A DNA stretch of 64,000 bases from Pseudovirgaria hyperparasitica (Eukaryota > Ascomycota > Dothideomycetes > Acrospermales > Acrospermaceae). Shown one piece after another: positions 1-64,000 of this stretch (position 1 is the stretch's first letter; every line of letters starts with the position of its first letter). A program made the translations under genes and the position numbers. The notes under the pieces were generated by a model, which saw only the letters and a program-made list of their open reading frames with translations, was not told where the DNA came from and made no database searches. Location of the stretch: assembly GCF_010093815.1 (NCBI RefSeq), contig NW_022985561.1:500045-564044 (forward strand). Direction: 5' to 3'.

Positions 1-44
1 TAAACACCCACACATGATCATGACTCCTTTGCAACGATAGCACC

Positions 45-698
45 ATGGCCTCAAGGCAAGTGATGTGGTATCCGAGCAGTGTATCTGTCTGCTAACAAAG
101 CATGTAGATTCAATTCCAATCTCCACGAACGCTCGTCCAGATCCTCCTTATTCGGCGCATACGATGAGCGTGCAGGCTCGCAGTCACCAGGCGGGAAACA
201 TGTGTCGAACGGTGGCTATGGATATGGACTTCCGGCAAATAGCAGTGCGCCTGCTGGAGGAGCATTCTCGGCATATCCCGGGGCAAATGGAGGCTTAGCC
301 GCAGGGCAGCAACAGTTCAGATCAGCGACGCCGAATTCAAGAGGGCAGTACAGTTCTGCAGTACTGGACGAGCTAGAAAGTCAAAATAATGATCAGATGG
401 AGGGCATGGGAGCACGGGTAAAGATGCTGAAAGACGTGAGTCTGCCCCAGGTGTCTCTAGGATTGCCTACACAAACTGACTATGCATCTAGCTGACGATG
501 GCCATCGGAGACGAGATTCGAGACTCGAGTGCACTTGCTGAGAAGATGAATGAGTCTTTCGAAGGAACGAGACAACGATTAAGAGGCACCATGAACAGGA
601 TGCTGCGCATGGCAGATAAGACTGGTGTTGGCTGGAGGGTATGGCTAATGTTCTTCGCAGCTGTGTCTTTGTTATTCTGGTACGTGTGGTTATTCTGA
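45..698 (+). CDS. BET1: BET1-type Qc-SNARE, ER-Golgi transport
   Basis: Three exons: 45-55, 108-435 and 492-698, giving about 181 residues. Bet1 is a tail-anchored SNARE that drives fusion of ER-derived vesicles with the Golgi. The SNARE helix occupies roughly residues 85-155 (ELESQNNDQMEGM, then LKDLTMAIGDEIRDSS) and is followed by the conserved GVGWRVW segment and a C-terminal membrane anchor ending FWYVWLF. The first 80 residues are a low-complexity Gly/Ser/Ala linker. Splicing was placed by protein continuity: MAS-R-FNSNL across intron 1 and MLKD-LTMAIGDE across intron 2. Intron 1 (56-107) opens with GCAAGT rather than GT and has a GCTAAC branch site, so it is a GC-AG intron. Intron 2 is 436-491. 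The gene is convergent with APC15, 149 nt away. Family assignment is secure; the four-residue first exon is the least certain part. Confidence 0.93.
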
Positions 699-847
699 TA
701 GAGGTTCACAACACTTTGAAACTGCATTCTACAGGTCAGTATGGAAGGTTAAGAGCACAATATTGCTGTACATATAACAGTGCAGATTGAGGCGGGCGTT
801 GCATTTAGCTTAGCGCTGTATCGCGCTTACTGGGTATCATAATATTT

Positions 848-1793
848 TCAGGCTTGTCTTGACTGCTGTCTCGCTTGTTGTTGTTGTGCCCTGCTGAACA
901 GATTGCCTGCGCCACCGCGACCTGCAACTGGACTGCTACCAAGAAACGAGCTACCTCCGAAAAGCGAACTCTCGCCTTGACTCCTGAAGCTCCTGTTGAA
1001 ATTTACATTTGGGTTGCCAATGACTCTGCTGCTCCCTTCATCCATAGGCGCAAGCTCGCTCGAATCCTCTGCCTCCGTGTCCGTGTGTTGATAACTTCCG
1101 GCCTCTGGTATATCGTCGTCCAGATCGTGGCCACCGTGCATCATCGAGGCGCCTTCCTCCATCTCCAATATCTGCTCCACATCGGCTTGAACCATGCTAC
1201 CCTCTATGAAGCTTTCCTCGTTGAAAGTCATTTCTCCCTCACCATCATCACTATCACTGTCTGCTTCTGGTATGTCGTCGTCGAGATCAGGTTCCTCGTC
1301 CGCCTCGGGCACATCCTCATCTAGATCCCGGTCAACCTCATTGGCTTCTTCCGCCGCTATCTCGGCCTCTGCGCGCTGCGCTTCTGCCTCAGCGGCATTG
1401 GCAAGCTCCAGCATTGCTTGCTCTCTACGGGCGAGCAGCTCTTGCTCCTCGCGCTCGGCTAACTCATCCATGGACGCCTGGTAGGTCTTCGCTATGCCTG
1501 GCGGCCGTATCCAGCTGGCGCCAAAGCGCCTGACATTCTGCTTACGTTGTTCGATGAGGTTTTCGTCGGCAGCTAGCAGGGACAACATGGAGCGAGGGTT
1601 CGCTTGCGCTCGGCGCGAATGCTGAGGCGGGGCATGCGCTTGTGGGTTATCTGTATGCTCTAAGGTCTGGATAGGGCGGTGCGATGGGTTCGTGTGCCAG
1701 ATGTTGAGGTCCTGTAGGCTTGTTTAGTGCCGGTTGGTTATGTACAAGGTACATACCGACTTCGTGGGGTGTAATGAGAGGAAGAGAGAGCAT
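848..1793 (-). CDS. APC15: Anaphase-promoting complex subunit Apc15 (Mnd2 family)
   Basis: The main exon is 1711-848 and a short first exon starts at 1793 and encodes MLSLPLITPHE. Apc15 is a small, acidic APC/C subunit that helps turnover of the mitotic checkpoint complex and Cdc20 in the nucleus. Seen here: an N-terminal TPHE-DLNIW motif, then a RRFGASWIRPPGIAKT core near residue 70, an Ala/Glu coiled coil, repeated acidic LDDDIPEA modules and a QHTDTEAE motif, ending in a Gln/Arg-rich tail. About 298 residues. For the frame to be kept the intron must be 1760-1712 with donor GTCGGT; the neighbouring GTATGT donor at 1756 would shift the frame. The same odd donor is used in NUP57 nearby. Family assignment rests on the N-terminal motif and acidic repeats; the exact donor is less certain. 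Confidence 0.82.
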
Positions 1794-3682
1794 AATTCTC
1801 AGTATGTGACTTTTTAATGCTATATTGGGGTGCCTGACGTCGCTAGTATACGCGTGTGAAGGTGTCAAAGTGGATCTGAATGCATGTCGAAGCTAGCAAG
1901 CGCCAGCCTTGTTTTGTTTAGAATATCCATCCATGGAAGCCCCACTTTTCGCCGACTAACGTATAAAGTCTACACCCACCTCAACGCGTCTACTTTTACA
2001 CCGTTTCACACATCATATCACCTTTTCACAGCGCCAGGTGCAGTACGCGCTGATTTGCAGAGTCATTTCTCTTCGACTGAGCATGCGGTCATAAGCCTCA
2101 CTTCTTCTTCAACAATTGGAAAATTTGTTTACTTTGTATCGTTGAAGATCTTCCAGAATGTACAATATTAACAACACCCAGAACATTGACAATATAGAAG
2201 TACAACGTCCAAGTAGTGGCGGATATTACAGTGATAGTTGGAGAGTTGGATAGCCCCGATCTCTTATATCCATCTCAAGCCCTGCTTCACCCTGTAAGCT
2301 CGCCCACGAAGCTCAGCGAAGTCTCTGTAAACACACCGGCGAGTCGGAACCGTCAGTTTCGTACTCAAAGTAGCTACGGCTACCTAATGGATGCTTCAGT
2401 ATGAATCCTAGCGCTGTGTTCAAAATCGTTCTGGCTCTGGTCACGCTTGTGGCCTGTACTAAAGTCTCAGCCGACCGAGATGACTTTGAGTTTGTCCTAG
2501 ATTTTACGAAGATGTCGGGCACTATCGAGCTATTCCTAGGTAGCGTGACTGAGAGCCACGCTCCAGATCATCTTCATGAGTCAAACTGGACTTCGGATTC
2601 AAGCACAATCATCAGTACCTCATTCAGCGGATCTCTTGACTATGGAACCATTGCTAGCCAGGAGACACACAGCAGAATAATGCTGAGACGGCACATCGGA
2701 ATTCTCTTCGAGTTGGTATGGGTTGGCATGGTATTAAATGATATGGAGTTGGCACTATTGGTATTGTGGACGCAATACATCCATCACCAGACAGTACAAG
2801 AAAGGGCGCCACAAGAGCAGCGAGTCTAGACAGGTACTTACTAGATCTTGGACTCACAATCAACGCTTGTTGGCTATATTTTGTATTACGTTGTAACCCA
2901 AGAGCCTGCGTTTGAACTTGGATCCCATGAATATGGTACCATCCTTTGTGTCAACTGGCTGAACTTCCAGTGCCACAGGCCACCACTCTGGTGGGCAGCA
3001 CTTGCACTTCCCGTACGCCGCCCTTTGCATACATATCGATCCGTACAGTCTTGTGGCCGCACCTCACTGTTTCAGCGACTGCGCTCTTCTGAGATCCTTG
3101 GTTTTGATCTGGAAGACATCAGGGCAAATCATCGTGGGTTTACTACTTAGTTACTAATAGGCGGCTTGAGACTACACAAATTTGGTGCCGCCACCGAAGC
3201 GCTGGTAGTTCTCTCATGTTTTTGACCGATGTGTAGCGACGTGGTTGTTGAGTCCACCAAGTTCTCATGCGATAGACAATCATGATACTTGTTTGTATAC
3301 CTGCCTTAGGCATCTAAAGCCATCTGGCACCTGCCAAGTGAAAGAGGTGCCCAAAATAGTTTCCGGTGCCTCCCCGCTCTACACCCGTACCACAAAAAAG
3401 GGACCTGTGTATATCCCTACCAAACCGCCCACGCGACCCGCTTTCCGGACTGTAATACAGCTTATAAAAGGGGCGTGAGTATTGGAGTTGATAATGGTCG
3501 TGCTGGAAATTCTAGGTCTGTTGAGCCTGAGTCTGCTGAGGTGCGTTGCAACTTCGTGACTCCTAAATTTCCTCACGTATATCAATTTCATTTCCATTAC
3601 GAACATTCATACGAAGTCTCAATTGCGAAGAGAGTACCCTCTCATCACTCATCCCAGCCCAGAGAAACCAGACGTTCCTGCT
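1794..3682. other. Long intergenic stretch, one weak coding candidate
   Basis: There is no gene I can name here. A pyrimidine-rich stretch before an ATG at 2157 resembles a fungal 5' leader, and three short open frames (2157-2252, 2216-2404, 2401-2829) follow each other in different frames. A spliced gene could hide here, but I could not find a splicing pattern that joins them convincingly. The rest, 2830-3682, shows only short random-looking frames and the promoter of the FAH gene. Confidence 0.4.
2401..2829 (+). CDS. Possible small secreted or membrane-anchored protein
   Basis: Open frame of 142 residues with a genuine ATG. Its first 25 residues look like a signal peptide or anchor: a short polar start, a hydrophobic core (VFKIVLALVTLVACT) and then an Ala-Asp boundary. 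The rest is Ser/Thr-rich and then ends in a part that looks non-coding. No domain recognised. It directly overlaps the stop of the preceding frame (GTATGA), so the ATG could instead lie inside an intron whose donor is that GTATGA. I do not assign a function and regard coding status as doubtful. Confidence 0.22.
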   Translation: MNPSAVFKIVLALVTLVACTKVSADRDDFEFVLDFTKMSGTIELFLGSVTESHAPDHLHESNWTSDSSTIISTSFSGSLDYGTIASQETHSRIMLRRHIGILFELVWVGMVLNDMELALLVLWTQYIHHQTVQERAPQEQRV

Positions 3683-4741
3683 ATGCCTGCGTGGACGCGT
3701 CTGATACGCTTCGTTGACGAAGACGACATCGAACGCTACGGCGAGCCCATTGTTAACTCCGGCGATGAAGTCATCCCGCTGTACGAAGCCGGTAGGCTTG
3801 AAGCTACGGTTTTGAGTGGAACTACATTCAGCGAAAGTGGTCTCACACCGGAGAAAGGCGTCACGAAGTTTGTCAAAGAACTGCTTAGTCCACTCACGCC
3901 GAAGGATGTACCAATTGTTAGATGCGTCGGTTTGAATTATATGAAGCACAGTACAGTGTTGCCCGTGGACATTTGATGGTAAGCTTGAACTGACGGTTGC
4001 AATAGTCAAGGAGGGTGGTCGAACGGCGCCTCCATATCCTTCAATTTTCATAAAAGGATCACCGTCTATTGCGCAGTGGAACGAGACTATCCCAATACCG
4101 CCAGTGGCGCACACTGATAGCACAGATTATGAAGGTGAACTTGTAAGTTTTGCTGCAAGCACAGATATCCTCGATCCCATCTTCTAACCCTTCAGTGTTT
4201 TGTTGTTGGTCGCACGGCAAAAGATATTCCTAGAGAAGACGCACTGTCATATATCGCCGGCTATCTCGTGGGGAACGACATTTCAAACCGTGCATGGCAA
4301 CGCGATCCTGCCTACGCCGGCAGCGTACCCCAATGGGGTTTCAGCAAAGGCTTTGATAAGTACGCGCCGCTCGGACCGGTAATCGTGTCACCCTCGATTC
4401 TCAAGTCTGCGGATGACCTGCGATTGCAGACCTTTGTGAACGGTGAGCTACGGCAAGACACAGGGACGGACGATATGTTATTCGACGTGACGACTATCCT
4501 CAGCTTCATCAGTCAAGGTACGACAATCGAAGCTGGGACTGTGGTAATGACGGGAACTCCTTCGGGCGTTGGATTTGGTTTCAAGCCTGAGCCGAAATAC
4601 CTGACCCATGAGGACGAGGTAGAAGTGAGGATCACTGGTCTTGGAAGTGTGAGGAACAAGATACGGTTTGAAGGTGCAACTATGGCGGGAGAGACGAGGC
4701 CGACGAAGGTAGATACTACACCATTAGCCGAGAGTGAGTGA
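3683..4741 (+). CDS. Fumarylacetoacetate hydrolase-family protein (FAHD-like)
   Basis: Three exons: 3683-3950, 4006-4142 and 4196-4741, about 316 residues. The fold belongs to the FAH superfamily of metal-dependent hydrolases and decarboxylases that act on C-C bonds of keto acids. Visible family motifs in order: GLNYMKH at the start of the catalytic domain, YPSIFIKG, the metal-binding DYEGEL, GYLVGNDISNRAWQ, GFSKGFDKYAPLGP and the C-terminal TGTPSGVGF. Introns 3951-4005 (donor GTACAG) and 4143-4195 (GTAAGT) were placed because they restore MKH-IKEGGR and EGEL-CFVVGR. It resembles the FAHD1/FAHD2 and 2-hydroxyhepta-2,4-diene-1,7-dioate isomerase branch rather than tyrosine-pathway FAH itself, which is longer. 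The substrate cannot be told from sequence. Convergent with IWS1. Confidence 0.88.
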
Positions 4742-4928
4742 ACTATACAATAATAATGTGAAGTATACGGGTTTTTCTTTGTCTGAAGTACACCCGAATG
4801 TAGTTGATGAACGCTTTAGCCCCCCTTAATGATGTTAACGCCAAAGATGATCCGTAATCATTCAATGCATCATTGCCAGTCGCGATACCTTTGAATATGC
4901 CGGTATTACTTGAGCCGGTGTATTTAAA

Positions 4929-6288
4929 CTATCTTTTGACACCTTTTCCTCGGTTCAATTTCAGCGTGAAGGGGTTGCGACTTTGTTTCACATCTGAACC
5001 GACGACATTAGACCTAGGTGCAATGGTATAGCTCATATGCTCTGTCTCTACCCTGGCACGGTTCGAGCGAGCAGGTGCGGCGAGAGCTCTAGCTCTAGCT
5101 GCAGCAGCAATCGCGGCTTGAGAGTTTGATTGTGAGTTCCGAATAGGTAGGCGCGTTGGGTCATAATCTGCCTGAGCAACATCCTTCTTGCGATAATCAT
5201 CGTTGCGTCTCAAGATAGGTCTTGTCCAATCGGCTACAAGCTTCTCCGCGTGTCTTTTAATACCAGGTTCGGCACGCTTGGTCTTAGTGTAGAAGTAGAC
5301 CACTTTACCGATTCCAGAAGCAGTCAAAGCATCCTTTGTGATTGGAAGCTTGCCAAGAGCATCAAAGAGCTCGCGTTGAATGTTATACGCAGGGAGACTG
5401 CCGTCGTGTAGGGGTTCTAGGAAGAAGCAAACAGCTTGGAGCAAATTGAGGTCCGGGTCAACGAGAGAGTTCTGCAAAGTATTTTTGTTAAGGAGAGACA
5501 CCACCTCCGGAAGTAGCTTCAACTTCCGCATTGCAGGTCTACCATGTTTGCGGTCCTCTGCATCATTGGCGGCAGCATCGGTCATTCTCTTGCGCATATC
5601 TTCGATCTCGGCATCTGCCATAGCTTCAAGGTCGATGCCGTCCTTCTTCCTGCGTACCTTCGGTTTCCTCTGCGCTTCGTCCATGGCTCTGTCCAAAGCT
5701 CTCCGGCGTCCTGCATAAGAACTTAGTCACTATTGAAGGCATTTAGTAAAGGCTATACGTACGCTCCTCTGGCGTGAGATTTGTATCATCCTCCACTGGT
5801 GTAGCAGCCCGAACCCTGTCCTTTTTCCTGGACCTCTTCCCTTCAAGCTCCTCACCGCCACTGAAGTGGTCCTCATCTCTTTTCTTCCTATTCTTGGGCT
5901 TCTCTCGCCTGCCCTCCTTCTTCTTCTTTTGTACTCCACCTTCGCCATCTTCACCTCTCTTCCTTTTACTGACCTTGATCTGACCAAGAAGGTCGTCATC
6001 AAGAGCCACCGGTTGATCCTCGATAGCAATGTCTGCAGGGTTGAAGTCTTCAAACTGTGCCTCGTCTACATCAGAAAGAACGGACTCGTTGTCAGAATCT
6101 TCGCCATCCTTGTCGACTTCATTCTCTCCAGTAAGTTCAACGTCTTCTTGCGGGAAAACCTCAGGTGCATCGGGGTTGTTCTCCTCCTCTACGTCAGGCC
6201 CCAGAGGGTCGCCAGGGTCCGCATTGCCTTCTGGCATGACAGGAGTTTGGACTGTCGCGTCGTCGGGAGGTGTCTGGATGTCATCCAT
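4929..6288 (-). CDS. IWS1: Transcription elongation factor IWS1/Spn1
   Basis: Two exons: 6288-5763 and 5710-4929, about 435 residues. IWS1/Spn1 binds Spt6 and RNA polymerase II and couples elongation to chromatin and mRNA export. The N-terminal third is strongly acidic (Asp/Glu), followed by a Lys/Arg-rich nuclear-localisation stretch, and then the TFIIS N-terminal (LW-type) domain from about residue 235: RKLKLLPEVVSLLNKN, LEPLHDGSLPAYNIQRELFDAL, KLPIT and GIGKVVYFY. The C terminus is basic. The intron 5762-5711 joins TPEER to RRALDRAMDEAQ. A Met 13 codons upstream (6327) is in frame; I prefer the MDDIQTPPDD start at 6288 because the extra segment looks unconserved. Divergent from TOM5, 273 nt away. 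Confidence 0.92.
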
Positions 6289-6561
6289 GTTTGCTATGTT
6301 CCGGGGTATTTTCAGTACTGGAATCAAGATAGTCGATAGAAAGTTGGAACAAGCGCTCGGGTTGGTGAGAGCTTGATGTTCTATCGCGAGGAGAGTTGCT
6401 TAGGACTACTGGCTGTTTGAAACCTTAGAAGGAACGCGCTGGACATGCACTATTGCCGCGGTTTAACCGATCAACTGCTAGACCCTGGTTGCCAGCACCA
6501 GAAGATTTCTTGCTGTCACTGTATATTCAAACTCATCATAACAACAACGTCAATACTAAAG

Positions 6562-6812
6562 ATGTTCGGAGGACGTGAGTTATATGACAGGCTCTTCTCT
6601 GTTGATCTCTAATATCTTGTAGCACCACCAGCACCAAGCCAGGCGGAGCTCAAAGCTCAAGAAGAAGCCGCCTCGAATGAACTCAAGTTCGCCCTGAGTA
6701 CGTGCTTCGCTCTCTACCTCTGTAAGTTACACTGTTGCGCTCTTGTCTTTCAGTACTAATCATGCTTGTGAAAGCCCCGTTCGTCATCGACTACGTCCGA
6801 AAATTAGTATAG
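6562..6812 (+). CDS. TOM5: Mitochondrial import receptor subunit Tom5
   Basis: A three-exon gene of only 49 codons: 6562-6574, 6623-6721 and 6775-6812. Tom5 is the small tail-anchored subunit of the TOM complex in the outer mitochondrial membrane that passes preproteins from receptors to the Tom40 pore. The spliced product begins MFGGPPPAPSQAELKAQEE, has a cytosolic amphipathic part and a C-terminal membrane segment (LSTCFALYLSPFVIDYV) ending RKLV, the usual Tom5 layout and length. Intron 1 is 6575-6622 (GTGAGT). Intron 2 is 6722-6774 (GTAAGT) with a perfect TACTAAT branch box close to an AAAG acceptor. Total exon length is exactly 150 nt. Recognised by overall layout and the PFVIDYVRK end rather than by long motifs. 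Confidence 0.85.
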
Positions 6813-7011
6813 ATGCCACACGCGAACGCTTCTTACGTCGAGCATCGATGAATCGCAGTCCAAGGTCCTTCCATGTATCATAGACTTCATGACCTCACTT
6901 GTACTATATAGGATGCTTCGAGACACTGGAAGCATTTCAGGTTCATAATTCCCGCAATTGTACACTGCAGCTATTTATACATAATAGAGCGCAATCTTAG
7001 GGCGATAGTGG

Positions 7012-8003
7012 CTACCTGCCATTCAGACTGTTTTGTGACTTGCCCTGCCAATCCTCAAACTCTAACTTCAAAGATCCAACCTCCTTCTCCAGATGATCCA
7101 GTTGTGACTTATAGTCTTTCAATATCTACTGATGTTAGTCAGATTCGGTTGGGGAAAACGAATTTGGACCGACCTTCTCGACTTGCTTCATCTTATCAGG
7201 GTCCACACCATTATCCCCATCTGAGACCTGGTTTCCCAACTTCTCCGACTCTGACTGGAGCCACTGGGCTTGTTGCCTGAGGGTTGAAAGTCTTGCCCAG
7301 ATCTCTTCTTGACGACCGCTGGCTACCGGATCAAAGGCCTTCTTCTCTAGCTCAATCAATTTCTTCCTCAGCTCTTCCTCACTACTCTCCATAGCGTATC
7401 CTCGATTGCGAAGAACCTGCACCTTGGTCGCAAGGGCCAGTGCACGCTGACTCAATGCTATGTGCCTCCTCTTCGCTTCGGCGATCTTGACCGTCCATTC
7501 TAGCTCATGCTTCTGCATCATCATATTCAAGCTATTGTTGATCTCATGGAGACGTACTTGGAGGGCTTGAACAGTCGATGACTGCAGAGAGAGACGCGTG
7601 CCCACTTCCTTAAAGCCCTTCGCGAGTACGGGTATTGAACCTTCGCTTGGCTTCTTCGAAAGCGCCTCCTCCCATTTTCGCTCATCTTCACCAGGACCTG
7701 GTGTATAGAAGGGCACTACACGCGGATCTACGTTATTGTAAAAATAGTATTGAAATAGGCAATTTGGCGATTCTGGGTGCCATTTCTCCAAGATTGTGGA
7801 CAGCTGTTCTGGTACAGACTTCTCTCCTGAAACACTCATTAGCACGACTCTTTCATATCATTGTAGACTACTCTTACTTGGGCCTTGCTGCGGTGGCTCC
7901 CAAATGGCACTTTGTCCTAGTTTTGGTAATTGCGATGTCGAGTTTCCAAGCTGTGATCCGCCAAATTGTGACGCATACAAGCTTGCTTGTTGCTGTGGGG
8001 TAG

Positions 8004-8087
<84 letters not shown>

Positions 8088-8256
8088 GCGATTGCCCAAG
8101 ACCGCCGAACAAGCTGGGACGAGGCTGCTGCTGGTTTTGTTGCTGTGAAGCTCCTAATGATCCAAAGAGACCAGTGGATTGCTGTGCAGGCTGCTGCTGA
8201 GTAGAAGCCCCAAAGCCGCCGAAAGGGTTCGGCTTCGCCGCAGACGCTCCGAACAT
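7012..8256 (-). CDS. NUP57: FG-nucleoporin Nup57 (Nup54 family)
   Basis: Three exons: 8256-7878, 7826-7174 and 7125-7012, about 381 residues. Nup57/Nup54 is a central-channel nucleoporin that pairs with Nsp1 and Nup49. The first 125 residues hold FG repeats (MFGAS, NPFGGFG, GLFGSLG, LFGGLG) interrupted by a long polyglutamine tract. The rest is the coiled-coil channel domain: VPEQLSTILEKWHPESPNCLFQYYFYN is the diagnostic Nup54 block, followed by heptad-rich helices. Intron 7877-7827 (GTAAGA) restores GPREKSVPEQ. Intron 7173-7126 uses donor GTCGGT and joins VEK to ILKDYKSQLDHLEKE, extending the last helix to its natural end; without it the helix stops in unrelated sequence. Divergent from NDUFA8. 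Confidence 0.92.
8005..8088 (-). repeat. CAG/CAA trinucleotide repeat (polyglutamine) in NUP57
   Basis: On the coding strand this is an almost pure run of about 28 Gln codons. It is CAA over most of its length and CAG at the 3' end of the run, interrupted by no other amino acid. It sits between FG motifs of NUP57. The mixed CAA/CAG make-up usually limits slippage. The reverse frames give spurious Asn- or Cys-rich open frames. Confidence 0.95.
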
Positions 8257-8588
8257 TGTATAGCTGAATTATGAGGTCGAACGCGAAGGACTTCGATGTA
8301 TACTTGGCGATTTTCAGGTCCAGTAACAACGAGGCAAATAGCGTCCAGAGAAGAACCCTTCTGTGCGCATCAGCGTGGTGTCATTATGTGGTGTCGATGC
8401 GTCGCGTGCAGATGAATCTGAAATGATTGTTTGTTCTAGCTGGCGATGTTCCTGATCTGCGCGAGCTTGCAGCGCACCAATCACAAGCAAGGAGATGGAT
8501 CCTGCGTCTTGTTCAAGCTCCATGTCCAACCTCACCTCTCGAGACTGCCATCGGTCTCCCAGGACGTAAATGCCCAACGACTACCACA
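8257..8588. promoter_or_regulatory. Shared divergent promoter NUP57 / NDUFA8
   Basis: These 332 nt separate the start codons of two genes transcribed away from each other, so they must hold both core promoters. I see no clear TATA box or other named site. Confidence 0.6.
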
Positions 8589-9216
8589 ATGTCGACACGC
8601 GTCCCAAGGTACGCGATCATATTTATTTCCCAAAGTCAATTGTTCGCTAAGCCCCACCAGGTTCAATAAAACGTCACTATATGACACCACCCCTCTCCCC
8701 GATGATATCCCCAAGGTCAAAGAGATCGGTGCGAGCTCGGCACCATTGATGTCGGCTGCCTTCTTCATTGGAGCACGATGCAAAGCATACAATGATGACT
8801 ATATGCAGTGCAAGACTGAGTCAAACGGCCGCGGAGAGCTCGAATGCATGAAAGAGGGAAGAAAGGTCACAAGATGCGCTGCGAGCGTGTAAGCAGGCCT
8901 GTACAAACATACAAGGAGACGAACATCGATCGCTGACTGTGACTCCTGTAGACTGGAAGATATAAACAAAAACTGCTTGGAAGAGTTCAAAAAGCACTGG
9001 GACTGCCTAGAGAACAACAATCAACAGCTATGGCATTGCCGAGCGCAAGAGAGGCCATTCAACAAATGTGTATTCGATAAGCTGGTAAGATCATGACATT
9101 TTCCCTACTATTAACATGCAAACTGACGCAATGTATAGAACCTGGAGAAGACCATTCCAGGAACACCGGAAAATGTCACACCTGTGCATCTCCGCAAATA
9201 CCAGAAATTCTCTTAG
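8589..9216 (+). CDS. NADH:ubiquinone oxidoreductase subunit NDUFA8 (20.8 kDa type)
   Basis: Four exons: 8589-8608, 8661-8888, 8952-9084 and 9139-9216, giving 152 residues. NDUFA8 is an accessory subunit of respiratory complex I, facing the mitochondrial intermembrane space and imported by the Mia40 oxidative pathway. The key evidence is a double twin-CX9C pattern: CKAYNDDYMQC with CMKEGRKVTRC, and CLEEFKKHWDC with CRAQERPFNKC, each with exactly nine residues between cysteines. The product begins MSTRVPRFNKTSLYD and ends PVHLRKYQKFS. Introns at 8609-8660, 8889-8951 and 9085-9138 all have GT-AG ends and restore the cysteine spacing. Length fits the fungal family. Known in Neurospora as the 20.8 kDa subunit. 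Confidence 0.93.
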
Positions 9217-10412
9217 ATCGAGTAGCAAGAAGAATGTCACATTTTGTACAACATCAGACTAATAATTCGGCACTTTGACCCTACCCTTGAGTACTTACAC
9301 AGTTTCTAGGACACGTGAACAGCTGGAACTTCTCCCATAGAGCACCTCTGCAGGATCAGGGCAGAATGACGCGCAGATTCCCCGGGTGACCTTCACCTAA
9401 CGACCAGTGGAATCATCATCTGTGCCCATGATATCTGCCAGCATAAACAACCAGAACGACTAGAGCTACGTGCGATACTCGACGCCCAATTGCATCATCC
9501 GAAGCAGAGAGTTTATCGCACTGTAGGTTTGCTAGATATTTAGTGTCTCTTATCACGCTAGAAACACAAGCCCCGACGCATTCTGTGCATCTATGAATCT
9601 CTTGTGTCTTTCCTTCATTCTATCCACTAGATCTACCAATACTATCTCGTGGAAGTTTTTATCAGCGTCACGATATTTCGAACTACCAGGCGCTATCACC
9701 TTCATCCGCTACTTCGTAATCATTTCCACTCAGTCTCAACGGTCATGGCAGAGATTAGCCACGCCATTTCTTGTTACACCTTTCTTTGGGGATGATATCA
9801 TTATTCAGCTGCAATTCCCAGAATTTTCGCGATGAGCATCACCAGAAGTCCACCCACCATCTCTGAATTGGGGTGAAAGGTTCATATGAACCATGCTAGA
9901 GAATACGACATGCAGGAACATGTCTCAGGAAGTTCCTAGTTGTACGATGTGATATACATCAGGAGGGGAAGCCGTGAAGGACGTCAAGAGCTACACTAAG
10001 TATATGCAAACAGCGTCAATTATACCGGAAGGGTAGGTGGAGAGGCTTGGCCGAGACTCTATAGTCGTTCCTCAGACTTCGTGGCGTCAATTTCCGCTGA
10101 AGCCTGAACACGCACTTGGTACTTTCATGTCAGATCGCTAATGGACCTTGACCTGCCTCACTCTTAGTAAGTGGCTGTTGTCGAAATGCACATGAGCTCG
10201 CTTTGTTGGAGTTCGTGGGACTCTGCTTATAGTGGAGGCAATTCTTGATGGTGACGTCTAGCATCTAGCATGCATGAGATTCCACAGGATTATGTGTGAA
10301 CATATGAGTCATTGGTATCTAGATCATGTACGTCTTGTATACAGCATCAGAAATCCTGGCGCGGACATGGACGGCTTGTGTGAAGAGTCTACAGTGTAGA
10401 AATGGATCATAA
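9217..10412. other. Gene-free stretch
   Basis: About 1.2 kb between the 3' ends of NDUFA8 and the HET gene. Only short, random-looking open frames are present. No repeat, RNA gene or element could be recognised. Confidence 0.6.
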
Positions 10413-12938
10413 CTACTTCAGCCGTTCTCTTCCTAGCGCACCAAGTACGATCCCGAGAAACCAAGCGACGCATACGACGCCGTAGATATGATCTCTGACC
10501 CATATTTGCCATTCAGGACGCTCATAAAAGCTCATTAGAAGCCATGCTACCACAATGCGGCCTGCACGCAGCAGCCTAGGCTGCGCGACGACAAGTATGC
10601 CGTCTCGTAGAAGCGTAACCCATAAGACATCGATCAACCCTTCTCTCCAGGTCATGCTTGTTTGAGAGAAGGCCATGACGTATGTGAAAAAGCTTGTAAG
10701 CTCCCATTGTCGGTACATGATGCTGGTGCCGAATGAGGCACGAATGTGTTTGTAGAGCGGGTCCACGCCAGCAAGGGCTTTTGGTGTAGTATTCCACATT
10801 CGATAATAGATTCGAGTCGTATTATTGTTGTTTATGTGTGCTGCCAGTAAAGGTGCACTAATGTAGACCAAACAACTTCGAAACCAAACCAGAGGAGTGC
10901 GACCCACGGGTAGGTTGAAGATGCCATAGAGATTGACCATTGACGTTATAGAATAGTTGAAATTCGAGGAGATGAATGAGTCCCAGATGGTGTCGTTCAT
11001 GAGGATATTGGAAATGTCCCAGCCAAAGATTACCAGGAAGCAGCCATGCATGAGAGGGACCAAAAGAGTATACCATATGTACGGCCATAATGTGCTGCAA
11101 TCTATGGTGTCCACTTTGGCCACCCAGAATGACTCGCTAAGTACATCGTCCTTATTGAGGGTGACCCTGAATGCCAATTTATTGTTGGCCCATACGAATT
11201 TTGTCAATGGAAGACTGTGTATTAAAGGATCTTCTTTGAAGCGAATCATGGTAGCACCAGCCGCATTTTCGTGGCCTGTATCCGGAGGTTCCCCTTGATG
11301 TTGCAACATTTGGGTGTCTCTGTCATCACATGCATGCGCAGCGATACGCACGGCAGGAAGAATCTGATAATTGCCATCCATAGATGCTTCAATCCCGTGA
11401 ACATCAGCAAAAGTCTGGCGCGTATCTGGACCATATTTAAACATAACATGTACATCATATGTGGATGCTACGTTATTTCTATCGATGTGAGGGACCCTCA
11501 AATGTGCATCCATACGTAGGGCTCTGCGATCACCCGGATCCGAAACAGGTTGACAGAATTTCAGTTCTTTGTTCCAAAATGCTTGCGGGTATGCTGAGTG
11601 AATCCAAGCCTCCGGAGGTGGCGTACCTGATTGTGACTGATGACGTCTTGTCCACGAAGGTAGCTCAAGGCGTAATTTTGTGTGTCGCATAGGTTTCGTA
11701 GCCCCAATTAGCTGTTCAACTTGTCCAAGAGCTGGCGCTAGATCTGCCTCTCGTCGAATTACGATTTTGCGCCGGGGAGGCTTTTCCACTTTCTCCTTCT
11801 TTCGGAACTCGGACCAATCAACTTCAGTACAGCGGCCTTCAGGGGTAGGAACAACACAATATTCCTCTGGACCGGATGGTTGAAGATTCAAAAGGAATAC
11901 TGAAAAAGGACTGTTGACCGACCGACAGTCCAGAAGGACCCTATAACGGTCATGCGCTTTGGTCTCCTGCCAAAAGTCAAACGTGCGGTAACCGGGAAGA
12001 TCTATCTCTAGCCCACGGTTACTCATATAGAACGCCGTAGGTGCTGAAGACGTATTTCGGATGATGTGTCCTCTGCCTTCAAAGTGGTCTGGCGATGGAG
12101 CCAGGAGTAAAGCTATACCACTTCCTGGGTATCCCAGAAGTCCCTGTCCACCTGCTTGCAGCGAGGGCGACGCGTCGTTCCACGCAAACAATGATTGGTC
12201 GTCTGAATACTTGATAATTTCCTCCTGGAGACGGACAAAAGCGTTCTTACCACCCTCACCATAATGTGTCGGCATCGTGATTCCAAAGATTCCAAACAAA
12301 GAGTACGCTCGATCTTCTGGGCGAGAAGTACACCTGCCAGCTGCCCACGACATTCTCTTGGCTACACTGTACGCAGAAAGATTATTTGGGCCATCACGCA
12401 GGACTTCCTCGTCTATACTTGTTACCCGAGAAAGATCACAGGCAGAGTCTGCACGTGTGCTCAGCAGGTCCCATGTAGCATCGAAGAAGATGACTGATTT
12501 CGGAGCAATGAGCTCCTGTAGTGTCCAGCCCCGAGTGGACCAGCGGGCTTTTGAGAAGTCTATCTGACTAGGCGTTGCCGTCTTGAAAACGTCTTCGAGA
12601 TAGACGTAACAGACGGTTGCTTTGGCGTACCACTCGAACATGGAGTTGATCGAAGTGGTCAGTTCGGTAGGATTCTTCTGGTCGATGCAGCATGTGTCGA
12701 TCCAGACGTACTCGAGCCCATCACGTACGGCTTGAGCGACGGTGTTGCTGACCTTACTCCATCCTCGTCGACCTTTGAGGAGAGCATTTTCCTCATCACT
12801 GCGCAGAGCTATATCACGTATATCTGGATAGTAGACTTCTTCGCTTGCTTCTTGGATCCATGTGTGTGATAGAATTGCATACTTTCGATCAGGTGTCCCG
12901 TCCTCGAATAGCCAGTCCTTAACGCGCAAAAGTCTCAT
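10413..12938 (-). CDS. HET-domain protein with polytopic membrane C terminus
   Basis: Intronless frame of 841 residues with an ATG at 12938. HET-domain proteins trigger cell death when genetically different fungal cells fuse (heterokaryon incompatibility). The HET domain lies at about residues 18-180: KYAILSHTWI, VYYPDI, LEYVWIDTCCIDQKN, SINSMFEWYAKATVCYVYL and WSTRGWTLQELIAP are the classical blocks. The downstream motif found in HET-E/HET-D relatives follows (RPEDRAYSLFGIFGITMPTHYGEG). Residues 270-600 show no repeat such as WD40 or ankyrin. From about residue 620 several hydrophobic segments suggest four or more membrane spans (around 625-655, 695-715, 765-800 and 815-835). A HET domain fused to a polytopic membrane region is less usual than the soluble NLR-like versions. 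The allelic partner is unknown. Confidence 0.9.
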   Translation of the reverse strand: MRLLRVKDWLFEDGTPDRKYAILSHTWIQEASEEVYYPDIRDIALRSDEENALLKGRRGWSKVSNTVAQAVRDGLEYVWIDTCCIDQKNPTELTTSINSMFEWYAKATVCYVYLEDVFKTATPSQIDFSKARWSTRGWTLQELIAPKSVIFFDATWDLLSTRADSACDLSRVTSIDEEVLRDGPNNLSAYSVAKRMSWAAGRCTSRPEDRAYSLFGIFGITMPTHYGEGGKNAFVRLQEEIIKYSDDQSLFAWNDASPSLQAGGQGLLGYPGSGIALLLAPSPDHFEGRGHIIRNTSSAPTAFYMSNRGLEIDLPGYRTFDFWQETKAHDRYRVLLDCRSVNSPFSVFLLNLQPSGPEEYCVVPTPEGRCTEVDWSEFRKKEKVEKPPRRKIVIRREADLAPALGQVEQLIGATKPMRHTKLRLELPSWTRRHQSQSGTPPPEAWIHSAYPQAFWNKELKFCQPVSDPGDRRALRMDAHLRVPHIDRNNVASTYDVHVMFKYGPDTRQTFADVHGIEASMDGNYQILPAVRIAAHACDDRDTQMLQHQGEPPDTGHENAAGATMIRFKEDPLIHSLPLTKFVWANNKLAFRVTLNKDDVLSESFWVAKVDTIDCSTLWPYIWYTLLVPLMHGCFLVIFGWDISNILMNDTIWDSFISSNFNYSITSMVNLYGIFNLPVGRTPLVWFRSCLVYISAPLLAAHINNNNTTRIYYRMWNTTPKALAGVDPLYKHIRASFGTSIMYRQWELTSFFTYVMAFSQTSMTWREGLIDVLWVTLLRDGILVVAQPRLLRAGRIVVAWLLMSFYERPEWQIWVRDHIYGVVCVAWFLGIVLGALGRERLK

Positions 12939-13330
12939 ATTTGACTTGGAGACTTTCCGTGAGAGGAAAGCTAGCCGCGCCAGACGGCTTGCAGTGACCT
13001 TTCACGTTATATCTATACAAGAATTTCAAAGGGCCATGGCACATAGCGGGCAGAGTCTAGACCTTCGTTCAAGTCGAGATTGGCTCCTCGTGACAGCCAT
13101 AGGCTACTTGAGCAAGCCACAGCACCGACTTCTTCAGCCGCACGCTCATGTTGTGCATGGAGTGCTCGAGGGCTTCCAGAAGGGTTCCACCTGAGTGACC
13201 TACCTAAGAGACCTTTGCTGACTAAAACTTGCTAAGCCACTGACCTGACAGACGATCTCGACCTAATTACCGCGAAAAAGTATCGCCTGAATATGACACC
13301 CCAAAACAATGTAGGCGCAGTGAGGTAAAG
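12939..13330. promoter_or_regulatory. Divergent promoter region HET gene / coiled-coil gene
   Basis: These 392 nt lie between two start codons in opposite directions. No specific motif recognised. Confidence 0.5.
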
Positions 13331-14116
13331 ATGACTGATCAAGCGGATCTACAAGTGTATGAGCAGCTACTGCAATCGTATGAATAGCCAAAGCTAAACA
13401 TTTTCAGCGTTGGACGCGACGCCCTGCGCTCCGCCGAATCCTCTCGATCGCCGTCTCCAGATCACGATAATTGTGCAACCAACACGTTTCGAGAACTCTT
13501 GAATAAGCGATTCGGTGCCATAGAAGATATAGAAATTCTAGATACACCTCCTGCATTCTCAGCGGTAGACGTTGGTGATGACATCGAAGACACTGAATTA
13601 CGCTTGTTCGCATCGCAAAGTGCACCTACGAAAATTGATCTCCGCTCCCCCTCACCACCAGGTGGGGAACCAGGGTTCGTACAACCCGAAAGGCCTTTGA
13701 GTTACTATCTTGCAGAGTCACCGTCGGCACAAGACCAAATAAGGCTGGCTCTAGCAGCTGTGTCTGGAGAGGAAGTTCTCGATCGCTCACATGCGAGATG
13801 GGCGGGTTGCGCGCTGCCCTGGAGGGTCCACACTGTAATCCCCGAAACTATACTTGGTACCAAAATACATATGAGTGAATTGCAGAGGAGGAGACGTCCA
13901 TCCAAGAAGGCTCGCATTGCGCTTCGTGCAAAACAAAAGGCGAAACTAATGAAGGAAGAGGAAGCTAAGAGAGCAGCGCAAGAGAAAGAACAATATTTAA
14001 GGGAGAAGAAGAGCGCGGAAAATAGAAAGAAACAATTGAAGAAGCGTGCAAAAGAGAGAGCGAAGAAAGCCGAGACTGGGATCGCTGCACGAGATATATC
14101 AATGTCAGCAGATTGA
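13331..14116 (+). CDS. Basic coiled-coil fungal protein (DUF2011-like)
   Basis: Two exons: 13331-13356 and 13408-14116, about 244 residues. The spliced start is MTDQADLQV-VGRDALRSAESS, with donor GTATGA and acceptor TTTCAG. The N-terminal half is acidic and Pro/Ser-rich (RSPSPDHD, RSPSPPGGEPGF). A short conserved-looking core follows (RARWAGCALPWRV type, around residue 150), then a strongly basic helical tail rich in Lys/Arg/Glu (RRRRPSKKARIALRAKQKAK onward) that probably forms a coiled coil and nuclear signal. The layout resembles the fungal DUF2011 family of unknown, probably nuclear, function. That family call is from memory of its basic RPSKKARI-type block and is only moderately secure. 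Confidence 0.7.
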
Positions 14117-14955
14117 AGTTCTACTCTCAATGTGGTCGACGACCTCGACTCTACCTAGAGATGATATCCGCTCCGACGAGGTGATTAAATGCGGTCGAAT
14201 TCTTAACTTGAATTACCAGGGCCCAATTTCATCCCGCTTGATTTCCATCCACCGTCAGGAGGTGGCCAGAATCATCGCATGTGAGCTTTGATAACATGGT
14301 CAGAATAGTGGCACCCGCCTCCTGATTTGTGGCACACTTTACTTTCACGTCTACGTATTGGTACACAACACTATTGTAGTGCGCTCTCCCGGCCTTTCTT
14401 CGTGCACATAAGCTCGTAAGGAGAACCAGCTCAATTCAACTAAGAGTCATTGAGACAACGTTATCACTGAAAAGATTGTCATATGCGAGGCAATCTGCCA
14501 AGTGATAGTCGCCGAGCTTCTGAATAGGAAAATCTCTATTGAAGGTGTGTTTTCGTCTCGTTTAGGCTACTCGATACATACCATGGAGTCTTTCGCATTG
14601 TTCACAAAATTCACGCAATGAAATCCCTGTTCACTTCGTCTCCGTGAATACGGTTTCACCTCCTAACTCACACGAGTTCTCAATAGGGCATCATGTCAAT
14701 GGAAATTATATAGAATTGAGCTGTGGTGAATAGCGTAGGCCTCTTGCTTGCATATAAATACAGCTTCACCCTGCCTCTACACAAGTTTTTCTTCTTTGTC
14801 TACAAACCTGATCCGCTGCTGTCAAACATCAACTTTCATCTCGCAAGCTTGCACTTTTTCACACTTCTTGCCTTCATCAAGTCGACATCTCTCATATCCA
14901 ACGCGCCGAATCGTCAGAACAAACAATCAGCAAGATCAAATCCTTCACTACCATC
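14117..14955. other. Gene-free stretch with promoter of next gene
   Basis: About 840 nt. The last 200 nt before 14956 are pyrimidine-rich, as in fungal promoters and leaders, and contain a TATAAATA element at about 14753. The rest shows nothing I recognise. Confidence 0.5.
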
Positions 14956-15915
14956 ATGTTCCCAGCACGAATCTCCCAGTTGGCCCTCTTCATTGCCTCC
15001 GCCACTGCCCTCTTCAAGCAGTGGTGCATGGCCTACCGGTACCCCCGGACGGTCTCATATGCCGATCTCTGTGAGGATACCTGCGTGGTCGTCAGCCAGA
15101 TCCTCCACCACTTCTTCACCGCCGCCGCCGGCTTCAGTATCGAGGCCAAGGGAAACCTTGAGCACCCCGTCCGGGTACGCCTCACCAAAAAGCACAAGAA
15201 AACGACCATTCCCGCCGACCAGATCTACGAATACCACATCAAGCACTACAACCCCTCTCTCGTTGCGCCGTCCTGGGCTGGTCCCAGCGACATTTCCTCC
15301 TTCTGGGCCCTGGTGCTCGCCATTGCCTCCCCGCCGCAAGTGCGCGCTCTGTGGTGCCCCGACACCACCGACAACGAGCTGCACGCGTATACCAAGCGCG
15401 TCATGACAGAGGAGGGAGTACGGGCTGGTCCCGTACTCATCATCAACAACGACAAGATGGAGTTCTTCTGGTTTTCTGCTGGCGCCAGTGGCGCATACTG
15501 CTGGCTCGACCGCACCAGCTTCGGCGTCCCGGTGGATCCGTCGGTGCAGCTGGCTCCCGGCCGCCTCGGCCATGTGGAACTCTTGATGCGCGGCTTGCTC
15601 AAGCAGGAGACATGGTTGGGTGTCGGTCGGGGGTTCAGTGGGGTGAGGGTGGGGGAGAAGGGTAGGGTGGGGACGAGGAGTCTGGATGTCAGATGTCCTC
15701 ATCCGGAGAGGACGTGGGCTTTGGAGGTTGGGGGTGAGGAGAGAAGGGGTGAGGCGGTGCTGGAGAGCCCGCCGATGAGCCCGCTGACGGAGGTGGGGGA
15801 GGAGTTGGTGGAAGAGAGGCGTGGTGAAGAGGGGGGGAGGAAGAGGAAGAGAGAGGTGGAAGTGGATGGAGGCCCCGATGGGGAGAGGGCGGCGAAGAGG
15901 GTGAGGTGGGAGTGA
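14956..15915 (+). CDS. Unrecognised protein, hydrophobic N terminus, basic tail
   Basis: Single-exon frame of 319 residues with ATG in a good context. The first 20 residues (MFPARISQLALFIASATALF) resemble a signal peptide or anchor. The middle, about residues 25-215, is a well-mixed globular sequence with several Trp and Cys residues (PSWAGPSDISSFWALV, RALWCPDTTDNE, NDKMEFFWFSAG, YCWLDRTSFGVP). The last 100 residues are low-complexity Glu/Gly/Arg and end with two basic clusters (GRKRKREVEV, AAKRVRW) that look like a nuclear signal. Codons switch abruptly from C-ending to G-ending near 15610. I do not recognise the family. A signal-like start and nuclear-like tail are contradictory, so one of them is probably incidental. 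Confidence 0.72.
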   Translation: MFPARISQLALFIASATALFKQWCMAYRYPRTVSYADLCEDTCVVVSQILHHFFTAAAGFSIEAKGNLEHPVRVRLTKKHKKTTIPADQIYEYHIKHYNPSLVAPSWAGPSDISSFWALVLAIASPPQVRALWCPDTTDNELHAYTKRVMTEEGVRAGPVLIINNDKMEFFWFSAGASGAYCWLDRTSFGVPVDPSVQLAPGRLGHVELLMRGLLKQETWLGVGRGFSGVRVGEKGRVGTRSLDVRCPHPERTWALEVGGEERRGEAVLESPPMSPLTEVGEELVEERRGEEGGRKRKREVEVDGGPDGERAAKRVRWE

Positions 15916-16747
15916 AGGGGTGGGAGAGGTGGACTCTCTACCCCAGTGAGGGGGGTTCAGCGGTTGGTAACGAGAAAAGTTCTTTGATTTCGAATACCAC
16001 AATGATGATTCCTTCGCCAGCGCTGCTGGCTATACCCAAAATTAAGGTCTCAACCTTGTGTCTTAGTGATTATGTTTTGATCATGGTCTTCGAGTCTAAG
16101 CTATCATCTTCCTTTACTACTAATCATGTTAGGTTAAGATAACTAAAGGATTGACTAGACTACTCAACGTACTATGACATCCTTTGACTAGCAGTATCAT
16201 GGAAACGACACCCAGCACATTATCGCATATTTCCATGAACTGGATATAGCCTGAAAATAACTAGAGAATGTAGCTTTCACAAATTGTTATCACTATACAT
16301 ACCTTATGGTTGACGCGGCATCAAGGCCTTTTACGGTCATATCTTAGTCAATTGACTGTCGAAATCATGTTATATTTCATACTTTGAGCGTTCTAACCTC
16401 CTGGCTATGTTATGAAATAGAGTGTCAATGTTTTTAGGTGTCGTTCTCCCTTGCGAAACAGTCCGTGGGAAGAAACTCCACTACGGGACTGCGGGATTTT
16501 GTTCTGTTGGCTACCTGCCAGATATAGCTTCTAGCACATACTTTACGAAGATTCACTCCATGTTAGCTCCAAGATGATGTGCTCAAGCATCGAATTTTGA
16601 TAACATCATGTCTCCTCAAATAGTATCGAAACTCCTAAAGCTAGCTTTAGGTCTGAGCTAGCAGACGTTCCTCGTCCATTTTGAATATCTGTTTGTCTGA
16701 AACTTTGACCAGCACAGCTTTCAGCAGACAGAGAATGTCATACAGCA
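15916..16747. other. Gene-free convergent spacer
   Basis: About 830 AT-leaning nucleotides between two convergent genes. It should hold both polyadenylation regions. No repeat or RNA gene seen. Confidence 0.5.
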
Positions 16748-17776
16748 TCACTCCTCCTCCTCCTCTGCTACTGATGGCGGCGATCCTTCCGAGAGATCAA
16801 GAGACTCTGGTGTGCTACTAAGCGAGCTCACCTTGTCAGAATTTGCATCTTTACCGGAGTCAAGTTTCGCTTCCAGGAGGCGGATGGTGTTCATCTTCCT
16901 ATCTGGATAGTAGCCACGCCACTCATAGGCAACAATAAGTTCGTAGCATAGACGAGATCGTGGACCAAGTGTGTTGTTCATCGGTTCCGCCATAATGTTC
17001 ATGTGATGGGTGTCTCGATCAAACTCTTCGTCTGGGTTCCAGTACACGAGGTCCGCCAGTACAGACCCGCGATGGAAATGAGTAGCCATGCGGTTCCAGC
17101 CGGGGAGTTCTGCCGGGCTCCTCTCTGCGTTTATCCCGCTCAGAAGATTCATAATTCCGCGATCCAAAGCCGCCCATGCGCCATCGATCTTGCTGAATAG
17201 AGAAACATCTGGGTATTTGTAAAATGGTGAAGCCTTGTCATAGTTAATGTCATCATCGCCATCTCTCCCATGGAGATAATTTTCTAGTAAGGTGTGAGGT
17301 AGGGCTTCCGCTGATATATAAGAAAGCTTACCAGCATTGATATCTTGCAGTAGACAGACAACAGCATACCATATGAAGATAAGCTGCTCTATTTCGGTAC
17401 CATCTCCCAGAAGATCGCTACCCCGCGCACGCATCTTTGTCAGAATGGTCTGCAATCTCTCATGGAGAAACCCCTCGTCCTGACCGTTCGGTAGGAGACA
17501 AGTGCGGACCGTATCCCATTGCGCGTTGATCTCTCGCTGTAGGGGTATGTCGTCAGGATTGGAGAGTGGCATATGATACTGTCCAAACTCGTCCTCTTCC
17601 TCCTGTATGCGATTGATTTTCTGGATCTTGTCAGGCTGGGTTTTGTTGGTAAGTCTCTCAATCAAATTTGCGATCGTTTCTTCGAGAACGTCGAGGGACG
17701 CCGACGTCCACTCACTGTGCCTTTCCTCTGAAGGCATCAGCCACTCAGGCGGTGTGGATGAGCTTCTGTCTGACAT
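16748..17776 (-). CDS. Unrecognised acidic protein
   Basis: Single-exon frame of 342 residues starting MSDRSSSTPPEWLMP. It is acidic throughout and ends in five Glu after a Ser/Pro-rich linker (LSEGSPPSVAEEEEE). There is a helical N-terminal part (residues 25-60) and a globular middle with WYAVVCLLQDINAG, KIDGAWAALDRGIMNLL and LCYELIVAYEWRGYYPDRK. No signal peptide or membrane span. I recognise no domain. Even codon composition and the absence of low complexity in the middle support a real gene rather than a chance frame. Confidence 0.7.
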   Translation of the reverse strand: MSDRSSSTPPEWLMPSEERHSEWTSASLDVLEETIANLIERLTNKTQPDKIQKINRIQEEEDEFGQYHMPLSNPDDIPLQREINAQWDTVRTCLLPNGQDEGFLHERLQTILTKMRARGSDLLGDGTEIEQLIFIWYAVVCLLQDINAGKLSYISAEALPHTLLENYLHGRDGDDDINYDKASPFYKYPDVSLFSKIDGAWAALDRGIMNLLSGINAERSPAELPGWNRMATHFHRGSVLADLVYWNPDEEFDRDTHHMNIMAEPMNNTLGPRSRLCYELIVAYEWRGYYPDRKMNTIRLLEAKLDSGKDANSDKVSSLSSTPESLDLSEGSPPSVAEEEEE

Positions 17777-19180
17777 GGTCCAGGCAGGAAGAGATACGAA
17801 GATATGTAGAGTAGCTTGCTAATGTCGGCACAAACTGTTGAAGATGTTAAGGAGACTTGGGATCCAGCGGTATAGATCGTTCAACTCTTCTGACTGCATT
17901 ATATACTGATTCTAGCAGGTGTCATAATTTTGTGATCTTTTGTTAGATCATAGACCGTATCAACCGGTATCGGGAAGCTCTTCCATTCCAAGATAGCAGT
18001 ACAAGTATCGATCGTTCAATATCATCATATTCGATATTGCAACTCCTGCTCGAGAAGCATTCCTTAGGTGATGTCCAACGTTCAGTTCCAATGTGGACAA
18101 AGCTCTTAGCTTCTTCGTGTCACATTCCGGCTCTAGTGTGCTTCTGATGGATGGAATGTTAAAAAAAGTCGCCACATCGGATCAGGCTTGTGTGTCCGAC
18201 CGCTTTGTCCCTGAGATATACAATCGTGTTGAACAGCGTACCGCACAGGACCCAACATTCCTGACACATCCCAACAGCTTACTGCTGGCATTCTTGTGAA
18301 ACAACCTACTATTTCCCAGAGCTGCAGTCAGCGAATTCAAATATCAAGCGACAGCTCCAGTCTTCGCCCTGTAGATGAGAGAATTATGTTACGTTGTTGC
18401 CTAGAAAGCCACAGACTTTCGGAAGGGCCTCATACCACGTACTTAAAACTGGCTGAATCGCTCGCCACCCTTTGAGATCCTTTTGTCGTCATCATGCGCC
18501 ATAAGAAGGAATAAACTTGTCTGCGTAATTGTTAAGAGCGAGCGAAGCTTGGGCTAATCGCGATAGCTGATTGATAAGATAATCAATATTAATAAACGTT
18601 ACCTGGTAATAATTAGAAGTATTTAGTGTGCTTTCTTACTTACTAATATATTAATAAGATACTCCAATCATCAGAGCTTTTTCTGTCATCTATTTATCTT
18701 ATTAGGCATAAGCTATTTATTTAGAGAAGGGTCTACATAGCTGATCCGGCTAGCTTAGAGACCGAGTTTAACATGATTAGCTACGGTGAACTTCAAGGTG
18801 CTACTGGTCTTCTAGTGTTAGAGGCTCGGTCGGCAGCTGTGATCGGATAATTAATCTCCGCACGCTTTCAGACGGTCCGTTCCATAGTCGCGGGGTAATA
18901 TTAGAGCGAACGGCCTTGCCTCATTGGGACTTGGTACGGTAGTAACAGTAAGCCGCGGTGCAACAAGCTGGCCACTATTTCTGAGGCGCCTATGTTGGCT
19001 GGAAAATATGACCGGAGTCTTTGCATCAATAACATCAACCGAACATGCCTAGATCTGATGTCGGAAACACTCGTGTTTTCACATACTAGTTCGCCAGATG
19101 TACGAAGGTGTGTATACATTCAGAGCTTGTACAATGATAGCTGTAGTCTTAGGCACATTGATCTATAAACTTTTGTAATC
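17777..19180. other. Gene-free stretch with AT-rich island
   Basis: About 1.4 kb. A block around 18540-18730 is much richer in A and T than its surroundings (many TAAT and ATTA steps). It may be a decayed repeat, but I see no terminal repeats or coding remnant to name one. Confidence 0.4.
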
Positions 19181-20518
19181 TTAGAGAGCCCTGCAGTGCT
19201 CCCTCGCTCGCACTGACATCCTTTTGAACATGTCCATGAGTTGCTCAACTTGCCTCTGTAAATCCTTTGCATGCAATCCAACGGCGTGATAAAAGACTTC
19301 GCTCTTCGCCATAAAAGGCGATCCCTGCTCTGTAGTTAAGCTTTCACCACTATTTTGAGTGCCTCGTGTCGAGTTTGGAGATGCTGTCGATGAGCCGCCC
19401 CGCACTGTCGTGGCTCGTGCGTCGACAGGAATCTCCAGGAGGTCTTCCGTTTCCCCAAGTGATTCAAGGAGCAGAAGGGCTGCACTTTTAATCAACTCGC
19501 CGTGAGAGCAGAAACATACTTTATGCAGTTGGGCGAGGCGAAGTCCGCGATAAGAACGGGTTTCCGCAAGACGGTTAAGTGGTTGATTGAGGCTAGGATC
19601 TTGCGATAACGAAGTGACGAAATGGCGAAAAATGAATGTATATATTCGATAGAGCGTCACAAAACAGGACAGGACTAGCAGAATCGTTGGAGTGCTTAGT
19701 GCGGATATAGCACTTTCTTGAGATAGTATTCCCGTGGGCAAAAGGATACTTCGGAACAGCTGAGAGAAGTACAGAGCATCACCAACGGGGTATTCCAGCG
19801 CATCCTTTACTGGGAGTCGTGCAAGTTGCTGCTCGTATCGGTACATCTCGGCAAGAAGGTTGGTGAGATGCAGAAGAGGATCCACGCTTCCGTCTTGTTG
19901 CTCATTGTCGGTTGTAGATTCCAGATCAATTGAGTTCCCGTCCAATGGCCATGATTTCGGCGGAGAACCAACAGAGTCGCTTGTCTCTGCCCTCGCAGGG
20001 TCTTCAATAGGAGATTCGGCTGGCTGGGAACATTCTAACGATGAAGGGTCGCTGTCCATAAGCATTGACTCATTCCAGGAGTCTTGTGCCAATAGACCTC
20101 CTAAATTAGCTTCCCAATATGTTGACACAAGATCGGTGGAGCCTGGTGGCGCGGCGTATGCTTCGTCCGAGTTGAACAACTGCGCTGTCCCGTGAGTAGG
20201 TGTTGATGTGAATGATTGATAAGCCTCAAAACAATCTGGGCTGGGGTTCGGCGTCAATGCGAACACACTCGTTCCAGGAAGTGCCGTTTCTGTGGTCGAA
20301 TCCTTGCATCTTGAGATATCGCTGGATGATGCTCTTGAGCGTGCGGGCCGTGGTGCGCGCGAGCGAGGAATGAAGACACAGGATTCTGCAGTCTTGGCCT
20401 TGATGCATCGTTGACAAGGTGCGCCCGGCGTAGAGTCAGATGTAGGAAGACACCGGAGCTTTTGGCCCCTACAGCGCTCGCACGAGGCGCGAAGCCGAGT
20501 GTTGTCACCTATGGACAT
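19181..20518 (-). CDS. Zn2Cys6 transcription factor, probable cluster regulator
   Basis: Single-exon frame; from the Met at 20518 it encodes 445 residues. The Gal4-type binuclear zinc cluster is at residues 13-47: Cys13, Cys16, Cys23, Cys35, Cys38 and Cys47, read in SCERCRGQKLRCLP and PCQRCIKAKTAESC. The long loop between the third and fourth cysteines is like that of AflR-type regulators. A Ser/Pro/Arg linker follows, then an acidic middle and a C-terminal helical region (residues 230-330 and 400-440) similar in layout to AflR-family proteins. The open frame continues upstream to about 20704, but the zinc cluster is normally N-terminal, so I prefer the start at 20518. It points away from the megasynthase gene, 2.3 kb off, and is the only regulator in the window, so it may control that cluster. 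Confidence 0.88.
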   Translation of the reverse strand: MSIGDNTRLRASCERCRGQKLRCLPTSDSTPGAPCQRCIKAKTAESCVFIPRSRAPRPARSRASSSDISRCKDSTTETALPGTSVFALTPNPSPDCFEAYQSFTSTPTHGTAQLFNSDEAYAAPPGSTDLVSTYWEANLGGLLAQDSWNESMLMDSDPSSLECSQPAESPIEDPARAETSDSVGSPPKSWPLDGNSIDLESTTDNEQQDGSVDPLLHLTNLLAEMYRYEQQLARLPVKDALEYPVGDALYFSQLFRSILLPTGILSQESAISALSTPTILLVLSCFVTLYRIYTFIFRHFVTSLSQDPSLNQPLNRLAETRSYRGLRLAQLHKVCFCSHGELIKSAALLLLESLGETEDLLEIPVDARATTVRGGSSTASPNSTRGTQNSGESLTTEQGSPFMAKSEVFYHAVGLHAKDLQRQVEQLMDMFKRMSVRAREHCRAL

Positions 20519-20541
20519 TGCGTATCGTGATGTTGATTCTT

Positions 20542-20550
20542 CGGGTACCG
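20542..20550. promoter_or_regulatory. CGG-N3-CCG site upstream of regulator gene
   Basis: The sequence CGGGTACCG is an inverted pair of CGG triplets separated by three bases, a usual layout for Zn2Cys6 dimer binding. It lies 24 nt upstream of the preferred start of the Zn2Cys6 gene, so autoregulation is possible. If the longer open frame were used, it would instead be coding. Confidence 0.3.
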
Positions 20551-22422
20551 GAGTATATATCGTTCCCAAAGATGTGAGTAATTTGCCATATCGGAGCCGT
20601 GATGTCGTCGAGCGTGCAGAGGGTAAACCCTGTTTTCTGGTTCGTCCACAGGGGCTCCGCGGGACCCTGCAGCACTCTTTCGTTGCTTGTTTCAATCTTA
20701 CCAATCATGGTATTTGGTGACCATGCTGTCCCTCCAAGCTTCGAACACTATGCGGGATGTAGCGGTGTGGTATTGCACATATTCAGCATACCATGCGGTA
20801 TACGTTTCTTTGGTCTTTCGAGCAATGCACCCATGGCTACGCCCATGTAGGGCGGCGGTGGCAACTTCGGCTTAAGTTTGGGCAGCGAATGATTAGTATC
20901 GACCCCCTATCCTTTGACATTAGTGATTCAATGCGAGCGATCTTTGCTGTGGAAGACAATTCGCTCATGCCTGCTCGGCGAGTAATCAGGTAAGCGCTCT
21001 TAGGTAAAATGCTCTTAGGTAAGTGTTTTCAGATGACGTGATTGTCGGCACCTGTGTATTGGAGTGATCAGCTTCTTTGATGCTTTTTGGAAAGAGGTGC
21101 AGCTGCATGGCATGGGAATTCTGAGCATCTTTCAGCAGCAGACTAGTCAAGCCACGAGTGGAGAGGCTGGTAGCGGGACATGTTTCCGCTCCAATAACAC
21201 CTTCCTCGCCGCGTCTCATCTGCACATTCGCGTTGATGAGCCGCCGCAGTGAAGGATTTGTTGACAAGAAGCTATTCCGTGCGCGATCGCTGCGATCTGA
21301 TTTAATAAGGTAGCAGTGTGGGCCTTGATGTCTTCGTGGCCTACATTGCTCTGAATACAATACGGGTTCAAATTCTTCGCCCGATGAAAATATGCAGCGA
21401 CACGTACCTCTGCAGCAGCAAACTCTATGGTTTTAGCTGGTCGGGTATGGCGTAAATGCATGTATGGTCTGACCCTGGCCCGTCGTTGGGAATTGGACCG
21501 ACTTGCAGTGAGACTTTTCGTTGGCCCGCTATGCTCAATGAGGTAATGCGTTTGAGTAACCATAGGGCCGATGCATAAACATTCAGTCTCGCTTGGTTAA
21601 TGATCTGGTAGAGGACACGCTCACGTCTTCTTAGAATCCAAGACTTACTTTGAAGGTTTTCATACCTGCGAGTTTGTCCGACTCGTTCGGAAACGAGCAG
21701 GTTTCTGCCGCATTTAGAACACGTCGGCAAGCGGCGATTCTGGAATGCTCAGCTCTTTGTGGCACTCGGAATTCCGTATCACCCACTCGGTAAATGCTAC
21801 CAATATCGAAGCCAAATATTACCATCAAGAACACTTTAGCTCTTGCCAGTTTGAATCGTCCGACCCAACCATTACGTTCTCGCTTTTGCAATGAGTCAAA
21901 GACTTAGCAGCTAAGGCCGGGAAGATGACAGTGACTTGTTTGACCAAAGCTCTTGTTGATCTGTAACATAATAGGAACCGTTCGGAACTGCTACACCATG
22001 TTCGCTCAGATGCTTGGTTATGCCTTCCTGCCCATAGCGAGACGTTCGTGCTAGATGTCGGTTAGGCAAATGTAACGGCGTCTAATTTTCAGAGAGCCTC
22101 TCCATCTTCGGAGTTCTGACCAAAATCTAGATCTGAACAGGTCTCGACTAGACTATCATTCAAGTTCCAGCTTGAACGGCTACCAAAAGACATCATGCCC
22201 TCGTGTTTCTATTATACTTTTCCCCTTCCTCAGCCCCTCAAGGCAGGTCATGAATTCAACGTTGAGGCTGTTGGAGGTACTCTCCGTTATTGATGATTGT
22301 CTGACCATATATGAAAAGGAGACCCAGCGCTTGATTCCAAGGTCGAGAAGAGTGCTCACGCACCACTAGTGACGTTCATGAGCTTTATACAATCTAAGCT
22401 AGTCGAATGAGAATTAGCGCGG

Positions 22423-22465
22423 CGCGTCTCAGTAGCTTAAGCTACTAGTAGAGACCTCCGACGCG
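22423..22465. repeat. Nested inverted repeat / hairpin
   Basis: The core AGTAGCTTAAGCTACT at 22431-22446 is a perfect 16-bp palindrome. It is flanked by GTCTC on the left and GAGAC on the right (offset by four bases), and further out by CGCGTC (22423-22428) and GACGCG (22460-22465). It lies about 320 nt beyond the 3' end of the megasynthase gene. Confidence 0.6.
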
Positions 22466-22784
22466 TCTTCTGCTTACATAATCCATCTACCCCCCTCTCA
22501 GATATGCATCACTCATAGATGCTTTCATTCTTTCATTTGTCCGCCCGTTTGTTAAGGACGTTTGATTTCTATCACGGGCTTGTTGCTCTCCCAGCCTTCC
22601 ATCTGTCATTTGCATGCCCACTATCTGTTGCAACCTAGATCCTGGATAAATTTTCGGCCACGAACATGTATTAAGTTCTTCGTCAGTCGTTTAACTTAAT
22701 TGCAATTACTTGGAAACGGCGTACACTTGCGGTCTGACGTGATATCAAGGTAAAGAAACTTTTTGATGAACACACTAAACGCTC

Positions 22785-25700
22785 TCAGACGCCCGTTTTG
22801 AACCCTCGACTGTTGATTGTAATCCGAGTCACATAATTCCTGGCCACTCGCTCGTCTATCTCTGGCACCGGATAGATTTTGCCTCCAAGCACTTCTGGGC
22901 CAACCATGGGGCCAGTGACGAATGCCACTGCATTCTTCTCGTCCTTTACCCCATCAATCAAAGCCATAATACGAGCAAGTGGGGATTCTCGATGGGACGC
23001 AACATGAGCAAATGCCCGTTCTCGCCACTCAACGAATGGCACGATTTCTTGCCCAGCACTGGCCAGACTCAATAACTTCCAGAACGCATTGAAGCTAAGA
23101 GGATTTGCATTCGCAAAGTCGTAATCCTTGCCAACGCTTTCAAAATCTTGCGTCATCTTTGTGACGATGGTTGTAGCCAAATAGTCTACAGGCAGGACTG
23201 CTGCGAGATCTGCTCCGTCCAGCGAGGGGAAGAATCCCATTTCAAGACAACCAGAGATGAAGCTGTGCATAAAATCACCCCGGTCCAACCGAAAGCAGCC
23301 GCTTTCAGTCGAGGCTGTGACGAACGGCAACCGGTAGACAGATGCGTTGGCTCCACGCCAGCGTGCAGCTGCAACCATCCGTTCAGCTGTATACTTTGAA
23401 GTAGCATAGCCATATTCTCCGTCCCCTTCTACCAGCTCGAGGCCCATATACACTGGCAGAGTAGACATGGTGGAGATGAAGTGCACTGTTTTCTCCCGAC
23501 CTTGTGATGCTAAACGTAGTATCTCATGGGTACTAACAATGTTTGGACCGAGATAGTCGTCAAGTGGACGAACCCAGTCTACAAGACCACCTGAATGGCA
23601 GATTGAATCAATAGTCTCTGTCAAATACTGGAATTGTTCATCTGGTAACCCAAACAGTGGTTGTGACATATCCCCGACAATCGCATGAAGAAGTGGCTCA
23701 AAACTGGGTTTCCACAAATCATGGGCTGCTAAAGAATCGAGTAGCCGTTGTCTAGCAGCCTGGTCGGAACCAGCGCGCACGAGACAATGAACAGAAATGC
23801 CCATGCTCAAGAGCTCTGCCGCAATGAAAGCACCCACGAAACCTGTGGCCCCTGTGACAAATACGGCATTGGGTGGCTTAGTGGGTTCCGTAGATCTAAA
23901 TTTAAGAGTTGGGTCCAGATAGCCTTTTTTGATTGCAGCTATATCAATACTCGGTGCAATCGACTCGGATTTCACGGAAGTCGGAGGTGTCGAAATATCG
24001 CCAGTGCTCGAATCGTCTGAATCCATCATGTCTTCTTGTAGGCTGGTGAGAAGAAATTTACTCAGGGCCCGGAGATTTGGATATTGAAAGGCAATCCTGG
24101 CATTCAATTTCAAGCCCGTCGACTTCTCCAGATGATTCCGCACCTGCACTGCTGTCAACGAGTCTATGCCAATATCTTGCAAGGCGCGATCGCTGTCCAC
24201 ATCCCCGCTATGCGCGATTCCTAATATTCTGGCAACGGTCGCCTTCACCGTAGTGAGAACAATCTCCCCTTGCTCAGTGACAGCACTTTGCTTCAGCATA
24301 CTTCGAAGATCTTCTTTCTTGTTCTTGAGGTCTTTTGGCGGGACTTTGCGTCCTTTCTGGCCTTGGAGCAGGCTCAAAAGAGTCGATCTTTCGTCCAGAT
24401 CATTGGAGAGGAACCTATGTAATCGACCTGGATCAAGTACAGCCACCGCCGCAAGTGGGCGACCGCTGCGTATAGCGTTCTCGGTAAGCTGCAGGCTTTC
24501 GTCCGACTGGATCATATTGAAACCCATGCGTTGCCAGCGTGCGAGACCTAATTTACTGAGTTTTTCTGCCATACCACCGCCTGCCCAAGGGCCGTAAGCT
24601 ACTGAGGTTCCTGGAAGTCTTTGAGACCGGCGGAAGTACGCTAGCGCATCAAGGAATGTGTTGGCCGCGGCGTAAGAAGACTGTCCGGGATTTCCAATGA
24701 TACCTGATATGGAAGAGAATATCAAAAACATGTCCAAATCTAGCCCTTGAGTAGATTGGTGCAGATTCCAGGCGCCATGAACTTTGGGCCCAAGGACTCG
24801 ATTGATACGTTCCGGAGTCAAGTCTTGGAGGGCTCCATCGTCCAACAGACCGGCCGTATGAACCACTCCACGTAATGGTCGCAGTGCAGTGAACAAGGAG
24901 ATGGCATTATCCACACTTTCACGAGAAGCGATGTCGCAAGACAATACCGTGGCCTGAGCACCAGCATCGGCAAGCTCTTTGACGAAGCTGTCTGTTCCCG
25001 GTGTGTCCGTTCCCCGACGGGATAGCAACACTATATCTCGTATATTGTGGGAGATGGCAAGCCACATGGCGACACGGCGACCAAGACTTCCAAGACCTCC
25101 AGTGATAATGACCGCTCCATCTGTGCGGAGCAGTTGCGCTCCCCTGGAAGTGATATTCACGTTTTCTAATCTTGGTAGCAAGATCCCGCTGTGTCGTACA
25201 GCGCATTCAGGCTCGTTGATCATGGCTAGTGCTTTCACCAGGCTGGTATCAGCCGCCAAGTTGATGTCTAGATCTACCAAGCGGAGACTCAGCTCGGTGT
25301 GTTCGTTCCGTGCAGTTCGCATTAGTCCCCAGAGAGTTGACGAATGCAAACCCGGAAGCTCTATTTCACCTGAACCTGTATCAACCGCGTTGAGAGTGAC
25401 CCATAGTAGAGGCTGTGCTAGCTGCGCTCTGATGATCGCCTGCAACTGAGCGAAAGCCTCTGTGGTGAGTTGTTCCACGTGATCAACGTCATTTTCGACC
25501 TGAGGCTCCCATACGCATAGAAGCCCAGATAGGTCGGTCCATGTGTTGATATCCTGAAGGTCAACCCAGCGAACCGATAGGCCATTTTGTAGAAGACCAT
25601 CCATGATCTTCATCGACAGTGGGCCGCTGTAGTTCGATCGGATCATCCCCCAAGTACCTGTCAATTTTGACGGGTCTGCAGTTATAGTTCCCTTGCTACT

Positions 25701-28700
25701 GGACTCCTTCCATGTAATTGCGAGCTCGGTCGCACGTGGCTCAATGCTCGCGTCTGGAGGGTCGTTCATGTCTTGCGCCTTGATGGCGTTCATGCTTAGA
25801 CCTTGATGTCCATCTGGTGGTGATAGAGTGTTCTTGCGTAAAGGTGGATATCGCTCCTTATGGAAGGCATACGTTGGTAATTCTACACGCTGGCAACCTT
25901 TTATGGAGCCAAAGTATCCAGTCCAGTCAATGGATATGTCTTTCTTATGCAACTCGGTCAGACTACGTTGTATAGTTGTGGCTTCATCCTTGCCGTGTAT
26001 TATTGATGGTAACCAGGTGATGGTCTGCTCATTCTCAAGGCATGCTGCGCCCATGCCGGCTAAGATCGGTCGAGGTCCCAGTTCAACAAAACTTGTCGTA
26101 TCCTGCAAGAATAACGTCTGGACCGCATCAGTGAAGCGAACAGCTTGGCGGATTTGTTGGACCCAGTAGTCGGGTGTCTCCATCTCGCCTGGCTCGCAAA
26201 GCCTCCCTGTTAGAGTGCTGACAATGGGCAACTGTGGTCTCTTGAATTCCACATTCTCAGCCACCGATCGGAAAGCGGTCAGTATTGTATCCATGTGGTG
26301 CGAATGGAAGGCCTTCGATACGTCAAGCAGCTTGGTCTTCCGTTCGTAGCCAGCAAAATACGAAGCAATCCGCTCGACAGCACTAATATCTCCTGAAGCT
26401 ACCGTTTGCATCGGCGTATTTCGTCCAGCGATGTCAATCTGTCCATTCAATTCCAGTGCATCGATTGCCTTCTCCACCTCCTCCCAGCTGGCCTGAAGAG
26501 AGACCATTGCTCCTTGCATGGGCACAGCTTGCATCAAGCGGCCACGAGCTTCCACTAAAATACATGCGTCAGTCAGGCTCAGTACTCCAGCGACGTGTGC
26601 TGCAACTAGCTCGCCAACCGAGTGGCCACAAAGTACGTCTGGAACTACACCCCAGCTTTTCCATAAGGACCACAAGGCCACTCCGAGCGAAAACAATGCT
26701 GGTTGCGCATAGTCAGTACGCTGCAGCAAGGATGCCGCTTCACTTCCGCTTGGAGCGTGCATAACCTCGAGCAACGGCACATCAAGTCCAGAAAATCGAG
26801 CCACAATTTCATCGAGCGCCACTCGGAAAATGGGGTAGGCTTCGTAGAGGCCCTTGCCCATACCACAAGCTTGACTTCCTTGACCGGTGAAGAGCATTGC
26901 AAGGCGTGAGGTCGAGGTTGCTGGTATGGATGCGGACGAAGTTTGTGCTATTGAGTCAAGTCCACTGATCAGCGTGGTCCGATTTTTAGCCCAGACTATA
27001 TCGCGTCTCCCAAACAGCGTACGTGTAGTAGCGAGGGAGAAAGCAATGTCTCTCAAGCGGAAATTGGGACCCTGCCCATGGGCAGAGATATGTTGTTTGA
27101 GTTTTTCAGCCTGTTGGGCCAGCGATACTTCAGTATGTCCTGATAGGAGAAAAGGCATTGCTACGCTTCGTCTCGATTCCAATGACTGGTAATGTGGCAG
27201 CTCCGTAGCTTCCACATCACTGTCTCCATCATCTTGATCCAACTGATGATCAGGTATCTGTCGTGGAGGCTCCTCCACCACAACATGGGCATTGGTCCCT
27301 GATATTCCAAAAGCTGACACTCCTGCTCGCCGGGCCCGCTTAAGTCGAGGATGCCAGGGCTGTGCCTCCTGCACCAGCGCCATGCGGGAGCCCTCCCAGT
27401 CGACTGCTTGAGTGGGCTTTGTAGCGTGTAAGGTTTGAGGGATCTTATTGTTCTTCATGGCCATAACGACTTTTATTACACCAGCCAGACCAGCTGCAGC
27501 TTGCGTATGACCAAACGAGCTTTTACAACTGCCGACCCAGAGCGGTTCGTCGTCTACTGATCGACTGCCGCCATAGACACCTGCCAGAGCTACCCCTTCA
27601 ATTGGATCGCCGAGTCGGGTGCCCGTCCCATGGGCTTCGACCAAGTCAATATCGCCTGGTGATAGCCGTGACGCCTGTAAGGCTGTCTGAATAAGCCGTT
27701 GCTGCGCTTTGCCACTTGGAACTGTCAGGCCAGGGGCACTTCTACCGCCATGATTGACAGCTGTTCCTCGTATGACTGCATGAATATGATCCTTATCACG
27801 CATAGCATCGCTGAGTCTTTTCAAAACGACAACTGTACACCCTTCAGACCAGCCAGTACCCGAGTTATCGTTCGCGAATGCGCGGCACCTGCCGTCTATT
27901 GACATACCATTAAGTCGGCTGAACTCGACATGCATGGCTGGACTGAGAAGTAGACTTATGCCGCCTGATATCGCTAAGTCACATTCTCCTTGTCGTAGAG
28001 CATTGCATGCTAGATGCGTTGTGACAAGCGACGAAGAGCACGCAGTATCAATAGTCATGTTTGGACCTTCGAGACCAAATGCGTACGAAACTCGGCCGGA
28101 AAGTGTACTACCCGCAGTACCAGTAATGGCGTATCCATCGAGCTCTCCTAAGCTTGGCACTGAGGAGTTGTGGGCGGAGATGGTGCACACTCCCATATAT
28201 ACACCCGTGTTACTGCCACGTAGTTGACCTGCCGTATAGCCTGCACGCTCTAGCCCTTCCCAACACGTCTCGAGGCCAATGCGTTGAGTAGGATCTAAGG
28301 ATCGGGCCTCACGCGGTGAGATCCCAAAAAAGGGGGCGTCGAATTCGTCTACGGAATCGAGAAACCCGCCTCGGCGACAGTACGATAATCCAGCGCTATA
28401 TAGTTCCTCGGCGTCCCATCGATCCTTCGGAACGCTTGTGATGACGTCAGCGCCTCGCTCAAGGAGATCCCAGAACTCCTGAGGGCTGGTCACTCCTCCC
28501 GGGAGCTGGCAAGCCATAGAAACTATGGCTATACTTTCGTCGGCTGTTATGTGATTCGTCGACAGTCCGCGATCTGGCTCAACTACTGAAGTGCCGTGCA
28601 GAAATTCCACAAGCGCTTTGATAGTGAAGTGCTCGAATAGAATCGCGGGAGACAATATTCGATCGAGTAGCTGCTCCAGTGCCTTCTGAACCTTGATTAC

Positions 28701-30416
28701 CCGAATGCTATCTCCTCCGATTTCGAAGAAATTCGCTTCCGTCGTTATGCGATCATGGCCGAGGACTTCTGACCAGATGAGCCGAATACTACTTTCCAAC
28801 CCCGTCTGTGGTTGCTGACTCATTGCTTGCGGCTTAACAACTTCGGTGTGTACTGGGAGAGCTTTGCGATCGATCTTTTTGTTCGGGGTCATCGGGAATT
28901 CCTTCAGTTCTAGATAGAACGCCGGCATCATGTATTCTGGCAGTCGCGATTTTAGGAAAGGTCGTAAGAAAGTCTCAATGCTCCGTGAGTCTTCGCACCC
29001 GTTCTTCGTTTGTGTTTTCTGTTTGCGAATACAGTAAGCCACGAGTCTCCCCTGTTGAGCATTCACTACAGCTTCTGCAATGTCGTCATGATCGGTGATG
29101 GCGGCTTCGATATCTCCAACCTCGATCCTGAAACCGCGAATCTTGACTTGACCATCGGCACGCCCCAAAACGCGTAGGGAATCCAATGAGTCGAAACGTG
29201 CTAGGTCTCCTGTACGATACATCAAGCCCGGGTGGAACGGATTATGTATGAACCGCTCTTGGGTTATCTCAGGCTTTTTGTGGTATCCTCTAGCCAGACT
29301 AGCGCCACCAATGAACAATTCGCCCTCGGTACCAATAGGAACCCTAGAGAGGTCATTGTTATCCAACACATAAAGTCGATAATTATTGATTGGCCTTCCG
29401 ATCACTACAGGCTGGTCTGGACACACTCGCCACATGCTGGCCCAGACAGTCGCTTCCGTAGGGCCGTAAACGTTCCATACAGATTCCGCGCACGAGAGCA
29501 ATCGATTTGCAAGTTTTTGAGGCAGTGCTTCACCACCACATATGATCGTGGAAAGATGGACATCGCTATGCCAGCCAGACTCGAGGATCATTTGCCAAGT
29601 AGCAGGCGTGGCCTGCATTATTGTAATACTATGGCGCTTGATCATACTCATTAGCGCGCGTGGATCCCTCGTTTCTGCCTTCTGGGCAACAACCACAGTC
29701 GCACCGCAGATCAACGGGAGAAAGATTTCTAGCATGGCGATATCAAAAGAGATTGTTGTTACGGCGAGGAGTCGGTCCGATGCTCGACATCCAGGTCCGG
29801 ACGTGCTCTTTATCCCGAGCAACAAGTTGCACAATGCCTCGTGACTGATCTCGACCCCTTTTGGTTTTCCGGTCGAACCTGACGTGTATATCACATACGC
29901 GAGATCATCAGGGTCCACATGACTGTCTGAAGCAGTAGTAGAATGCGGAAGCTTCTTTTCAACAGTGTCGATATTCAGGGCAGGTCCGCGCCAGAAAGAC
30001 ATTGAGCTCTCTGTAGATGCTTCAACGACCACGAGTTTTGGGTCTGCATCTTCCAGCATATGATGAATACGATCCTGGGGAAAAGTTGGATCGATGGGGA
30101 CATATGCGGCACCAGCTTTCAAAACAGCCAGCAGTACGACGACAAGCATAAGAGACCGATCGAGCACGATGCCGACAAGATCGCCACGCTTGACACTATG
30201 TTGTTCTAGTATGCTAGCATATCGGTCCACGAGAGCCCCGAGCTCCGCATAAGATAATTTTTGGTCGCCACAAATTGCGGCGACATTCTCTGAATTCGTC
30301 TTAATTACCTGGTCTATCAGATGATGAAGGCAAAGCCCCAGTGTGGTTGCATCATCTGTAGCATTGAACTCGTCTCCTACGCCCTCCTGAGCTCTACTAG
30401 AGCATGTATCCGACAT
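22785..30416 (-). CDS. Hybrid NRPS-PKS, A-T-KS-AT-KR-ACP-reductase (SwnK-like)
   Basis: Uninterrupted frame of 2543 residues. Domains in order: adenylation (about 30-530; YTSGSTGKPKG near 185, NVYGPTEATVW, YRTGDL, core Lys in NKKIDRKAL near 512), carrier T1 (GGDS near 570), ketosynthase (630-1050; active Cys in DTACSSS near 794, His in EAHGTGT and SSFGHT), acyltransferase (1175-1480; GHSVG near 1265, AFHSHH typical of malonyl-CoA), ketoreductase (1770-1925; GGLGSLG, LDD, YAAAN), ACP (Ser in GIDSL near 2086) and C-terminal thioester reductase (2190-2480; GATGFVG, Tyr and Lys in YATSK). No condensation, DH, ER or methyltransferase domain. It should load an amino acid, add malonyl units, reduce the ketone and release an aldehyde or alcohol. 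The order and length match SwnK of swainsonine synthesis. Reading the Stachelhaus positions by eye gives D-I-L-Q-I-G-V-V-W-K, close to the glycine code. All catalytic motifs look intact. Confidence 0.95.
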   Translation of the reverse strand: MSDTCSSRAQEGVGDEFNATDDATTLGLCLHHLIDQVIKTNSENVAAICGDQKLSYAELGALVDRYASILEQHSVKRGDLVGIVLDRSLMLVVVLLAVLKAGAAYVPIDPTFPQDRIHHMLEDADPKLVVVEASTESSMSFWRGPALNIDTVEKKLPHSTTASDSHVDPDDLAYVIYTSGSTGKPKGVEISHEALCNLLLGIKSTSGPGCRASDRLLAVTTISFDIAMLEIFLPLICGATVVVAQKAETRDPRALMSMIKRHSITIMQATPATWQMILESGWHSDVHLSTIICGGEALPQKLANRLLSCAESVWNVYGPTEATVWASMWRVCPDQPVVIGRPINNYRLYVLDNNDLSRVPIGTEGELFIGGASLARGYHKKPEITQERFIHNPFHPGLMYRTGDLARFDSLDSLRVLGRADGQVKIRGFRIEVGDIEAAITDHDDIAEAVVNAQQGRLVAYCIRKQKTQTKNGCEDSRSIETFLRPFLKSRLPEYMMPAFYLELKEFPMTPNKKIDRKALPVHTEVVKPQAMSQQPQTGLESSIRLIWSEVLGHDRITTEANFFEIGGDSIRVIKVQKALEQLLDRILSPAILFEHFTIKALVEFLHGTSVVEPDRGLSTNHITADESIAIVSMACQLPGGVTSPQEFWDLLERGADVITSVPKDRWDAEELYSAGLSYCRRGGFLDSVDEFDAPFFGISPREARSLDPTQRIGLETCWEGLERAGYTAGQLRGSNTGVYMGVCTISAHNSSVPSLGELDGYAITGTAGSTLSGRVSYAFGLEGPNMTIDTACSSSLVTTHLACNALRQGECDLAISGGISLLLSPAMHVEFSRLNGMSIDGRCRAFANDNSGTGWSEGCTVVVLKRLSDAMRDKDHIHAVIRGTAVNHGGRSAPGLTVPSGKAQQRLIQTALQASRLSPGDIDLVEAHGTGTRLGDPIEGVALAGVYGGSRSVDDEPLWVGSCKSSFGHTQAAAGLAGVIKVVMAMKNNKIPQTLHATKPTQAVDWEGSRMALVQEAQPWHPRLKRARRAGVSAFGISGTNAHVVVEEPPRQIPDHQLDQDDGDSDVEATELPHYQSLESRRSVAMPFLLSGHTEVSLAQQAEKLKQHISAHGQGPNFRLRDIAFSLATTRTLFGRRDIVWAKNRTTLISGLDSIAQTSSASIPATSTSRLAMLFTGQGSQACGMGKGLYEAYPIFRVALDEIVARFSGLDVPLLEVMHAPSGSEAASLLQRTDYAQPALFSLGVALWSLWKSWGVVPDVLCGHSVGELVAAHVAGVLSLTDACILVEARGRLMQAVPMQGAMVSLQASWEEVEKAIDALELNGQIDIAGRNTPMQTVASGDISAVERIASYFAGYERKTKLLDVSKAFHSHHMDTILTAFRSVAENVEFKRPQLPIVSTLTGRLCEPGEMETPDYWVQQIRQAVRFTDAVQTLFLQDTTSFVELGPRPILAGMGAACLENEQTITWLPSIIHGKDEATTIQRSLTELHKKDISIDWTGYFGSIKGCQRVELPTYAFHKERYPPLRKNTLSPPDGHQGLSMNAIKAQDMNDPPDASIEPRATELAITWKESSSKGTITADPSKLTGTWGMIRSNYSGPLSMKIMDGLLQNGLSVRWVDLQDINTWTDLSGLLCVWEPQVENDVDHVEQLTTEAFAQLQAIIRAQLAQPLLWVTLNAVDTGSGEIELPGLHSSTLWGLMRTARNEHTELSLRLVDLDINLAADTSLVKALAMINEPECAVRHSGILLPRLENVNITSRGAQLLRTDGAVIITGGLGSLGRRVAMWLAISHNIRDIVLLSRRGTDTPGTDSFVKELADAGAQATVLSCDIASRESVDNAISLFTALRPLRGVVHTAGLLDDGALQDLTPERINRVLGPKVHGAWNLHQSTQGLDLDMFLIFSSISGIIGNPGQSSYAAANTFLDALAYFRRSQRLPGTSVAYGPWAGGGMAEKLSKLGLARWQRMGFNMIQSDESLQLTENAIRSGRPLAAVAVLDPGRLHRFLSNDLDERSTLLSLLQGQKGRKVPPKDLKNKKEDLRSMLKQSAVTEQGEIVLTTVKATVARILGIAHSGDVDSDRALQDIGIDSLTAVQVRNHLEKSTGLKLNARIAFQYPNLRALSKFLLTSLQEDMMDSDDSSTGDISTPPTSVKSESIAPSIDIAAIKKGYLDPTLKFRSTEPTKPPNAVFVTGATGFVGAFIAAELLSMGISVHCLVRAGSDQAARQRLLDSLAAHDLWKPSFEPLLHAIVGDMSQPLFGLPDEQFQYLTETIDSICHSGGLVDWVRPLDDYLGPNIVSTHEILRLASQGREKTVHFISTMSTLPVYMGLELVEGDGEYGYATSKYTAERMVAAARWRGANASVYRLPFVTASTESGCFRLDRGDFMHSFISGCLEMGFFPSLDGADLAAVLPVDYLATTIVTKMTQDFESVGKDYDFANANPLSFNAFWKLLSLASAGQEIVPFVEWRERAFAHVASHRESPLARIMALIDGVKDEKNAVAFVTGPMVGPEVLGGKIYPVPEIDERVARNYVTRITINSRGFKTGV

Positions 30417-30775
30417 TGAGGGTAGGTCAAAACTTTGTCATCTGGAGTTGATGTGCTATGAATGTTGAATATCAGCACGAACCAGCGTGATCAGCACCAC
30501 TTACAATAGATTACGCTCCAATTATGCGGCAAATTTTCGTATCCATCGATGCCGTTCAAAATATAGGAGTTACGAGATCAGCCTGAGGGGCGTTTTAAAA
30601 AAAAACTATAGAGTCAGACGAGTATCATGGGGGTATATGCTAATATATGGTGAGTAAGACATTCCGAGAATAAGGTTCAAGGATATCGGAGGTCTGATTT
30701 TCCATTTGTGTGCTTTCTTTCGGTTGTTTAGTTCCTAAATCTGGCATTCTGCGAGCACGATAACGGGGCATATCT

Positions 30776-30784
30776 CGGAGTCCG
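30776..30784. promoter_or_regulatory. CGG-N3-CCG candidate Zn2Cys6 site
   Basis: CGGAGTCCG, an inverted CGG pair with a 3-bp spacer, inside the divergent cluster promoter, about 360 nt upstream of the megasynthase start. Confidence 0.4.
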
Positions 30785-31130
30785 TCATCTTGATGGGGAC
30801 TCTTTTCTATTTACTAGTACGCAAACGATATAGAGTATTATGCTGGTCATAGTGGACCAATTCGCCCTAGTCATGCCGGCTGGTAAGTATTCGAGTCTGG
30901 CGTTCTTGTGACAATCAGTTTTCATTTGATCACCAATAGGACGTGATACGGTCCCCAAGTAGGTAGTTTAGTGGCGTAGAATCTAACAGCGCAGCTTTTT
31001 CTTTTCTAAGAATGACCTCTTCTCAATGTATAAATTTTCTCTTAGCAAGATCTGCACTGCCAGCTCCACTACTTTCGATCGTCGCCAATTATAATACATG
31101 GCACGCTGCCACGTGGTTGTGATGCCATAT

Positions 31131-31141
31131 TCGGAACCCGA
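31131..31141. promoter_or_regulatory. TCGG-N3-CCGA candidate Zn2Cys6 site
   Basis: TCGGAACCCGA, inverted TCGG arms with a 3-bp spacer, upstream of the preferred start of the PLP-enzyme gene. Confidence 0.35.
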
Positions 31142-31155
31142 CTGCCATAAAAAAC

Positions 31156-31172
31156 AATTCCGAGTCGGAATT
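31156..31172. promoter_or_regulatory. 17-bp perfect palindrome with CCG-AGT-CGG core
   Basis: AATTCCGAGTCGGAATT reads the same on both strands about its central G. The CCGAGTC half recurs at 33225-33231 and 33261-33267, upstream of the MFS gene. Confidence 0.4.
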
Positions 31173-31346
31173 TTGTCTCATTTTTACGAAGTTGGAAACC
31201 CGATCCTCCACAGGCCATCATCTATCAAGCGCCCTTCTAAGGTTCTGCAACCGCAAACTAATATAACTACGCTTGTCCCCACACATGGCCATCCAGTTCG
31301 TGAAACACTACCAAGCCCTATTACGCTTGCTCATAAAAATCTCACA

Positions 31347-32632
31347 ATGGCACCCGGAATCACACTTGACAACGCAGTGGAAGACTTTGTCTTCACCAAG
31401 ACAGCTGGTTCCGAGAAGAACCATGCAACTGTTACAGAAACAGTTCTTGAGGCCATTGACAATGAAAAAGCAGCCCAGCCAAAACAGGCACCACAACCTG
31501 AGCCCCAAAATCAGCTAGACCTCTCCTCTATCGCGTGGGCTCACTGTCGCGAGAGCTCCAACAATTTCATATCCGATTTTTACACCAAACCGACCCTTCC
31601 TATGCTAGAAGCCATTATCCGTACGACACTCGACGACGGTGACAATGACGAAGACGCTACAACAAACGACTTGCAAGACTATGTTGCAGGCCTTTTAGGA
31701 CACGAGAGTGCTTTGTTAGTCCCGACTGGTACTATCACAATTCTTACCATGTTCGATCACGTGCTTACGACCCTCTAGGTACGATGGGTAACCAAGTATC
31801 CTTACGGACTGCCCTAGGCAATCCACCGCACTCGATTCTGTGTGACTATCGCGGCCACATAATGCACTTCGAGGGCGGTGGACCGTCTGGAATCTGCGGC
31901 ACGCTCGTCCGAAGCGTAGTACCTGCGAATGAGCACCATCTCACGCTTGCAGATGTTCAGAGATTTGCCACGCTACGGAATACCATGTACGACTGTCCTA
32001 CGCGCGTAATTGCACTTGAGAATCCCATGGAAGGACGCATTCTGCCGCTGAGCGACATCCAGGCCATCTCGAACTGGGCACGGGAACGGGGAATCCATAT
32101 GCATCTGGACGGGGCCCGGCTATGGGAGGCTGTTGCAGCAGGTGCCGGATCACTCGAAGAAATCGGCAAGTGTTTTGATAGTATCCAGGTGTGCTTTACC
32201 AAGGGTCTTGGCGCACCACTCGGCAGTATGGTCATTGGAAAGAAAGACTTCATTGCTAGAGCCAAATGGAGCCGAAAACTACTCGGTGGTGGGACCAGGG
32301 CATCGGGTGTTATTGCAGCGCCGGCACGAGTCGCGATTGATGATGTTCTATTTGGCGGCAAGATGAAGGCTGCCCAGGACAAAGCGCAACGGGCATCCGA
32401 ATTATGGACCGAACTTGGGGGTAAGCTTTTGGAGCGCAGGGAGACAAATATGGTATGGCTGGACTACGAAGGATCAGGGGTAGACATGGAAGGTTTCTTT
32501 AAGTTAGCAAAGGAGGAATATGGGCTGAAGTTGGGTGGTGTGATCCCAGAGAGACTGGTCTTTCATTATCAGATCTCGGACGAGTCGTTTGAAAAGTTGT
32601 GTGCACTGTTCCGGAGGGCTTTGGCAAAATGA
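31347..32632 (+). CDS. Threonine aldolase-fold PLP enzyme of the cluster
   Basis: Two exons: 31347-31728 and 31779-32632, 411 residues. The intron 31729-31778 (GTACTA to CTAG) restores LVPTG-TMGNQ. The family (fold type I PLP, L-threonine aldolase / beta-eliminating lyase) splits beta-hydroxy amino acids into glycine and an aldehyde; some fungal cluster members act as alanine racemases (ToxG, SimB). Visible motifs: NFISDFYTKPTLPMLEAI at the N-terminal substrate loop, GHESALLVPTGTMGNQ, MHLDGARLWEA with the PLP-ring Asp, and the Schiff-base Lys in CFTKGLGAPLGS. About 45 extra N-terminal residues (MAPGITLDNAVEDF onward) precede the core. The Met at 31347 has a good context; an in-frame ATG at 31098 would add 83 residues. 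Adjacent and divergent to the megasynthase, so it may supply or epimerise its amino acid. Confidence 0.88.
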
Positions 32633-33543
32633 AGGGCTTCGTACAGGGGGCAGTGAGTGATTGGATACTTAAAGATTAGTCCAAGTACAACAGGCTTGCG
32701 TAATTCTGCTAAACATTTGTGATCACGCCTTGTGGGGTTACACCAAGAGCCGTGTGTAAGCGAATGACTGTCTGCACAAACACGGCACATGCACATCCAT
32801 GCCACCGTGTTGACTTTTTTTATTGATACTGCATGCTCGGCGAAAAGACCGAAAATTAAAACTGCCGTCTGACGGGTTGTTGAGTTTCGTCAGCGAGTCT
32901 ATAACAGGGGCTTGTAAATGTCCGTAATCACTCTTTTGAGAAGGGGCACACACTAAATGATTACTTCGCCACGCCTGATATGTCTGATGATGTGAGTTTG
33001 AGTTTTCAATTTTTGTTTCCCGCAGCTATAAATCTCGTGGTGATTTTTTGCCTATACAGTAGTTGGTTCCACTGGCGCTATTGATGACTTGCGTTAGGCA
33101 CCCGCTATGTATGGCGGCATATAGGCCGGGAGTGGGGTGACGACGGCGTGGCTTTCTTAGGGCGTCCCGCGGTACGCGTTGGGCTTCTCTAAGCTAGTAC
33201 TAGCATGAGCATCCGGACCCACTTCCGAGTCTGTTTACTCCCAGCCGTTCGGGTCATGGTCCGAGTCTTGAGCCCGCTAGTCCGTATGCAAATGTTTTGC
33301 TTTCCGACTTCTCCGAATCACTTGGTCCACTTTTGGCTCGTCTATTTCTCGTACTCCTTGTCAGCCAATCTGCTTTGTCGAGATGTTGGGGGCTTCACCC
33401 GCACGCAGCTGCTTTATTACCTGTTGACCGCCCTTTCTTTTGCTTTTCCTTAGGATCTGCATTGCATCTGCATTGCATTGCATTTGCTTTCTGTAGCGCC
33501 TACACTCATCTAATACGCACGCCGCAAAAACGCCACTCTCACA
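32633..33543. promoter_or_regulatory. Spacer and promoter of the MFS gene
   Basis: About 910 nt without a gene. It contains two CCGAGTC heptamers (33225-33231 and 33261-33267) that match the half-site of the palindrome at 31156-31172, and a short GCATTGCAT-type tandem repeat at about 33456-33486. Confidence 0.45.
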
Positions 33544-35091
33544 ATGGTGTACCGACCTAGCGAGGATAAATCCCACAGCTCAATATACCTGCATGATGTA
33601 CGTATTGCCTCAAGCACGTCGACGAACAATGCTTCGAAGGCATCCCAGTCTACTATTGTGGATGCTGAGCATCAGTTCGGGGAGAGCGAGAGTGTACCGA
33701 ACAATGGCATCGAGGGCTTCGATTACTCCACTTTACCACCTGTTGATACCGGAAAAGATGCTTGGTTGTGCCTCCTCGCGGTCTTCACCATTGAGGTCAT
33801 GATATTAGGTAAGTTGATCCTGTGTGATATCCCGTCTTTTATGTGCGCAGCACCGAACTTGACATTGCATGCAGGCTATGGCTTCTCGTATGGTGTTTTC
33901 CAGGACTTCTACGCCGTAAATGAGCCTTTTGCATCATCCTCATCCAATAGTTCTGTGATTGGTGTCCTCACGACCGTAGGCATTCTTGCCCAGCATATCT
34001 CAAACTTGCAGCTAAATTTGTGAAAGGGCATTCTCTTCCTCACTACCCCGATATTCCTTCCATTATGCCGCCACTATCCCCAATGGGCCCGCTGGATGGC
34101 GACGTTCGGTGTCTTTCTCGCGCTAATATCGAACATTGCATCCTCTTTCTGTACCAAAATTCCCCAACTGATTGGTACACAAGGTGTGATACTCGGGCTC
34201 GCTGGCGGCCTGGCATTCTGTCCATGCCTGGTCTATATTGACCAATGGTTCGACAAACGCAAAGGCCTCGCATTTGGCATATTCGGCTCTGGCGCTGGAT
34301 TCGGAGGAGTCTTTATTCCCCTCATGCTACGTGCCATGCTCAATAACGTGGGCTTCGCTACCACGATGCGCATCTGGGCGGGAATTCATGCAGGTATCGG
34401 ACTCACTGCAGCCTATTTCGTCAAGCCACGTCTACCCCCGGCGGCAACTCTCACAAGACCATTTTGGAACCCGCGTGCTCTGCGCTCCCGGTTCTTTCTG
34501 ATGAACCAACTAGCAAACACGATCCAGGGCGCGGGATACTATCTCCCAGGAATCTATCTACCAACCTATGCTCGCGAGATTCTTGGTGCATCAGCCTGGC
34601 CAGCCACGGTATCACTCATGATATTCAACATAAGTGCAACTATCGGCCTCATACTTATGGGCCACTTCACTGACCGTTTCACTTCGCGCACCTGTATCTT
34701 GGTATCCTCGCTTGGCAGCACGATTGCGGCCTTGATAGTATGGGGTCTTACCACTCATATAGCAACACTATATACATTCAGCATCCTCTTTGGTCTATTT
34801 TCAGGCAGCTGGCCCGCCGTATGGCCTGCAGTCATGCGAGAGACGGCCCGTCGGGGCGAGGAGCGTGGTTTTGGGTATGTTGACACACTAATGGTGTATT
34901 CATTATTGTGTGTCGGGCGAGGAGTTGGCAATATCGTTTCTGGACCACTAAGCGAAGCTCTCACAAAGGACATGCCGTGGAAAGGGGCAGTCATTGGCGG
35001 GTATGGAAGTGGCTATGGAGCACTGATTTTGTTCTCTGGGCTGACGAGCTTGGTGAGCGGTATTAACACCTTATGGTATCAAAAGCTATAG
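33544..35091 (+). CDS. MFS transporter, monocarboxylate-permease type
   Basis: Three exons: 33544-33808, 33875-33975 and 34027-35091, about 476 residues. This is the fungal MCT-like branch of the major facilitator superfamily, common as exporters in biosynthetic clusters. The soluble N-terminal tail of about 70 residues ends DTGKDAWLCLLAVF, where the first span begins. Family marks include GYGFSYGVFQDFY in the first loop, GLAGGLAFCPCLVYIDQWFDKRKGLAFGI around spans 4-5, and GFGYVDTLMVYSLLCVGRGVGN. About 12 spans can be counted. Introns 33809-33874 (GTAAGT) and 33976-34026 (GTAGGC) restore LGYGFS and VLTT-GILFL. It may export the megasynthase product or take up a precursor. Confidence 0.88.
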
Positions 35092-38000
35092 TTGAAGTTT
35101 TAAAAGTATTTTGCTGATTTATAGAATACAAACGATAGACATGATAGACAGTTTTATATAGAGGATCAATATACTTATCAGGCTGCTGTACATAGCTCAT
35201 ACAAAGATATACAACAACACTGCTGCTGTTGATACTCGCCCCCACTGTCAGACAAGACAGATCTAGATGCAATCCTACGAGATCCAGTAGCCCCTGAGAA
35301 GGGCCGACTCAATCCATCGTATCTAGCAAGTTTAACGAGCGGCCCTGGAGTACCGCATTGGCCAACGCCAAGTCTTACGAATTGCGGGACTTGCCGTTAT
35401 TATCATAAGCCCTAAACAAAGCCAGACTATTAGAATAATTACCCGTAGTCGCATGAGTCAAAATCCCAGTCACTGCGTTTGAAATAGCTTTGCCATTCAC
35501 TGCCGTGTTCGAGGAGGTAGCATCCGACGTTGCCTTGAAAAAGGCAGGGGTTTCTTCCCGGGCAAGTAGAGGTAGGCAATAATACAGTCATCAGCTGTGA
35601 ACCCGCTAATCACTTAACTTCCAATGATCCAACCGGTAATCATTGGTACAATGTGACACAATTATTCATCCGTCACACAATGATTGTTCACTTATACAAT
35701 CGTTAGTCATTTATGGAATCAGTAATCAATTACTCAATTAGTAATGAGCCATCACTACTTAGCAGAGCCTCGTCTAGTAATATTCGTGCTCCACTACTCA
35801 ATGGAACAATGACTTTCTGACATTTTCATGTCGAATATTTATATAGATGTCAATCTCATAATATAATTGTAGCGTGTAAATCGTCGAGTGCTCATATAAG
35901 ATGTTTAGTCTAGTTCTAGTACTATCCTAATAGCAGTCACGGTAGTATATCTAGATAGAGGTTATTTGTGAATCTAATAGCCGCCCAGGCCGTCATGTCT
36001 GCCGGTAAGCCTAGACTTACAATCGGGAGGTGCGTCAGCGTTGGAATTAAGCATGTTCGTTCAGGCGAACTCGCTGACTATGGGGGTCAATCTCGAGCTG
36101 AGTGTTAAGAAAGTACAATGAAAGATAACAATCTACTGTCACTTTAGTAGAATGATCATGCAATGATGAGTGCGAGAGGATATGCGGTCATACACGTCTT
36201 AGAATTCTCTTACAAGGACTTTGTACCTGGAGTCTTGACGTAGGCGGAAGACATGTGTAGCTCTGATTCGAAAGTCTAGGGGTTGACTTGCTGGCAATTC
36301 CTACATCGTGACCCCCAAGGAGGCCTACCCCATATGAATCTAATAGTACTAAGCTTACAACGGAAGTGCTCGATATTGACGATTTCACCGTCCATATCTC
36401 TATCATCAGGAGCTCATAATATCAGGACGATATCATTATTTGCCTAGTCTACCTACTGTGAGTAGAGTTTACTCCTGAAACGGATGCTATCATAGACAAC
36501 TGAACTTGCTGAAAGCACAACCCCTATAACAATGTACACCCCTTTCGGCAGAGTCTGTACCAAACCTCCAAGTTTTGAACATTTCGTAGACTTCTCTACT
36601 GGTGTGAAAACACAGAATATGCTGTTCGAGACATACTTTATAGAGCTCTACGTGCTGCTTACATACTATTGTTAGATATACGATGATACAAAACCCTGTA
36701 TGCCCCTAGTGTGTCAGTAACATTAGGATAAGAGGACCATGTAGCACGTGATATGTTGTCATCAATGTTGATTCTGGATTTCTCTATGATTATCAGCTAT
36801 TTAATGAGTGTTCTAAGCATTTAGTCAAGAATGCAGAGTATGTCAGGCTAAGTCTACACGTATAGCCATGTTCCTTCGATTTCCTATTTTTCGAAAAGCT
36901 TGTTTTCTTCCTTTACATTCGAGTTTCTTAAGTCAATTAAAATACTTATTAGCTATTCTATTCTCTTATTGGGAAGAATAGGTAGCTTTCAAAGATCGTG
37001 TATACAATACTAGCATATAGTTATTCCAAGTCTAAATATTTTGAATTTAGCAACCTACCTAGGATATAATCTTTTAGTCCCAATAGGAATAGGCATGATA
37101 CTAGATCGAACGTTTATTTCGATTTATTTAGACTTGAAAATTGCTATATCTAGTATTCCGTGCACAGCTCTTAAATGCTACTTAGTTTCCTAACAAGAGC
37201 ATATCTACTAAGTGACTAGGCTGTTTGAAAGTCACTAGTTGTTTAAGATTTAATAGCAAGGATATAGGAACGGACACATCTTATTGTCGACTTAGTCTGT
37301 CTGTCATGCAACATTACTAGTGCTATATTACCTCCCTATGTGTCTCCATCGTCCTACCAGGGGTAGTACTTGTCCACTACTTGGCCTTCTCTCCTTGCTG
37401 GTAGCGGTCGTCTATGATACGAAACTCCTAATAGAGATCTTCTCTCAAGATCAGACGCATTATTATCACATACATTCCTGCTCTCTTATCTCCTAGGCGT
37501 AAATTAATCATTTATCTTAAACACCACCCATTGCACATCTCTCTACACCTTGAACGTAGTCACAATCTCCGCAATAAAATACTCGCAGAATACAGCATTA
37601 CAATCCATAGCCCCTGTTCCCGCTTCCGGCATCAATACCAGTCCACACCAAAATCTAATTTTCTGCCTATTATCTTCGTATACTCGCACATTACTACTTA
37701 TGTAGCTTTTAATAAATCCACCCTCCGCCTTGCACCGCCCGTAGCTAACTTCATACAATAAGCCACGCGCATGCTTAGTCGATCTCAAACCGAAATCGCA
37801 CCATATTCCAGCTTCAATCCCCGAACGATACCCATCTGCTAGAGGGAGTAATACCTACCTACTAGTACCTAGCAACCCCTAGTGACTTCTCGTGAGACCT
37901 TTGGGCAGTCCTACGCTAATACAGTGCACTAATATAGGGTAACGAGACGGATCTTCGAGAGATAGATATATAAAATCCTAGGAGATAGCAGCTACGTAGG

Positions 38001-38260
38001 AGGAGAGGGGGCCGGAGAGTGCTCTGGAGTATGGATTTATGACGTTCCGGTTTAGTCCATTGGCTAGAGCAGCAGCAGCAGCAGTAGCAGCAATAGCACC
38101 ACCTCTGCTCCCTTCCATCCCTAGTCTATCTACTATAGCCTGCGAGTCGCTTGTATTGTGGGGTAAGCTCCTTACGTTAATGTTGCATATCACCCGACCG
38201 AACCGCTCCTTACCACGTCCATGTTCCACACTACACTGCACCGCATACGCTTACTTGACT
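35092..38260. other. Gene-free AT-rich block
   Basis: About 3.2 kb with no credible gene. From about 35600 to 37500 the sequence is AT-rich with many TA steps and no open frame above 75 codons. A degenerate AGTAATCA/ATTACT motif recurs at 35630-35750. The block may be an old repeat altered by RIP, but I found no terminal repeats, target duplication or coding remnant, so I name no element. A short CAG-type run lies at 38070-38090. Confidence 0.5.
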
Positions 38261-38390
38261 ATCCATCTCCGTACCTATGTCTCTATCTACCTCCCTAGCA
38301 ATCTCCCTAGCCCCTCCCTATCCGTCTCCCGATCCATCTCTCTATCTATCTCCCTATTGTAATCCATGTTAACACCCCTATCAACAACCA

Positions 38391-38598
38391 TACCACACAA
38401 CACCACACAACACCACACAACACCACACAACACCACACAACACCACACAACACCACACAACACCACACAACACCACACAACACCACACAACANNNNNNNN
38501 NNCAACACCACACAACACCACACAACACCACACAACACCACACAACACCACACAACACCACACAACACCACACAACACCACACAACACCACACAACAT
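38391..38598. repeat. Decamer satellite (CCACACAACA)n with assembly gap
   Basis: At least 19 visible copies of a 10-bp unit made only of C and A on the + strand. The array is broken by ten N at 38493-38502, a gap placeholder, so its true length is unknown. Flanks are also pyrimidine- or C/A-biased. The Thr/His- and Cys/Val-rich open frames seen here are artefacts of the repeat. Confidence 0.97.
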
Positions 38599-39675
38599 CA
38601 ACCTCCCAACGAACCTCCCAATCCCAACGCACATTCCCATCCCTGTTCAACCTCTCCATCGACACGCACATCAACATTACCATCAAATCTCCACATCAAC
38701 CTCCCCTAGTCAACACCCACACCAACAACCTTCACACCTTCCAATCTGAAAACAGCCAAAGTAGCGTATTATACAGTCCAGACAAACCAGCAATTCACCA
38801 TAGCATACCGCACTACCACTACCACACTACTATACACTACTACCATTCTGAATATCTCTCTCTATTAGCACATCTTCCATTTCCTTCCATTTTTAGCTTA
38901 GAACCCCGTCTACCATAACCCCTACCAACCCCAAACAGCATACCCCCAACCGGTATCAATCCCAAACACATTATTACTAACAAACCCCCCTCCCCCTTTC
39001 TCCCCTCATAAACCTCTCCTAAACCCCCTCCAAACCCCCTCCTAAACAATTCCATAAACCATAAACCACAAGCAAGATAGATATACAAAGAGCATACAAC
39101 AAAACAAACAGATCTAAAAGACCGACAAAGACCCACTTGGCTAAACGATTGGAAGTCGGTATATACATGTTATTCTACTATCATTACTACCATCATTATT
39201 ATTACTACCATATTTCTTTATGACTATAACTATAACTATAACTACAACTACAACTATACCTACAACTCTAATTACTAGTATTATTAGCATTATCAGCAGT
39301 CTAGACAAGGTGTTTTTCTTCTTTTCTTTTTGGACAAGGGGGGGAGGGCGGACAGTTCGGTGTTTAGTAAGAATTTGGCCAAAAGGTAAAAAAAAAACAG
39401 AGGGGGGGGGGGGGGGGGGCTATAAGACGGGGTTTGGGTAAGTGGTAGAATGGATTTTTTGTGTGAGGTTCGAATGGAGCAGTATATCGAGGAGATAGAT
39501 GGGTTGGATCGGGTGACTCGACTGGATGGATATATAGGTCTAAGAGTAAGAAGTTGGTATAATCATTTCAAGTAATCGAGCAAGCGGACTTTTGTAATGC
39601 TGTATCATAATCTGAACCCCCCTATCCCACGCCACGCCACCCACCACCCACCCTCCCCCTAAAAAGAAAAACCCC
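38599..39675. other. Low-complexity intergenic sequence
   Basis: No gene seen. It contains ACTATA/ACTACA microsatellites (39217-39270), a 10-nt A run (39388-39397) and an 18-nt G homopolymer (39402-39419), then a C-rich stretch before the next gene. The A and G runs make the base count here unreliable. Confidence 0.6.
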
Positions 39676-41158
39676 CTACCCCAAACTCTGCACCTTCAAC
39701 ACAAACGCCCCCCGCTCAATCGTATTAACAACAATAAACCCCGACTCAAACAACGCATACGACGACCACGTCCCCACAAAATCAATAACCCCGCCATTCG
39801 GCTCCGCATCATCCTCCGGGTAAACATCAAAAAACGCCACCTCCTTCACCCCCGCCCCGGTCGGATCCGCGGGGATAGACGAGACATCCAAGATCCGGAA
39901 CCCAGAGCCATAATTACTCTGATACGCATACTTGCCCGCGATATACTGGTTATGATCGACCGAGTAGGCGGTGCTCTTGTAGTAGCCCGTCTGCCTGGGT
40001 CGTTCCAGCTCGGAGATATCCCAGATATAGGTGACAGGATGGCCGTCGGCCGCAGGGCCAACGCGGTCAAACTCGTCGTATTCGTCGTCCATGATCAGGT
40101 ATTCCTGCCAGTCCGGGTCGAGCACCCAGCCCTGGTGGGTGTAGGCGGCGCCGTCGTAGGAGGTGACGGAGACGAGGTGCGGGTCGAGCTTGTCGGACAT
40201 GTCGTAGATGGAGAGCGAGTCTTCGTTGTAGCCGTAGCAGATCTCGCGGCCGGCGTACTTGGCGTCGGGCCCCTTGTACATGAGGCACTGGGCGTCGTGG
40301 ACGTAGCCGTCGATGGCGGCGCAGCCGGGGGAGGTCGGGTGAGCGGGGTCGGACATGTCGATTGCGATGAGGCCGGAGCGGCATTTATCTGTGCGGGGGG
40401 CGGCGCCGACGGAGTATGCGAAGCCCGAGGCCGGGTTTGCGACGACGTTGTGGGTGCGGCCGATGGGGAGGTCGGTGAAGATGCCGGTGACGTCGGTGTC
40501 GGGGTTGAAGGTGACGGGGTTGCGGTTGTCGAGGTCGAGCAGCTTGGTCATGTCGAAGATCTGGATGTTGTGCTTTTCGGCCTCGGAGCCGATGATCATG
40601 TAGTTGTTGTAGCCGCGGATTTCGCGCCAGATCTCGGGCTCGGCGGCGCTGGTCTTGGGCAGGCGGCCGAGGTATTCGAGCTTGCCGGCTGTGGTGACTT
40701 GGGCGAAGGCTGCGCCGTCGGCTTGGGCGATGGCGATGAACTCTCGGCCGTCGTCGGATGTCCAGCCCCATGAGGAGGATCCCTCGCCGGTTGCGCTGCC
40801 TAGAGCGGCGTGGGAGAGGAAGTGATGGAGGTTGAGCTGGGACGTTGTTAGTGCTGTCTGTGATGGACATGGAGAGGGTGCTTCGACATACGTTGTTGCA
40901 GCGAAAGGCCAGTGTAGCATTGTTCCTGAACGGCTGGGCTTTTCCATCCCGACAATTGGCAAAAGGGAGCTCGATGTATTGCTCCGAGTTCATGGCGCCG
41001 CTGTCACGCTGACGCTGGAATGTGCCTCGCTTGGTGGCCATGATTTCCATGTGCATAGTCCCGCTGTCGTACTTATCGGCTGCAATGCTAAAGTCCTTTG
41101 GCTTCTCCTTGCACAACACACTGCCTGCCAGGGCGGCAAAGGTAGCGAGACGATACAT
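39676..41158 (-). CDS. Secreted LVIVD / choice-of-anchor B family protein
   Basis: Two exons: 41158-40892 and 40836-39676, 475 residues. The first 20 residues (MYRLATFAALAGSVLCKEKP) are a signal peptide, so the protein is secreted or vacuolar. The rest carries beta-propeller-like repeats typical of choice-of-anchor B / LVIVD proteins: REIRGYNNYMIIGSEAEKHNIQIFDMTKLL, THNVVANPASGFAYSVG, GLIAIDMSDPAHPTSPGCAA, EICYGYNEDSLSIYDMSD, HQGWVLDPDWQEYLIMDDE and GYYKSTAYSVDHNQYI. The intron 40891-40837 (GTATGT to CCCAG) restores RCNN-LNLHHF. Such proteins are found in fungi and marine bacteria, with no established enzymatic role. The coding strand is C-rich early and G-rich at the 3' end. Confidence 0.82.
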
Positions 41159-42252
41159 GATGAGAGTCACACAAACGAAAGTCCACTCGTTGTCGTGTGA
41201 GAGAGTCCAGAGGAGGTCCAGGGCAGAGATGATCGATCAAGTAGTTCTACCCAGAGGAAGGCTGGAAGGAGCTGGTCAATCGGTCCCAGAGCATCTCCTT
41301 TTGTAGGCCCCCAGGCCGCAGTATATGGCAAGACATGCTGTCCTTCCTTATCGACATCTTTGTATACATGGCATATCACTGCTCCAAGGAGAAGGTCACA
41401 TACGACCTAGGTCGACCCGATGATTGATGAAAGGACGTTACTGGTCCAGGGATCAAGCATTCCGCCTTGCCCCAGTCTGCCGAGAAGGCTGATCTGGAGC
41501 CAAGACGAGCAGCGTGCTTGGCGTACTCCGCCCGTTTGTGGATGGATGCAGCCGAGCACCATCGATCAGCCACTCGCTTTATAAACACATACCTATTATG
41601 AATGTAACGATTCTTCCTGCTGTCTATCAGTCTCTCATCGCCTGCTGCCCCTCTCTAATTCTGATGCTCTCACACAGCAGATGTAGCCGTGTATCAATCG
41701 ACCCACTGGACATGTTGTTTACCTGACAAGACAGGAGTCCCCTGTCATGGGCATCTATCTCCGCGCCAAGTGTACTAGTCGGTAGATGGTATATGAATGG
41801 ATCGCAAGCATCGAGTAGGCTACCCTGGGCAGATCGACATATCAGGTAGGTAGTACGCAAACGGAGCCGGAGCTCGCGACAGGGCTGTGGTCAGCATTCC
41901 TCCCTTTTTTGCCTAATATGAAACATTTTCGATCGACGTTTACTTTCAAAACAATTCGATTGTTGGAATTGTTCAATGGGAGATAATTCGGAAAATATAT
42001 CCTCCCTATCAGTCACTGCGCACGACAACCGGCTCGAACAAGTGAATTACACGCCAGAATCTTTATTCTTACTACCCGGTATCATACGTGCATAACGTTG
42101 ATCATGAATGTGCCACCCGGAGAGTCCTAGTCCTGTATGGACAAACGCATGATGCCCCTCATCACGCTCCTATAATGAAAACTTGCCTACGACGCCGTTG
42201 CTTATGCATGACCGCAAAAAGGGAAATCATAACAGTCATGGCTTGGAGCCTC
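41159..42252. other. Gene-free stretch
   Basis: About 1.1 kb between the start of the LVIVD gene and the 3' end of proline dehydrogenase. It holds the LVIVD promoter; nothing else recognised. Confidence 0.5.
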
Positions 42253-43743
42253 TTATGCTGCTCCGAAAACACTTCTCACACGGCGGAGAATTTCCGCACC
42301 CATAGCTCTCCGTGTACCCACCGTTCGAGATGCCGCATCCTTGTTCTCTGCTGCTCTTCTGAGGAGATAGTTCAAACACTCCCGCGTCGTACCCCAGGAC
42401 ACACACTTGTATGCGAACGGCGTATCGACATCTGCAGGCCGTGATACACCCCTCGTCTTGTCCAGTAGGTTGCAGCTGACCTCATCTGCCATGCCCAGAA
42501 GTTGTGCGTATGCAAGCTTGATCCGTGGCTCGCCATTTGCAGCCTGCGCATCGCGAATCGCGCGCGCTTTGCGTACAGACTCTGCATTATGCGTTGCGAT
42601 AACCAGCTCGACCTCTGGAAATGTGGTATTTTCTGGATCTGCGGGACGGAGCATGTCACCGTACTGCCGCTTGAGCAGGGATTCAGTCAGTTCGTCGTAG
42701 CATTTGTGCGTCTCCTCAATGGTGGCCCAGAGAAGATGTCGCGGTTCGGAATTCAGATATGCGCCTCTGACGAGCTTCACACCAAGGATATAGTTATGCT
42801 TCTGTGCTTCGGCCAGGTCACGTGCAAGATTCACGGGTGTGCTGCGGTCGTAGGCTTGATAGGTGGTGTATACTATGGCACGGCCTCGTTCCTTGGTGTT
42901 GTATTTGCGCTGCAGAGCGCGGTTCCACGAGTCAATGCCGATATTTGTGGCGTGTTCCTCTGCGTCATTGAGAAGCATCACGCCTTTCGCAGAGGCTCGG
43001 TCACAGAGCTGCGTGATTGCGTCGTGCATAAGCGGCGTGGGTGGCTTATTCTGTTTTAGAAGCTGTAGGGCATATGGGCCCAGGCCTGACCATCTATTGG
43101 CGAGATCAGTATACGCTCACGAACTGGCATGTATGGTTTTGACTCACTTGATGCCGACAAAATCGCCGGGCGCGCAAATCTCGACCGTTTGTAAAGCACC
43201 CTTTCTCCAATGCTCAACGGCCGCCTTGGTCTCGGCACTATCAGCACTCAAAGACGACTGGCCTTTCTCACCAAGGACTTCCAGAGCATATTCGAGAATA
43301 ACGCCCTTGTAGCCCAGGTCCTTTATTCGAGCCATAGTGCTTTGTATCTCTGCCCTATTTTCTCCCGCACAGAATTGAGCATAGAATGTCTTCTTCAGCA
43401 GCCACGAGAGAATGGGATTCTTGTCCACATTGAGTAAAGCCGACTTTGACTGTAGCATGCGCGTCAGGAGAGCGAGACATGCGTCTAGCAGTATGGGCGA
43501 CGAGGACATGGCTGTGATGACATAGCTTCGTAGGACATCGGAGGCAGGGAGTCGGGATAGGGGACTGGTAATTGGAGGTTTGGATACGGCATGGTGAGGA
43601 GGGATTGAAGGAAACGGCGAAGCTGGAAGGGCGACACTCCGAGGCTTGCTGGATTGGACTGAACGAGAGAAGCTGAGGACGTATGTCGGCGTCAAAGTCC
43701 GGAAATGTCTGGCAGCGTGCATCTGAGATCTCATTGTGGCCAT
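42253..43743 (-). CDS. PUT1: Proline dehydrogenase, mitochondrial
   Basis: Two exons: 43743-43148 and 43093-42253, 478 residues. The FAD enzyme oxidises proline to pyrroline-5-carboxylate in the mitochondrial matrix, the first step of proline use as a nitrogen source. The N terminus (MATMRSQMHAARHFRTLTPTYVL, many Arg/Ser, no acids) is a mitochondrial presequence. The barrel motifs are intact: GYKGVILEYALEVLGE, KGVMLLNDAEEH, YTTYQAYDRSTP, LARDLAEAQKHNYILGVKLVRGAYL, VIATHNAESV, YAQLLGMADEVS and a YKCVSWGTTRECLNYLLRRA end that binds substrate (Arg pair). The intron 43147-43094 (GTGAGT to AATAG) restores GIK-WSGLGPYAL. Upstream in-frame codons exist but without an ATG. Confidence 0.95.
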
Positions 43744-45686
43744 ATGTAGGGAGAGAACGGAAAATGAGAGCAGGAGATGGAGAAAAGAGAGGGGAAGCTG
43801 GTGATGAAGCGGGAGGGGGGACTTGAAGGTGAAGTTGATATAAGAAAGGTACGAACTGGCAGGCACGGACTGGGGTTACGCGACTTATCAGGTCTCGTGC
43901 CTACTTGGGTACTTACTATTAAGTAACTTGTCTGCACTGCAGCTGAGGAGGTTATCTGTTACTCGACCGACCGATATAAAGCAAAAGACGCGATCTATTG
44001 CGAAGTGGACTGGGAGGCATCGAACGGCTAGCATCGGCTTGCATGACCTGAGTACCAGAGTCCAGTAACCAGTAGCAGTCTGAGAATTGCCTAATCAATC
44101 CATTAATTAGTGGTATGAATGTCATGCCCAGAGTCCCAAGTATAAACATTTCCCCGGCCTCTCCGATGACGTGAGCGGGGAGCATTCTCTCGTCGATGGA
44201 AGCAGTGCAAACACGATGCTACACTCTATATACGCTGAACGCTGCCAGCACTACCCATGAGTATTCCATCACCAGAACAAAGCTGATTGCTTGTCTCCCT
44301 CACTTCACTTTACTTCACGTCGCGTCCCATCACGGCAAAATGAATAGATTCGAGACCGATATAAGTCCGTTTGATCTGTCCAAGAGCCGCATCTAACCGA
44401 TATCTGTGCCCCGCCCATGCTCCGATACCGGATGGATTGGACGATTGATAACGGAGTTTTGGCAGTGGAACTTGGCCTTTTATGGATCACCGATGGACAA
44501 TTAACAGTCAGAAGACAGTAAACACGTAGAAGTAGACAAAGTGTGATGATGATGATGGTGATGTTGACAGACGAGACGAGACGAGGACTTAGTACTCACT
44601 AATCAGGTAGGTTTCCAGTCGCCTAGCACTAACCTGTATTTGGAGTGACTCGCACGTGATCTGAGCTAGCGTGTCAACCGCCAAACTTTTCTCCAGTCCT
44701 TCACTTCTGACTTCTGCTACGTGCCAACGTCAACAACACCACCATCGCCATCTTCGACTTCTATTCCAGGCATATATCTCGTGCATCGACCGAAGCAATG
44801 ATAAACCTATGCTGTCTTGATCACCTGCTCGTCGAGTATATGACAGTCCAGATGTCCTGGTGAAGTGTGACGCTGTATCGTCACTTCATGCACAGTATCA
44901 TTGGACACTCGCAACAAACATGCGCACTATATCCTACGCACATGACAGACTCCTCATCTGCAGCAGCATCTCAATTCAGCACCTCCAAGCAACGCAAACA
45001 CTCAACCCGCCGCTTCAAACCCTATAAGCTCCTTCGGGAATGTGCGCTTGACGTCTTGCGTTTTGCTTGACCCAAGCCACAGGCGGGAAAGCTGAGTCTG
45101 GACTGGGACGCCTTATCCGCGCTCCTGTATCCATCCCTTTGCAAGATCAAGATTTACCTACGGCCCCTCATAGTTCTCACTACTTGACCTCTCGCGGGAC
45201 TCTTTTATACCGAGAGTGGGACTCCTTGCGTGCCGACATTCTGCGGGTCTCTTTACTTCGTTATCACAGTTCCCCTCATTTAGGTCACTGTTTTGTGATT
45301 GTGAACTTTGGTGAATGCTGGGCTAGAGCCTGGGGTTAGGGTTAGAGTTGAAGTGCGTGGTTGCATGACGGGGTGTTTGAGAGAGCATTACGCGGATCGG
45401 AGTCATCTTGAGTATGTTGTAGGTCTGATGGCTTTGATATCACATAAATCCTACGTCGACAGCAATAGCAACATGCAGCTAAACATTTCACATATCCAAA
45501 GATTCTGCGTACTGTTGTATATGTGACGTCATTGGACTAGACTCCCACTGCATACATGGTTAAGTAGCTGCCATGCCACCAACAACAACACATAGCCAAC
45601 CCACTTGCTTACATCCGTATGCCAATCAAGCAAATTGTATAGACAAGTTACACGACACGCAATCTACACAATCAACATCCGCCAGC
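43744..45686. other. Divergent intergenic region PUT1 / malic enzyme
   Basis: About 1.9 kb. It contains two TTAGGG-type units (GGGGTTAGGGTTAG, 45332-45345), probably a telobox-like motif or chance, and a 42-codon ATG frame at 44943 that I cannot assign. An in-frame ATG at 45573 could extend the malic enzyme. Confidence 0.45.
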
Positions 45687-47678
45687 ATGGGCACAGAGTC
45701 CTCCGACCAGAAGCATCCCCAGTTCGGCCATCTCCCCCTGGCAACATCGGGACCACAGGAATGCGCACTCACCGGCAACGCCCTGCTGCGCAACCCATAC
45801 TTCAACAAAGGCTCCGCCTTCACGGCCGAGGAACGCGAGACGTTCAAGCTCCACGGTCTGCTCCCGTCGAATGTGCAGACGCTCGAGGAGCAGGTCGAGC
45901 GCGCGTACAAGCAGTACTGCAGCCGCCAGGATGATCTGGCGAAGAATACGTTCATGACTAGCATGAAGGAGCAGAACGAGGTGCTTTACTACCGGGTATG
46001 TGGCAGTGGATGGCTACTTTTATGGGAGGGTGTGTGCTAATATCTGGTAGCTCATCCAAGATCATCTCAAGGAGATGTTCCCGGTCATCTACACGCCCAC
46101 CGAGGGCGAGGCGATTGCCAATTACTCGCGCTTGTTCCGCCGACCGGAGGGCTGCTTTCTGAACATCTACGACATGGACCGTATAGACGACAATCTCGCA
46201 CAGTGGGGTGCCCCTGACGATATCGATCTTATTGTGGTATCGGACGGAGAACAGGTGTGCAGATAGTCGATCATGTAGCCACCACCACTGACACCAACAA
46301 ACCCAGATCCTCGGCATCGGCGACCAAGGCGTCGGCGGAATCCTCATCAGCATCGCAAAGCTCGTCATCTACACCCTCTGCGCCGGCATCCACCCCACAC
46401 GCACCCTCCCCGTCGTCCTCGACGCCGGCACAAACGTATGCACCCCCTTCACCCCCTATTCCCCAAACACAAACCCCCCTTTTCCACACCCAAACTCACA
46501 CCCCCAACCAGAACAAAGCCTTCCTCCAAGACCCCCTCTACCTCGGCCTCCCCAAACCGCGCGCCCCAACCCAACAATACAACACCTTCATCGACACCTT
46601 CATCCGCTCCGCCCGCACCCACCACCCAAACGCCTACATCCACTTCGAAGACTTCGGCCTCGCAAACGCCCGCACAATCCTAGACAAATACACCCCCCAC
46701 ATCGCCTGCTTCAACGACGACATCCAAGGCACCGGCTGCGTCACCCTCGCCGCCCTCACCGCCGCCCTGCACATCACCCGCACCCCCTGGGCCCACCTAC
46801 GCGTCCTCGTCTACGGCGCCGGCACAGCAGGCACCGGCATCGCAGACCAGATCCGCGACGCGATAGCCGTGGAGACGGGGCGCGAGGCCAGCGACGCCGC
46901 CGCGCAGATCTGGTGCGTGGACAAGCACGGGCTTCTCCTCCGCTCCGACGGCGAGCGGCTGACCTCCGCACAAGCAAGCTACGCCCGCCGCGACGAGGAC
47001 TGGACACACACACCCCACACCGACCTCCTCAGCATCGTCCACGCCGTCAAACCGCACGTCCTCATCGGCACGTCCACCCAGCCCGGCGCATTCACCGAGG
47101 CCGTCATCCGCGGCATGACCTCGCACGTGCCGCGCCCCGTGATCTTCCCGCTCAGCAACCCCACACGACTGCACGAGGCGCAGCCAAGCGACATTTTCAA
47201 ATGGACGGGTGGCAAAGCGCTGATCGCCACCGGCAGCCCGTTCCCACCCGTCGAGCACGACGGCGAGACGTACGAGGTCGCGGAGTGTAATAACTCGGTG
47301 TGTTTCCCGGGGATCGGGCTCGGGGCGGTGCTGTGTCGGACGAGGCTGCTTTCGCCGGCGTTGTTGGTTGCGGCGACGAGGGCGCTTGCGGCGCAGGCGC
47401 CTGCGCTGAGGGATCCGAGGAGGGGGCTTGTGCCTGATGTTACGGAGGTGAGGGAGGTGAGTGTTAGGGTTGCGGCGGCGGTGATTAGGGAGGCGGGTAG
47501 GGAGGGACTGAGTCGGGTGGGGGGGATTCCGGAGGGGGAGGCGGAGTTGGAGGGGTGGATTCGGGAGCAGATGTGGGAGGCTCGGTATCGGGGTTTGGAG
47601 CTGGTTGGGCGGGAGAGGGCGAGTAGGGTTGCGAGGGGGGAGGCTGGGGCGACGGGGAGTCGGTTGGCGAGGGAGTAG
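45687..47678 (+). CDS. NAD(P)-dependent malic enzyme
   Basis: Four exons: 45687-45995, 46051-46254, 46307-46435 and 46512-47678, 602 residues. It decarboxylates malate to pyruvate, probably in mitochondria as the NAD form, although no clear presequence is present on the short form; the alternative ATG at 45573 would add 38 residues. Motifs in order: [34 protein letters not shown] (signature), GDQGVGGI, the signature-like [11 protein letters not shown] with metal ligands, [10 protein letters not shown], the Rossmann [20 protein letters not shown] and [15 protein letters not shown]. Introns 45996-46050, 46255-46306 and 46436-46511 restore YR-LIQD, GEQ-ILGIG and AGTN-NKAF. Codon third positions are mostly C until about 47290 and then mostly G. 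Confidence 0.94.
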
Positions 47679-47753
47679 ATGGATGGGGTGAGAAAGAGGA
47701 GTGGTTCATCGGTCTACGTCTATATTCGATATCATGTCACATCTACATGGTGT

Positions 47754-49085
47754 CTATACAGTCGACGCCCTGAACCCACGCACCAAGTCCCCCTTCAAAT
47801 CAACCCAGTCCTCGATCCCCACACTCACGCGCAACAGCCGCTCGTCCACGCCTTCGTCGCTCATGCGCCGCCACTCGATCAGGCTCTCCACTCCGCCCAG
47901 ACTGGTGGCATGGTGGAACAGCGTCAGCTTCGAGGGCAGGGCGCGCGCCGCGCCGGCAGTCTTCATGTTGATTGCGAAGACGGGGCCGAAGCCGCCGGGC
48001 ATTTGCTGCTTGAGCCAGTGCATGTCTGCTTTCTGGAGGCTGGCGTGCTGGACGCTGTGCACGCATGACCTTACGATTGCTGCTTCTTCTTCTTCGTCTT
48101 CTTTCTCCCCCTTGCCATCCTCCCCTTTGACCCCCTGACTCTCCCCCCTTAAACACCCATCCAACCACCCCACCAGCCTCTCCGCACTCTCACTCTGCCT
48201 CCGCACCCGCAACTCCAGCGTCCTCACCCCCCTGATCCCAAGCCAAGCCTCCATACTCCCCGGCACAGCCCCCAGGAAAACCCTCTCCACACCCAACCCC
48301 TCAACCCACTCCCTCCGCCTCACCGCCAGCACCCCAAGCAACAAATCGCTGTGCCCCCCAATATACTTCGTCCCAGAATGCATCACCACATCAACTCCAT
48401 ACGCCCCAAACGGCTCCTGCAATCCCGGCGGGCCGAGCGTCGCGTCGACGGACACCCATGCCCCGCGCTCCCTCGCCCTCTTCACAAAGAACGCTAAATC
48501 GCGTGCTTCGCCGGTGGGATTAACGGGTGTTTCGACGTGCACCAAGTCCCCCTTCCCCAAGCCCGCTGCATCCCAGGCTTCGTCGTCAGCGAAGAGGTCT
48601 ACAACCTTGCAGCCGGTGAGTTTGCGGTATATGCCCAGCACGCCGTGGCAGCCGTGGTAGCCGCCGGAGATGGCGACGGTTTTGGGGTGGAGGTAGACGA
48701 GCAAGGCGTGGAAGGCGGCGAGGCCGGAGGTGTAGGCGAGGACCGGGGCGTGCAGGAGGGCGGAGAGGATTGTTTCGAGGCGGGTTGAGGTTGGGGCGGA
48801 GACGCGGGAGTAGATGTGGGTTGGGTTTGCGAGGGTAGGGTTCTGTGGTTGTGGGTTAGGAGTGGTTGAACGGAGAGGGGAGGAGGATGATGGTACCTCG
48901 TCGCCGTTGATCGGGACCAGGTCGTCTGGGTTCTCCGGGTAGCGGAAGGTCGTGGAGACGTGGAGGGCTGGGGCGACGTCTGTTGTTGAGTTGAGGATGT
49001 CGTCGGCGTGGAGGGCGAGGGTGGACAGGGCGTGGGTTGTGCTGTTCAGGCTGGCAGTGGTTTCTTCTTCGACATGGGGATCCAT
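47754..49085 (-). CDS. Cys/Met-metabolism PLP enzyme (cystathionine gamma-synthase/lyase type)
   Basis: Read straight through, the frame from the ATG at 49085 gives 443 residues. The family (fold type I PLP) handles cystathionine, homocysteine or related sulfur amino acids. Motifs: STTFRYP near the N terminus, THIYSRVSAPTSTRLE, the PLP-stacking Tyr region (AYTSGLAAFHAL), VHVETPVNPTG, WVSVDATLGPPGLQEPFGAYG and the Schiff-base Lys in MHSGTKYIGGHSDLL. A segment 48896-48843 is bounded by GTACCA and CACAG, has a CTAAC branch site and is 54 nt without a stop; removing it joins INGDE to NPTLANPTHIYSR as in relatives. I think it is an intron, giving 425 residues. The linker at about residues 315-330 is acidic and variable. 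Exact reaction not assignable. Convergent with malic enzyme. Confidence 0.88.
   Translation of the reverse strand: MDPHVEEETTASLNSTTHALSTLALHADDILNSTTDVAPALHVSTTFRYPENPDDLVPINGDEVPSSSSPLRSTTPNPQPQNPTLANPTHIYSRVSAPTSTRLETILSALLHAPVLAYTSGLAAFHALLVYLHPKTVAISGGYHGCHGVLGIYRKLTGCKVVDLFADDEAWDAAGLGKGDLVHVETPVNPTGEARDLAFFVKRARERGAWVSVDATLGPPGLQEPFGAYGVDVVMHSGTKYIGGHSDLLLGVLAVRRREWVEGLGVERVFLGAVPGSMEAWLGIRGVRTLELRVRRQSESAERLVGWLDGCLRGESQGVKGEDGKGEKEDEEEEAAIVRSCVHSVQHASLQKADMHWLKQQMPGGFGPVFAINMKTAGAARALPSKLTLFHHATSLGGVESLIEWRRMSDEGVDERLLRVSVGIEDWVDLKGDLVRGFRASTV
48843..48896 (-). other. Probable 54-nt, stop-free intron in the PLP enzyme gene
   Basis: It runs from GTACCA to CCACAG with a CTCCTAAC branch box 12 nt before the acceptor. 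Its length is divisible by three and it carries no stop, so retention would insert 18 residues (mostly Ser, Pro and Asn) and leave the rest in frame. Confidence 0.65.
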
Positions 49086-49534
49086 GATGATGGTGTTGGT
49101 TGGACAATTACTGTAGTAAGGTACGATGCGATGATGGATGTTTCTAACCAAGTGGCAGCCAGCTGCGTAGTGAGTAGGTTCAATGTACTATTCACACCAT
49201 CCAACACTACCTACTGTCTGCCGTCATGCTAGCGTGGACGTGGGTGAAATGCCTGTTCATTAGCGCGGGGTAGTGGGGTAAGCGTGCCTACGGTTTCCCT
49301 AGTTGAGCGACGGCGACGTCCATTGATGCAGGCTAATCACCATAAACAAAGACGAAAAGAAGGCATGCAGCACATATACAGGCGCGGACAGTTTGGCAGT
49401 ATTCAATTGGACGGTTTCATTGTCTGAGAGCTGCTGCTACAGGTGTGCGGTTGCTGGTTTGTACCGAGATGCTACAGCTCGTAAACAGCTCGCTAGTATT
49501 GTATCTTTAGGGACAAGATTCTTTGGGCCGTCCT
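49086..49534. other. Promoter of the PLP enzyme gene and 3' region of cyclophilin gene
   Basis: 449 nt between two genes on the same strand. No named motif seen. Confidence 0.5.
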
Positions 49535-50393
49535 TTATAGTATTCCGGACTTGTCGATGGTAGGGGCCTTGGGGTATTTGACAGCGCCAGAGTCGCTTCC
49601 CGCGGCCTCGATACCCCGGACAACCTTGTATGAAGCAACGTCACCGTCAGGGACTTCTCCGAAGACGACGTGCTTGCCATCCAACCAGCTCGTTACGACA
49701 GTGGTGATGAAGAATTGAGAACCGTTGCTACGACACACCTTAATGTCAGCTCACTCTATCGGGAGTGTGATACATGGCACGTACGTGTTGGGCCCAGCGT
49801 TGGCCATGGACAGAAGGAATGGCTTTTGGTGCTTTAGCTTGAAGTTCTCATCGGCGAACTTTTCACCGTAGATGGACTTTCCGCCAGTGCCCTACGCCAA
49901 TGTCAGTAGTTGTATCTTTGGCTGCACGGTGTTGAGAAGTCGCATACGTTACCGCGAGTGAAGTCACCGCCCTGGAGCATGAACTTGGGGATGACACGGT
50001 GGAACTTGGAGCCAGCATAGCCAAAGCCCTTCTCGTTTGTGCATAGGGCGCGGAAATTCTCGGCAGTCTTTGGTGTAACATCGTCGAAGAGGTCGAAGTT
50101 GATGCGTCCGCGTTGCTCTGAAGGGATTGATGATTAGCACTCGAGCATCAACGAAGCGACGGCAACGACATACCCTTGACGTCGCCTTTCCTGGTCACGT
50201 TGCCAGCATTGTCAACCTCGACCTCGGGGCCAACCCAGCTAACGTCGAAAAACACCTTGACAACCATGTTTGAGGGTGATGGGTGGAAGAATCTCTTTGA
50301 CGCAGGAGTGGCGTGAAAGAATGGAGAAGAGGAGGGGGAGGAGGGGAGAAAAGAGTTTCTGAGGATGGAGGGGCAGCTCTGGAAAGTCTTCAT
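49535..50393 (-). CDS. Cyclophilin, peptidyl-prolyl cis-trans isomerase (mitochondrial/cytosolic)
   Basis: Four exons: 50393-50174, 50117-49948, 49891-49785 and 49727-49535, 229 residues. Cyclophilins isomerise Xaa-Pro bonds and bind cyclosporin. The catalytic domain is intact: [83 protein letters not shown], ending in a GIL-type C terminus. The first 42 residues ([17 protein letters not shown] onward, Ser/Phe/Arg-rich, no acids) look like a mitochondrial presequence, and Met43 (MVVKVFFDV) is where cytosolic cyclophilins begin. In Neurospora one gene makes both forms from two transcripts, and the same is plausible here. Introns of 56, 56 and 57 nt restore VKEQRGR, GNGTGG and PNTNGS exactly. 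Confidence 0.94.
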
Positions 50394-51284
50394 GGTGGGG
50401 GTGGACTGCGGGGTTCATGTCAGCGCCTTGTTGCCTGAAAACCTGAGAACCTGAATGTTTGGAGCTCTGCCAGCCAGCCAGCCAGCCAGCCAGGAGGTGC
50501 CCAATGCCAGAACAGACAGAATGCCATCCATTCACTTTGCACGTCAGGAGTGTGGTGTGGGCCTTGCATCCATCTCCCCCTGACGGCCGGGCAGAGTGTA
50601 GCAATGCATGAAGACTTACCACGGGATCTGGTCCGGATTGCGCCGAGATGTGGAAAGGTAACCTTGGGAAGCTCTGAAGATGAAGCTTAGAAAGGAAGCT
50701 CTGCGATAGTATGGCGCACTGGTCGCGTCGATATTACTCTGTCGAAGGGGAGTATTACGCTGGAGATGCACAGCTTTAATATGTACAAGGCAATTAGATG
50801 AGATTGCAGCTGCACTGAAATGGAATTGGAGCTGTTGATTGATGATGCTGCGAAGAAAATGTTCTCGACATCCCTGAGCTCTGACCTATAGGGAGGAAGA
50901 CGCAGACCACGGAGCGGCTCTGACTCGCCGAGGATGGTCAGGTGACGGTCCTCGCACCTGCATGAAACACGTCGATTCGGCCTTTTAGCAAAGAGAAATG
51001 TACGATATTATAGCTAGAAGCAGTAGAAAATTCAATTACATCCAGATTCGTATACCTTAAGGTCAATCTTGATCATTGGAGTGGTCTGCCCCAAACTGTT
51101 CTCGGCTCTTTCACGTGACCACACTCGACCATGACTAAGCTGCCACCTCAGGCATGGAAGCTGGAGGCCGGCGCCGGGACCGGGGCTGCCAATATAGAAT
51201 GTAGACAGGTCAGCACGCATTAAAACCATACCAGCAACACCACTCCCACAAGAAACTGTCCACGCCTCAGGGCCATTTGGCGCC
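50394..51284. promoter_or_regulatory. Divergent promoter cyclophilin / ENT3 with likely 5' UTR intron
   Basis: About 890 nt. On the minus strand a GTAAGT donor at 50619 and a CCCGCAG acceptor at 50406 could bound a 214-nt intron in the cyclophilin leader. It contains a CCAG tetranucleotide repeat at about 50470-50494. No other named site. Confidence 0.45.
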
Positions 51285-52971
51285 ATGGATTTCGCAAGTC
51301 TCAAAGACCAAGTGAGCAATCTCTCGCTCTACGACATCAAGGCGGGCGTCCGTAAGGTCCAGAATGGTAGGTTTACACAGGAGCCAGGGGAGAATTGAAC
51401 ATTTGTTGATTCCGTCAAGCCGTTATGAACTTCACAGAGATGGAAGCCAAGGTAGGTCCAACATCTCGAACAGAAAAGATCGAAGAGCCCTGCTAACCAT
51501 ACATTGTAGGTTCGCGAAGCCACTAATAACGAACCTTGGGGTGCCTCCTCTACACTCATGCAAGAGATTGCCAATGCTACTTTCAACTAGTATGTCGTTG
51601 CACAACTACAGTCAGCAACGCAGTCTAAAGCCTGTCCAGCCAATTATTGAACGAGATCATGCCCATGATCTACAAGCGATTTACTGAGAAAGCGGCGGAG
51701 GAGTGGAGACAAATATACAAAGTATGCCGGCCCTCATGCTCATGAAAACATTGCTTATAACTTGCTAGGCCCAGCAACTGCTCGAGTTCCTCATCAAGAA
51801 TGGTTCGGAACGGGTGATTGACGACGCGCGGTCTCATATTTCTCTCCTCAAAATGCTGCGACAATTTCATTACATCGACCAGAATGGAAAGGACCAGGGT
51901 ATCAATGTTCGAAACCGAGCAAAAGAGTTGGCTGAGCTTCTAAGCGACGTTGACAGGATTAGACAAGAGCGGAAGAAAGCAAGAGCAACTAGGAACAAGT
52001 ATGGTGGCGTCGAAGGAGGTATGGGATTAGGAGGAGGAATGTCTAGCAGCAGTCGATATGGAGGTTATGGAAGTGAAGATGCAGGTGGCTATGGCGGCTA
52101 TAGTGGCGGTGTATACGGCGACGGTGGTGGATTTGGAGGCAACACATCTGGCTTTCAAGACACACAGGCCCGGCGAGATCGCTTTGAAGAGTACGACGAA
52201 GGCGATGATGGAGCGGCAACTACTGCTGGTCGGAGTAGGACGGGTGCTGAGGCATCAACCGCGAAAGAGCCCAAAAAGCCAGACCCACCGAAACCAAAAG
52301 CCCCTGAAGTCGATCTATTTTCGTTCGACGAGCCTGCCGCTCCGTCTGCACCCAGCGGCATGCAAGCAACACCCGCCGGAAACGGCTTGGCTGACGACGA
52401 CGACGAAGACTTTGACGATTTCCAGTCTGCCGCTCCAGCGCCCTCTCAGCCACCGCAAGTTCAAGCCAAGCAGGCGTTTAGCATACCAGCCCCTTCAACA
52501 ACATCTACCACCAGCTCTGCCACACAATTCGCTGCTCCACAGCCACGATCAGGAGCTCAAGGGGCCAGCTTGAATGACATGTTCTCATCGATATCTCCTG
52601 CGCCAGGTCAAACACAGCGGCCGACCGGCTACCAAGCCTCGCAGCCAAACTACTTTACCTCTGTCCCAGTCGCAAACAATCAGCCGGCGTCTGGGACCAG
52701 CACGCCTTCCCTGATGTCACCAGGCGCGCAGAAGCCTGCAGCATCAAAGTCGTCTGCTGGAGCAGATCCTTTCGGTTCTCTGCTCGCTGGATCCAATCTG
52801 AAAAAGGCTGGCACTCCGTCGCAGAAAGGCATGTCCATAGCCGACATGCAAAAACAAAAAGCAAGCGCGGGTATTTGGGGGGCGCCTGCCTCCTCACAGC
52901 AGGGCGGTGCTGCTTCGTCAAACGCCAAACCGACGCAACAGGCTGGAGCCTTTGGTGATCTTCTTGGTTAA
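51285..52971 (+). CDS. ENT3: ENTH-domain epsin, Golgi-endosome clathrin adaptor (Ent3 type)
   Basis: Five exons: 51285-51366, 51420-51451, 51510-51589, 51640-51721 and 51769-52971, 492 residues. Ent3-type epsins bind phosphoinositides and recruit clathrin and AP-1/GGA at the trans-Golgi and endosomes. The ENTH domain is residues 20-160: VREATNNEPWGASSTLMQEIA, IYKRFTEKAAEEWRQIYKAQQLLEFLIKNGSERVIDDAR, FHYIDQNGKDQGINVRNRAKEL. A Gly/Tyr-rich stretch follows, then DLFSFDEP, an acidic DDDDEDFDDFQS motif of the kind that binds gamma-ear domains, and a Gln/Ser/Pro-rich unstructured tail ending FGDLLG, a clathrin-box-like end. Four introns of 47-58 nt restore the ENTH domain without gaps. Confidence 0.92.
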
Positions 52972-53354
52972 ACATGAATAGGTTGGTCTCAAAACATACG
53001 TAGAGAAAATCATCTGGAAGACAGAGATTGTATACCCTGTCCTGTATTGCAGTTCGCCCCAAGGTTAATAAACTCGATAGCACGTGACGAGAAGTAACCG
53101 CTTCCACTGTTTCTTCTTCTTCTTCTTCCCACACGTAGCTGCTTTAAACCAGTTTCTGCCGTCTGCCGCAGTCTAAGCAATCGTGCTCCCCCTATCCTAT
53201 CCACACATGCACATAGCCAACACCAAACCCATTCTCCCCTTACCCCACCTACCCGCCCAAACAAACCCGCCCAAACAAACCCAATAAATCAAAACCAAAA
53301 TAGATAAATAAAGACAGACAAACTCCTCCCCCCCCCTCCCCCAGAGTTAAAATC
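52972..53354. other. Convergent spacer
   Basis: 383 nt between two convergent 3' ends; C/A-rich toward the right with a CTT trinucleotide run near 53112. Nothing else seen. Confidence 0.5.
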
Positions 53355-53922
53355 TCAAAACTCCCCAACCGTATAGTCAACAACAAGCACCCGCTCCACC
53401 ACCTCCCCGGCCCGCGCCTTGAACGCCGCATGCACCGGGTCCGCATTCACGTAGTAGTCCCGGTCTGCCAGGCTCTCGAACCCGACGATGAAGGCGTGTG
53501 TCATGCCGGCCTGGTGGGGTTGGGGTTAGTTGGTTAGTTAGTTGGGGGTGTTAGTATGTGTGTGGAAGAGGGCAAGAAAGGGGTAGGAAAGGGGGATGAG
53601 GGGATAGGAAAAGGGGATAAGGGGGGACAAGGTACTCACAGCAGCCCCCTCCTGCGAATTGTCCCGCCCGCCGTGCATCTCGGTGATGTACGGCTTGTTG
53701 CCTGCGCCCGCGGGGTCTTTGCAGGTGTGTTGGAGGGCGAGCATGTTTGTTACTATCTAGGGGCCGAGGGTGGGGTTAGAGGTTGGTTGGTTGTGTGTGT
53801 GTGTGTGTGTGTATGTTTTGGTGCAAGGCGGGATCAATGTATACAGTACTTACATCCTGCACTGCTTCTGGGCTAGCGGTAGGCTTGAACTTGAAGAGGA
53901 CGATGTGTTTTATTAGGCCCAC
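53355..53922 (-). CDS. Stress-response A/B barrel (Dabb) domain protein, apparent GTG start
   Basis: Three exons: 53922-53854, 53756-53640 and 53510-53355, 113 residues, the usual Dabb length. Dabb proteins are small dimeric alpha/beta-barrel proteins; fungal members include aldehyde- or cyclase-related pathway proteins and stress proteins. Seen here: GLIKHIVLFKFKPTASPEAVQD, NMLALQHTCKD, PYITEMHGGRDNSQEG, GMTHAFIVGFESLADRDYYVNADPVHAAFKA and a VLVVDYTVGEF end, all family blocks. Introns 53853-53757 and 53639-53511 keep the frame. The codon where relatives have the starting Met is GTG (53922-53920), and I find no in-frame ATG upstream that fits. Either a non-AUG start, an unseen upstream exon, a sequence error or start loss. 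Confidence 0.85.
53792..53812. repeat. TG dinucleotide repeat
   Basis: About ten TG units within intron 1 of the Dabb gene. Confidence 0.9.
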
Positions 53923-54590
53923 TTTTGGGGATATTGTGGTTTTGATAGTGAGGTGTGGGATTTGCGAAGGAGGGAGTTATTGTTTTTCGGTGCGATGGAT
54001 GATGGAAGGGTGAGGGTGAGAGGGTTGTTATAGGGGGTTTTGGGATAGGGGGTTGTGGAGGGTATTGTGTGTGTGGATGATGTGAGGGGGTCTAGACTGT
54101 GGGAGGGCGCCGTCGGAGTTGAGGGTTGTGGAAATGGGATATTAGATGGTTTTAAGGTTCGGGGCTGGAGTGGGGTTGGGCTGGCACGGAGTGTGTTTTT
54201 TGTCTACGCCGCACGTGGAAGGAGTTACGTTTGAGGGTATTGCACGTTGTCTGGTTTGTTGGTTAAGTTTGTTAATTGACTGGTCTTGTTTGGAGCTTCC
54301 TTTGGGTGACTGCTTTGAAGATCATGGCGATGTATTGACTGGTAATTACGAGTATGAATTGACGACCGCGCATATCTCGTAGCGCCTTCCACCAAGGTTC
54401 TTGAAGCATTGTCATTATCGCGAACGCGCTGGTTGTGGCTCTTGCAACACCATTAAAGTGATATTGAATGGTACGATACTAACCCTTCCGTATCTGGAAA
54501 GAAGCTAGAGTGCCGAGCAGTACAACAACGTGTCGCGTCGATCCCGAATCAGATCGCCATCCCGCAAAGTCGACAAACTTAGTCGACACG
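53923..54590. other. Divergent spacer, promoter of the NB-ARC gene
   Basis: About 670 nt; the left half is G/T-rich on the + strand (gggtgagggtgag type). It contains no ATG that would extend the Dabb frame. No motif named. Confidence 0.5.
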
Positions 54591-56925
54591 ATGCAGCTTT
54601 TCAGAAAAACGCATAACGCAGAAGCGACCGCTTCAGCAAACCGCCAAAACCTCGTTCTCCCGGACAACTTGCCTTGCTATATGATTCCGTACGGTCGGAA
54701 CCTCAAGTTCTATGGCAGGGAAGCGGAACTCGACGAGATCAAGACCGTCCTTGATCCAACGCCACAGAGCGATGATCTCAAAGTGCTTTCGATTTGCGGC
54801 CTCGGCGGAGTTGGCAAAACACAACTTGCTCTGCAGTATGCAAATACGATGATGGAGTCGTATGACGCGGTAGCTTGGATACCTGCCGATACACAGGCCA
54901 TACTTGTCCGGGCACTCGCCATGTTCGCTGCGAAGCTAGGTCTGATGAAAGACGGCAGCGAGGACGATCTACAGGCTGTTCAGAAGGTTCGAGACTGGCT
55001 TAGCACCGCCGGAAGGAGGGTTCTGCTCGTCTTTGATAATCTTGAGGACGTGCAGATACTGAGTCAGGTCTGGCCATGGGCTGGGAATGGATCTTTCATT
55101 ATAACGACTCGCTCGCCGGCAGTCGCATCGGGACGAGCCAGGTGTGTATTGCACCTGAAGTCATTCGAGACGAGTACAGCAGTAAAGGTGTTGAATGAAT
55201 TGACTGGCATTCAAGCTCTTGAAGAGAGCGAGAAGCAAGCTGCGATTGAGATCTGCCAGTCAATCGGCGGACTACCTCTAGCGATAGTCCACATGAGTTC
55301 CTTCATACAGGACCGTGGCTCCACCTACGAAGAGTTTCTAGATTTGTTCAAGAAGCACGCAGAAAGGATCCTTGCCAGCTCTCAGACTCAGGTCGATTAC
55401 GATCATACTCTGTATACTGTATGGGACTCGTCAATGCAGTCCCTATCTACCAACGCAAAGACACTACTCAGCCTTCTCTCCTTTTTCGATCCCAACGCAA
55501 TTCCAGAACGGTTTTTGACGAACCCCCAAAATCAAATTACTGATCCGCGGTTTGAGTTCTTGAGTGATGACTTCGCGTAAGCTCGCTTCTGAATGTGTGT
55601 AAAAGTTTCACTGACATACGTCGCAGCTTCGGCGATGCCGTCTCAGAGTTGATCACCAAGGCGTCCCTTGTCGACAGACTGACCTCAGCGAAGTCAATCT
55701 CCATGAATCGTCTTGTCAAGATTGTCTCTTCAGTACGAGTGCCAGAAGAAGAGCGCACAGTGTATTTCAATACCACGATCCAAATGCTGTCTAACGCATT
55801 CCCGAACACTTGGGACAGCAGAGTAGATCAACAAGGCCATGGATTCCAGTCATGGGAGACCTGTAGTGCTGTTGTTGCACACGTTTCCTCGCTCATGGTA
55901 CTGCAGGAACAGTATGGCTTGGAAGCGACGAACACAGAAGCCTTTGCAGAGCTTGTATTCCGTATTGGCACGTAAGTCAACTAGCCTCCAGTAACAGCTC
56001 AACTCCCAGGATACTTACGCTCAAGTGTAGATACTTGTGGGAGAGTGAGCAGCCCCTGACTGCCAAGACGTTCTTTGAATATGGCCTGCACTTGGGTATT
56101 GACCCTGAGAGTCGAGTGTACGCCCATGTGTACCGCTTACTAGGTCACATTGCCCTCGACATCGCACAGCCCAGAGCCGCCCTTGCAGCATACCAGAGAG
56201 CATATGAAGTAACAGAGCTTCTCGATGGGCCCGAGTCCATCGCCGTCGGCGAAGTCTTAGATTCACTGGCATGCAGCTGCGCAGAAATCGGCGACGTACT
56301 CAGAGCTCGCGCATATCTCGAACGATCAGACGAGATCAACCAAGCACAAAACGGTCGAACTTCGAGCCGCACACAGGCCATCTTCGCACTCGCGTACCTA
56401 CGCGGCCACGAACCAGAGGAAGCATTGGATGCGTTAAATCTGTGTTGGAGACTCCAGGGTAAGACTGGAAAGGAGATTAAGTACTCCCAATATCCAAAAC
56501 ATGCCGGGGACATCGTTCTTTATGCACGTATCAAATTCGCTCTGGGCCAGAAAGACGAGGCACGACAACTAGTGTTGAGGTCAATTGAGATGCGCCGAGG
56601 CATATTCAGTTCTAAAGGACCCCGTGTCGCAGATTCGCTCTTCATCCTGGCGAGGATGTTAGAGGATGAAGCAGAGGAAAACGCCGCGGCGAAGATGTAT
56701 CGCGAGATTATCGACATGAATTGCGGTTCTGCGGAAATGAAGGGCCATCTCGCCCGCAGTCTTTGGTTTCTTGCTGGAGTAGAGGGGCGTCTAGGGAGAG
56801 CAGACTATGCGAGTGATCTAAGAAAACTTGCAAATGAAGAGCGAGCAAAGATCATGGGTCGAGAACATCTTGACGAGGACACAGATGAGGCTTTCATGAG
56901 TCTGGTCGGATGGATGCTTTGGTGA
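54591..56925 (+). CDS. NB-ARC / TPR protein (fungal NLR-like)
   Basis: Three exons: 54591-55576, 55627-55971 and 56031-56925, 741 residues. NLR-like fungal STAND proteins sense non-self or stress and may trigger cell death. The NB-ARC domain spans about 40-340: FYGREAELDEI, P-loop GLGGVGKTQLALQYA near 75, Walker B RRVLLVFDNLED, FIITTRSPA, and GGLPLAIVHMSSFI. A winged-helix-like part follows (SLLSFFDPNAIPERFL). Residues 440-720 hold helical repeats of TPR type (LAAYQRAYEVTELLDGP, AEIGDVLRARAYLERSDEI, GQKDEARQLVLRSIEMR). Only about 45 residues precede the nucleotide-binding domain, so no effector domain is visible. Introns 55577-55626 and 55972-56030 restore DDFA-FGDAV and RIGT-YLWES. The open frame extends upstream of 54591 but without an ATG. 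Confidence 0.9.
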
Positions 56926-57241
56926 GGGTTTTGTATGTCTGTAGACATTATAGAAACGTCATTCATACTATGCAGAATCGACCCAACGCAATCATACCGT
57001 AAGTCTCAATTACAGGAGATCTTCAAACGCGACCTGGACCATATAGTACATATTATTCTTGGTGAAGCCGACCTACCAGCACATGGAAACGCCAAGACGC
57101 TAGTATTTATCAAGCTAGTGGGCTTAAGCGAAACTTCGCGCACCATTTTGAGTCGCACCTCAACTCGTTCAAGACGACTACCAACGAAGCGACGAAGCGC
57201 CCCGACAATTCCGGCACGATTTTAACTCATATATCGCAGAA
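56926..57241. promoter_or_regulatory. Promoter of RPL23
   Basis: 316 nt between the NB-ARC gene and the ribosomal protein gene. It should hold the ribosomal promoter. No named motif identified. Confidence 0.45.
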
Positions 57242-57988
57242 ATGTCTTCAAAAAGAGGGTATGTTGCTCCAACCCAGCTCTCAAGAGCTCACCGAGAATA
57301 CTATGGCAAAAGACTGACATTAAAAACAGTCGCGGTTCCTCCTCCGGTAACAAGCTCAAGATGACGCTTGGTCTGCCAGTGTATGTCCCCGAGATTCTCG
57401 ATTTCGCCTGTCCCATAACTCCATATACCTGAAGAGGCGGATAGAAGTTTTTCAAAAGTTGAATATCGGCTAATGTTTTTACAGCGGTGCCGTCATGAAC
57501 TGCTGCGACAACTCCGGTGCCCGCAACTTGTACATCATCTCCGTGAAGGGTATCGGTGCGCGCTTGAACAGACTTCCTGCTGGTGGTGTGGGTGACATGG
57601 TCATGGCCACTGTCAAGAAGGGAAAGCCCGAATTGCGAAAGAAGGTCATGCCCGCAGTCATCGTCAGGCAAAGCAAGCCGTGGAGGAGAGCGGACGGTGT
57701 CTTCCTCTACTTCGAAGATAACGCTGGTGTGGTAAGTTGATACTCAAGAAATAGTCGGACACAGGACCCTCGAGGCAACCTGGAGAGAACGGCTATCGAG
57801 GGAACACAACCGCTGACATGTCGACAGATTGTCAACCCGAAAGGTGAAATGAAGGGATCTGCCATCACTGGACCTGTAGGAAAGGAAGCTGCCGAGCTGT
57901 GGCCAGTAAGTCAAAACTATCTCATGACTTTGTATCAATCTAACCTATCTTGCAGCGTATTGCCAGTAACTCAGGTGTGGTGATGTGA
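57242..57988 (+). CDS. RPL23: 60S ribosomal protein L23 (uL14)
   Basis: Five exons: 57242-57258, 57330-57380, 57485-57731, 57828-57905 and 57956-57988, 141 residues. uL14 sits at the subunit interface of the large ribosomal subunit. The spliced sequence is highly conserved: [108 protein letters not shown], and the end [12 protein letters not shown]. Introns of 71, 104, 96 and 50 nt are longer and more numerous than in neighbouring genes, which is usual for fungal ribosomal genes. Identity is beyond doubt. Confidence 0.98.
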
Positions 57989-58391
57989 GCTTTGGTATTT
58001 CCCTGTTGATGTTCTTTATGAGGTTATCCGGGCATGCGCTACATGCATTTGGTGTCACGGACATGGGGTAGACTTTTGCTATAAAGAAGCAAGAGACCAA
58101 ACCAAATCAAGCAAATAAATCAATTAGTCCAACACTCTGGAACCTGCGGACTGGAACGTGAACGGGAAATGACGTATTGACGAATATTGCTGATATCAAC
58201 TGAGGTGCTATACCGTGATGTCAACCCGTGTGATTATGCATTCGTATCGCTGTTGAGATCATGGCGGCTACGGCTGAGGCACGCAAGGCTGAGGGCGCGA
58301 ACAAGAACGCCCCACCGAGGGCCGCCCCTGAGTTTACCCAGCACTCTTTTCTTGAATCGCGTCGCTCTTCCGCCAACACCACAATGTCTTG
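57989..58391. promoter_or_regulatory. Spacer and leader of the TED1-like gene
   Basis: 403 nt; it contains an upstream open frame (58261-58392) described separately. Confidence 0.5.
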
Positions 58392-58392
58392 A
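58261..58392 (+). promoter_or_regulatory. 43-codon upstream ORF overlapping the next start (TGATG)
   Basis: Frame from ATG at 58261 to TGA at 58390-58392; the last base of the stop is the first base of the ATG of the TED1-like gene. It encodes an Ala/Arg/Asn-rich peptide starting MAATAEARKAEG. It could regulate translation by reinitiation, or be the real N terminus joined by an unseen splice. Confidence 0.45.
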
Positions 58393-60013
58393 TGCAAAAG
58401 TCCGTACTTTTACTCCGGCTCGTCCGGGTTCTATTTCCTCTTTCTGTTATTGGCACCGTGTATATTTACTTTTACCCTTTCTTCCACAAATGTCACTTCC
58501 CCGAGCCGTGGACCGCGCCCGACTGGAACGAGCAATGCGCCCACTATGTACGAGAACCACATATAGCACCCTTCCGACTCCTTGCACTTGGTGACCCGCA
58601 GCTCGAAGGAGACAGTTCCCTTCCTGGCGGTGCTATCGAGCCACCTCCCAGCATACCTTCTATATGGCGCGACACGTTGGGCTTGAGTGAGGAGCCACGC
58701 GCATGGGTTGACATACTTCAATACGACATTCCCGACCTGTTCGTGAAATGGCGGAAACAGATAGATCTCTTCGGCAACGACTTCTACCTCGCACATCAGT
58801 ATCGCACCATGCGTTGGTGGACGCGCCCATCCCACATATCCGTGCTAGGGGACCTCCTTGGGAGTCAGTGGAGTACGGACGAGGAGTATGAAAGTCGATC
58901 GCAAAGGTTTTGGAATAGAGTCTTTAAGGGAGGACTCAAGGTTTCAACAGACATCACTTCACCGAATGAGACAACGGGCAGAGTGGAGGTGCTGGGGGAC
59001 GACGTGCTTTGGGAACAACGGCTCATCAATATTGTGGGCAATCATGATGTTGGGTAAGTCCGCAGGTGACTAGAATACATGTCACATAGCGCTGACAGAG
59101 AATTAGATACGCCGGCGATCTGGATGAAACTAGAGTCGATCGGTTTGAAAGAGCGTTCGGCCAAGTTAATTGGGACATACGCTTTGAACTGCCGCAGTTC
59201 TCTTTAACGAACCTGAATCTAAATGAAACGACAGAAAAGATACCGTCGCTGCATATAATCGTCCTGAACTCCATGAACCTCGATGGACCGGTACTATCGG
59301 AGAAGCTACAAGGAGACACTTACAAGTTCATCAACGATGTCATAAGTTCCAGATCCGCTCCAGTTGAGGATCATACATCCGCCACACTACTGCTCACTCA
59401 TATACCGCTGCACAAAGAAGACGGCGTCTGCATTGACGGGCCATTCTTCGACTACTTCCCATCAGAAGAAGGCGGGGGGATAAGAGAACAAAACCATCTT
59501 AGTGAACATGGAACCAAATCGGTGCTCCAGGGAATCTTCGGTCTCAGTGGGAACAAAGGAGCTCCCGGCAATGGCCTGGGCCGAAACGGTCTCATAGTAA
59601 ACGGACATGATCACGAAGGTTGCGACGTATGGCATAGCATTCGCTATGGGGAGGAATCATGGCGAGCGGAGCGGTATCCGCCCGCGCAGAACACGAGTGA
59701 ATCAATGTCCTTACCTGGCATCCGCGAAGTCAATCCCGGTCTTCGCGAGATCACACTCCGAAGCATGATGGGGGAGTTTGGTGGCTATGCAGGCTTGCTT
59801 AGTGCATGGTACGATCCGGGAGCTGGCAAATGGGAGTTTGCCTTTGACTACTGTAGCATGGGCATTCAGCACTACTGGTGGGCGATTCATATTGTGGACA
59901 TCGTCACCATTATTTGTATTCTCGCCATCATCCCTGTCCGGCTCTTAGAGCGATTGCCAGACGGAAATGAAGGAGCGAGGCATAGGGGAGAGAAAGCTAT
60001 GAAGCGCGATTAG
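58392..60013 (+). CDS. TED1: Membrane metallophosphoesterase, Ted1/Cdc1/PGAP5 family
   Basis: Two exons: 58392-59053 and 59107-60013, 522 residues. Ted1/PGAP5 enzymes remodel GPI anchors in the ER by removing ethanolamine phosphate, which allows cargo exit; Cdc1 is a paralogue. One span is at the N terminus (LVRVLFPLSVIGTVYIYFY) and one near the C terminus (WAIHIVDIVTIICILAIIPV), leaving a lumenal catalytic domain. The binuclear metal motifs are present: LALGDPQLEGD, VLGDLLGSQW, IVGNHDVGY, LLLTHIPLHK and VNGHDHEGCDVW. The intron 59054-59106 (GTAAGT to ATTAG) restores GNHDVG-YAGDLD. Distinguishing Ted1 from Cdc1 is uncertain; the GDPQLEGD form and length fit Ted1-like proteins. Confidence 0.85.
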
Positions 60014-60537
60014 AAACAAATTGTCCCAAGTAATGAACAAACAAAAGATATGTGGTTCTGCATTGTACGTGCTAATTGACTTGCGAAATCGATTCGGGAC
60101 TTTTAAGCAAAGTGACATTTTAATACCGATCGTTTTCAGGGACCCTCTATAACCTTGGCAAGGCTGCAGATGCTTGCCAAGGATTATGTAATGAAGCGCC
60201 GCGACTTGATTATCTTCAACTAGGTAAAGTTTCACACGCGATTCCGTCGTTCGCCATCACCACCTCCACCTCCACCTCTACCATCGTTCTTCTTCGCGCG
60301 TGGAACTTTGGGTCGCAGAGGCTGGAACCATCTTAACAACTATCTAGCTACTGCGTGGGCAGTTTAGTTGGTGTGAGCTGCTACCGCCGCGTGGACTCAA
60401 TCGCCTCCTCGCGAGCACCGTTGTGCTATCAAGGACGACTTATACTTGTCCACGAGTGGTGCGCATCTGCTGCCACGCAGAACCGACCTCTCCGCCGGCT
60501 TGACGAAACAACCTGAAATCCGAATATCACGAACACG
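60014..60537. promoter_or_regulatory. Spacer and promoter of PRP8
   Basis: 524 nt; it includes a CACCTCCACCTCCACCTC pyrimidine-rich repeat near 60260. No other motif named. Confidence 0.5.
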
Positions 60538-63500
60538 ATGTCTGGGCCACCACCACCGCCCCCTCCGCCCTTCGGTGCTTGGGCGCCTCCACCACCACCC
60601 CCTTCTTTTGGACCTCCAGCTGTGGGAGCACCACCACCTCCTCCAGGCTTGCCCCCAGCACAATCCGCTGCCGATCTGAAATTTGCGCAAAAGAAGAAGG
60701 AATGGCTACGGTACCAGCGCCAGAGGTTTGGTGAGAAGAGACGGGCTGGGGCTGTTGAGTTCCCAAAGGTCGACACACCACCAGAAATGCTGCGCAAAGC
60801 ATTCAAGGACATAGGTGATGTGTCTCAAAAGAAGTTTGACAAAGACAAGCGGGCTTACCTTGGAGCCCTGAAGTTCATGCCGCACGCGGTCTTGAAGCTA
60901 CTTGAGAATATGCCAATGCCATGGGAGGACAGGCGCTATGTCAAGGTGCTTTATCACGTCAATGGATGTCTCACCATCGTCAATGAGGTACCTCGGGTCA
61001 TCCAACCAGTCTTTCATGCTCAATGGGCAAGCATGTGGGTGACAATGAGACGCGAGAAGCGGGACAGACGACACTTCCGACGCATGCGTTTCCCTCCCTT
61101 CGACGATGAAGAACCACCAATCAATTTCTCTGAGAACATAGAAGATATCACGGATCCACAAGAGCCGGTACAAATGGAACTTGACGGAGAGGAGGACGCC
61201 GAGGTCGTGGACTGGTTCTACGAGCACCGACCTCTTGCTGAAAGCGAACACACCAATGGCCCAAGTTATAGGAAGTGGCACATGAGCATTCGACAAATGG
61301 CCACACTCTACCGCTTAAGTCATCAGCTACTAAGTGATGTTGTCGATAAGAATTACTATCATATGTTTGATCTCAAGTCATTCTACACCGCGAAAGCACT
61401 GAACGTTGCGATTCCTGGTGGGCCGCGCTTTGAGCCTCTGTACAAAGATATCGATCCGAATGACGAAGATTTTGGGGAGTTCAACGCCATAGACCGTATC
61501 ATCTTTCGTCAACCAGTTCGAACCGAATACCGAGTAACCTTTCCTTATCTATATAATTCTCTGCCCCGCAGTGTCAAGATTGCTTGGTATGCTCACCCGC
61601 AAACCGTCTATATCAAAGCAAACGATCCGGCTTTGCCGGCCTTCTACTTCGACCCCGCTATCAACCCAATCTCGTCCCGCTCTGTTGCGCCGAAGAACCT
61701 AACTGTGAGCCACGAAGATGAGGTATTTGGTAAGGGCAACAACGAGGATGATGAGTTTGAGCTACCAAACGAACTTGAGCCGTTTATGTCCGAAGAATCA
61801 GAATATACCGAAGATACAGCCGATGCCATCATGCTATGGTGGGCACCATATCCATTTGACCGTCGCTCGGGAAATATGGTGCGTGCCGAAGATGTCCCCT
61901 TGATCAAGCAATGGTACCTGGAGCATTCGCCTCGTGAAGGACCGGTCAAGACGCGTGTATCATACCAGAAACTGCTTAAAAGTTACGTCTTGAACGAGCT
62001 TCACACTCGCCCACCAAAAGCGATGAACAAGCAGAACCTCATGCGGACTCTGAAGTCTACAAAGTTCTTCCAACAGACGACACTAGACTGGCTGGAAGCC
62101 GGCCTTCAAGTTTGTAGGCAAGGCTACAATATGTTGAATCTACTCATTCACAGGAAGAACCTGACCTACCTGCATTTGGATTACAATTTCAATCTCAAGC
62201 CGATTAAGACGTTGACGACGAAGGAGCGAAAGAAGTCAAGGTTTGGCAATGCTTTCCACCTGATGAGAGAGATTCTTCGATTGACGAAATTGATCGTGGA
62301 CGCGAATGTGCAGTATCGTTTGGGCAATATTGATGCATTCCAACTTGCCGACGGCATTCTCTACGCCTTCAATCATGTTGGTCAGCTTACGGGTATGTAC
62401 CGGTATAAGTACAAGCTTATGCACCAAATCAGATCTTGTAAGGACCTGAAGCATATCATATACCACCGCTTCAACAGTGGACCGGTTGGAAAAGGACCTG
62501 GGTGTGGATTCTGGGCCCCAGCTTGGAGAGTTTGGTTGTTCTTCATGCGGGGTATCATTCCGTTGCTTGAACGATGGCTCGGAAATCTGCTGTCTCGTCA
62601 ATTTGAAGGTCGTCATAGCAAAGGCGTTGCGAAGACGGTTACCAAGCAGCGCGTTGAATCTCACTTCGATTTGGAATTGCGTGCGTCTGTCATGGCGGAC
62701 CTCGTCGACATGATGCCCGAAGGCATCAAGCAAAACAAGATTCATCTGATCTTGCAACATTTATCGGAAGCTTGGCGATGTTGGAAAAGTAATATTCCTT
62801 GGAAGGTCCCTGGCCTACCGGCACCAATCGAGAATGTTATCCTGAGATATGTAAAGAGCAAGGCAGACTGGTGGGTTTCAGTGGCCCACTATAATCGTGA
62901 GAGAATCCGGCGCGGAGCGACGGTCGATAAGACGGTTGCGAAGAAGAATCTAGGGAGACTTACCAGACTGTGGCTCAAAGCTGAACAGGAGCGCCAGCAC
63001 AACTACATGAAAGATGGCCCGTACGTGTCCTCAGAGGAAGCTGTTGCGATATACACGACAACAGTACATTGGCTGGAGTCGCGAAAGTTCCAACCGATAC
63101 CGTTCCCTTCAGTGTCGTACAAGCACGATACAAAGATGTTGATTCTGGCCCTAGAGCGCCTTCGTGAGGCTTACTCCGTTAAGGGACGACTCAACCAAAG
63201 CCAGAGAGAGGAGTTGGCTTTGATCGAACAAGCTTATGACTCGCCTGGCACGACCTTGGCACGAATCAAGCGTTTCTTACTGACACAGAGAGCGTTCAAG
63301 GAAGTCGGGATTGATATGAACGACAATTATAGCACAATCAACCCTGTCTATGACGTCGAGCCCATTGAGAAGATCACAGATGCATACCTGGATCAGTATT
63401 TGTGGTACCAAGCAGATCAGCGCCAACTGTTCCCACCATGGATCAAGCCTTCTGACTCGGAAGTTCCACCGCTTCTGGTGTACAAGTGGGCTCAAGCAGT

Positions 63501-64000
63501 GAACAATCTTGACAAGGTTTGGGAACACGAAAATGGCGAGACAAACGTGCTCATTGAGACTCAACTGTCCAAAGTCTATGAGAAGATTGATCTGACCCTT
63601 CTCAATCGCTTGCTTCGTCTCATCATGGATCACAATTTGGCAGACTACATCACTGCAAAGAATAACGTGTTGCTCAACTACAAAGACATGAACCACGTCA
63701 ACAGCTATGGTTTGATCCGAGGTCTACAGTTTTCGGCCTTTGTCTTCCAGTACTACGGTCTCATCATCGATCTGCTCCTCCTAGGTCTGAAAAGAGCAAG
63801 CGATCTAGCTGGCCCGCCGAACAGCCCGAACGATTTCTTGCAATTCAGGGATCAGGCTACCGAAGTCAGACATCCAATCCGCATCTACACTCGCTACATT
63901 GATAAGATCTACATCTTCTTCAGATTCAGTGCCGATGAGTCGAAGGATCTGATTCAACGTTTCTTGACGGAACAGCCAGATCCCAATTTTGAAAACGTGA
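60538..64000 (+). CDS. PRP8: Pre-mRNA-splicing factor Prp8, N-terminal half (runs off the window)
   Basis: Open from ATG 60538 to the window edge without an intron, about 1154 of the roughly 2350 residues usual for Prp8. Prp8 is the core U5 snRNP protein that cradles the spliceosome active site. The start is proline-rich ([21 protein letters not shown]), as in other fungi, then [18 protein letters not shown]. Conserved blocks follow: [56 protein letters not shown], the near-invariant [71 protein letters not shown] and [21 protein letters not shown]. The visible end, [17 protein letters not shown], lies in the early reverse-transcriptase-like region. Intein-prone sites, if any, would lie beyond the window. 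Confidence 0.98.

Follow-up and report, generated by a model that had tools for sequence, protein, structure and literature searches.

A SwnK-type NRPS-PKS with a predicted glycine-type pocket and a threonine-aldolase-type partner in Pseudovirgaria hyperparasitica

The closest described system is the SWN cluster, whose synthase SwnK has the domain order A-T-KS-AT-KR-ACP-R, carries out one elongation and releases its product reductively; SwnK orthologs are given there as more than 70% identical among themselves (PMC5473758). Synthases of SwnK architecture are also grouped in the SwnK-like1 and SwnK-like2 clades, with Marssonina coronaria PKS-NRPS3 and others. In the available text of that account, SwnK-like2 shows no synteny with SWN, no member of either clade is experimentally supported, and both are described without a substrate code or a PLP neighbour (PMC7864672); our comparison with them is therefore by description only.

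We analysed a stretch of 64,000 nt from P. hyperparasitica (the window; GCF_010093815.1, NW_022985561.1, positions 500,045-564,044), and all coordinates below are those of the window. Positions 19181-35091 contain four genes, for a Zn2Cys6 regulator, an NRPS-PKS megasynthase, a divergently oriented threonine-aldolase-type PLP enzyme and an MFS transporter (Table 1). An earlier note on this DNA had put the cluster forward as a candidate undescribed one, which does not hold for the synthase type, already in print as SwnK-like1/like2 (PMC7864672) and as swnK1/swnK2 (PMC11052177). SwnK-like clades without SWN neighbours are published (PMC7864672), so that the window locus adds a variant to a kind already known.

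The locus and its paralogs in the genome

The megasynthase lies in a reading frame of 2550 codons on the minus strand (22785-30437), with the first ATG at 30416. Pfam comparisons with a domain threshold of E up to 0.001 retrieved AMP-binding, PP-binding (two stretches), the N and C models of ketoacyl-synt, Acyl_transf_1, KR and NAD_binding_4; models of a dehydratase, an enoylreductase or a methyltransferase were not among the matches. In a three-way alignment the catalytic motifs of T1, KS, AT, KR, ACP and R are intact, so that both analyses agree with the SwnK-like order and complete motifs proposed earlier. The AT motifs are of what we take to be the malonyl type. The transporter and PLP genes of the earlier note also stand, with corrected extents: the former does not start at 34024 but, in a model with two introns, at 33544, and the latter spans 31347-32632 with one intron.

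Table 1. Features of the locus, in window coordinates
Feature	Position	Strand	Details
Zn2Cys6 regulator gene	19181..20518	-	445 aa, one exon; ORF; same placement as C2 regulator
NRPS-PKS megasynthase	22785..30416	-	2543 aa, one exon; open frame, Pfam domains, motifs
A domain	28872..30326	-	nine pocket residues DILQIGVVW, glycine type
T domain 1	28593..28781	-	GGDS
KS domain	27270..28538	-	Cys-His-His intact
AT domain	25938..26900	-	GHSVG and AFH
KR domain	24582..25118	-	Ser-Tyr-Asn, LDD motif
ACP	24048..24260	-	IGIDSL
Thioester reductase (R) domain, NAD_binding_4	22818..23870	-	Rossmann motif, Y-x3-K
Divergent promoter, synthase/PLP gene	30417..31346	.	930 bp (C2 counterpart 855 bp)
Threonine-aldolase-type PLP enzyme	31347..32632	+	411 aa; one 50-nt intron, 31729-31778
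MFS transporter	33544..35091	+	476 aa; introns 33809-33874 and 33976-34026

As the earlier note had stated, dioxygenases of the swnH1/H2 type and reductases of the swnN/swnR type are absent nearby: none of 29 distinct window stretches compared with Pfam (28 of the 32 ORFs of at least 200 aa, plus one MFS exon) matches PhyH or NmrA, and the window contains none of the four PhyH and none of the 32 NmrA matches found genome-wide. The genome does hold a SWN-type cluster, located on C1 and including a SwnK-like synthase of its own. To this protein, our own-genome stand-in for SwnK, the window synthase shows 45.5% identity (1115/2451), short of the >70% given for SwnK orthologs. The lack of linked PhyH and NmrA genes, together with this identity value, rules out the window as a true SWN locus; the SWN-type locus lies on C1.

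A further locus of the same genome, C2, contains the same four kinds of gene, with order and orientation kept, plus one 2-oxoglutarate oxygenase, no remnant of which was found in the window (no ORF of at least 40 aa matching at E 1e-4). This recurrence supports the proposal that the four genes form one pathway. The C2 synthase is 52.1% identical (1286/2468) to that of the window and 46.1% to that of C1; likewise, the KS domains of the window and C2 are sisters (94/91) within a clade (100/99) that includes C1. The tree drew on part of 37 KS matches and had 16 rows, namely three SwnK-type, five other KS from this genome and eight from Flavobacterium; two of the 16 rows (C8:1197k and C7:697k) are long branches. 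Omitted were L016, L017 and L018, whose matches start within the domain, and L003, L004, L008 and L020, further loci of genes already included. The bacterial relatives, two Flavobacterium loci with 34-35% identity from a single scan of genome contigs, served as tree rows only. The earlier note had counted a KS inside the true SwnK clade, with swn genes elsewhere in the genome, against its proposal. This objection applies by half: swn-type genes do occur on C1, but they accompany another synthase, and the KS of the window pairs with that of C2. In all, one genome contains a SWN-type cluster and two paralogous copies of the window-type cluster.

Other parts of the two copies are less informative about descent. 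The window regulator matches PF00172 with E 0.0071 and 16.9 bits, below the Pfam cut-off of 21 bits, and the zinc cluster of the C2 regulator scores 22.5 bits; both sequences clearly show the six-Cys pattern, and their likeness is confined to the zinc cluster. The pair aligns with a score of 109, against a maximum of 69 in 300 shuffles, which falls to 57 (maximum 60) when the zinc cluster is removed. The pair was thus discarded as evidence of common descent, because the excess comes from the zinc cluster alone; compared with the whole genome, the window regulator retrieved only itself. Transporters were also discarded as proof of shared descent, since a four-row tree left those of the window, C2 and C7 unresolved, the C7 protein being as close to both cluster transporters as these are to one another. 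The element TCCGAGTC occurs six times in the window, three of them in cluster promoters, a total reached in one of 100 shuffles; it was dropped as a shared promoter element because it is absent from the C2 cluster promoters. Best local alignments of the window and C2 divergent promoters were no better than those of shuffles. Separately, we observed one 5.8S match, which sits within rDNA of AT-mutated look.

Adenylation pocket and PLP enzyme

The nine pocket residues of the A domain are DILQIGVVW in the window synthase and DILQLGLVW in that of C2. Compared with AB3403 and DhbF, whose structures are listed as glycine-activating (PMC11253843), the window pocket coincides at eight and six of nine positions, respectively, and the C2 pocket at eight in both cases. 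The DhbF pocket is closed by Trp and Gln (PMC11253843). The pocket-filling Trp is present in the window and C2 synthases and missing from that of C1, with which the window shares six of nine pocket residues. A glycine-type code was found in none of the five other A domains of the genome, and a literature search with the literal string DILQLGLIWK returned no paper. The window pocket is a glycine-type code, with Gln and the pocket-filling Trp, and as such predicts activity with glycine. Its absence from the SWN-linked C1 synthase, together with the lack of linked SWN-type reductases and dioxygenases, supports the earlier suggestion of a product other than swainsonine.

The second exon of the PLP gene matches PF01212 (E 9.1e-53), and the enzyme keeps all nine residues that L-threonine aldolases conserve (G60, T61, N64, H85, E90, E138, D168, R171 and R313); its best solved relatives are L-allo-threonine aldolases. 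The window and C2 enzymes show 59.4% identity (230/387), and are 47.9% and 47.4% identical to a third strong family member of the genome, encoded on C11. Substrate-facing positions are altered in the window copy, mostly in the same way as in the C2 copy, the common pocket changes being F10, Y128 and T198, and positions 10, 32, 128 and 198 of the C11 protein carry their usual residues. Replacement of H128 by Tyr in the Aeromonas enzyme (H128Y) gave less aldol conversion with glycine and more with D-alanine and D-serine (PMC6546723), so that Tyr at this position in both cluster enzymes speaks against plain glycine as the donor.

A proposed pathway and its alternatives

We tentatively propose, with a little less than even confidence, that the window contains a small glycine-primed biosynthetic cluster, present in the genome in two paralogous copies, in which a PLP step follows aldehyde release. 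Going by its pocket code, the synthase would load glycine and, as its intact domains suggest, perform a single condensation with malonyl-CoA, beta-keto reduction and reductive release. The released chain would be 4-amino-3-hydroxybutanal, with ring closure to a cyclic imine, 4-hydroxy-1-pyrroline, as a further possibility. SwnR or SwnN is believed to reduce the corresponding iminium in the SWN pathway; the window has no linked reductase of this type, and at both loci the synthase is accompanied by the threonine-aldolase-type PLP enzyme, whose catalytic set is intact and whose pocket is changed. This enzyme probably extends the synthase product, and most likely acts next by adding a glycine-type carbanion to the aldehyde or imine, which would give 2,6-diamino-3,5-dihydroxyhexanoate or (4-hydroxypyrrolidin-2-yl)glycine. 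From their families, the MFS protein would export the product and the Zn2Cys6 protein would regulate the cluster genes. No tailoring oxygenase or reductase accompanies the window copy; any later steps would have to be encoded elsewhere or be missing, which counts against the proposal.

A more far-reaching version, which we regard as rather doubtful, is that both loci represent a new kind of pathway, in which a glycine-primed SwnK-type NRPS-PKS works with a dedicated, remodelled PLP enzyme that traps the aldehyde or imine by forming a C-C bond to the carbanion of an amino acid, and so takes the part that imine reductases have in swainsonine biosynthesis. This route would lead to an amino acid resembling dihydroxylysine or a hydroxypyrrolidinyl-glycine, with further oxidation in the C2 branch. 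The published H128Y result against a glycine donor (PMC6546723) lowers the weight of both proposals.

The nine conserved aldolase residues, the L-allo-threonine aldolase relatives, the glycine code and the natural direction of the family, threonine cleavage, would suit a PLP enzyme that supplies the A domain with glycine from threonine or allo-threonine. The product would then be the C4 amino-hydroxy-aldehyde or the cyclic imine derived from it, or else a form that has undergone reduction or dehydration. We consider this unlikely, because the genome already has the C11 family member with the usual residues at the four positions, and supply alone needs none of the F10, Y128 and T198 changes common to the cluster copies. 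These changes bear differently on a role in alanine racemisation, as for ToxG and SimB, or in another reaction of alanine, with an A domain taking alanine or another small residue. SimB shares 43% identity with a threonine aldolase encoded in the same genome and 42% with ToxG, so racemases of this type do occur in fungal clusters (PMC6168864), and the Aeromonas H128Y variant favours D-alanine as donor (PMC6546723). Nevertheless, position T10 faces the side chain of the donor, and Phe at this site would be expected to crowd a methyl group; moreover, the A pocket has the Trp that occupies the place of the side chain in A domains for glycine (PMC11253843). This role is therefore quite improbable. 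Least probable of all, and only barely worth entertaining, is a diverged SwnK that still takes pipecolate or a similar cyclic amino acid towards another indolizidine: the common architecture, the KS clade with C1 and the six shared pocket residues fit it, but the pocket-closing Trp absent from C1, the lack of linked SWN-type genes and an identity to C1 far from that of published SwnK orthologs (PMC5473758) argue against it.

Significance and comparison with known systems

The glycine-primed cluster that we favour offers a concrete prediction, a glycine starter with a PLP aldolase-type partner, for a type of synthase that the available accounts present without an assigned substrate. A single genome also provides a natural comparison between a SWN-linked pocket and two glycine-type pockets that differ from it at the side-chain-filling residue. 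If the prediction is true, the family would be a platform for short amino-aldehydes, with varied starters and a new trapping route; the combination of synthase and PLP enzyme points to a small nitrogen compound still to be found.

Relative to the SWN cluster, the window has no linked swnH1/H2/N/R/A/T and carries instead the PLP aldolase-type and MFS genes, along with a glycine-type pocket. The genome of Slafractonia leguminicola likewise combines a SWN gene set with two SwnK paralogs, swnK1 and swnK2; these paralogs are 53.1-55.4% identical to SwnK and are thought to serve slaframine (PMC5473758, PMC11052177), whereas the window and C2 synthases are further from C1. For the PLP step, a precedent is ObiH, a bacterial L-threonine transaldolase that couples the enolate of glycine with an aldehyde of its pathway, but acts before the NRPS (PMC6668435); in the window cluster the megasynthase would provide the aldehyde. 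SimB and ToxG, compared by description only, are also related to threonine aldolases and lie within fungal NRPS clusters, where their role is to provide D-Ala for cyclic peptides (PMC6168864).

A paralogous cluster in the same genome

The window is C13:500045-564044 in a genome of 35.0 Mb and 59 contigs whose genes point to a filamentous ascomycete. A search of this genome with the window synthase, scoring 19 out of 118 candidates, revealed two further synthases of the window architecture. The domain order read in the earlier note was confirmed for the window synthase, and all its catalytic motifs are intact. One of the further synthases, on contig C2, is 52.1% identical to it (1286 of 2468 aligned residues). 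Read in the sense of the window, the C2 series comprises Zn2Cys6, synthase, PLP, 2OG-Fe(II) oxygenase and MFS genes; apart from the added oxygenase, order and orientation are those of the window.

Synthase and cluster genes
Feature	Coordinates	Strand	Structure	Domains or position
Zn2Cys6 gene	19181-20518			downstream of megasynthase
Megasynthase	22785-30416	-	one exon, 2543 aa	A, T, KS, AT, KR, ACP, thioester reductase (R)
PLP gene	31347-32632		one intron	divergent from megasynthase
MFS gene	33544-35091		two introns	beyond PLP gene
C2 synthase	C2:2328413-2336193		two ordinary introns

The PLP proteins of both loci share 59.4% identity (230/387), against 47-48% between either of them and a protein encoded on contig C11, the third strong member of the family. 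The third exons of the MFS genes are 45.8% identical, and a transporter on contig C7 is as close to the two MFS proteins as these are to each other. The regulators are alike in the zinc cluster, and outside it their alignment score falls inside the shuffled range. These comparisons argue firmly that synthase and PLP gene belong together across both loci, give fair grounds for associating the transporter with this pair, and make the regulators at most candidates for common descent. The earlier proposal that the four genes form one pathway gains support, since the same gene kinds, order and orientation recur at C2. Limits to this are that the likeness of the regulators stops at the zinc cluster and that the C7 transporter is equally close.

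The C7 transporter lies at C7:1533777-1534868; no synthase-like frame occurs among the ORFs listed within about 10 kb of it, and there is no PF01212 match on C7. The divergent promoters (30417-31346 and C2:2327621-2328475) have the 10-mers TGAGTAAGAC and GATATCGGAG in common, in the same order and 31 and 39 bp apart, respectively; their whole alignment is not above shuffles.

Directly beyond the MFS gene, positions 35001-40000 are AT-rich with dinucleotide ratios that are RIP-like by the usual thresholds (TpA/ApT 0.97-1.23; second index 0.90 at 37-38 kb and 0.86 at 39-40 kb). This segment resembles a repeat that has been mutated, lying where the cluster ends. The sole 5.8S match reported in the genome (C40, around 7541-7694; L009 1200-2900) lies in rDNA with an AT-mutated look across 5.8S, ITS and LSU, as if this copy had been struck by RIP. 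The window also contains an 862-codon frame with a heterokaryon incompatibility (HET) domain (10413-13001; PF06985, E 8.7e-12) and adjacent ORFs with NB-ARC and TPR domains, resembling a fungal NLR gene (54483-56925).

Substrate pocket, PLP enzyme and putative pathway

In its specificity stretch, the window A domain matched 5U89 (DhbF) and 4ZXH (AB3403) ahead of the others among 53 PDB sequences listed. The nine pocket residues, numbered as in GrsA, are DILQIGVVW in the window, DILQLGLVW in C2, DILQLGVVW in AB3403 and DILQLGLIW in DhbF, so that the window agrees with AB3403 at eight positions and with DhbF at six, and C2 with each at eight. Both references are classed as glycine-activating in a review (PMC11253843), which describes the DhbF pocket as occluded by a Trp bonded to a Gln; both residues are present in the window and C2 pockets. 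The pocket of the SwnK-like synthase on contig C1 (DMLQIGV, a gap, Tyr) has no such Trp but nonetheless agrees with the window at 6/9, so the contrast depends on residue two together with positions 330-331. None of the five other A domains listed for the genome has the code of the window and C2 (one, L049, is gapped there).

The closest solved relatives of the window PLP enzyme are L-allo-threonine aldolases (E 4.2e-50), and it retains the PLP lysine and all nine residues named as conserved in L-threonine aldolases by PMC6546723. Mapped positions differing from the Aeromonas enzyme are T10 to F, V31 to D, Y32 to N, H128 to Y, N142 to E, S198 to T and Q232 to A. In an alignment read by eye, the C2 enzyme also has F10, Y128 and T198, with position 32 not Tyr, and the C11 protein has T, Y, H and S at 10, 32, 128 and 198. 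The same source places T10, V31, Y32 and H128 among the positions facing the donor side chain, and reports that H128Y lowers glycine aldol conversion and raises that of D-alanine and D-serine. Judging by the kept residues and the changed substrate-facing positions, the cluster PLP enzymes appear to be functional and of aldolase type, their pocket having shifted; the H128Y result speaks against plain glycine as their donor.

In the putative pathway, glycyl-T and malonyl-ACP would give 4-amino-3-oxobutanoyl-ACP, which the KR would convert to its 3-hydroxy form and the R domain would free as 4-amino-3-hydroxybutanal, possibly closing to 4-hydroxy-1-pyrroline. The natural task of the aldolase-type enzyme would then be to join a carbanion derived from an amino acid to this aldehyde or to the imine, and ObiH is a precedent for such joining to a pathway aldehyde (PMC6668435). 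The nearest rival, in keeping with the kinship to threonine aldolases, is that the PLP enzyme cleaves threonine and supplies the glycine that the A-domain code suggests; the pocket changes shared by the two cluster enzymes would be unnecessary for such a supply.

The SWN-type cluster and known relatives

Six of the seven swn gene kinds are represented at C1:293156-309447, where a synthase with the SwnK domain order is accompanied by an amino acid permease, two PhyH dioxygenases, a class I/II aminotransferase and an NmrA-like reductase; no Pfam model matched a further ORF at 310265-310915. By gene content, this is a SWN-type cluster. The earlier note had set the megasynthase apart from swainsonine clusters by its neighbours; swn-type genes do occur in this genome, on C1 with their own synthase. 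A 16-row KS tree joins window, C2 and C1 in a single clade (100/99) in which window and C2 are sisters (94/91, just under the program's star). The C2 synthase is 46.1% identical to that of C1 and the window synthase 45.5%, whereas published SwnK orthologs share more than 70% (PMC5473758); the C1 synthase serves here as stand-in for SwnK.

In the SWN pathway, SwnR or SwnN is proposed to reduce the matching iminium (PMC5473758), whereas the constant partner at the window and C2 is an aldolase-type enzyme. Slafractonia has SwnK and two paralogs, which according to a 2024 paper occur in no other swainsonine producer (PMC11052177); the genome studied here, from a fungus that would be a putative producer at most, has an equal number of SwnK-type synthases. 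Two published clades, SwnK-like1 and SwnK-like2, share the SwnK architecture, and PMC7864672 describes the latter as having neither synteny to SWN nor an experimentally supported member. In titles and abstract openings, with subscription papers mostly outside the search, we found no description of a SwnK relative that has a glycine code and adjoins a gene of the threonine-aldolase type. The kind of synthase is therefore known, and what appears new to it, from sequence, is the variant that combines a glycine code with a threonine-aldolase-type neighbour.
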